33,995 nt of DNA. Origin: Methyloversatilis sp. XJ19-49. Its GTDB lineage: Bacteria > Pseudomonadota > Gammaproteobacteria > Burkholderiales > Rhodocyclaceae. Below, in pieces: positions 1-33,995 of the stretch. Made by a program: the position numbers and the translations under genes. The number at the start of each line of letters is the position of its first letter. The stretch's first letter is position 1. The notes below the pieces were generated by a model. That model saw only the letters and a program-made list of their open reading frames with translations, was not told where the DNA came from and made no database searches. The stretch lies in the NCBI RefSeq assembly GCF_024580145.1, contig NZ_JANINI010000021.1, forward strand, positions 1 through 33,995. The letters run 5' to 3'.

Positions 1-1382
1 TACATCGACAGGGTGGCGCCGACGTACGGCTGACCGGCGGTGTATTCAACACGGAACGGCTCGTAGTCCATGCAGACGTGGTTCGTCGGCACGTAGAACA
101 GGCCATTCTTCGGGTTGAACGAAGCCGGCTGCTGGTCCTTCGAACCCAGAGCGGCCGGGCAGATGCCCTTGCTGTTCACATCTTCGCCATTCAGCCGTGT
201 CGAATACTTGGCCACGACCTGCGGGCGGCCGCTCTTCATGTCGACGTGCGTGGCCCAATTCACCTTCGGGTCGAATTTCTCGGCCACGAGCAGTTCGCCG
301 GTCACGCGGTCCAGCGTATAGCCGAAGCCGTTGCGGTCGAAGTGCACCAGCGCCTTGCGCTTCTTGCCCTTCACGTCGATGTCGGCCAGGATCATTTCAT
401 TGACGCCATCGAAGTCCCACTCGTCGTGCGGCGTCATCTGGTAGGCCCAGCGCACCCAGCCGGTATCGACATCGCGTGCCCAAATGGTCATCGACCACTT
501 GTTGTCGCCCGGGCGCTGCGACGGGTTCCAGGTCGAAGGATTGCCCGAACCGTAGTACATCAGGTTCTCGGCCTGGTCATAGGAATACCAGCCCCAGGTC
601 GAACCGCCACCGATCTTCCACTGGTCGCCCTGCCAGCTCTTCAATGACGAGTCCTTGCCCACCGGCGCCATCTTGCCGTTGGTGAAGGTCATCGTCTTTT
701 CCGGGTCCATCAGCATTTCAGCGTCGGGGCCGGTGCTGTAGCCCTTCCACACCTGCTTGCCGGTGTTGATGTCGTAGGCAGCGACGAAGCCGCGGACACC
801 GAATTCACCGCCGGAAATGCCGGTGATGACCTTGTCCTTGAATACGTGCGGCGCCTGGGTATTGGTTTCACCGATCTTCGGATTGCCGTTCTTGACCGAC
901 CACAACACCTTGCCGGTCTTGGCGTCGAGCGCGACGAGGGTGGTGTCGGCCTGCTGCAGGAACACCTTGCCTTCGGCGTAGGCCAGGCCGCGATTGACCG
1001 TGTCGCAGCACATCACCGGAATCACCGACGGATCCTGCTTCGGTTCGTGCTTCCAGACGATCTTCTGGGTTTCCAGATCGATCGCGAACACCTTGTTGGG
1101 GAAGGGCGAGTGCACGAACAGCATGCCGCCGATGACCAGCGGACCGCCCTCGTGACCGCGCAATACGCCGGTCGAGAAGGTCCAGGCAACCTTCAGGTCC
1201 TTCACGTTCTTCTTGTTGATCTGGTTCAGGGTGCTGTAGCGCTGGTTTTCGAAGTTGCCGGCCTGCATGGCCCAGTTCTTCGGATCCTTGATAAGCCTGG
1301 CGATATCGGCATTGGCCAGGGCGGTCCCCGGAATTGCGAGTGCGGCGACCCAAAGCGGCACCTGCTTGTACTTGCTGGACAT
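1..1382 (-). CDS. xoxF: XoxF-type lanthanide-dependent PQQ methanol dehydrogenase (C-terminus cut by window edge)
   Basis: Periplasmic PQQ enzyme that oxidises methanol and passes electrons to a c-type cytochrome. The first 460 residues are visible. Residues 1-24 are a Sec signal peptide ending in TALA. The adjacent-cysteine disulfide of PQQ methanol dehydrogenases is at C125-C126, GGEFG (E193) and GSGNPS (N281) supply likely metal ligands, and D323 in EWDFDG is the catalytic aspartate. D325, two residues further on, is the extra aspartate that marks lanthanide-binding XoxF; calcium-type MxaF has Ala there. The ATG is preceded by AAGGAGA at a spacing of about 8 nt. The gene lies downstream of, and on the same strand as, mxaRSACKL, but a gap of about 310 bp suggests its own promoter. 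The XoxF call is strong; the clade is not assigned. Confidence 0.96.
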
Positions 1383-1690
1383 TGGCTTCTCCTTGTTGCT
1401 GTCTATTAACCGGGGCGTTCCGCAGGGCGAGACGCAACCGCCGGCCCGAGAGGTCATAAGTGGCTCGCCTCAATCAGGTTATGGGTTTTATAGCATGGCA
1501 AACTGCAACGGCAGGAGATTCTCCCCGGGGTGGGTGAACCATCGCCCGTCGATCGGGAAACCTTCCCTGTCAAATAGATAGCGTTTTCCCGGGTAGGTCC
1601 GGGCGGGTGCAGAAATTCGCGTTCAACCCGACCCGCAGGGCGAACTGTTGCACGATGCATCGCCGCCTGACGGCGCGGCGAATCGCTGTG
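1383..1690 (-). promoter_or_regulatory. xoxF upstream region with candidate -10 element
   Basis: This is the 308-bp non-coding gap between the mxaL stop and the xoxF start. On the minus strand a TATAAA element at 1492-1487 lies about 105 bp before the xoxF ATG inside a locally AT-rich patch. No good -35 lies 16-18 bp upstream of it, so an activator may be needed. A perfect TTGACA (minus strand, 1573-1568) sits further upstream but has no -10 at the right distance. A small inverted repeat, GGGAA and TTCCC with a 3-nt loop, directly follows that TTGACA. I see no convincing terminator for mxaL. The transcription start is a guess. Confidence 0.35.
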
Positions 1691-2674
1691 TCAAGCCGCA
1701 GGGCGTGGCTGGCGGAAGTCGGGTCGGTAGGCCCAGGCGAGGCACAGCAATCCGAGCAGCGCCGGTACCCAGCCCAGTTCCGTAGGCACCGATTGCTGAC
1801 GCGCGAACGCCGGATCGACCAGCGCACTTGCCAGATCGTCAGGCGATGCGAGCGCCTCGTAGCGCATGCCGGTCTGGGTGGCCAGATCGCGCAGGTGGGC
1901 GCCCTTCAGATTCGACAGGTGCTCGGTGCCACTGGCGCGCGTGCTTTCGATCGCAAGACCGGATTCGTCGACCATGGTCTCCTGCGCCGCGTTGCCGCCT
2001 CGCCCGCGCGAAGCCGTATTGCTCTGCACGACCTCGTCCGCCTTCCAGTAGCCGAGTGGCCGGCCATCGAGGTCCAGCTTTGGAATCGGGCTCAGCGTGG
2101 CGCCACCGGTACCGACGATCAAGCCCTTCACCAACCCCGGCTCGCCGTCGAAGGACGGGCGCATCTTCGGATTCAGCGGCGGCGCTTCATGGCCATCGGT
2201 CACGAACACCAGCGAAGGCGGCTGTTCCATATCTCGCAGCGCTCGGATCGACGAGAACAGCCCCTTCGATACCTCGCTGGCGCCGGCCCACGACATCTGG
2301 CCATCTATATTGGCAAGCGTCGCCAGCAGTTCGTGGTAGTTGCCGCACACTTCGACCGGTGTCATCAGCGCCAGCAGACGGTATTCCGAGAACACACCCC
2401 AGCCGATGCGCGAACCGCAGGGCAGGGTGCGCAACGACTGGCCGAGGCTGTGCTTGGCGTAGTCGAGCCGGTTGACCGGCTTGCCGTCGAGTTCGTAATC
2501 GCGCGTATTCATGCTCTGCGTGATGTCCAGCACCACCATGTGGTGATAGCTGCGACCGGGCAGCGGCAGAGGCGGCAGCACGACGGCGACCGCAAACAGC
2601 AGCGCCGCCAGACTGAGCGGCAGCGCGTGCGCGCTGCGCGCACGGGCCAGCAGCACCGCGGGCGAAAACATCAT
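1691..2674 (-). CDS. mxaL: MxaL-like von Willebrand factor A membrane protein
   Basis: Protein of 327 aa with a hydrophobic segment at about residues 18-38, a periplasmic von Willebrand A domain, and a second hydrophobic segment near the C-terminus (about 300-317). The metal-site motif is DITQS at residues 50-54, a DxTxS variant of the usual DxSxS. MxaL belongs to the MxaACKLD group, which is required for active calcium-loaded methanol dehydrogenase in classical methylotrophs and is thought to act in metal insertion. Its ATG overlaps the mxaK stop by 4 nt (ATGA), so translation is probably coupled. It is the last gene of the run before xoxF. A second copy lies at 30606-31532; this one has an extra loop before the conserved GTEHLS motif. 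Confidence 0.85.
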   Translation of the reverse strand: MMFSPAVLLARARSAHALPLSLAALLFAVAVVLPPLPLPGRSYHHMVVLDITQSMNTRDYELDGKPVNRLDYAKHSLGQSLRTLPCGSRIGWGVFSEYRLLALMTPVEVCGNYHELLATLANIDGQMSWAGASEVSKGLFSSIRALRDMEQPPSLVFVTDGHEAPPLNPKMRPSFDGEPGLVKGLIVGTGGATLSPIPKLDLDGRPLGYWKADEVVQSNTASRGRGGNAAQETMVDESGLAIESTRASGTEHLSNLKGAHLRDLATQTGMRYEALASPDDLASALVDPAFARQQSVPTELGWVPALLGLLCLAWAYRPDFRQPRPAA

Positions 2675-3210
2675 GGCAGCCCCAGTGTGAAGGCCTTCAT
2701 GGTCGTCACCGCGCGCTCGCTGTTCTGGGGCAGCGGTGGCGCCTCGGTAAGCACTTCTTCGCGCTCGGGCGCAAGGCGCAGCGTGCGTTCGAGGTTGTAC
2801 TTCGTGTCCCAGTGGTGCGGATTGCGCTGCAGCAATTCGCGATAGCTGGTCTTGGCCAGTTCGGCCAGCGGCAGCGAACGGCCGATTTCGTCCGGGCCGT
2901 ACTTCAGCGCCTCGCGCAGATGAAGGTTGCCGAGGTTGTACAACACGGCTTCCAGCAGCGCACCCTCGGTCGCGCGCGACAGCGTCTTGTAGGCACGTAC
3001 GGCACCTTCGTAGTCGTTGCGGGCGGCCAGTGACAGGGCGCGGGCGAATTCCGCTTCCAGCGTGTCCTGCGTGGCTGCGGCATCGACGGCCGTGGCGAGC
3101 AGACGGTTGAAGTCGCGCGCCTGCGACAGCCGGTAGGCTTCGTAGGCCGAAAACAGCAGGCTCGACACGAGCAGGATGACGAGCAGAGTGCCCGCCTGGC
3201 GGAGTTTCAT
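2671..3210 (-). CDS. mxaK: MxaK-like membrane-anchored TPR-like protein
   Basis: Protein of 179 aa with an N-terminal hydrophobic anchor (about residues 6-23) followed by a soluble, alanine- and leucine-rich helical region. Its segments LYNLGNLHLREAL and KYNLERTLRLAPE look like tetratricopeptide helices. MxaK is a poorly understood accessory protein of the methanol dehydrogenase operon, probably periplasmic and working with MxaA, MxaC and MxaL. The start overlaps the mxaC stop by 3 nt and its own stop overlaps the mxaL start. The paralogue at 31543-32079 shares the YNLGNLHLREAL signature. Identification rests on gene order R-S-A-C-K-L and this signature more than on any catalytic motif. Confidence 0.82.
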   Translation of the reverse strand: MKLRQAGTLLVILLVSSLLFSAYEAYRLSQARDFNRLLATAVDAAATQDTLEAEFARALSLAARNDYEGAVRAYKTLSRATEGALLEAVLYNLGNLHLREALKYGPDEIGRSLPLAELAKTSYRELLQRNPHHWDTKYNLERTLRLAPEREEVLTEAPPLPQNSERAVTTMKAFTLGLP

Positions 3211-4256
3211 GATGGAAGGTCCTGTGTCCAGGCCGGTTTCGTCAGCAGGCGACTGGCCAGCGCGAGGGCGCCGGCCAGCAGAGCCAGTGCGAAGAACCAG
3301 GCCGAGAAGTCGCGGCGCGGAATGCGTTCGGCGTAATCGAGTGGCAGGTTCTGCTGGCGGTCGACCTCGGCCACCGCCTGCTTGACCGCTTCAGGGTCTT
3401 CGGCTTCGAAAGCCTGATAGGGCACGCCGGTCGATTTCAGGAAGGCGTGCAGCGCCGCCTCCGGCATGTTGCCGTCGTCCGGGTCGCCATCCAGTCCCTG
3501 GCTGAGGGCGGAGCGGATGAATACCCAGTACACAGCGACCCGGTTCTTGTTCAGCGCGCGGGTGATGCGTTCGCGCATGTCGGGATCGACCTGGGCGGCG
3601 CCGTCCGATACCAGCAGCAGGATGCGGCTGCCCGAGTAGGCGCGCCGCTCGAACTGTTCGGCGCCTGCCAGCAGGGCGCGACCGATGTCGGTCTCCGACA
3701 GGCCGCGGCCGATGCCGCCTGCTTCGATCGCCGCCTGCACCACGTCGCCATGCTGTGTGAACGACACCACCGCCATCGGCGTCGAGCTGAACAGCAGCAG
3801 CGCGTAGCGGTCCTCCGGTCGCCGTTGTGCGAAATCGCTGAGCAGCCGGCGCGCCACCTTGCCTTTGGATTCGTGCGATGAGTCGATGACCGGCTGCCGG
3901 CCCTTGGGCACCAGTGGTTCGTCCATGCTGCGGCTGCGGTCGAGCACGATGGCGATTTCGGCGCCGCGACCGGTGCGCTGCAGCTCGGTGGCCGGCTGGC
4001 CGATGCCGGCCACACCGATGATGGCAGCCAGCATGGCGAGCGCAGCCGCAATGCGCCCGCCGCGCAGCAGCGCATCGCCCAGGCCGTCGCGCGGCAGCCA
4101 GTCGATGCAGGCGTAATCGAGCGTGTGGCGACGCCGCGGCCACAGCGGCAGCAGGGCCAGCGGCAGTGCGAGCAGCCACAGCGGCGATGCGAATTCGAGT
4201 CCGCCGAACAGGCTGCCAAAGAGGCTGCCAAGCAGACCATTCACCGCGTCATTCAT
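3207..4256 (-). CDS. mxaC: MxaC-like von Willebrand factor A membrane protein
   Basis: Protein of 349 aa. It has two N-terminal membrane segments (about 22-40 and 66-86), a von Willebrand A domain with an intact metal-site motif DRSRS at residues 106-110, and a C-terminal membrane segment before a short tail. This BatA-like topology is typical of MxaC, which acts with MxaA, MxaK and MxaL in methanol dehydrogenase maturation. I chose the ATG at 4256 because it overlaps the mxaA stop as ATGA. An in-frame start at 4397 would add 47 arginine-rich residues lying entirely over mxaA coding sequence. It is clearly homologous to the copy at 32076-33158: both have DWLPRD, TGRGAEI and DRSRSMD. Confidence 0.87.
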   Translation of the reverse strand: MNDAVNGLLGSLFGSLFGGLEFASPLWLLALPLALLPLWPRRRHTLDYACIDWLPRDGLGDALLRGGRIAAALAMLAAIIGVAGIGQPATELQRTGRGAEIAIVLDRSRSMDEPLVPKGRQPVIDSSHESKGKVARRLLSDFAQRRPEDRYALLLFSSTPMAVVSFTQHGDVVQAAIEAGGIGRGLSETDIGRALLAGAEQFERRAYSGSRILLLVSDGAAQVDPDMRERITRALNKNRVAVYWVFIRSALSQGLDGDPDDGNMPEAALHAFLKSTGVPYQAFEAEDPEAVKQAVAEVDRQQNLPLDYAERIPRRDFSAWFFALALLAGALALASRLLTKPAWTQDLPS

Positions 4257-5215
4257 GCCAGCGCCTGCCGTTCGAGCCTCGCCACGCGTGCGCACAGCGC
4301 AGCCGGTTCCTGCCCATCGACCGGGTGGTCGGCAAAGAAGCGCTTCTGCGAAGCCTCGAAGAAGCGTTCGAGTTCGGACTGCAACGGCGCCAGCCACGGC
4401 GCGCGGGCCAGCAGGGACGCCAGGTTGTGACCGCGCACCACATGACCGGCGGTTTCGTCGAGCGCGCGGTGCAGGCGTTGCCAGATCGCCGTCGATCCCG
4501 GGTCGAGGTGGCGCATGTCACGCGCTGCACGCGTGAATGGCAGGCTGTTGCGCGCGCGCATCTGGCGCAGCACGTAAAGCGCCAGCCAGGCGGCGGCCAG
4601 TGCAGCGGCCGCGTACAGCGCGAAGTGCAGTCGCCGCTCCAGCGGTGCGGTATCGATGCGCGGCGCCTCGGCATCGGGTCGCATTTCTTCCAGACCGGCA
4701 CGCGCCAGCACAACCGTCGGCGTCAGTGGCGCGACGGTCACCGGCAGCACGCCGGTTTCCAGACGCACACCGGGTGTTTTCGTCGCAAGGTCGAGCGCCG
4801 GCAGGTCGAGCGCCCGCAGTTCGTCCGGCACATTGATGATCTGGTAGTCGATGACCAGCCAGCGCCGCCCGGCGGCATCGCGCTCGATGCGCACGTCGCG
4901 CCGCTGGAACCAGTTGCCGACCCGTTCCAGCTCGGGCAAGGATTCCGGGTCCAGCTGGCGACCTTCGTGGTCGAGCGCGATGCGCTGGGTGATCACGTCG
5001 CCGATGACATGGCCGAACGGCCGCAGCGGCTGCACATCGGGTGCGATCGACAGTGCCGCCGCTTTGGGGGCTGCCGGCGGAGCGTCCTGCACGGTCTCCC
5101 GAACCGCTGCCTGAGCCGGCGCAGCAGAGTCCTGCGCATGGCAGGGCCCGAGCGTCAGCAGGGCCAGTGCTGCGCCAAGGCTGAGCAGGCGCAGTCTCCA
5201 GTAGGTGGGTTGCAT
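4253..5215 (-). CDS. mxaA: MxaA-like methanol dehydrogenase accessory protein
   Basis: Protein of 320 aa with a signal peptide (cleavage likely after PCHA near residue 28), a periplasmic domain with the conserved stretch GRRWLVIDYQIIN, and one membrane helix near residue 205. The cytoplasmic tail follows. MxaA is required for functional calcium-containing methanol dehydrogenase in Methylobacterium and is placed with MxaC, K and L in metal insertion. The ATG at 5215 starts one base after the mxaS stop; a longer in-frame start at 5257 would add 14 residues within mxaS and spoil the signal peptide. The partial gene at the right edge of the window is its paralogue, sharing PFGH/AFGH, GRRWLVI and the LxRAP motif. 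Confidence 0.85.
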   Translation of the reverse strand: MQPTYWRLRLLSLGAALALLTLGPCHAQDSAAPAQAAVRETVQDAPPAAPKAAALSIAPDVQPLRPFGHVIGDVITQRIALDHEGRQLDPESLPELERVGNWFQRRDVRIERDAAGRRWLVIDYQIINVPDELRALDLPALDLATKTPGVRLETGVLPVTVAPLTPTVVLARAGLEEMRPDAEAPRIDTAPLERRLHFALYAAAALAAAWLALYVLRQMRARNSLPFTRAARDMRHLDPGSTAIWQRLHRALDETAGHVVRGHNLASLLARAPWLAPLQSELERFFEASQKRFFADHPVDGQEPAALCARVARLERQALA

Positions 5216-5216
5216 G

Positions 5217-6068
5217 TCAGACAGCCTCGAAAAAATAGCGCGACAGGGCGTCCGCATCGAACGTACCCGTCATGTAGAAGGGGCGCATGCCGCGGTCGGC
5301 GAACATTTTCTGCAGATCGGCCCGGCGCTGCGCGAAGGCGTCCTTCCAGCGCCGGCGGATGACCGGTCGCAGCCACAGCCCGCGCCTGCGACCGGTTTCG
5401 ACGTCACGCAACGCAAGCAGGCCGTCACCGTCCGGCGCCTGCGGCTCCACTTCGTCCCAGATGACCAGCGGCACGACGTGTGCGTGCGAAAGCAGGTCGA
5501 GCGCCTTGCCCAGTTCCGGCAGCGGCGCGTGGAAGTCGGATGCCACGAACACCAGTGCCTGCCGGCCGGCGATCCGCATGCAGGCTTCGGCCAGGCCGGC
5601 GCTCGACGGCTGGTCGGCACGACTGCGCAGCAGCGCCTCGGCAATCATCAGGCCGGCGCCGCGCGAGCGCATCGGCGCCAGCATCAGGTCAGTGCGTTCG
5701 GTGCGGTCGAACGCCAGCAGGCCGAGCGCGTCGCCCATGCGGAAACTCGAATCACCGAGCGAGCGGGCGAACTCGGCCAGCCGCTCCAGCTTGGTGGCGG
5801 CCGAGCCGAATGCCATCGACGCCGACACGTCGGCCACCAGATAGACCGGAATGCCGGCGCGCTGGCGCGTCACGCGTACCAGCCAGCGCTGTTCCGGGTC
5901 GCGCACGCTGGCGCGCAGGTCGAGCCGGCGCGGGTCCGGCCGGTCGAACAGCGTCTGGTGGGCGATGAATTCCTGCCCGCTGCCCGCCGTCACGCTGCGG
6001 TGCGCACCCGGGCGCTGGCCGCCGACGCGTCGCGGCATGCGGTAGTGGAAGTCTTTCGGAGCGTTCAT
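5217..6068 (-). CDS. mxaS: MxaS-like DUF58 von Willebrand-type protein
   Basis: Cytoplasmic protein of 283 aa of the DUF58 family. The metal-site motif DVSAS is at residues 80-84, preceded by the IPVYLV strand, and FVASDFHAP is the second acidic strand of the fold. DUF58 proteins are encoded next to MoxR-type AAA+ ATPases throughout bacteria and are thought to work with them as chaperone-like complexes. MxaS is the version in methanol dehydrogenase operons. The ATG at 6068 gives the usual family length; the in-frame start at 6164 overlaps the end of mxaR by about 70 nt. It lies 25 nt after mxaR and one base before mxaA. Confidence 0.88.
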   Translation of the reverse strand: MNAPKDFHYRMPRRVGGQRPGAHRSVTAGSGQEFIAHQTLFDRPDPRRLDLRASVRDPEQRWLVRVTRQRAGIPVYLVADVSASMAFGSAATKLERLAEFARSLGDSSFRMGDALGLLAFDRTERTDLMLAPMRSRGAGLMIAEALLRSRADQPSSAGLAEACMRIAGRQALVFVASDFHAPLPELGKALDLLSHAHVVPLVIWDEVEPQAPDGDGLLALRDVETGRRRGLWLRPVIRRRWKDAFAQRRADLQKMFADRGMRPFYMTGTFDADALSRYFFEAV

Positions 6069-6093
6069 GGTGCCGGTCTTGCCCGTTGCCCGA

Positions 6094-7113
6094 TCAGGGC
6101 GTGGCAACCCGTTCCAGCATTTGCGACACCAGCGCATCGGCCAGTTCGGCGCGGCGCAGTTCATAGACCGGCGTGAAGAACACGCGGTGCACCAATGTAG
6201 ACGGCAGCACGGCGCGCATGTCTTCCGGCGTCAGGTAGTCGCGGCCGTCCATCCAGGCCACGACGCGCGCGGCACGCATCAGCATGCCCATGCCGCGCGG
6301 GCTGGCGCCGGCCAGGATCAGGCGCGACATGTCGACGCCGTCGATCTGCAGGCCGTACTTCACCGGGTCGCTGGTGGCGGCCCAGATGTCCATCGCGTAG
6401 CGCTGCAGCGCGTCGGTCGCGCTGACCGAACGCTGGATCGCCGCACCGATGGTGTTCATCTGCATCCAGTCGACGACACCCGGTGTCACCGTGTCGATCA
6501 GCGCATCGGTGTCGTGGAAGCGCGGGTCGAACACCAGCGCGCGCCGCGTGTCGTCGTCCGACGGCGTCAGCATGCGCAGTTCGAACATGAAGCGGTCGCG
6601 CGCGGCCGACGCCAGTTCGAAGGTTTCTTCGCGTTCGACGCGGTTGCGGTCGGCGAACACCGTCATGTGCGGAAAGCTGTATTCGCGGTTGAACGCAGAC
6701 AGCGTGCGTTCGGCCATCGCGCGCAGCAGCAGCGACTGCACCTGCGGTCGGGCGCGGTTGATTTCATTGAAGAAAAAAGTCGTCAGCCGCTCGCCGTGCC
6801 GGAGCAGCGGGCCCGGCTCGATGCGCGGCTTGCCTTCGTTGTCTACATAGGTGTGATAGACGAGGTCGTTCGGCATCAGGTCGACCGTGCCCTCGACGCG
6901 CTCGAAGTCGCCACCGATGGCGCGGGCGAAAGCGCGCAGCACGGTGGTCTTGCCGACGCCGACATCGCCTTCGAGCAGCACGTGACCGCGGGCGAACAGC
7001 GCCACATTGATCAGACGCAGGGTGTCGTCCTGGCCGACGATGGCGCGACGTACCTCTTCTTCAACGCGCAGCGCAAGGCCGCGCCAGTCCTGCAAGGCTT
7101 CCTGGGAGAGCAT
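6094..7113 (-). CDS. mxaR: MxaR, MoxR-family AAA+ ATPase
   Basis: Protein of 339 aa, a MoxR-type AAA+ ATPase and the first gene of the cluster. The P-loop is GDVGVGKTT at residues 49-57 (K55). The Walker B region reads FFFNEINRA, so Asn116 replaces the aspartate found in most MoxR proteins (DEINRA). The position of a sensor-1-like motif is held by ADRNRVE. MoxR ATPases are thought to remodel or assemble complexes, here with MxaS (DUF58) and the MxaC/MxaL von Willebrand proteins, to activate methanol dehydrogenase. A TTG directly upstream of the ATG could also serve as start. The 248-bp gap to the divergent msrA must hold the operon promoter, but I could not identify convincing -35/-10 boxes. 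Confidence 0.9.
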   Translation of the reverse strand: MLSQEALQDWRGLALRVEEEVRRAIVGQDDTLRLINVALFARGHVLLEGDVGVGKTTVLRAFARAIGGDFERVEGTVDLMPNDLVYHTYVDNEGKPRIEPGPLLRHGERLTTFFFNEINRARPQVQSLLLRAMAERTLSAFNREYSFPHMTVFADRNRVEREETFELASAARDRFMFELRMLTPSDDDTRRALVFDPRFHDTDALIDTVTPGVVDWMQMNTIGAAIQRSVSATDALQRYAMDIWAATSDPVKYGLQIDGVDMSRLILAGASPRGMGMLMRAARVVAWMDGRDYLTPEDMRAVLPSTLVHRVFFTPVYELRRAELADALVSQMLERVATP

Positions 7114-7361
7114 CAACTTGGGTTCCGGCGACGTTTATGGACGGGTGATTTGCCCCGAACGATACAAGGTTTGCCGGTGAGACGCATGTTGCAGCGCGCC
7201 GGACAAGTGCTTCGCAAACGGCGTCGGACCTCCTGATACATGCGGATACCGACCGCTGCGCGCCCCGGATGAACCTCGGTGCCCGCGGTGGGTCGATCCA
7301 TTGTCAGGCAGTTGCCCGATGCCCGAATTGCCATCCGGCGCACGCTCTGGAGGATCCGACG

Positions 7362-7916
7362 ATGAATGCCGTACCGACCGAAACCGCCCTGCTGGGCGGC
7401 GGCTGTTTCTGGTGCCTGGAGGCGGTGTTCAACCGTGTCGAAGGCGTGATCGAGGTCGAACCGGGGTATGCCGGTGGTCCGGTGCCCAAGCCCACGTACG
7501 AGCAGGTGTGCGGCGGTCGGACCGGCCACGCCGAAGTGCTGCGCGTTTCGTTCGACACGTCGATGATCGGTTTCGCCGAATTGCTCGAGGTGTTTTTCGC
7601 GCTGCACGATCCTACGACCGAAAACCGTCAGGGCAACGATGTCGGCACCCAGTACCGTTCGGTGATCTTCTGCCGCGACGGCGTGCAGGCGGCCACCGCC
7701 CGCAATGTGATCGCGCAGCTGACCGCTGCGCAGCGATTTGCCGCGCCCATCGTCACCCGGGTCGAGGGCGATGTGACGTTCTGGCCGGCCGAGCCCAGGC
7801 ACTTCAATTACTACGACCACAATCCGCTGCAACCCTACTGCATGGCCGTGGTGGCGCCGAAGATCGACACGTTGCGCCGGTTGTTCGCAACCCGCGTCAA
7901 GACCCCACTGCGGTGA
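7362..7916 (+). CDS. msrA: Peptide-methionine (S)-S-oxide reductase MsrA
   Basis: Cytoplasmic repair enzyme of 184 aa that reduces methionine-S-sulfoxide in proteins using thioredoxin. The catalytic motif GGCFWC is at residues 13-18 (nucleophile C15). GYAGG, the GHAEV motif and the late [12 protein letters not shown] segment are family hallmarks; the Cys in QPYC is a likely resolving residue. The ATG has an upstream TGGAGGA at a good spacing. The in-frame ATG at 7269 would add 31 residues with no family counterpart. It is divergent from mxaR. A weak 5-bp hairpin (CCGGC/GCCGG, 7917-7932) follows the stop, without a T-run. Confidence 0.97.
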
Positions 7917-7971
7917 CCGGCGCGTCAGCCGGGTAAACTGCGTCCTTTCAATTCATTCAACGGAACGAAAA

Positions 7972-8316
7972 ATGTCTGCCATCACCACCGAAAGCGGCCT
8001 CATCATCGAAGACATCACCCCGGGCAGCGGCGCCGAAGCGGTTGCCGGCCAGCGGGTCAGCGTGCATTACACGGGCTGGCTGACCGACGGCAAGAAGTTC
8101 GACTCGAGCAAGGACCGCAAGCAGCCCTTCGGTTTCAATCTGGGCGCCGGCCAGGTCATCGGCGGCTGGGACGAAGGCGTGGCGGGCATGAAGGAAGGCG
8201 GCGTGCGCAAGCTGACCATACCGCCGCACCTGGGCTACGGCGCGCGCGGTGCCGGTGGTGTCATCCCGCCGAATGCCACCCTGGTTTTCGAGGTCGAGCT
8301 GTTGAGCGCGGGCTGA
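7972..8316 (+). CDS. FKBP-type peptidyl-prolyl cis-trans isomerase
   Basis: Single FKBP domain of 114 aa that catalyses proline isomerisation during protein folding. Hallmarks are [18 protein letters not shown] near the N-terminus, [17 protein letters not shown] in the centre, and [11 protein letters not shown] followed by [14 protein letters not shown] at the end. There is no signal peptide, so it is probably cytoplasmic. It resembles the short FkpA/FkbP-like proteins common in Betaproteobacteria. Its TGA stop abuts, in the same frame, the proposed TTG start of tamA, so the two genes are likely one transcription unit with tamB. Confidence 0.95.
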
Positions 8317-10137
8317 TTGCACAGGCTCCTGCAACTGCGCGGCCGGTTTACCCGCTGGCCGCTTGCAGCCTTTGTGTGCCTGTTCGTCTGCCTGTCTGCG
8401 GTCGGTGCTGCCGAGTCGGCTGTTGGCGATGCGGCGGTGGGCGACGACATGCCGGACCGGCTGCCGGATGACAACCCACCCGCAGCGGCTTTCGGCCGCC
8501 TGCCGCTGCGTCCGAACGCGCTGCCGGACGACGTGAACGACATGCTCGAACGTCACGCGCGTTCGCTGGTGCTGCGCGAGGCGCTGACCGACGAACGTGC
8601 GCAGCGCCGGCTGCTGCGTCGGGTGCGGCGCGAGGTGACCGACCTGCTGTCGACCGAAGGCTATTTCACGCCGAAGATCGAGATCGACGGCGACCCGCCC
8701 GCACTGGCCATCGAACCGGGGCCGCGTGCGGTCATCGGCCGCGTCGACATCGAATTCGAGGGGGCGGTGGCTGAACGCGCCGAGCGACGCGACGAGCTGC
8801 GCCGCAGTTGGCGGCTGGCCGAGGGGCAACCGTTCCGCCAGTCCGACTGGTCATCGGCCAAGCAGAACCTGCTCGATGAGCTGACCTCGCGCGACTACGC
8901 CGCCGGCGCACTCATCGAAAGCCAGGCCGAAGTGGATGCGGCCGCCGCGCGGGTCGACCTGCGGCTGCGGCTCGACAGCGGTCCGGCTTTCCGTTTCGGC
9001 GACATCGAAGCGACCGGACTGGCGCTGCACGACCTCGATCTGGTGCGCCGCTACTCGACCGTGCGCGCCGGCGATCCGTATTCCACCGACGCCCTGCTGG
9101 CGTTCGAGCGCGCGCTGCTGTCGTCGCCCTACTTCGGTTCGGCGCAGATCAGCGTCGATCGCGATCCGGCCTCGGCCATCGCAACACCGGTGCGCGTCGC
9201 GGTGGCCGAAGCCAGTTCGCGCCGCCTGTCGTTCGGCGCCGGCCTGAGCAGCAACACCGGCTACCGCGCCGAGGTGGCCTGGTCGGACAACAATCTGTTC
9301 AAGCGCTCGTGGCTGTTCAATACCGCCGTACGGCTCGAACAGCTGCGCCAGATCGCCTTTGCCGACGTGCTGCTGCCTCCGGCCGCCGACGGCTACCGCG
9401 ACAGTTTCGGCGCGCTGGCCGAAAACGCGGATATCCAGGAGCTTGTGACCAAGCGCGTCGGCATCGGTGCGGTGCGCGCACGCATCCGCGGCAACATCGA
9501 AATCCGCCATTCGATCAGCCTGCAGCGCGAGCAGCGCGAAATAGACGGTCTGGTCACCAGCACGCAGAAGTCGCTCGCACTGAACACCTCCTGGACCTGG
9601 CGCGAGGTCGATGACCCGTTCGATCCGCGCAGCGGCTGGGTGCTCAATGCCCAGGTCGGCGGCGGCGTCAAAGGCTTGCTGTCCGACACCAATTTCCTGC
9701 GTACCTACATGAAGGCACAGTGGTTCATACCGGTCGGCGAGCGTGACCAGATCATCCTGCGCGGCGAAGCCGGCCTGACCAGCGGCAAGGCCGACGCGTT
9801 GCCGCAGGATTTCCTGTTCCGCGCCGGCGGCGCGAACTCGGTGCGCGGTTACGACTACCTTCAGCTTGGCGTGCGCGAAGGCAACGCCATCGTCGGTGGC
9901 CGCGTACTTGGCGTGCTCAGCGCCGAGTACGTGCACTGGTGGTCGCATCAATGGGGCAGCGCCGTCTTTGTCGACGCGGGTGACGCCACCGACAGCCGCA
10001 AGGATTTCGACTTCGCCTATGGTGCCGGAGCCGGCGTGCGCTGGCGTTCGCCCGCCGGCCCGATCGCGTTCGACATTGCCTACGGCGAACGCGAACAGAC
10101 CTGGCGGCCGCATTTTTCGCTCGCCATTGCCTTCTGA
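8317..10137 (+). CDS. tamA: TamA, outer-membrane Omp85-family translocation and assembly protein
   Basis: Protein of 606 aa from the Omp85 superfamily. TamA inserts in the outer membrane and partners TamB in delivering autotransporters and phospholipids. The N-terminal signal peptide has its hydrophobic core at about residues 15-31 and is followed by POTRA domains (to about residue 290). A C-terminal beta-barrel carries the SVRGYDY motif and ends in a phenylalanine. The start is unusual: the only codon that leaves a full signal peptide is TTG at 8317, the codon directly after the TGA of the FKBP gene in the same frame. No in-frame ATG precedes the hydrophobic core. It overlaps tamB by one base (TGATG). 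Confidence 0.93.
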   Translation: MHRLLQLRGRFTRWPLAAFVCLFVCLSAVGAAESAVGDAAVGDDMPDRLPDDNPPAAAFGRLPLRPNALPDDVNDMLERHARSLVLREALTDERAQRRLLRRVRREVTDLLSTEGYFTPKIEIDGDPPALAIEPGPRAVIGRVDIEFEGAVAERAERRDELRRSWRLAEGQPFRQSDWSSAKQNLLDELTSRDYAAGALIESQAEVDAAAARVDLRLRLDSGPAFRFGDIEATGLALHDLDLVRRYSTVRAGDPYSTDALLAFERALLSSPYFGSAQISVDRDPASAIATPVRVAVAEASSRRLSFGAGLSSNTGYRAEVAWSDNNLFKRSWLFNTAVRLEQLRQIAFADVLLPPAADGYRDSFGALAENADIQELVTKRVGIGAVRARIRGNIEIRHSISLQREQREIDGLVTSTQKSLALNTSWTWREVDDPFDPRSGWVLNAQVGGGVKGLLSDTNFLRTYMKAQWFIPVGERDQIILRGEAGLTSGKADALPQDFLFRAGGANSVRGYDYLQLGVREGNAIVGGRVLGVLSAEYVHWWSHQWGSAVFVDAGDATDSRKDFDFAYGAGAGVRWRSPAGPIAFDIAYGEREQTWRPHFSLAIAF

Positions 10138-13100
10138 TGAACGTGCCCGATCAAGCCCCGCAACCCGACACGCCGCGCCGCAGCCTGCGCGCGCGCAGCC
10201 GTGTGCGCGGCACCGGTGTCGCCCTGACCGACGTTGCACTGATCGCGCTGCCGATGCTGCTGATGTACTGGCTGCTGGCGTCCTCCGGTGGCCTGCGCGC
10301 GATCGCCGCCGGCGCGCAGTGGGCGGTACCGGCGCTGCAGTCGGTCAAGGTCGAATCCGGCAGCCTGTGGTCGGCGCCGCGGCTGGCCGAAGTGATCTAC
10401 GACGACGGCACGCTGCGCGCCGAAGCCACATCGCTGGCGCTCGACTGGGCGCCGGCCGCGGCGCTGTTCGATCGCCGGCTCGACATCGCGCGCCTGTCAG
10501 CGGGGGATGTGCGCATCGCCACGTCGTCCAGTGACGCGCCGCCGACCACGCCCTCCAGCCTCGCGCTGCCGTTCGCGCTGAAGGCACGGCTCGACATCGG
10601 GCGCATCGTGCTCGCCGAGTACTCGGCGCCCGATGTCGACGGCATCGTACTGACCGACGTCAAGGCGGCCATCGACTCCGACGGCGTGACGCATCGGCTG
10701 GACGAGGTCGCCGTGACCACGCCGTGGGGCGCGCTGGCGGGTGCGCTCGCGCTGGTCGGCGACGCGCCGTTCGCGCTGTCCGGCGAACTGGCTTTCACGG
10801 CGCAGGATTACTCGGCGACCGCCGTGCTGGGCGGCACGCTGGTCGACGGCGCCACCGCTGCGCTGCGCGCCCGGGGTTTCGGTCTGTCCGGTCAGGCCGA
10901 CGTCAGTGCCCGGCCCTTCATCGAACAACCGCTGACCGCGCTCAGGCTGGCGCTCGACGAATTCGATCCGCAGCGCCTGAACGCCGCCGCCCCGGCCGGT
11001 CGCTGGACGGTCGAGGCGGATCTGCAGTCGCGCGACGGCGCGGCGCTTGCCCTGACCGGACCACTGACGGCGCGCAACCGCGAAGCCGGGCGCATCGACA
11101 AGAACCAGCTGCCGGTGCGTGCGTTGTCGGCGCAGGTCGAGGCGAGCCCGACACAAGTCGATCTGCGCGACCTGCTGATCGAGCTGTCCGGCGGTGGCGA
11201 CATCCGCGGCACGGCTGGCTGGCGTGCCGAGGGCGATCTGCCGGTGCACGCGGCGCTGGTGCTGCGCGATGTGGATACCGCCGCGCTGCATGGGCAGGGG
11301 CTGGCGACGAAACTGGGCGGACGCATCGACATCAGCGCGTCGGGCGAGCGCCAGCAGTTCGACGTTGCACTGACCGACCGCGGCGCCAGCCGCATCGCGC
11401 TCGATGCGCGTGGCGACGTGGCGCAGCAACTGCTCACGCTGGAAAGCGCCCGGGTGTCGGCGCGCGGCGCCGAATCCACGCTGTCCGGCACGCTGAAGCT
11501 GGACGACACGCTCGCCTTCCGGCTGGCCGGCGCATTGCAGAAATTCGATCCTTCGGCGTTCGCACGCGTGCCGGCGGCCAGCCTGTCGGCGAAATTTTCC
11601 GCCAACGGTCAGATCAAGCCGCAGATCGACGCGCAGGTGGCGCTCGACTTCGCGCCCAGCACGTTGATGGGCGAGGCACTGGCGGGTGCGGTCAAGGGGC
11701 GGCTGCAGGGCAGGCGACTGTCGGAGGTCGATATCGCACTGGACTGGGCGGGCAACCGGCTGGCCGCGCAGGGCGCATTCGGCGGCCGCGCCGGCAAGGC
11801 GGACGACATGCTCGACTGGTCGCTGGACGCGCAGCGTCTGGCACCGCTGCGTGCGCTCACCGGGCTGGAACTGGCTGGTCGCATCTCCGGCAGCGGTCGG
11901 CTCGCCGGTACGCCGGAGGCGCCTTTCGGCACGCTGACGCTGGCCGCGCGCGCGCTCCGGCTGGGTGAGCTGGGCAGCGTGGCCAGCGCCGACGTCAGTG
12001 CCGAACTCGCGCCCGGTGCCGACGGGCGCATGACCTTGAAGCTGATGGCGGCCGATCTGCGCAGTCCGTCCGCACCGGCGCCCATCGAGGCCGTGCAGCT
12101 GGACATCGATGGCACGCGCGCGGCGCATCGCCTGTCGGCCAGCGTGAAACTTGCCGATCAGCCGGCGGAACGCGGCGATGCGCCGCTGCGCCAGTCGCTC
12201 GATCTTGCGGCGCGGGGCGCCTTGCTGTCATCCGGTGACGGCCCGTCGTGGGCCGGGCGCATCGACCAGCTGGTGCTGGTGCTGTCGCCCGAACTGAGTG
12301 CCACGCTGGTCCGCCCGGCGTCGCTGTCGGCGTCGGCGCAGCGTGTAGCGCTCGACGAAGCGACGCTGGCGCTGACCGGCGGCGGCGAAGTGGTGCTGGC
12401 GCGCACGCTGTGGACGCCGGAGCGCTTCGACGCCAGCGGTCGCATGCGCGGCTTTCCGCTGCGCCTCGTCTGGCGCGACCGCGAAGCCGGTATCGCAGTG
12501 CGTGCGCCGCTGAAGCTGGGTGCCGATTGGGCGGTCGGCGCCGCGCTGACCGGCGACGCAGGGTTGAGCGGTCGGATCGCCGTGTTCCGTGAAAGCGGCA
12601 ACGCGGTCCTTTCGGGCGAAGGCCGGGTCGAACTTGCGTTCAGCGAGGCGCGCGCGCAGATCGATTTCGCCGGCCAATCGGCGGCCGTCACGGCACGCAT
12701 CGCAGGCCCGGACATCGGCCAGCTGCAGGCAGCGGTGCGCGTGCCGCTGCGCCATGCCGGCAGTCTGTGGCTGCCCGACCTCGATGCACAGACCACCGGC
12801 GACGCAACGCTAGACGTGCCGACGCTGAACTGGATCGGTCGCGCGCTGCGGCTCGACATGACAACCGCCGGCAGCCTGAAGGCCAACGTGAAGATGGCCG
12901 GGCGGCTGCGTGCGCCGGAGCTGTCGGGGCGCATCGATGGCGACGGCCTGACGTTCCGGCTGGCCGACGAAGGCCTGCGGCTGGAGCGTGGCAGCCTGCG
13001 CGCGACGTTCGCCGGCGACCGGCTGAATCTCGACGGCCTGAGCTTCGAAAGCGCCAATGTACGCGCGCCGGCCGATCCACGTCTGAATGCCGCGGCGTTG

Positions 13101-14141
13101 ACGAAGGAGCCGGGCCGCCTCGCTGCGCGCGGCACGGTCGATCTGGCCACGGTGGCAGCAGACATTGCGATCGAGGTGCGCCGCTTCGTGCCGCTGCAGG
13201 GCGGCGAGCAGTGGCTCATGCTGTCCGGTGACGGCAGCGTGCGCGGGTCGGCCAAGGCCGGCATTGCGCTGCAACTGGCGCTGACGGCCGACGCCGGGCT
13301 GTTCACCGTGCCGGAGCAATCGCCGCCGACGCTCGGCGACGACGTCGTGATGAAAGGTCGCAACGGCGGCGGCGCAAGCGGCCCGCCGCTGGCGCTGCAG
13401 ATCGATGTCGATCTGGGTGAGCGGCTCTATTTCAAGGGGCGCGGGCTCGATACGCGGCTGGCCGGCCAGCTGGCGCTGCGCGATCAGGGGCGCGGCATCA
13501 GCGCCACCGGCAACATCCGCACGGTGGGTGGCCGCTATCGTGCCTATGGCCAGAACCTCGACATCGAACGCGGCGTCGTCAGTTTCCAGGGCTCGCTGGC
13601 CAATCCGGGGTTGAACGTGCGCGCCATCCGCCCGAATCTGCCGGTGCAGGCCGGCGTTGAAGTGAGCGGCACCGTGCAGCGGCCGCGCGTGCGGCTGGTA
13701 TCCGACAGTGCGATGCCGGACTCGGAAAAGCTGTCGTGGATCGTGCTTGGCCGCGGTCAGGAAACGGCGCGCGGCTCCGATCTGTCGCTGCTGGCCACGG
13801 CCGCCGGTGCGCTGCTGGGCGGCGAGGGCGAAGGCATCACCGGATCGCTGGCCCAGGCGCTCGGTCTCGACCAGATCGCCCTGACCCAAAGTTCGATCGC
13901 CAGCGGTCCGCGCAGTCAGGTGGTCAGCAGTTCGCAGCGCAGCAGCACGACGGTCGGTGGCCAGGTGGTCAGCGTCGGCAAGCGGCTGACCAACAATGCG
14001 CTGCTGTCGTACGAGCAGGGCGTGGCCGGCGCGACCAGCGTGGTCAAGCTGACCTGGACACTGACCCGCCATCTCGCGCTGATCGGCAGCACCGGCACCG
14101 AACAGGCGGTCGATGTGCGCTACGTCTTTTCGTTCAAGTGA
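10137..14141 (+). CDS. tamB: TamB, inner-membrane-anchored translocation and assembly protein
   Basis: Protein of 1334 aa, the length of the TamB/DUF490 family. One N-terminal membrane anchor (about residues 27-48) is followed by a very long periplasmic beta-rich region of repeated short strands. A conserved C-terminal TamB domain contains GGRYRAYGQNLDIERG and the terminal VDVRYVFSFK. TamB-type proteins form a hydrophobic groove spanning the periplasm that carries lipids, and join TamA through the C-terminal domain. The start codon overlaps the tamA stop, which supports coupled expression. The long opposite-strand frames across this gene are GC-driven shadows. Confidence 0.93.
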   Translation: MNVPDQAPQPDTPRRSLRARSRVRGTGVALTDVALIALPMLLMYWLLASSGGLRAIAAGAQWAVPALQSVKVESGSLWSAPRLAEVIYDDGTLRAEATSLALDWAPAAALFDRRLDIARLSAGDVRIATSSSDAPPTTPSSLALPFALKARLDIGRIVLAEYSAPDVDGIVLTDVKAAIDSDGVTHRLDEVAVTTPWGALAGALALVGDAPFALSGELAFTAQDYSATAVLGGTLVDGATAALRARGFGLSGQADVSARPFIEQPLTALRLALDEFDPQRLNAAAPAGRWTVEADLQSRDGAALALTGPLTARNREAGRIDKNQLPVRALSAQVEASPTQVDLRDLLIELSGGGDIRGTAGWRAEGDLPVHAALVLRDVDTAALHGQGLATKLGGRIDISASGERQQFDVALTDRGASRIALDARGDVAQQLLTLESARVSARGAESTLSGTLKLDDTLAFRLAGALQKFDPSAFARVPAASLSAKFSANGQIKPQIDAQVALDFAPSTLMGEALAGAVKGRLQGRRLSEVDIALDWAGNRLAAQGAFGGRAGKADDMLDWSLDAQRLAPLRALTGLELAGRISGSGRLAGTPEAPFGTLTLAARALRLGELGSVASADVSAELAPGADGRMTLKLMAADLRSPSAPAPIEAVQLDIDGTRAAHRLSASVKLADQPAERGDAPLRQSLDLAARGALLSSGDGPSWAGRIDQLVLVLSPELSATLVRPASLSASAQRVALDEATLALTGGGEVVLARTLWTPERFDASGRMRGFPLRLVWRDREAGIAVRAPLKLGADWAVGAALTGDAGLSGRIAVFRESGNAVLSGEGRVELAFSEARAQIDFAGQSAAVTARIAGPDIGQLQAAVRVPLRHAGSLWLPDLDAQTTGDATLDVPTLNWIGRALRLDMTTAGSLKANVKMAGRLRAPELSGRIDGDGLTFRLADEGLRLERGSLRATFAGDRLNLDGLSFESANVRAPADPRLNAAALTKEPGRLAARGTVDLATVAADIAIEVRRFVPLQGGEQWLMLSGDGSVRGSAKAGIALQLALTADAGLFTVPEQSPPTLGDDVVMKGRNGGGASGPPLALQIDVDLGERLYFKGRGLDTRLAGQLALRDQGRGISATGNIRTVGGRYRAYGQNLDIERGVVSFQGSLANPGLNVRAIRPNLPVQAGVEVSGTVQRPRVRLVSDSAMPDSEKLSWIVLGRGQETARGSDLSLLATAAGALLGGEGEGITGSLAQALGLDQIALTQSSIASGPRSQVVSSSQRSSTTVGGQVVSVGKRLTNNALLSYEQGVAGATSVVKLTWTLTRHLALIGSTGTEQAVDVRYVFSFK

Positions 14142-14197
14142 CGGTTTTCCACAACCGGGTCGACATGCTGCGCTGCAGCAGCGTACGAAGGGTCAAT

Positions 14198-14215
14198 TAA
14201 CGCGTTATCTATAAA
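14198..14215 (+). promoter_or_regulatory. Palindrome and possible -10 element before the diguanylate cyclase gene
   Basis: In the 160-bp gap after tamB, a perfect 10-bp palindrome TAACGCGTTA (14198-14207) is followed two bases later by TATAAA (14210-14215), about 87 bp ahead of the cyclase ATG. The gap is much more AT-rich than its surroundings, with A- and T-runs near 14243-14265. I read this as a promoter with an overlapping operator-like palindrome. No good -35 is visible, so the call is tentative. Confidence 0.3.
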
Positions 14216-14301
14216 GTTGGGTGATCGGCGCACGTAAACAAATGAAAAATTTCTTTTTCTATTTGCGCATCGCCGCGACTTGAGTCAAGAGTGACCGATA
14301 G

Positions 14302-16689
14302 ATGAACCTTTCGTCCCCTGTTAATGGGCTGCGTAAGACCGCCCTGTTGACGCTGCTGCTAACCGGCGTCACGGGTGCAACTCTTTCCTGGATGGCCTGG
14401 CAAGCCCTGCGTGCGCAGGAACGGATGCAGGCGCAAACCCGTTTCGATCGCAGCGTGGGCGAGGCCGAGCGCGCGCTGACCGAAGCCATGGCCGACTACG
14501 AACAGTTGCTGTGGTCCGGTGTTGCCCTGTTTTCCGCTTCGTCGACCGTGACGCGCGACGAGTGGCGGGCGTTTGCCCGTGGAATGCACCTGGACACGCG
14601 CTTTCCCGGCCTCAAGGGCTTCGGTTTTGCACAAGTGCTGACGCCCGTTGAACGGGCCGCACACGAGGCGGCGATTCGGGCTTCGGGGCAACCCGGTTAC
14701 GCCATCCGTCCGGCCGGCGAACGCGACGTGCTGACCACCATCGTCTATCTCGAACCCGATATCGGTAACAATCTCGATGCCATCGGTTACGACATGTATT
14801 CTGAGACGGTACGTCGCGCGGCGATGGATCGTGCGGCAGACACCGGCAGGGCGGCACTGTCGGGCGCTGTTACGCTGGTGCAGGACAGAGCGGCACCCCA
14901 GCCTGGCGCATTGATGTTCGTGCCCGTCTATCGTACTTCGCGCGGGCTGCATACCGTCGAGGCGTATCGTGCGGCGCTCCGTGGCTTCGTCTATGCGCCG
15001 TTCCGCATCAGTGATCTGGCCCACGCGGCACTGGATGACCGCGCAGTCGACATGGTGCTTGAGCTGTTCGATGGCGTGGCCACTGACGAATCGGCGCTGC
15101 TGTACGAGCGTCGCCGTGCGGTGCTGACGAATCTGGGGACTTACACCCCAAGTTTTGTCGAGACGCGCCCGATCGAAGTCGGCATGCGCCGCTGGACCTT
15201 GCGCTTCACGACCTTGCCGGCATTCGACGTGGCTGCTCCGGCGAGCAAGGCCAATCTGGCCGCGGCCGCCGGTTTGGGGCTGACCGTATTGCTGTGCAGC
15301 ACGCTGGCTGCCGTATTCGGTCTGCGAAGCCGGGCCGAAAATCTGGCGTATCGCATGTCGGTCGCCCATCGCGAAAGCGAGGCGCGCATGCGCTCGGTCA
15401 TCGAGGCGAGCGCGGAAGGCATCCTGATCTGCGATGCCACGCCGGCGTCGCGCGTGCTCGGTGCCAATCCGGCGATCGGCAACATGCTCGGCATCGAAGC
15501 CAGCCTGCTGCAGGGCATGCCGCTGACGCAGCTTTTTTCGAGTCACGGTGACGTGACGCTGAAAAGGCAACTGAGCGATATCCGCCATGGCGACCGGCGG
15601 CTTCTGCGCTGCAACGTGAGCGCCGAGCATGCACACGGAGGCGTACGCAAGATAGAGCTGGCCATCACGGCCACCGAAGAGGAATCCGAAGGGCCGCGCC
15701 TGATCATCATGGCGACCGACCTGACGGAACTGCTGGATGCGCAGCGTGCGGCGAGCGAATCCGACCTGCTCAATCAGGCGATTCTGGAGCACGCGCCGTT
15801 CTGCGTGATCGCCACCGATACGGCTGGCGTCATCCAGTCGATCAATCCGGCCGGCGAACGGCTGCTCGGCTATACGCGTCACGAACTGGTGGGTGTCGCC
15901 ACGCCGGAGCTGCTGCATCTGGACACCGAAATGCATCAGCGCAGCGCGCAGCTGACGGCCGAAAAGGGTGTGCCGGTGCGCGGTTTCGAGGTGTTCGTGC
16001 TGCCGGTGCGCGAAGGCGGTGTGGATGAGCGGGAATGGACCTATGTGCGCAAGGACGGCGTACATGTGCCCGTCAATCTGGCCGTCAATGCGCTGCGCGA
16101 CGCGCACGGTGACATCCATGGCTACATCTGTTTCGCCTACGACATCACCGAACGGCGGCGCACCGAGGCCTATGTCCGCCGGCTGGCGCACCACGATACG
16201 CTGACCGGCCTGCCGAATCGTCTGCTGCTGAGCGAACGCTTCGAGCGTTCGGTCGAACGGTCAAAGCACACTGGCTTGCGGACCGCGTTGATCATGCTCG
16301 ATCTCGATCATTTCAAGGACATCAACGACACTTTGGGGCACCATGCCGGCGATTCAGTGTTGCGCGTGGTCGCCGAACGCTTGCTGGCCACCGTGCGCGT
16401 CACCGATACGGCCGCTCGGCTGGGGGGTGACGAATTCGTCGTGCTGCTCGAAGACGTCGACAATGCGGAAGTCGCCGGCGAGATTTCCCGCAAGATCGTG
16501 CAGGCGCTGTCCGCGCCGATGGAGGTCGCCGACCTGTCGCTGACGGTCACGCCGAGCATCGGCATCGCGCTGTCTCCCGATCACGGCCTTGAACTGGAAG
16601 ACGTGCTGCAGCGCGCCGATACCGCGATGTACCGTACCAAGCAGTCGGGCCGCAACGGCTTCACGCTGTACGAACCCGGCCACGCCTGA
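14302..16689 (+). CDS. Membrane sensor diguanylate cyclase (CHASE-PAS-PAS-GGDEF)
   Basis: Protein of 795 aa that makes the second messenger cyclic di-GMP. A membrane helix at about 13-36 is followed by a periplasmic CHASE sensor (about 80-300, with [10 protein letters not shown] and the [14 protein letters not shown] stretch) and a second helix at about 317-341. Two PAS domains (about 357-480 and 485-618) precede a GGDEF domain (about 625-790). The active-site motif GGDEF is intact at 708-712. RVTD at 699-702, five residues upstream, matches the product-inhibition I-site RxxD. No EAL domain follows. The ligand of the CHASE domain is unknown. It ends 17 bp from the convergent lapA-like gene. 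Confidence 0.93.
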
Positions 16690-16706
16690 GCGGGCGGCGC
16701 GCGGCG

Positions 16707-17141
16707 TCAGGCGCGTCGCTCGCCGAGACTGCGGTCCAGCTTGTCTTCGACCTCACCGATGGCCGCCGCGAGCGAATTCACCGATTCGGCCGTCGTCTGC
16801 TGCATGGCCGCGCGCAACTCGGCGAATTCTTTCTGCATCGCAGCGTTCAGTTCGGTGAAGCGCGATGCTTCGGCCTGATCAGCCAGCAAGCGCTGCTCGC
16901 GCAGTTCCTTGGCATGACGGCGCGCTTCGAGCAGGGTGGAGGTGTGCAGCGTGAGTGTGTAGGCGCCGAGCAGCACCAGCAGCAAGGTCGTGGCACCGAG
17001 CAGGATGATGCCGGCCGGTGCGTTGATCGTCGCCACCAGCAGCGACACCTCGACCGGCATGACCAGCACGCTCCAGTTGGCGATCACGAAGGCGGCGAGC
17101 AGGCCCATCACCAGTATTCCAAGTGCGCCGAGCAGTTTCAT
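16707..17141 (-). CDS. LapA-domain membrane protein
   Basis: Small protein of 144 aa with two membrane helices (about 4-22 and 38-62) joined by a short loop containing NW, the layout of the LapA/DUF1049 family. A charged coiled-coil tail (about 70-144) rich in Glu, Ala and Leu follows and should be cytoplasmic. In E. coli, LapA is linked to lipopolysaccharide assembly control with LapB; no lapB is seen here, so the role is open. The ATG at 17141 has an AGGAGA ribosome-binding site; a longer in-frame start at 17192 lacks one and would precede the first helix with polar residues. It lies 69 bp downstream of the MFS gene on the same strand and may share its transcript. Confidence 0.8.
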
Positions 17142-17210
17142 CAGTGTTCTCCTTTTATTGTCATCGCACCATTGTCGTGCATGACCAGCCATACCGCCAT
17201 CGGCATCCGC

Positions 17211-18410
17211 CTACGCCGGCGCTGCAGCCGGCTGCATGCGCGCCTCGCGGATCGGCAGATTGACCAGCGCCGCGATGGTCGCGAGCAGTGCATCGGCATA
17301 CCACATCCACAGGTAGTTGCCGGTGTGCTCGAGCGCCAGCCCGCCCAGCCAGGCGCCGAAGAAGCCGCCGATCTGGTGCGACAGCAGCGTGAGGCCGAAC
17401 AAGGTCGCAAGATAGCGCGTGCCGAACAGCTTGCCGACCACGCCGGCAGTCGGCGGCACCGTGGCCAGCCAGGTCACGCCGAGACCGATGGCAAACAGGT
17501 AGAAGGTCCATTCGGTCTGCGGCGACGCCAGGTAGATCAACACCAGCACAGCACGCGACGCGTACATCCAGAACAGGATCATCTTGCTGCGCCAGCGGCC
17601 GACCGCCCAGCCGGCCAGCAGGCTGCCGGCGATGTTGGCCAGCCCGATCAGCGCCAGCGCACTGCTCGCCACTTCGGCCGGCAGGCCGCACAGCCCCACC
17701 TCGCCCGGCAGATGGGTGATCAGGAATGCGATGTGAAAGCCGCAGGTGAAGAAGCCGGCATGCAGCAGCAGGTAGCTGCGGTCACGCAGCGCATCGCGCA
17801 CCGCGTGACGCAGGCCGCCGCTGCCATCCGGCGCGGCATGACTGACCACCGGTTCGCGTGCCCGCAGGGCGCGTGCCAGCGGCAGTGCGGCCAGCGCCGC
17901 GATGGCCAGCGCATACATCGCTCCCATCCAGCCCACGGTGGTGATGAGCTTCTGTGCCAGAGGCGCAAACACGAACTGGCCGAGCGAGCCACCGGCGTTG
18001 ATGATGCCGGCCGCCTGACCGCGTTTCGCCGAATCGAGCTTGCGCGAGGCGGCGCCGATCAGCACCGAAAAGCTGCCGGCGCCGGAGCCGGCCGCCGACA
18101 GCACGCCGAGCGCCATCATCATGCCGAAGCTGCTGTCCATGAAGGGCGTGAGCGCGCAACCCAGCGCCAGCACGATCAGCCCGGTGGCCAGTACGCGGCC
18201 CGGCCCGTAGCGATCGGCCACTGCGCCGGCCACCGGCTGTATCGCCCCCCAGACGAACTGGCCGATCGCCAGCGCCAGGCTCAGGCTGACGATGCCCAGA
18301 CCGGTGGAGGTATTGATCGGCGAAATGAACAGGCCGGACGACTGGCGCACGCCCATCGTGACCATCAGCAGCAGGGCGGCGTAAAGCACGGCAGACAGGG
18401 CGGAGGGCAT
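17211..18410 (-). CDS. Major facilitator superfamily transporter
   Basis: Integral membrane protein of 399 aa with about 12 hydrophobic segments. The loop motif [13 protein letters not shown] after the second helix is the MFS signature (motif A). It is most like the general anion/organic acid or CynX/oxalate-formate-like group, but the substrate cannot be read from sequence. I chose ATG at 18410. It lacks a clear ribosome-binding site, and the sequence just upstream is the repeat array at 18421-18451, which points its CTTG heptamers toward this gene. A TTG at 18440, itself inside the array, is an alternative start. It is divergent from the ynfA-like gene. Confidence 0.87.
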
Positions 18411-18420
18411 GGGAAGACAG

Positions 18421-18518
18421 GTGCAAGGTACAAGATGCAAGGTACAAGGAAATGCGTCGCCGCGCGCACCTTGAACCTTGTACCTTGCCCCTTGAATCTT
18501 GGAGCTTGTATCTTGAAT
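18421..18518. repeat. Head-to-head arrays of a 7-bp CTTGNAY repeat
   Basis: On the plus strand, 18470-18518 holds seven consecutive 7-mers: CTTGAAC, CTTGTAC, CTTGCCC, CTTGAAT, CTTGGAG, CTTGTAT, CTTGAAT. On the minus strand, 18448-18421 holds four in the opposite direction: CTTGTAC, CTTGCAT, CTTGTAC, CTTGCAC. A GC-rich spacer of about 21 bp (18449-18469) separates them. The two arms can pair into a long imperfect hairpin. Each arm points at the start of a divergent gene (MFS to the left, ynfA-like to the right). I do not recognise this as a named repeat family. Confidence 0.9.
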
Positions 18519-18842
18519 CTGCTTTCAACCACTGCGCTTTTCGTCGCCACCGCACTGGCGGAGATCGTCGGCTGCTATCTGCCCTGGCTGTGGCTGAAGG
18601 ACCGCGCGCCGGTATGGGTGCTGCTGCCGGCGGCGATGTCGCTGGCCGTCTTCGTCTGGCTGCTCACGCTGCATCCGACCGCCGCCGGGCGCGTCTATGC
18701 GGCGTATGGCGGCGTTTATGTGTGCGTTGCGGTGCTGTGGCTGTGGTTGGTTGACGGCGAACGCCCGCACCTTTGGGACATCACCGGCGTCTCGGTGGCG
18801 CTGGCCGGAATGGCCATCATCATGTTCGCGCCGCGCACCTGA
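18513..18842 (+). CDS. YnfA-family (UPF0060) small membrane protein
   Basis: Four-helix inner-membrane protein of 109 aa, matching the E. coli YnfA family in length and in blocks such as [33 protein letters not shown] and [10 protein letters not shown]. YnfA proteins resemble small multidrug resistance transporters; the physiological substrate is uncertain. The likely start is TTG at 18513, with GGAG (18501-18504) 8 nt upstream. Both the start codon and the GGAG fall inside the CTTG heptamer array. An in-frame ATG at 18435 would add 26 residues encoded by the repeats and matching nothing in the family. The gene is 26 bp upstream of the SDR gene. Confidence 0.87.
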
Positions 18843-18868
18843 CGCCCATTCATCAAGGAGAATTCCGC

Positions 18869-19648
18869 ATGGATCTGCAACTGAAGAACCGTCTCGCGCT
18901 GGTGTCCGGCAGCACCGCCGGCATCGGCTACGCCATCGCCGAGGCGCTGCTGCGCGAAGGCGCGCGCGTCATCGTCAATGGCCGCACGCAGGCGGCGGTC
19001 GACGCCGCCGTCGCGAAGCTGGGTGTGGGGGCGATCGGCTTTGCCGGCGATCTGGCCAGCGCGGCCGGCGCCGACGCGCTGGCGAAGGCGCACCCGGACA
19101 TCGACATCCTGGTGAACAACCTCGGCATCTTCGAGCCGAAAGCGTTCGAGGACATTCCCGATGCCGACTGGACGCGCTTCTTCGACGTGAACGTGCTGAG
19201 CGGCGTGCGGCTGTCGCGCCAGGTGCTGCCCGGCATGAAGCGACGCAACTGGGGCCGCATCCTGTTCATATCGAGCGAGAGCGGCATCCAGATTCCCGCC
19301 GAAATGATCCACTACGGCATGACCAAATCGGCGCAGATCGCGATTGCGCGGGGTCTGGCCGAGTCGGTCGCCGGCACCGGCATCACCGTCAACAGCGTGC
19401 TGCCGGGTCCGACCCGCTCGCGCGGCGTCGAGGAATTCGTGCAGACGCTGGCCAATGAAAGCGGCCAGAGCTTCGAGGCCTTCGAAAAGGAGTTCTTCGA
19501 GAAGGTGCGCCCGACCTCGCTGATCAAGCGCTTCGCCACGCCGGAAGAAGTCGCCGCGATGGTCGTCTATCTGGCCAGTCCGCTGGCGTCGGCGACCACA
19601 GGCGCGGCGGTGCGGGTCGATGGCGGCACGGTGAAGGGCGCCTTCTGA
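18869..19648 (+). CDS. Short-chain dehydrogenase/reductase (SDR)
   Basis: Cytoplasmic NAD(P)-dependent oxidoreductase of 259 aa with a Rossmann fold. GSTAGIG at residues 14-20 binds the cofactor and NNLG at 83-86 stabilises the central sheet. A serine in ISSESG (about 136-138) together with Y149 and K153 (YGMTK) forms the catalytic set. The late PGPTRS loop and DGG near the C-terminus are also typical. NGR after strand two suggests NADP preference, tentatively. The substrate is unknown. A strong AAGGAG lies 8 nt before the ATG, and the gene follows ynfA closely. The in-frame ATG at 18773 lies inside the ynfA-like gene and was not used. Confidence 0.92.
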   Translation: MDLQLKNRLALVSGSTAGIGYAIAEALLREGARVIVNGRTQAAVDAAVAKLGVGAIGFAGDLASAAGADALAKAHPDIDILVNNLGIFEPKAFEDIPDADWTRFFDVNVLSGVRLSRQVLPGMKRRNWGRILFISSESGIQIPAEMIHYGMTKSAQIAIARGLAESVAGTGITVNSVLPGPTRSRGVEEFVQTLANESGQSFEAFEKEFFEKVRPTSLIKRFATPEEVAAMVVYLASPLASATTGAAVRVDGGTVKGAF

Positions 19649-19730
19649 ACTGCGTGACGGCACGTCTCGGATTGCAGGGGAAACACGTTCTTCAAGGCTG
19701 TCCGGAATGAGGCGTCCTTGGTAGTGTTCG

Positions 19731-19744
19731 GGTGCAGTGCTTGC
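19731..19744 (+). promoter_or_regulatory. Possible sigma-54 (-24/-12) promoter for the PEP-CTERM gene
   Basis: GGTGCAGTGCTTGC has GG and GC separated by exactly 10 nt and a perfect TTGC at the -12 element, about 64 bp before the ATG at 19808. The -24 element matches poorly outside the GG (TGCA instead of CACG). PEP-CTERM genes in exosortase-bearing bacteria are often preceded by sigma-54 promoters under the PrsK/PrsR system, which makes the site worth noting. A chance match is quite possible in this GC-rich DNA. Confidence 0.3.
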
Positions 19745-19807
19745 GCCGGCGCGGCCACAAGGGCACGACCCGGCAGATGGATGTCCTTCCTTATCCGGGA
19801 AAAACCG

Positions 19808-20503
19808 ATGAAACTCAGACTTGCCGCCTCGTGCATCACCGCTTCGATCATGTACTTCGCCGCGGCGCCGGCGCTGGCAGCCGACTACTACCTGGAAATA
19901 CCGCGCATCAATGGCGGTTCGGTCGCCGAAAACTACAAGGACCAGATAGAGGTCTTTTCTTTCAACTGGACGCTGTCCAACACGGCGTCCACCGGTCCGT
20001 CCGGCAGTACGGCATCGCGGCCGGTGTTCGGTGATCTGGAATGGATGCAGGCGGTGGATCAGAGCATCCCCAAACTGTTTGAAGGTGTGGCGAACGGCAA
20101 TGTAGTCGGCAAGGTGACGCTCAGCTTCGTCAAGTCGGGCGAGGAGCAAGCCCATCGCTACTTCACGATGACCTTCGAAGACGCCACGCTGACCTCGTTG
20201 AGCCTGGCCGGGGCCTCGGGCGGTGACCCGCTGGCATCCCTCAGTCTGAGTTACAAGGCAATCGAACTTGCCTACTATCCGAAGGACAAGGGCGGAAAGC
20301 TCGGTGACGCCATCAAGGCGAACTGGGATCTGGAAGGGGTGAAGGGCGACGCACGCGTACTGATGCAGCTTGCATCACCCGACACGCCCATCGTGCTCGA
20401 CGTGTCGCAACCCATACCCGAACCGGAGCAGGCGGCCCTGCTGCTCACCGGCCTCGGCCTGATCGGCTGGGTGGCGCGTCGCCAGCGCGCCCGCCTCTGC
20501 TGA
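19808..20503 (+). CDS. Secreted Hcp-fold protein with PEP-CTERM sorting signal
   Basis: Protein of 231 aa. Residues 1-25 are a Sec signal peptide (ALAA before DYYLEI). Residues about 26-160 match the Hcp1 (type VI secretion tube) family: DYYLEIPRINGGS, IEVFSFNW, a KLFEGVANG segment, the TMTFEDATLTSLSL strand pair and LSLSYKAIEL. The tail has PEP at 204-206, a hydrophobic helix (209-222) and RRQRAR, the PEP-CTERM signal recognised by exosortase in EPS-producing Gram-negatives. Classical Hcp has neither a signal peptide nor a sorting tail, so this one probably acts at the surface or in the matrix rather than in a type VI apparatus. No type VI genes are nearby. ATG at 19808 was chosen because it begins the signal peptide. 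Confidence 0.85.
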   Translation: MKLRLAASCITASIMYFAAAPALAADYYLEIPRINGGSVAENYKDQIEVFSFNWTLSNTASTGPSGSTASRPVFGDLEWMQAVDQSIPKLFEGVANGNVVGKVTLSFVKSGEEQAHRYFTMTFEDATLTSLSLAGASGGDPLASLSLSYKAIELAYYPKDKGGKLGDAIKANWDLEGVKGDARVLMQLASPDTPIVLDVSQPIPEPEQAALLLTGLGLIGWVARRQRARLC

Positions 20504-20523
20504 CTGCCACGAGGTTTGCCAAC

Positions 20524-20539
20524 GCCGGTGTCCCCCGGC
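20524..20539 (+). terminator. Weak hairpin after the PEP-CTERM gene
   Basis: GCCGG and CCGGC pair across a 6-nt loop about 20 nt after the stop codon, followed by the short T-rich sequence TGTTTG. The stem is only 5 bp and there is no true U-tract, so this may be a weak terminator or nothing. Confidence 0.25.
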
Positions 20540-20594
20540 TGTTTGCATCGCCTGCAGCACGTCTTTCCCGCGTCCGCGCTTGTCGGAAACCTTC

Positions 20595-20665
20595 TCCGGC
20601 CGGGTGCGACGCGGCGCTTCCTGCGAAATCGTTCCGGCCGGGCGTGAGCTGCGCGCCGGCGCAGC
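20595..20665. repeat. Direct and inverted repeats upstream of the DMF transporter operon
   Basis: The 320-bp gap 20504-20823 has no gene. It holds two copies of the 10-mer TCCGGCCGGG (20595-20604 and 20633-20642), 38 bp apart (close to 3.6 helical turns). It also holds a perfect 7-bp inverted repeat GCTGCGC-GCCG-GCGCAGC (20648-20665). These could be operators for the LuxR-type regulator of the cluster. No clear -35/-10 pair is seen. The end of the gap carries AAGGAG (20811-20816), the ribosome-binding site of the next gene. Confidence 0.35.
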
Positions 20666-20823
20666 GCCACTCACGCTGACCCGCCTCGCGGTCGCGCGCC
20701 ATCCCTGCACACCGTTCATCTGTACGGGTTCCGCCGTCGCGACACGGCGCCTAAGCTCCGGGTCACTGCGGGCTTGCCGGCGCCTGCCACCGCTTTTCAT
20801 CCGACCCCGAAGGAGCCTTACAG

Positions 20824-22107
20824 ATGACACACCCCGTCGATCGTCGCCAGGTCATCAAGGGCATGGGCGCGCTGGCCGCGTCGGCCGCGCTGCCGTTCTC
20901 GATGCCGGCGCAGGCGCAGAAGAAGCCGACCGGCAAGCCCATCGTGATCGGGCTGACGATTTCGCAGACGGCCGCCGCAGGGGTGGCCGATCACGGCGAT
21001 CACCTGAACGGTTCCATCCTCGCGATGGAAGAGATCAACGCCAATGGCGGCATCCTTGGCCGGCCGCTCGAACTCAAGCCGGTCGATGTGGATCTGCTGT
21101 CGCCGGAAAGCTGCCAGGCGGTGGTGCGCAAGCTGGTGGACATGAAGGTGCATGCCATTTCGTCGCCCTTCCTTTTCGTGCCGATTCCGGCCATGGATGC
21201 GTCGGTCGGCTACAAGTGCCCTTATCTGAACGGCAACACGCAGCGCGCGGCGACCGACCTCGTCGCCGCCAATCCGCAGAAGTACGGCCACATTTTCCAG
21301 ATGGACCCGTCGGAGGTGTATTACGGCTACACCTTCCCGAAATTCCTCGAGGACATGCAGGACAAGGGGGGCTGGAAGCCGATCAACAACAAGGTGCACA
21401 TCGTCCAGGAGCAGATCGCCTACAACCAGACGATTTCCCGCGCCTGTCAGGAAGCGCTGACGAAGAGCCGATTCGAACTGGCGAAGGTGACGGACATCCA
21501 GTATCCGGTGCAGGACTGGGGCGCGGTCGTCCGCGACATCAAGAAGACCGGCGCCGGCGCGGTCATGATCGACCACTGGGTGGCCGCCGAGTACGCCGCC
21601 TTCGTCAAGCAGTTCCGCGCCAATCCGCTCAAGGGCGCGCTGGTGTATCTGCAGTACGGGCCGTCGCAACCGGAATTCCTGCAGCTCGCCGGCAAGAACG
21701 CCGAAGGCTTCGTGTGGAGCACGGTGCTCGGCGTGTATGCCGACGAAAAGGGTCGCGCCTTCCGCGAAAAGTACAAGAAGCGCTTCCCGGCCAAGGTGAT
21801 GGGCCTGTGCTACACCGGCAGCGGCTACGACATCGTCAATTTCCTCGCCCAGGCGTGGACGGCGGTCGGCGACCCGGACAAGTTCGATGCGGTGAATGAC
21901 TACATCCGCAAGACGCCGTTCCGCGGCGTGTGCGGCTGGTCCTACCTGAACAATGCGCGGCAGGAAGGCGTGCATTACCCGGTCGGCACCGACGATCTGG
22001 AAAAGGGCATGGCCCAGCTCTACTTCCAGGTGCAGAACGGCGAACACAAGATCATCTATCCGAACAAGCTGATCGAAACGCCGTTCAAGCCCGCGTCCTG
22101 GATGTAA
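20824..22107 (+). CDS. ABC transporter substrate-binding protein, amide/branched-chain amino acid type, Tat signal
   Basis: Periplasmic binding protein of 427 aa (LivK/AmiC-like type I fold) that opens a five-component importer operon. Residues 6-12 read DRRQVIK, a twin-arginine motif, followed by a hydrophobic stretch and AQA at about 30-32, so export is probably by Tat. The mature part has IVIGLTISQTAAAG, the INANGGILGRPLEL block and a late GSGYDIVNFLAQAW segment, all typical of this class. Its relatives include binding proteins for short-chain amides and urea. With dimethylformamidase genes downstream, DMF or a related amide is the likely ligand (inference). AAGGAG precedes the ATG at good spacing. 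Confidence 0.9.
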   Translation: MTHPVDRRQVIKGMGALAASAALPFSMPAQAQKKPTGKPIVIGLTISQTAAAGVADHGDHLNGSILAMEEINANGGILGRPLELKPVDVDLLSPESCQAVVRKLVDMKVHAISSPFLFVPIPAMDASVGYKCPYLNGNTQRAATDLVAANPQKYGHIFQMDPSEVYYGYTFPKFLEDMQDKGGWKPINNKVHIVQEQIAYNQTISRACQEALTKSRFELAKVTDIQYPVQDWGAVVRDIKKTGAGAVMIDHWVAAEYAAFVKQFRANPLKGALVYLQYGPSQPEFLQLAGKNAEGFVWSTVLGVYADEKGRAFREKYKKRFPAKVMGLCYTGSGYDIVNFLAQAWTAVGDPDKFDAVNDYIRKTPFRGVCGWSYLNNARQEGVHYPVGTDDLEKGMAQLYFQVQNGEHKIIYPNKLIETPFKPASWM

Positions 22108-22118
22108 TCGACGTGACC

Positions 22119-22859
22119 ATGGCTCAGGCAGGGGACCCGCTGTTCGCCTGCGACGACATCCGCCTCGATCTGGGCGGGCGCGAAATCCTGCGCGGCGTGT
22201 CGCTGTCGATCCGGCGCGGCGAGGTGCTCGGCATGATCGGGCCCAACGGCGCCGGCAAGACCAGCCTGCTCGAAGTGCTGTCCGGGCGCATCCGGCCGAA
22301 GTCGGGCACGGTGACCTTCAAGGGTCGGGACGTGACCGCGCTGCGGCTGCACGAGCGCGCCCGGCTCGGTCTGGGTCGCACCTACCAGACGCCGGTTGTG
22401 CCGGAGGAACTGACCGTGGCCGAAGTGCTGAAATCGGCGCGCCAGGCCTACCCGCCCTATCTGACGCGCCACCACGCGGAGTGGGCGTGCGAGCTGCTCG
22501 GTCTGACGGTCGATGAAGACCTGATTGCCGGCCGGCTCGAAACCCTGAACCGGCGCAAGCTGCTGCTGGCCTGTCTGCTGATGCGCCGCCCGCCGCTGCT
22601 GCTGATGGACGAGCCGGCCGCCGGGCTGATCAATTCCGAAGTCGACGAAATCGACCATCTGGTGCGCCTGCTGGCCAAGGAGCTGAACCTGGCCATCCTG
22701 ATCGTCGAACACCGCATCGAACTGCTCGACGCGATCGCCGACCGCGTCATGGTGATGGACGTCGGCGAGGTGATCGCCGAAGGCAGTCTGCAGCACATCC
22801 TCGGCGACGCCCGGGTGCGCGCCGCCTATTTCGACAGCATCGGCGAGGTGCACGCATGA
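22119..22859 (+). CDS. ABC transporter ATP-binding protein, LivG-like, with degenerate signature motif
   Basis: Nucleotide-binding subunit of 246 aa. The Walker A is GPNGAGKT (41-48), the Q-loop residue lies in RTYQ (87-90), Walker B is LLLMDEP (160-166) and the H-loop histidine is H198. The ABC signature, normally LSGGQ or LSYGQ in LivG, reads ETLNRRK at 141-147, so the glycines that contact ATP across the dimer are lost. The partner LivF-like subunit keeps a good signature, so the dimer should have one normal and one degenerate ATP site. ATG at 22119 is preferred; a GTG at 22113 is an alternative. It overlaps livF by 4 nt. Confidence 0.9.
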   Translation: MAQAGDPLFACDDIRLDLGGREILRGVSLSIRRGEVLGMIGPNGAGKTSLLEVLSGRIRPKSGTVTFKGRDVTALRLHERARLGLGRTYQTPVVPEELTVAEVLKSARQAYPPYLTRHHAEWACELLGLTVDEDLIAGRLETLNRRKLLLACLLMRRPPLLLMDEPAAGLINSEVDEIDHLVRLLAKELNLAILIVEHRIELLDAIADRVMVMDVGEVIAEGSLQHILGDARVRAAYFDSIGEVHA

Positions 22860-23599
22860 GCGCCACCGCCACGCCACCGGCCGACGCCGGTCGAGAAATC
22901 CTGAAGGTGGAAGGCCTGTCCGCCGGCTACGGGCCGCTGCGCGTGCTGCACGACCTCGACCTGTCGGTGCATGCCGGCGAGCGGGTCGGCATCGTCGGCC
23001 TGAACGGTCACGGCAAGTCCACATTGTTCCTCGCCATCGCCGGCCTGACCGGCTGGCAGCGCGGTTCGATCAAGCTCAATGGCGTCGAGGTTGGCGGCAC
23101 GCGCAGCCAGGGACCGGGTCGCTACACACATCGCGTGGTCAAGCTCGGTCTGGCGCTGATGCCGCAGGGCGATGAGATTTTTCAGGGACTGACGGTGGAA
23201 GAACATCTCGACAGCGGGGCCTTCACGCCGCGCGCCTGGCGCGAGCGCGCCGCGCGCAAGCGGCGCGTGCTCGAGATCTTTCCACCACTCGAAAAGCTGA
23301 TGAAGACGCCGGTCGGCCGGCTGTCCGGCGGCGAGCGGCGCATGGTGTCGCTCGGTCGCGGGCTGATGGCCGAAGCATCGCTGTTCCTGGTCGACGAGCC
23401 GTCGCTGGGCCTCGCGCCGAAGATCAGCAAGAGCGTCATCAACGCCTTGATGAGCGTCGAACTGAATGACGCGGCGATGGTGATTGCAGAACAGAACGTG
23501 TCGCTGCTGGAAGGGCGCGTGTCGCGCCTGATCGGCATGCATGTCGGAAAACTCAAGGGCGAAGCATCCGCAGCGTCCCGATCCCGTCCGGAGGTCTGA
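22856..23599 (+). CDS. ABC transporter ATP-binding protein, LivF-like
   Basis: Second nucleotide-binding subunit of the importer, 247 aa. It has Walker A GLNGHGKST at 48-56, a canonical signature LSGGE at 156-160, Walker B LVDEP at 178-182, and the EPSLGLAPKI segment typical of LivF. It powers uptake of the ligand bound by the upstream periplasmic protein. The ATG overlaps the livG stop (ATGA). The H-loop position reads AEQN, the usual form in LivF rather than histidine. A GGAGG at its end serves the next gene. Confidence 0.92.
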   Translation: MSATATPPADAGREILKVEGLSAGYGPLRVLHDLDLSVHAGERVGIVGLNGHGKSTLFLAIAGLTGWQRGSIKLNGVEVGGTRSQGPGRYTHRVVKLGLALMPQGDEIFQGLTVEEHLDSGAFTPRAWRERAARKRRVLEIFPPLEKLMKTPVGRLSGGERRMVSLGRGLMAEASLFLVDEPSLGLAPKISKSVINALMSVELNDAAMVIAEQNVSLLEGRVSRLIGMHVGKLKGEASAASRSRPEV

Positions 23600-23602
23600 T
23601 TC

Positions 23603-24487
23603 GTGGAGTGGCCGTCCATCCTGTTGTCGGGCATCACGCTGGCGGCCATCTACGGCCTGCTTGCGATCGGCATTTCCATCACCTGGTCCAGCCTGGGCAT
23701 GGTGAACATGGCTTACGGCCTGACCTTCGCCGCCTCCGGCTACGGCGGCTGGCTGATGGCCGAGCACTTCAGCGAAGCCGGTGTGCTGGTCATCCTGGCC
23801 GGCATCGTCACCGGCGCGCTGATCGGCGTCATCGTGTGCCTGATCGCCTTCATCCCCATCCACGACAAGCCCAACTTCAATGTGCGCGGCCTGATCGCCA
23901 CGCTGGCGCTGAGCCTGATCGGTACCCAGCTGCTGCTGATGACCTTCGGCCCGCAGGCCAAGACGCTGCCGCCGCTGTTTGGCGAGTGGCAGTGGGAGAT
24001 GACCGAAGAACTGATCCTGACCGCCGACCAGGTGGGCACCTTGCTGTCGTCATTGCTGCTGCTCGGACTGACGCTGGCGTGGATGAAGGGCAGCCGGCGC
24101 GGGCTGGAGATCCGCGCCATGATGATGAATCCGTATGGCGCGGCGATCTGCGGCATCGGCGTGCGCAGCACCGGCATCTACGTGATGGCGATCACTGGCG
24201 CGCTGGCCGGCCTCGGCGCGGTGCTGCTGTGCCAGACCTACTTCGTCAGCCCGTTCTCCGGCCTGACGCCGATGATCAAGGGTGTCAGCGTGGCGCTGTG
24301 CGGCGGGCTCGGCAGCGTGTCCGGCGCGCTCATCGCTGCCTGCATCCTGGGTCTGGTCGAGGCGCTAACCACTGCGTATCTGGGCGGGCAGTACGTGCTG
24401 ATCACCCAGTTCATCGTCATCATCGTCATTCTGCTGATCCGCCCGCGCGGCATCGCCGGCATGCTGGACAAGGCGCGGGAGGCATGA
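23603..24487 (+). CDS. ABC transporter permease, LivH-like
   Basis: Inner-membrane permease of 294 aa with about eight hydrophobic segments. Family features include the N-terminal SGITLAAIYGLLAIG, the NMAYGLTFA loop, the conserved RAMMMNPYGAAICGI cytoplasmic loop and GGLGSVSGALIAA. It forms the pore with the LivM-like partner. The start is GTG at 23603, placed 8 nt after GGAGG, which itself lies at the end of livF. The stop overlaps the next permease gene as ATGATG. Confidence 0.92.
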   Translation: MEWPSILLSGITLAAIYGLLAIGISITWSSLGMVNMAYGLTFAASGYGGWLMAEHFSEAGVLVILAGIVTGALIGVIVCLIAFIPIHDKPNFNVRGLIATLALSLIGTQLLLMTFGPQAKTLPPLFGEWQWEMTEELILTADQVGTLLSSLLLLGLTLAWMKGSRRGLEIRAMMMNPYGAAICGIGVRSTGIYVMAITGALAGLGAVLLCQTYFVSPFSGLTPMIKGVSVALCGGLGSVSGALIAACILGLVEALTTAYLGGQYVLITQFIVIIVILLIRPRGIAGMLDKAREA

Positions 24488-26067
24488 TGTTCAAGGTCAC
24501 GAAATCGCTCGGCTGGAAGAACCCGCAGGACAGCTGGGCGCCCGATGCGCCGCGCTGGAAGCCGCGCATGCTGCCGGTCGGCCGGCTGCGCTGGTACTGG
24601 AAGGGACCGGCGCAGGGCAGCGCGCTGTGGCGTCTGCGCTACCCCTTCACGCGGCGCACCGTGCTGCGCACGCGCGGTGTCTACAACCCGAAGACGCTGC
24701 GTGCCGAGCGCACCATCGTCGATCGCCGGCCGATCTACTGGGCGCTCGGCCTCGCCCTGCTCGCGCTGCTGCCGCCCTTTGTCGATTCCGGCGCATTGCT
24801 GGCGGCGGGCGCCGTGTTCTGCATCTATGCCGCGATCAATCTGTGCTGGATGCTCACCATCGGCACCGCCGGCATCTTTTCGCTGGCCAGCCCGGCGGTG
24901 GTCGGCGCCGCGGCCTACGGCTCCTCATGGCTGGCCATTGAATACGGCCTGCCGTGGTGGACCCTGCCCTTCATCGGCAGCGGCATCGGCCTCGTCTTCG
25001 GCGCCATCATCGCGATACCGGCGACCCGCCTCGACGGCTTCTACTACGCGCTGCTGACGCTGGGCATCAACGAACTGTGCCGCGTCTATGTCGTGCAGTC
25101 GCGCGTGTTCGGCTCGGCAACAGGCGGCCTGTACGGCGCGCCCTCCTACATGCCGGAGGGTTGGGACGAAACCAGCCAGCTCAGGCTGGGCGTCTATGCC
25201 TGCCTGGCGCTGATGATCGCCGCGCTGTTCCTTTACCGCTTCGTCAATGGCACGCGTCTGGGCCGCATCCTGCGCGCCGCACCCGAGAAGAAGGAGGCGT
25301 TCGCCGAAGCGACCGGCATCGACTTCCGCTCGGCGCGGGTGCGCGTGTTCCTGATTTCGTCGATCGCGCTCGGTGTCATCGGCGGCTTCTACGCCACCCA
25401 CTTCCGCGGCGCCTCGCCGACGCTGTTCTCGTTCGATCTGGTGCTGATGATGCTGGCGATGATCGTCATCGGCGGGCTGGGTCGCGCCGAAGGGGCCGTG
25501 GTCGGCACGCTCATCGTCATCTTCATCGAAAAGTACCTGATCGACTGGGGGCCGGCCCGGCTCATCCTGATCGGTCTGATCATGCTCGGCGTCGTGCTGT
25601 TCCTACGCGGCGGCCTGTTCGGCATGAAGCAGCAGTTCCGCGCCTGGCGGAACAAGAAGAAAAGCGAACGCCGTTCAACCCGCGCCGAAAAAGGAGGCGA
25701 AATGCTGCCCGAAGAAGCCACCGAAACCCGCGACAAGGACCAGATCTTCGCCCGCCGCTTCGACAAGCAGCAGCGCGATTTCCTGAAGACGCTGGTGACC
25801 GACGACGTGATCGAGGAACACCGAGCGAAGCCGCTCGGCCAGCACAGCGAACAGCTGGAGCGCCTGCTGGTGTATTTCCGCCGCGGCGTGCAGAACGACA
25901 AGTACGCCATCGTCGCCACCGTTCCTTTCAAGGAGTACCGCGTGATCGCGCTGTCCGGCTTCCGCGGCGTGGCGCCGCGCGTGGTCGACGACAAGGTGTA
26001 TGCGACCGAGGACGAGGCCTATCACGGCGTGTTCCTGCGTCGCGTGCAGGACCTGCTCGAGTCGTAA
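24484..26067 (+). CDS. LivM-like ABC permease fused in frame to the N,N-dimethylformamidase small subunit
   Basis: The frame is open for 527 codons. Residues about 84-376 are a LivM-like permease (GTAGIFSLASPAVVGAAAYGS, the FYYALLTLGINELCR helix and GGLGRAEGAVVGT). Residues 381-406 are a highly charged linker. From M407 the sequence is the small subunit of N,N-dimethylformamidase. There is no stop between them: the codons around 25660-25704 read straight through. The permease also has an unusual soluble N-terminal extension of about 80 residues. Since the LivM C-terminus faces the cytoplasm, a fusion would hold the enzyme subunit at the inner mouth of the importer. A loss-of-stop mutation or sequencing error is the main alternative. 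The start at 24484 overlaps livH by 4 nt; 24487 is also possible. Confidence 0.8.
   Translation: MMFKVTKSLGWKNPQDSWAPDAPRWKPRMLPVGRLRWYWKGPAQGSALWRLRYPFTRRTVLRTRGVYNPKTLRAERTIVDRRPIYWALGLALLALLPPFVDSGALLAAGAVFCIYAAINLCWMLTIGTAGIFSLASPAVVGAAAYGSSWLAIEYGLPWWTLPFIGSGIGLVFGAIIAIPATRLDGFYYALLTLGINELCRVYVVQSRVFGSATGGLYGAPSYMPEGWDETSQLRLGVYACLALMIAALFLYRFVNGTRLGRILRAAPEKKEAFAEATGIDFRSARVRVFLISSIALGVIGGFYATHFRGASPTLFSFDLVLMMLAMIVIGGLGRAEGAVVGTLIVIFIEKYLIDWGPARLILIGLIMLGVVLFLRGGLFGMKQQFRAWRNKKKSERRSTRAEKGGEMLPEEATETRDKDQIFARRFDKQQRDFLKTLVTDDVIEEHRAKPLGQHSEQLERLLVYFRRGVQNDKYAIVATVPFKEYRVIALSGFRGVAPRVVDDKVYATEDEAYHGVFLRRVQDLLES
25691..25697 (+). promoter_or_regulatory. Internal ribosome-binding site for the DMFase small subunit
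   Basis: AAGGAGG, a near-perfect Shine-Dalgarno sequence, lies 4 nt before the in-frame ATG at 25702 inside the permease reading frame. It suggests that the small subunit was, and probably still is, translated independently. The spacing is slightly short but workable. Confidence 0.7.
25702..26067 (+). CDS. dmfA1: N,N-dimethylformamidase small (alpha) subunit, internal start
   Basis: A polypeptide of 121 aa, charged and soluble, close to the 132 aa of the Paracoccus/Alcaligenes DMFase small subunit (size from memory). Recognisable blocks are FARRFDKQQRDFLKTLV near the start, the central LVYFRRG segment and TEDEAYHGVFLRRVQDLL at the end. DMFase is an iron enzyme of small and large subunits that hydrolyses DMF to dimethylamine and formate. 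The gene stops 25 nt before the large-subunit ATG. It has its own ATG and ribosome-binding site but lies within the permease frame, so it may be produced free, fused, or both. Confidence 0.85.
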   Translation: MLPEEATETRDKDQIFARRFDKQQRDFLKTLVTDDVIEEHRAKPLGQHSEQLERLLVYFRRGVQNDKYAIVATVPFKEYRVIALSGFRGVAPRVVDDKVYATEDEAYHGVFLRRVQDLLES

Positions 26068-26092
26068 TCCATTTCATCAGGCGTTTCAGTAC

Positions 26093-28411
26093 ATGGCACA
26101 GATCAAGGTTTTCGGTTATTGCGACCAGCTCACGGTCAAGGCGGGCGACACGCTCAGCGTGAAGGCCAGCGTCGATGGCGCCGACAGCGTCACCGCCCAG
26201 CTGGTGCGGCTCATCCATGGCGACGCGCACCCGGATGGCCCGGGCTTTGTCGAGGAGGCGATCGATAGCCCGATCAACCGCGACTGGCCGGCGAAGAAGC
26301 AATACACCCAGGTCGGCTCGTTCCTGCGCGTGCACGACCCGGACCATCGGCTCGCCGTGACCGGCAGCTTCACGCTGCATGCCTTCATCACGTCGACGCT
26401 GCCGGACATCGGCGTTCGCCAGGCGCTTCTCGGCCGCTGGTCGATCGATCGCAACGAAGGCTATTGCCTGGGCATCAATCAGAAAGGCTATCTGGAGTTC
26501 TGGGTCGGCGACGGTCAGGCGGTCGATTACGTCGCGGCCGAAGTGCCGCTGGTGGCGCGCGTGTGGTGCTTCATCGCGGTCAGCTACGACGCCTCGACCG
26601 GCCGCGCGACGATCCACCAGCAGTCGGTGCTCAACCGCTACAACAGTCTGCTGTCGCCGGTCGCGCCGATGGATTACGGTTCGCACGTGCATGAAACGCT
26701 GCGCGTGAAGCCGGTCAGCGCCGATGCCCCCTTTCTGGTGGCCGGCGCGCAGGACTGGCACGAACTGCGCGGGCATTTCGTCGCGCAGTGCTTCTGCGGC
26801 AAGATCGACCGCCACGGCATGTACGACCGCGCACTGACGCGCGACGAACTCGAGGCGCTGGCGGCCGGCGGAGCACCGCACGCCAACGGTCTGCTCGCAT
26901 ACTGGGATACCACGCACGGCTATACCGACCGGGGCATCGGCGACACCGTGTTCGACACCGGCCCGTATCGCCTGCACGCCGAGGGCTACAACCGCCCGAT
27001 CCGTGCCCAGACCGGCTGGAACTGGAACGGCCGCGACGACTGTTTCCGGCTCGCGCCGCAACAGTACGGCGGCATCGAGTTCCACGTCGATGCGATGATC
27101 GATTCGAACTGGGACGAAACGCTGTCGTTCACGATTCCGGCCTCGCTGCGCAGCGGTGTGTATGCGGTGCGCCTGCGCGTGGGCGACGGTGCCGGTCTGG
27201 CCGAGGATCATGTGGTGTTCTTCCTGCGTGCCGCCGTGCCGAAAGCGCCGGTGGCGCTGCTGATGCCTACCGCCAGCTATCTCGCATACGCCAACGAAAA
27301 GCTCAGTTTCGATGCACAGATCATCCAGCCGATGGCCGGCCAGCCGCCCATCGTCAGCGAAGTCGACATCGAAATGTACAAGAACCACGAGTTCGGCCTG
27401 TCCACCTACGACCACTTCCTCGACGGGCTGGGTGTGTCCTACAGCTCCTACCGCCGGCCGGTGGTTAACATGCGACCGAAGTACCGCATGTCGAGCATGG
27501 GGCTGACCTGGCAGTTTCCGGCCGACCTGTCCATCGTCGCCTGGCTGGAGAAGCTGGGCTACGACTACGAAATCCTGACCGACGAAGACCTGCACCGCGA
27601 CGGCCTGGCCGCGCTCCATCCCTACAAGGTGGTGCTGAGCGGCTCGCATCCGGAGTACTACTCGGAACGCATGCTGGATGCGACCGAAGACTACGTCAGT
27701 GGCGGCGGTCGCCTGCTGTACATGGGCGGCAATGGCTACTACTGGTGCGTCGGCTTCCGCGACGACGAACCGTGGATCATGGAAGTGCGCAAGCTCGACT
27801 CCGGCTCGCGCGCCTGGGAAGCGAGACCCGGCGAGCACTATCTGTGCACCACCGGCGAGAAGAGCGGTCTGTGGAAGAACCGCGGTCGTCCGCCGCAGAA
27901 ACTCACCGGGGTGGGCTTCACTGCGGAAGGCTTCGAAGAGTCGAAGTCCTACCGCCGCATGCCGGACAGCTACCACCGCACGGTGTCGTGGATCATGGAG
28001 GGCGTCGAGGGCGACATCATCGGCGACTTCGGTCTGGCACGCGGTGGTGCCGCCGGCGTCGAGCTCGACCGCTACGACCTCGCGCTGGGCACGCCGCCGC
28101 ACACGCGCATCCTCGCGTCGTCAGGCGGTCACAGCGACAACTACATGCTGGTCGTGGAAGAGATCGTCTACATGCACCCGGGCTTCGGCGGCACACAGGA
28201 ACCCAAGGTGCGCGCCGACATGACCTGGTTCATGGCGCCCAATCACGGCGCGGTGTTCTGCACCGGCTCGATCGCGTGGAGCAGCGCGCTGCCCAGCAAC
28301 GACTTCGACAACAATGTTTCGCGCATCACGAAGAACGTGGTCGACGCCTGCCTGAAGGACGGCCCGCTGCCGGGCTGGGCATGGATCGCCGACGAGAAAC
28401 AATGGCGCTGA
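26093..28411 (+). CDS. dmfA2: N,N-dimethylformamidase large (beta) subunit
   Basis: Catalytic subunit of 772 aa, close to the 762 aa reported for DMFase. The N-terminal half is beta-rich and lectin-like (TGSFTLHAFI, GKIDRHGMYDRALTRDEL). The C-terminal half is a glutamine-amidotransferase/ThuA-like fold. Y399 (YLAY), Y439 (STYD), H519 and E521 (SGSHPEYYS) fall at or within one residue of the iron ligands and active-site residues I recall for the Paracoccus enzyme (Y399, Y440, H519, E521). The reaction releases dimethylamine and formate in the cytoplasm. ATG at 26093 was chosen because it begins the family N-terminus MAQIKVFGYC; the longer frame start at 26000 lies over dmfA1. Confidence 0.95.
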   Translation: MAQIKVFGYCDQLTVKAGDTLSVKASVDGADSVTAQLVRLIHGDAHPDGPGFVEEAIDSPINRDWPAKKQYTQVGSFLRVHDPDHRLAVTGSFTLHAFITSTLPDIGVRQALLGRWSIDRNEGYCLGINQKGYLEFWVGDGQAVDYVAAEVPLVARVWCFIAVSYDASTGRATIHQQSVLNRYNSLLSPVAPMDYGSHVHETLRVKPVSADAPFLVAGAQDWHELRGHFVAQCFCGKIDRHGMYDRALTRDELEALAAGGAPHANGLLAYWDTTHGYTDRGIGDTVFDTGPYRLHAEGYNRPIRAQTGWNWNGRDDCFRLAPQQYGGIEFHVDAMIDSNWDETLSFTIPASLRSGVYAVRLRVGDGAGLAEDHVVFFLRAAVPKAPVALLMPTASYLAYANEKLSFDAQIIQPMAGQPPIVSEVDIEMYKNHEFGLSTYDHFLDGLGVSYSSYRRPVVNMRPKYRMSSMGLTWQFPADLSIVAWLEKLGYDYEILTDEDLHRDGLAALHPYKVVLSGSHPEYYSERMLDATEDYVSGGGRLLYMGGNGYYWCVGFRDDEPWIMEVRKLDSGSRAWEARPGEHYLCTTGEKSGLWKNRGRPPQKLTGVGFTAEGFEESKSYRRMPDSYHRTVSWIMEGVEGDIIGDFGLARGGAAGVELDRYDLALGTPPHTRILASSGGHSDNYMLVVEEIVYMHPGFGGTQEPKVRADMTWFMAPNHGAVFCTGSIAWSSALPSNDFDNNVSRITKNVVDACLKDGPLPGWAWIADEKQWR

Positions 28412-28447
28412 CGTGACGCCACTTAACGCACGGGGGCGCTGACCTCT

Positions 28448-28460
28448 CGCCCGGGGGGCG
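28448..28460. terminator. GC hairpin between convergent dmfA2 and the LuxR-type gene
   Basis: CGCCC-GGG-GGGCG forms a short hairpin in the 58-bp gap between the two convergent stop codons. No U-run follows on either strand, so it could only be a weak bidirectional terminator. Confidence 0.25.
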
Positions 28461-28469
28461 GGCGCGCCG

Positions 28470-29498
28470 TCAGATGAAACGCGCCTGATGCAGCTGGCGG
28501 TAGCGCACCGCCAGCGTGGCGCCGTCGATGTGCAGTTCTTCCTGGCGCAGCAGCGACGCTAGTTCGCCCTTGTCGCTGACCCCCAGTTTTTCGTAGATGG
28601 CACGCAGGTAGAAGCGGATCGTGGCCGGTGACAGGTCGAGCTGGCGCGCGATTTCCTTGTAGCTGCTGCCGCGCCCGAAGGCTTCGGCCACCGCGGTTTC
28701 GCGCGGCGTCAGCACGTCGAGACGCGAGCGGCTGCGCACCACCAGCAAGGTGAAGTCGCCCAGCAGGTGACGCTGCAGTACGACGGTGCGCAGCTTGAGC
28801 CGGAAGTCGTCGGTCTTCAGCCACAGGCCTACCGTGTCCGGCAGGCAGCCGTCGCCGATGTCCGGCCACTCGCAGCGCAGCGCCTCGACGAACTGCGGTT
28901 CGGCGTTCAGCAACTGGCCCTGGCGGTCGAGAATCGCCATGGCGACCTGATCGTTCGCCATGCTGGCCTTCAGATATTCCATCTGGAAGATGCGGTTCGA
29001 CGTCCACGCCGAACACAGGTGCGGCATCAGATACTGCGCCATCTGCTGGTCGCCCCGGGTGAAGCGGGCGTCGCCGACCGTGCGGTACAGCGACAGGAAA
29101 ACGAAGGCGGTTTCGGAGGGCAGATAGACCGAGGTGCAGAACGCCTGGCCGACACCGTGCTCGCCCATCAGTGTCGCCAGCCCGGGCGCCTCGTTGAACC
29201 TTCGCTGATCGAAGTACACGGTTTCCCGCGGCTTGGCTTTCACCGCCTTGGCCAGCGCATCGTCGTACTTGGTTTCTTCCCACAGCGGCACGAAGCCGTC
29301 GTCGAGATTGAAGGGCTGCGAGCTGTGCAGCGCGAAGCTGCCTGCAGCCGGCGACATGATGCCCCACCACGCCTTGTCGAATCCGACCAGCGGCTGCACC
29401 CGTTCGAGCGCCGCCTGCTGGAAATCGTCTATCGCCTTCGCCTGCGCCAGCGACTGCAGATCGAGTACCGCGTCGCTGAATTCGCCCACACTGAACAT
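28470..29498 (-). CDS. LuxR-family transcriptional regulator, probable DMF-cluster regulator
   Basis: Regulator of 342 aa. Residues 263-318 are a LuxR/GerE helix-turn-helix (LTPRETAV, YKEIARQLDLS, TIRFYLRAIYEKLGV). The N-terminal 250 residues look like a GAF/autoinducer-type sensor but match no ligand class I can name. It is convergent with dmfA2. LuxR-type regulators accompany DMFase genes in other degraders (from memory), so control of the dmf operon is likely. Start choice: ATG at 29498 has AGGA 7 nt upstream. In-frame ATGs at 29534 and 29555 have weaker sites and would give 354 or 361 aa. Confidence 0.85.
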   Translation of the reverse strand: MFSVGEFSDAVLDLQSLAQAKAIDDFQQAALERVQPLVGFDKAWWGIMSPAAGSFALHSSQPFNLDDGFVPLWEETKYDDALAKAVKAKPRETVYFDQRRFNEAPGLATLMGEHGVGQAFCTSVYLPSETAFVFLSLYRTVGDARFTRGDQQMAQYLMPHLCSAWTSNRIFQMEYLKASMANDQVAMAILDRQGQLLNAEPQFVEALRCEWPDIGDGCLPDTVGLWLKTDDFRLKLRTVVLQRHLLGDFTLLVVRSRSRLDVLTPRETAVAEAFGRGSSYKEIARQLDLSPATIRFYLRAIYEKLGVSDKGELASLLRQEELHIDGATLAVRYRQLHQARFI

Positions 29499-29599
29499 GG
29501 CGCCATCCTGATGAAAGACCTCCACGCCGGCCATCCCGACCGGCGACCCTCTCATGCATCACTCGTGCCAGTGGCCGGAATCGTTGGTACGCCTCGCAA

Positions 29600-29617
29600 A
29601 TGGCGTGGCAACGCCAT
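29600..29617. promoter_or_regulatory. Inverted repeat in the gap upstream of the LuxR-type gene
   Basis: The 323-bp gap 29499-29821 between divergent genes holds the perfect inverted repeat ATGGCGT-GGCA-ACGCCAT (7-bp arms). It sits about 100 bp upstream of the regulator start and 205 bp upstream of the carboxymuconolactone-decarboxylase-like start. LuxR-type dimers bind such dyads, so autoregulation is possible. A TAGAAT near 29780 could be a -10 for the rightward gene but lacks a matching -35. Nothing else stands out. Confidence 0.35.
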
Positions 29618-29821
29618 GCGTGACATGAATCCCCGATCCGGCCCGCCCTGCATTGATGCGTCGCACGATCCGATGCGCCAATTGCGGGCAGGGCGATGCT
29701 ACTCCGATCAGCCGTGGCGACGGCACACCGACAGGTCCTGCACAACGCAGCCGGCTGGTTCAGCGTGCTGCGGAATCCGTAGAATCCGCCGCTCGACACG
29801 AATGCAACCGGAGAAATGATC

Positions 29822-30211
29822 ATGAGCGATGGCGCGAAGTGCGGGGAAGCGGTACGCCGCGAAGTGATGAGCGATGCCTTTGTGGATCGCGCACTGGGCA
29901 ACGCGACCGACTTCACGCAGCCGCTGCAGGCCTTCATCAATGAGCACGCGTGGGGCGGCGTCTGGACACGCGACGGTCTGGACCGGCGCACGCGCAGCCT
30001 GATCACTCTGTCGGCGCTGACCGCGCTGAAGTGCCCGAACGAACTCAAGGGCCATGTGCGCGGCGCGCTCAACAATGGCTGCACGGTGGAGGAAATCCGT
30101 GAAACGCTGCTGCACTGCGCGGTGTACGCCGGTGTGCCGGCGTCGGTCGATGCCTTCAGGGCGGCGCAGGAAGTGGTCGATGCGTGGCGGGCGGAGCAGT
30201 CAGCCGGCTGA
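29822..30211 (+). CDS. Carboxymuconolactone decarboxylase family protein
   Basis: All-helical protein of 129 aa resembling PcaC-type 4-carboxymuconolactone decarboxylase. It carries GGVWTRDGLDRRTRSLITLSALTAL, the ELKGHVRGALNNGCTVEEI block with E74 and H78 in the conserved positions, and AVYAGVPASVDAFR. There is no CxxC of the AhpD peroxidase branch. No other protocatechuate genes are nearby, so a true role in aromatic degradation is doubtful. It may be a substrate-tolerant relative linked to the DMF cluster. GGAG lies 8 nt before ATG 29822, making this start better than the ATG at 29816 only 2 nt from the same site. Confidence 0.85.
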   Translation: MSDGAKCGEAVRREVMSDAFVDRALGNATDFTQPLQAFINEHAWGGVWTRDGLDRRTRSLITLSALTALKCPNELKGHVRGALNNGCTVEEIRETLLHCAVYAGVPASVDAFRAAQEVVDAWRAEQSAG

Positions 30212-30232
30212 CGGGCGATTTTCGGCGAGCCG

Positions 30233-30454
30233 TCAGACCCAGCCCTGCCGCCAGCAGGTCGAGTCCTTCAGCTCGCGCCACTCGATGCGCTGCACCGATT
30301 TCGAATGGACCGCTTCGATATCTATCCAGCGGATCGCTGTTTCCGGCGGGTCGGGCTCGATCACCTTGCAGACGAGGAAGTGCAGGTTGCGGCCGACCGG
30401 CGCAACGGCGGTCCATTTGGTGAGCAGCAGCTTTTTCGGATGCAGGGGGTTCAT
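30233..30454 (-). CDS. Tryptophan-rich small conserved protein (TIGR02450 type)
   Basis: Protein of 73 aa with five tryptophans (14, 43, 59, 68, 72). The pattern NPLHPKKLLLTKWTAV at the N-terminus, an HFLVCKV strand and the WRELKDSTCWRQGW end matches the tryptophan-rich TIGR02450 family of unknown function. It is probably cytoplasmic. It lies convergent with the carboxymuconolactone-decarboxylase-like gene, with 21 bp between the stops, and 151 bp downstream of the second mxa set on the same strand. No strong ribosome-binding site is visible. Confidence 0.82.
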   Translation of the reverse strand: MNPLHPKKLLLTKWTAVAPVGRNLHFLVCKVIEPDPPETAIRWIDIEAVHSKSVQRIEWRELKDSTCWRQGWV

Positions 30455-30508
30455 GGTGTGACGGTCGCCGGGTTTGACGACTCCGACCGCGCCGCTGCGC
30501 AGCGATTC

Positions 30509-30528
30509 CCCACCTTTTCGAAAGTGGG
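30509..30528. repeat. Imperfect hairpin between the second mxaL and the tryptophan-rich gene
   Basis: CCCAC-CT-TTTC and GAAA-GTGGG pair into a 9-bp stem with a 2-nt bulge around the palindromic centre TTTCGAAA. It sits in the 151-bp non-coding gap 30455-30605. It could end the mxa transcript or act as an operator for the small gene. No U-run follows. Confidence 0.3.
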
Positions 30529-30605
30529 CACGAATGTGCGTCTGCGCTCGGCCCGCTGCACGCCGACGCCCGGTCGGTCGGCTCCGGGGAGGCGGGCGGG
30601 TGCAG

Positions 30606-31532
30606 TCAGCGCGGGCCGCGGGCCTCCGGGCGGAAGCGCGCGATCAGGACGATCAGGGCGAGCGCCGCCGGCAGCCATGACAGGTCGGTCGGCACCGGAC
30701 GGGAGACCGCCGCGTCGGCATTCTTCATGGCACGGGTCAGGGAGTCGGCGTCAGTCAGCGTGGCGTAGTCGAAGCCGACCTGCTGCGCGATGGCGCGCAG
30801 GTGCGTCTCGCGCAGTGCCGACAGGTGCTCGGTGCCCGGTACGCGCTTGCCGTCGGCAGTGCGCAGCTCGCGCTGGATGACCTCGCCCGCCTTCCAGTAG
30901 CCGACCGGACGGCCGTCGTCGTCGCTCTTCGGAATCGGCCGCGCCGCCTCGCCGCCGGCGCCGATGATCCAGCCGCGGATGTCGCCCGGCTTGATGTCGT
31001 CGAAGCCCGGCTTGTCGCCGTCGCGCAGCGGCGGCGCTTCCTGCCCGTCACTGACGAACACGATGCTCGGCGTGTCGCCGATCTCCTTCGCCGCCCGCAC
31101 CGACCAGAACACGCCCTTCGCCACCTCGCTCGAATTGCCCCAGCGCATGCGGCCGTCGATCTGGTCGAGCGACGCAAGCAGGTCGCCGTAGTGCGCACAC
31201 ACTTCGATCGGCGCCAGCAGCAGCAGCGTGCGGTACTCGGCGAAGCCGGCCCAGCCGACGCGCGAGCCGCACGGCAGCTCGCGCAGTGCGCGCCTGGCCG
31301 ATTCGCGGGCGTAGGCGAGCCGGCTGACCGGCACGCCGTCCAGTTCGTAGTCCTCCACATTCATGCTCTGCGTCAGGTCGAACACGACGATGGTGTCCCA
31401 GCTGTCGCGCGGCAGATTCACCGGCGGCAGCACGGCGGCGAACACCAGCAGCGCCAGCGCGGCGATCAGCGAACGCGCGTCGCGCTCACGCAAGCTGGCC
31501 AGCAGATTGCGCAGGAAGGCGCGTGTTCTCAT
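30606..31532 (-). CDS. mxaL: MxaL-like von Willebrand factor A membrane protein, second copy
   Basis: Protein of 308 aa, the paralogue of the one at 1691-2674. It has a membrane anchor at about 21-40, a von Willebrand A domain with the same variant metal motif DLTQS (52-56), and shared blocks DYELDG, ELPCGSRVGW, a FVSDGQEAPPL strand, GRPVGYWKAGEV and GTEHLSALR. A C-terminal hydrophobic segment is followed by a short basic tail. Its presumed role in methanol dehydrogenase maturation is by homology. It starts 10 nt after the mxaK stop and is the last gene of the second set visible here. Confidence 0.84.
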   Translation of the reverse strand: MRTRAFLRNLLASLRERDARSLIAALALLVFAAVLPPVNLPRDSWDTIVVFDLTQSMNVEDYELDGVPVSRLAYARESARRALRELPCGSRVGWAGFAEYRTLLLLAPIEVCAHYGDLLASLDQIDGRMRWGNSSEVAKGVFWSVRAAKEIGDTPSIVFVSDGQEAPPLRDGDKPGFDDIKPGDIRGWIIGAGGEAARPIPKSDDDGRPVGYWKAGEVIQRELRTADGKRVPGTEHLSALRETHLRAIAQQVGFDYATLTDADSLTRAMKNADAAVSRPVPTDLSWLPAALALIVLIARFRPEARGPR

Positions 31533-31542
31533 GCGCGTGTCC

Positions 31543-32079
31543 TCACGGCAGGTCCAGCCGCACGCCCTGCAGCGTGGTGACGACGCGCTCCTTCGGCGGT
31601 GCCGGGCCGTCGTCGGCCGCGGCGGCGGCCTGCTCGATTTCGGGGGCGAGCCACAGCGCGCGTTCGAGGTTGTAGCGTGCGTCCCAGTCGTCCGGGCGTT
31701 CGCGCAGCGCGTCGCGGTAGCGCTGCTTGGCCAGTTCGACCAGCGGCAGTGCGTTGGCGACGTCGGCCTCGCCTCGCGCCAGCGCCTCGCGCAGATGCAG
31801 ATTGCCGAGGTTGTAGCGCGCGCCCTGGCGCAGGTCCGGACGTTCGCCGGCGATCAGCGCCTTCCAGGCGCGGGTCGCGGCTTCGCTGTCGGCGCCGCGG
31901 CTCAGCGCCAGCGCCTGCGCGAACTGCGCCTCCGGCAGATCGACTTCGATGTTGCCTGCGGCGGCGATGGCGGCATTCACGCGTTCGGCCTGCCACAGCT
32001 GCGTGGTCTGCCAGCCGGCAGCGACACCAGTCAGCAGGGCGGTGGTGCCGAAGATCAGATGGACGGTGCGTCGTTTCAC
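31543..32079 (-). CDS. mxaK: MxaK-like membrane-anchored protein, second copy
   Basis: Protein of 178 aa with an N-terminal anchor (about residues 7-24) and helical repeats bearing ARYNLGNLHLREAL and ARYNLERALWLAPE, as in the copy at 2671-3210 (179 aa). I chose GTG at 32079 because it overlaps the mxaC stop as GTGA, gives the same length as the paralogue and puts the anchor at the N-terminus. An upstream in-frame ATG at 32130 would add 17 residues lying within mxaC. Function is inferred from the operon. Confidence 0.82.
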   Translation of the reverse strand: MKRRTVHLIFGTTALLTGVAAGWQTTQLWQAERVNAAIAAAGNIEVDLPEAQFAQALALSRGADSEAATRAWKALIAGERPDLRQGARYNLGNLHLREALARGEADVANALPLVELAKQRYRDALRERPDDWDARYNLERALWLAPEIEQAAAAADDGPAPPKERVVTTLQGVRLDLP

Positions 32080-33158
32080 AGCCAGCTCCGCAGAAGTAGG
32101 GATCGATAGACCAGCAGCAGCGCACAGCACAGCGCCGCCAGCGAAAAGAGAAGACGGCTGTGGTCCTGCCGCGGCACGCGCTCGTCGAAGTCGAGCGGGA
32201 AGTTCTGCTGCCGACCGACCTCGGCCACCGCCTTCGCAAGATCTTCCGGGCTGTCGGCCTGATACAGCCGGTAGGTCACCGGCAGCGACTGGAAGAAGCG
32301 GTGCAGCGACACCTCGGCGATCGATTCCTGCGCGTAATAGGCATTGCGGATTTCGATCGCGGCCGGGTCATCGCCCTCGGCTTGCGGTGGCGGTGCGCTC
32401 GCTTCAGCGTCCAGTTCCGGCGCGTTGAGCGTGCGCAGGTACAGCCAGTGCAACGCGATGCGGTTGGCCTGCAGACCTTCACGGACGCGTTTGCGCGTCG
32501 GTTCGTCGAGGTGGGTGCCACCGTCGGTCACCAGCAGGATGATGCGGCTGCCGGTGTAGGCGCGCGTATCGAAGGTACCGATGGCGGCGGTCAGTGCGCG
32601 GCCGACATCCGTGTCGGACAGCCCGCGCCCCAGTCCGCCCGCCTTGATGCCGGCCTGCACCACGGCGTCGTGCTGGGTGAAGGGCACGACGTTCATCGGT
32701 CCGGCGCTGAAGAACATCAGCGCGAAGCGGTCGTCCGGTCGCTGCTCGACGAATTTCGACAGCAGGTCACGCGCCACCGCCGATTTCGGCTCACCCCGCG
32801 ATTCGACCTGGTACAGCATGGAATGCGGATCGATGGTGCGCCAGTCGGCGGGTTTCATCTTGGCGTCCATGCTGCGACTGCGGTCCATCAGGATCAGGAT
32901 TTCCGCGCCGCGCCCGGTGCGTGTCACCGTGGTTTCCGGCGTACCGGGACCGGCCAGTGCGAGCACGATGCCGACCAGCGCGAGCACCGCCAGCGCGCGC
33001 CAGGCGAATCCGGCGATACGACCGACGCGGTCGCGCGGCAGCCAGTCCAGCGTCGGAAACAGCAGCGTGTCGCGCCGCCGGCGCAGCAGCGGCAGCGCCG
33101 CCAGCGGCAACAGCAGCAGCGCCCAGGGCTGGGCGAAGTCGATGGCGCCGAATGTCAT
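32076..33158 (-). CDS. mxaC: MxaC-like von Willebrand factor A membrane protein, second copy
   Basis: Protein of 360 aa with two N-terminal membrane segments (about 10-25 and 50-70), an intact metal motif DRSRS at 92-96, and a C-terminal membrane helix. It shares FAQPWALLLLPLA-like packing, DWLPRD, TGRGAEI, GLGRGLSDTD and the RQQNFPLDFDERVPR block with the copy at 3207-4256. An inserted acidic loop (about 250-275, rich in Ala, Pro and Glu) distinguishes it. The ATG overlaps the mxaA stop as ATGA. Confidence 0.87.
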   Translation of the reverse strand: MTFGAIDFAQPWALLLLPLAALPLLRRRRDTLLFPTLDWLPRDRVGRIAGFAWRALAVLALVGIVLALAGPGTPETTVTRTGRGAEILILMDRSRSMDAKMKPADWRTIDPHSMLYQVESRGEPKSAVARDLLSKFVEQRPDDRFALMFFSAGPMNVVPFTQHDAVVQAGIKAGGLGRGLSDTDVGRALTAAIGTFDTRAYTGSRIILLVTDGGTHLDEPTRKRVREGLQANRIALHWLYLRTLNAPELDAEASAPPPQAEGDDPAAIEIRNAYYAQESIAEVSLHRFFQSLPVTYRLYQADSPEDLAKAVAEVGRQQNFPLDFDERVPRQDHSRLLFSLAALCCALLLVYRSLLLRSWL

Positions 33159-33995
33159 GCTTCGTGCCGCTTTTCGATGCTGCGCAGCCGGCGGGCGAAG
33201 CTGTGCAGCGGCAGCGCGTCATCCGGCTGGCCTGCGCCGAAGAACAGCGTCGCCGACTGTGCATAGAAGCGCTCGATATCGGCACGCAGCGGTGCGTAGT
33301 GCGGTGCGCGCTCGAACAGGCGCGACAGCGAAGCCGGCTGCAGGCTGCGTCCGGCGGTACGGTCGAAGGCGCGGTGCAGCGCCTGCCATGCGTCCGGTGC
33401 GTCGTTGCCGCGGCCGCGCAGCGCTTTCAGTTCGCGCAACGCACGGGCGAACGGCTGGTTACGGCCGGCGCGCCAGCTGCGCCAGCCCAGCCAGCCGCCC
33501 CAGGCCAGCAGTGTGGCGACGCACAGGCCACCCCACAGCGCGATCTGCCGGCGGATCGACGCGGTATCGACGGCGGGCGCTGCGCGGTCGGGCTGCAGCG
33601 CGTCCAGCGCGCCCTGAGCGAAGGCGTTGCGCGGCGTCAGCGGTGCTGCGCTGATGGGCCATGCCGGCACGCCGAGCAGGCCGCCGGAGGTCGCGATGTC
33701 GAGCGCGGGAAGCGTCAGTGCGGTGAGTGCCTGCGGCGCATTGATCAGCTGATGTTCGATCACCAGCCAGCGTCGCCCGTCGGCATCGCGTTCGACACGG
33801 ATCGGTCGACGTTCCAGCCACACGCCGACGCGGCCCGGTGCCGGCGGCTTGGTGAGTTCGACCGGCTTGCCGTCGATGGCGAGCAGCACGCGCTGCGTCA
33901 GCAGATCGCCCAGCGCGTGGCCGAAGGCGCGCGGCTGCTCGACGCGCGCGGGCGCGCCCTGCGGCAGGGTTGGCGCAGCGGATGCCGGGGCGGCC
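33155..33995 (-). CDS. mxaA: MxaA-like accessory protein, second copy (N-terminus beyond window edge)
   Basis: The frame stays open to the window edge, so the first residues and any signal peptide are missing; 279 residues are visible. It shares AFGHALGDLLTQRV, GRRWLVIEHQLIN, a membrane helix and the LxRAPHYAPLRADIERFY end with the copy at 4253-5215. It probably continues rightward into mxaS and mxaR homologues, as in the first cluster, but that is not visible. A GTG at 33889 could be mistaken for a start; upstream codons match the paralogue, so the real start is further right. Confidence 0.85.
   Translation of the reverse strand, partial: AAPASAAPTLPQGAPARVEQPRAFGHALGDLLTQRVLLAIDGKPVELTKPPAPGRVGVWLERRPIRVERDADGRRWLVIEHQLINAPQALTALTLPALDIATSGGLLGVPAWPISAAPLTPRNAFAQGALDALQPDRAAPAVDTASIRRQIALWGGLCVATLLAWGGWLGWRSWRAGRNQPFARALRELKALRGRGNDAPDAWQALHRAFDRTAGRSLQPASLSRLFERAPHYAPLRADIERFYAQSATLFFGAGQPDDALPLHSFARRLRSIEKRHEA

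Follow-up and report, generated by a model that had tools for sequence, protein, structure and literature searches.

That an importer passes its substrate directly to the first enzyme is a frequent proposal, yet such hand-over is rarely fixed in genes. In the stretch of DNA analyzed here (33,995 nucleotides from Methyloversatilis sp. XJ19-49, hereafter the window), a livM-type permease frame continues, without a stop, into a complete homologue of the small subunit of N,N-dimethylformamidase (DMFase), which raises the question of whether the locus encodes a genuine transporter-enzyme fusion, and whether the same gene also yields the enzyme subunit as a free protein. The features considered were the following (coordinates, strand, description and basis):

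20824..22107, + strand, periplasmic substrate-binding protein, Peripla_BP_6 (PF13458, E 8.9e-29, Pfam; same position in related operons)
22095..22859, + strand, LivG-type ATPase, start approximate (homologue at equal place in related operons)
22856..23599, + strand, LivF-type ATPase (homologue at equal place in related operons)
23603..24487, + strand, LivH-type permease (PF02653, E 1.2e-26, Pfam)
24484..26067, + strand, livM-like permease and DMFase small subunit fusion gene (open frame, PF02653, 6lvb_B match)
24484..24726, + strand, 81-residue basic extension at the N-terminus, cytoplasmic by prediction (AlphaFold2 model, hydropathy)
24727..25605, + strand, permease core with ten predicted membrane helices (AlphaFold2 model, hydropathy)
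25606..25725, + strand, linker, with a charged helix (380-402) and then a low-confidence stretch ahead of the small-subunit fold (predicted structure)
25691..25697, + strand, putative internal Shine-Dalgarno (SD) sequence AAGGAGG (sequence, conserved codon bias, SD comparison)
25702..26067, + strand, internal ATG and putative free small-subunit reading, 121 aa, 14.2 kDa (6lvb_B match, start/SD comparison)
26093..28411, + strand, DMFase-like large subunit (6lvb_A match, conserved iron-site residues)
28470..29555, - strand, LuxR-type (GerE) regulator (PF00196, E 1.4e-13, Pfam)

The first-pass annotation had described a permease frame that continues without a stop into the DMFase small subunit, with AAGGAGG at 25691-25697 and an ATG at 25702. 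The open-frame fusion was confirmed: the translation of 24484-26067 comprises 527 residues with a sole stop at the frame end, and both the motif and the ATG (25702-25704) were read at those positions. Residues 111-370 matched PF02653 (BPD_transp_2, E 4.5e-26, Pfam), and the final 121 residues matched 6lvb_B, the small subunit of DMFase (E 1.9e-10, phmmer; query 9-118 against residues 15-127 of the 132 in the chain), with approximately 26-32% identity between the small subunits of the window and of Paracoccus. The predicted model of this domain matched the fold of 6lvb_B as well (TM-score 0.80 on the chain, Foldseek). Computed masses were 59.0 kDa for the full-length fusion and 14.2 kDa for a product initiated at the internal ATG. 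Database entries name the fusion protein only as a branched-chain amino acid permease.

The AlphaFold2 model (pLDDT 71.6, 10 sequences) is of modest confidence and leaves the linker and the N-terminus unplaced. The N-terminal extension carries 19 K+R vs. 4 D+E, and its residues R50, R52, T56, R58 and D80 were invariant among 15 fused sequences. The permease core model matched BtuC (2qi9_A) in Foldseek with a probability of 1.00 but an E-value of 0.024.

The importer set lies in one operon, comprising BPD_transp_2 permeases, a binding protein and two ATPases, and the stop codon of the LivH-type gene and the start codon of the fusion gene overlap (ATGATG). For the binding protein, whose match to a twin-arginine signal was below its cut-off, the same-position basis refers to related operons as far as contigs extend. 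Its components, one binding protein plus a pair each of ATPases and permeases, are of the same families as in the LivFGHM and UrtABCDE importers (BPD_transp_2); unlike these, both permeases of the window fall far under the NCBIfam cut-offs for LivM, LivH, UrtB and UrtC, and a basic N-terminal extension and a C-terminal enzyme subunit are present. The LuxR-type (GerE) gene could possibly regulate the operon.

The large subunit matched 6lvb_A (E 2.1e-194) and kept the iron site of two Tyr and one Glu, plus His and Asn (Y399, Y439, equivalent to Paracoccus Y440, H519, E521 and N547). These residues, named after PMC7686228, were read by alignment, used in place of regular expressions that missed genuine sites. 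The Paracoccus DMFase (DmfA1/DmfA2; PDB 6lvb, same source) is like that of the window in these residues, and the two small subunits share both their family and, by prediction, their fold. In Paracoccus aminophilus, however, a separate gene, annotated as dmfA1, encodes the small subunit, whereas in the window it is the C-terminus of a permease; this organisational trait of DMFase is absent from the continuous frame, the homology itself being in no doubt. Moreover, the Paracoccus enzyme has been studied as an alpha2beta2 assembly (PMC7686228).

The comparison of homologous clusters for a stop in the linker, suggested in the first-pass annotation, gave 61 fused loci (47 proteobacterial and 14 actinobacterial) with an uninterrupted frame; loci were called fused when both domains lay in one frame, and the set was chosen by a long frame in the searches. 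All comparative counts take in related sequences. Before counting, L077, L081 and L085 (same places as L101, L103 and L106), L082 and L025/L086 (truncated at contig ends), and near-identical rows were dropped. L174, which seems to be the opposite end of the L175 operon, was excluded from the two-group statistics; the free-copy tree retained five of the eight operons that carry a free small-subunit copy. Gene order in the fused loci was SBP-LivG-LivF-LivH-LivM::A1-A2, as far as contigs extend. The fusion was uninterrupted in two other genomes of the genus (98 and 92% identity) and in a genome of another family (66% identity, residues 8-527), and no split version beside the same importer was found among the loci examined (search tables and related operons).

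Fused permeases formed one clade (100/99; 27 rows against 9 non-fused livM, an outgroup of long-branched rows). In the first small-subunit tree (47 rows), fused rows were not one group (two changes): a free copy from Ensifer fell among them, with the free L030 and L090 unresolved beside them. A smaller tree of 36 rows, which left out ten more loci and the Ensifer copy, placed the fused rows on one side (88/87, not starred), and adding the Ensifer copy to the fused group gave 69/86. Comparison of the loci shows a fusion that is real, old and kept as a protein.

The linker region (25624-25731) had no gaps among 13 non-redundant proteobacterial sequences. Its mean pairwise identity was 0.72, against 0.63 in the membrane core, and its pN/pS was approximately 0.10 vs. 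0.145 in the membrane core (36 codons; 10 pooled, non-independent pairs). These values indicate that the linker is evolving as protein, under purifying selection.

Regarding the internal start, an ATG or GTG was present at the junction (position 0 or +1) in 38/38 proteobacterial operons without another small-subunit gene, and in 36 of these it had the best SD match of all in-frame ATG/GTG codons. At glycine -3 the codon was GGA in 9/13 cases, ranking first of 38 glycine columns (the others averaged 7.7%), and at lysine -4 it was AAA in 10/11, ranking first of 17 lysine columns. Both codons are rare in these genes, yet preferred exactly at the internal SD, which disfavours the SD as an accident of codon usage. 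Taken individually, 6/13 sequences (L021, L026, L027, L028, L098 and L108) missed P 0.05 in a synonymous-shuffle test; the Fisher combination of these tests (6e-11) ignores relatedness and was not used as evidence. Among the 38 operons lacking a free copy, six had a weak SD match (-7.1 to -7.7 kcal/mol), hardly better than in the three free-copy operons retaining a start. By comparison across Proteobacteria, the internal start is conserved beyond codon usage.

A separate small-subunit gene was found in eight operons, and the fused copy was still open in all of them. The SD glycine codon (-3) was GGC in 8/8 of these operons vs. 2/38 otherwise, and their best SD energy was -7.0. The junction start was retained in three of them, including L176, where the junction SD still ranked first in its gene; five had no start codon. 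Starred branches forced two changes of the free-copy label, which would most simply mean that the separate gene was gained twice. The comparison shows an internal start that decays where such a gene is present. The structural claims made earlier were supported in this way at the sequence level: the transporter-enzyme fusion by the conservation of fusion and linker in the compared loci, and the internal start for a free subunit by codon bias at the SD and erosion of the start beside a separate small-subunit gene.

In Actinobacteria, 14/14 fused loci were devoid of ATG and GTG in a span reaching 5 codons ahead of the junction and 6 codons past it; a few had an ATG or GTG 11-14 codons further on, without a strong SD. 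The large-subunit site was intact in all seven actinobacterial loci read (L024, L099-L102, L104 and L106). Since these lineages lack a junction start, the free form would not be needed everywhere, and the keeping of the fusion and of an intact large-subunit site argues for a tether that is in use.

We consider it probable that one gene gives rise to both a permease-tethered and a free small subunit, with the amidase docked at the importer exit. Translation from 24484 would yield a 59 kDa LivM-type permease that carries a DMFase-type iron amidase small subunit as its cytoplasmic C-terminus, while initiation at ATG 25702, driven by AAGGAGG, would yield the 14 kDa small subunit on its own. Both forms would assemble with the large subunit (26093-28411), placing part of the amidase on the importer. 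An amide would be brought in by the binding protein and LivFGHM and hydrolysed at the exit by the docked enzyme. We infer that both proteins are produced and that the tethered small subunit binds the large one, and likewise that the substrate, possibly DMF, would be handed over, with uptake coupled to hydrolysis. In the Paracoccus DMFase, according to PMC7686228, the large subunit alone is inactive, both subunits form the active-site entrance, and the small subunit inserts its N-terminal helix like a wedge between a pair of large subunits; because of this wedged helix a membrane tether could be sterically awkward. A tentative elaboration, to which we would give somewhat less than an even chance, is that each amidase tetramer contains one permease-borne and one internally started small subunit, with the ratio of starts setting the docked fraction, Actinobacteria being fully tethered and two proteobacterial lineages having split the products into separate genes.

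The strong internal SD, conserved in most Proteobacteria like an ordinary gene start, would also fit an incidental fusion: a stop codon that once separated livM from the small-subunit gene would have disappeared, all functional subunit would come from the internal start, and the long product would be no more than a permease carrying a harmless tail. This is improbable in view of a gapless linker under purifying selection, the 14/14 actinobacterial loci keeping the fusion without an internal start, the eight free-copy operons keeping the fused copy open, and the lack of a split version with this importer in the loci examined. Linker selection and retention of the fusion across loci similarly disfavour a non-functional read-through. 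Conversely, the fusion might be the only product, the SD-like motif being either a coincidence of codon choice or a site where translation pauses to allow membrane insertion. Actinobacterial relatives manage without a junction start, K-G-G-E at the junction is conserved at the protein level too, and the shuffle test failed singly for the six sequences mentioned; nevertheless, the preference for rare GGA and AAA exactly at the SD and a start codon at position 0 or +1 in 38/38 make this reading very improbable, and the motif, and often the start, is lost beside a separate small-subunit gene, which would not be expected from a role in pausing or folding.

The small-subunit domain could instead be mainly a regulator, with docking of the large subunit or the loaded enzyme gating the importer and catalysis at the exit being secondary. 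Some ABC importers bear C-terminal cytoplasmic regulatory domains, and contacts with the enzyme could likewise come from the basic N-terminal extension; this reading is nonetheless rather unlikely, as the conserved residues of the domain are common to L007, the sole free small subunit in the alignment, and single-copy large subunits retain the iron site. An assembly or sequencing error that deleted a stop, or a chance open frame, was rejected, since the same fusion recurs in independent assemblies of two phyla, complete plasmids included, over the 61 loci; such an error is next to inconceivable.

Partial parallels to a dual product with a docked amidase exist. The LplT-Aas system likewise couples a transporter to an enzyme using the transported substrate, and some bacteria encode the two as a single fused ORF; it differs in that the proteins are unrelated and that the fusion partner there is the enzyme itself, and the accessible part of its description (PMC11416262) makes no mention of an internal start. 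Cas11b, made from cas8b, is a case of one gene with two products, the short one being a small protein of the same complex, but it belongs to an archaeal CRISPR complex and not to a transporter (PMC11899642). On plasmid p1 of Aminobacter niigataensis strain DMFA1, a DMFase-like pair adjoins a complete Liv-type importer; unlike in the window it is unfused, with the small-subunit gene first, then the large, then the importer genes. In the open-licence PMC literature, no paper was found that treats dimethylformamidase together with an ABC transporter, nor one combining livM, a fusion, an amidase, a permease and a hydrolase, and for the DMFase small subunit the Paracoccus paper alone came up; a report elsewhere is possible. 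At this locus an importer permease and an enzyme subunit share a polypeptide, an arrangement that two phyla have retained, and the gene apparently supplies a free version of the subunit as well. Given that natural lineages lost or split one of the products, importer-enzyme coupling becomes directly testable with few constructs. The finding also corrects the database naming of the protein.

A 642-residue frame (16914-18842) ending in a UPF0060 domain was considered as a second fusion candidate. Its first 530 residues matched no Pfam family up to E 10, and its upstream part was found in 3/4 genomes searched, with stops in two of those three; on these grounds it looks like an apparently unused upstream frame.

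The open frame from ATG 24484, whose start overlaps the stop of the preceding LivH-type gene, runs to a stop at 26065-26067 and translates into 527 residues. Residues 111-370 match PF02653, and the C-terminal 121, starting at ATG 25702, match the small subunit of N,N-dimethylformamidase (DMFase; E 1.9e-10), the sole distinct solved sequence matched. The relevant features are:

24484-26067, plus strand: LivM-type permease fused to DMFase small subunit
25691-25697, plus strand: internal Shine-Dalgarno (SD) sequence AAGGAGG
25702, plus strand: internal ATG, four bases past the end of AAGGAGG
26093-28411, plus strand: gene matching the DMFase large subunit across almost its full length

The first-pass annotation had read the permease frame as continuing open into a complete small subunit, and this reading was confirmed by the 527-residue translation and by the same stop-free fusion in related genomes. 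A fusion-protein search of 61 genomes gave some match in 56, mostly ordinary livM. Two further members of the genus carry the fusion without a stop, at 98 and 92% identity, and so does one genome of another family, at 66% over residues 8-527. Searches with a small-subunit alignment, in genome samples that share some members, gave matches in 12 of the 13 genomes searched within the genus, full length and fused in only three (that of the window included), the remaining matching genomes carrying just a shorter paralogue; in 9 of 399 genomes of the order, all nine having one or more full-length copies inside a long open frame; in 6 of 398 of the phylum, with three full-length copies, all in long frames; in 28 of 341 of family f88, 14 of which carry a full-length, long-frame copy; in 19 of 249 of the family of an Acetobacteraceae genome, six of them long; and in 15 of 166 of an actinobacterial order, with the permease in frame in 14 (partial at contig ends for some). 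Among these 15 actinobacterial genomes, G832 and G877 had an additional short-frame match and G906 two fused copies; in draft genomes, extra small-subunit copies may be missed. Plasmids matched in 38 of 72,556 records; of the best 25 of these, one was unannotated, and the other 24 were labelled just as branched-chain amino acid ABC transporter permease. The 61 fused loci compared, 14 from Actinobacteria and 47 from Proteobacteria (L174 and L175 probably being opposite ends of one operon), encode, as far as contigs extend, a periplasmic substrate-binding protein, LivG, LivF, LivH, the fusion and the large subunit. Homologous clusters were also compared for a stop codon in the linker; since "fused" was defined as both domains in one frame, it is from the search tables and the operon comparison that no case was met of this importer with its sole small subunit split off by a stop.

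The internal start proposed at AAGGAGG/ATG 25702 is supported by comparison across Proteobacteria, judging from codon choice, SD pairing and, as a natural experiment, operons that also have a separate small-subunit gene. The first glycine of the junction motif K-G-G-E is encoded by the rare GGA in 9 of 13 non-redundant genes, against a mean of 7.7% in other glycine columns (rank first of 38), and its lysine by AAA in 10 of 11 (rank first of 17 lysine columns); synonymous shuffling per gene gave P < 0.05 in seven of the 13 and missed 0.05 in six. The junction start had the best anti-SD pairing among all in-frame ATG/GTG codons in 12 of these 13 genes. In the larger set of 38 fused operons lacking a separate small-subunit gene (free copy), it ranked best in 36 and second in the other two (about 32 candidate codons each), and a start codon was present at position 0 or shifted to +1 in all 38.

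A free copy was found in eight fused operons (L028, L166, L168, L170, L171, L173, L175 and L176). The SD glycine codon is GGC in all eight vs. 2 of the 38 others; the junction ATG/GTG is absent from five (TTG in one of them), and the three that still have ATG pair weakly (about -7 kcal/mol). Pairing was also weak (-7.1 to -7.7 kcal/mol) in six of the 38 operons without a free copy, and SD strength alone therefore separates the two groups incompletely. In a tree including five of the eight, the starred branches force two changes of the free-copy label; most simply, the free copy would have arisen by two gains, and its gene occupies two different sites, 5' or 3' of the large-subunit gene. In L028 (Ensifer adhaerens plasmid pB, past locus position 7360), a diverged free copy lies immediately 3' of a fused gene that has lost its own internal start; it clusters with the small-subunit domain of that gene (95/88), on a branch that is very long in another tree, as if one two-product gene had turned into two genes.

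All 14 actinobacterial loci lack ATG/GTG from -5 to +6 codons around the junction; TTG occurs there in two, and a few have ATG or GTG 11-14 codons downstream without a strong SD. Because the actinobacterial fusions are nested within proteobacterial members in the permease tree (sister group at 99/99; outgroup of nine non-fused sequences), the internal start was, most simply, lost in Actinobacteria. According to the Paracoccus account in PMC7686228, the large subunit is inactive by itself, so the tethered subunit probably serves the actinobacterial enzyme; this case would be the best sign that the tether leaves function intact.

The linker behaves as coding sequence. Pooled pN/pS over ten non-independent pairs was about 0.10 for the linker (36 codons), 0.145 for the membrane core and 0.127 for the small-subunit domain, although the pair L018/L019 differed in the linker by four non-synonymous vs. 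one synonymous changes. Among 13 non-redundant sequences the linker was gap-free, with mean pairwise identity of 0.72 vs. 0.63 for the core. The low pN/pS, high identity and lack of gaps argue that the long product is maintained as a protein.

The AlphaFold2 model of the fusion protein (pLDDT 71.6) has ten hydrophobic helices. Both the first 81 residues (19 K+R vs. 4 D+E) and the tail past helix 10 (11 K+R in 32 residues) are strongly basic, as expected of cytoplasmic ends. In Foldseek the small-subunit part matched chains 6lvv_B and 6lvb_B, with chain-based TM-scores of 0.79-0.80; for the permease core the match was BtuC (prob 1.00, E 0.024). Together, helices, basic ends and folds place the enzyme subunit most likely on the cytoplasmic side, at the importer exit. 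The basic N-terminal extension (24484-24726, about 80 residues) is conserved among fused permeases; nine non-fused livM align only from residue 63 onward, a few weak search rows beginning earlier, and the extension might contact the enzyme.

In the proposed mechanism, the importer would bring in an amide, and large subunits would bind small subunits as permease tail or free form. The Paracoccus enzyme is described in PMC7686228 as alpha2beta2 or a dimer thereof, with an active-site entrance built by both subunits; a tetramer in which one small subunit is tethered and the other free, a presumed stoichiometry, would dock on the importer without joining two importers. Formaldehyde-handling genes adjoining one fused operon (L039) and genes for primary-amine oxidase in the vicinity of two unfused pairs are weak clues that the substrates may be N-alkyl amides. 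Both elements have precedents, a transporter-enzyme fusion in LplT-Aas (as given in PMC11416262) and a small subunit from an internal start in Cas11b (as given in PMC11899642). No earlier description of a LivM-DMFase small-subunit fusion was found in the open-licence PMC literature; one may have been reported elsewhere.

PMC7686228 gives Y399, Y440 and E521 as Paracoccus iron ligands and also names H519 and N547; all five are present in the window's large subunit (Y439 = Paracoccus Y440). Of 61 aligned large-subunit frames, a set distinct from the 61 fused loci (five unfused included, some fused left out), two end before the site; among the 59 read, retention was 56 for Y399, 57 for Y440, 56 for H519, 58 for E521 and 59 for N547. 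Every loss (E521A, Y440C, or Y399L/F with H519R) belongs to an operon with two large-subunit genes, and the sequences suggest mixed enzymes in which one large subunit would be inactive. Six fused operons have two such genes (L027, L166, L168, L170, L175 and L176), exactly one copy in each being site-deficient.

On plasmids of Rhodococcus, Caballeronia, Halalkalicoccus, Mycobacterium, Paracoccus (pAMI5) and Methylobacterium, a stand-alone small subunit is encoded directly 5' of a large-subunit gene, with no importer of this kind beside them; in Agrobacterium vitis, sugar-type ABC importer genes precede an unfused DMFase-like pair. On Aminobacter niigataensis DMFA1 plasmid p1 (L035/L110) such a pair adjoins a Liv-type importer but, unlike in the window, is unfused, and adjacency by itself is therefore no proof of fusion. 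A flotillin-domain gene 5' of that pair is possibly another route to membrane placement. The archaeal stand-alone homologue on Halalkalicoccus jeotgali plasmid 2 (L031, 6800-7342) is annotated as inner-membrane translocator, a name perhaps copied over from fused proteins. The window's genome has a second, shorter small-subunit-like gene (L187, G000:C3:114412-114642), with a 36%-identical large-subunit homologue nearby; similar short genes occur in nine other, fusion-free genomes of the genus and in G012, and two short small-subunit/large-subunit pairs (L186, L188) lie near Liv-type ATPases.

Other genes in the window include:

19718-20503: Hcp-like domain (PF05638) plus a PEP-CTERM match, barely above cut-off, at the C-terminus, an unusual combination
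30606-31532, minus strand: VWA-type protein, under the Pfam cut-off
32076-33158, minus strand: VWA-type protein, over the Pfam cut-off, with a sub-threshold BatA match

The VWA-type pair within 30606-33158 is perhaps a Bat-type cluster.
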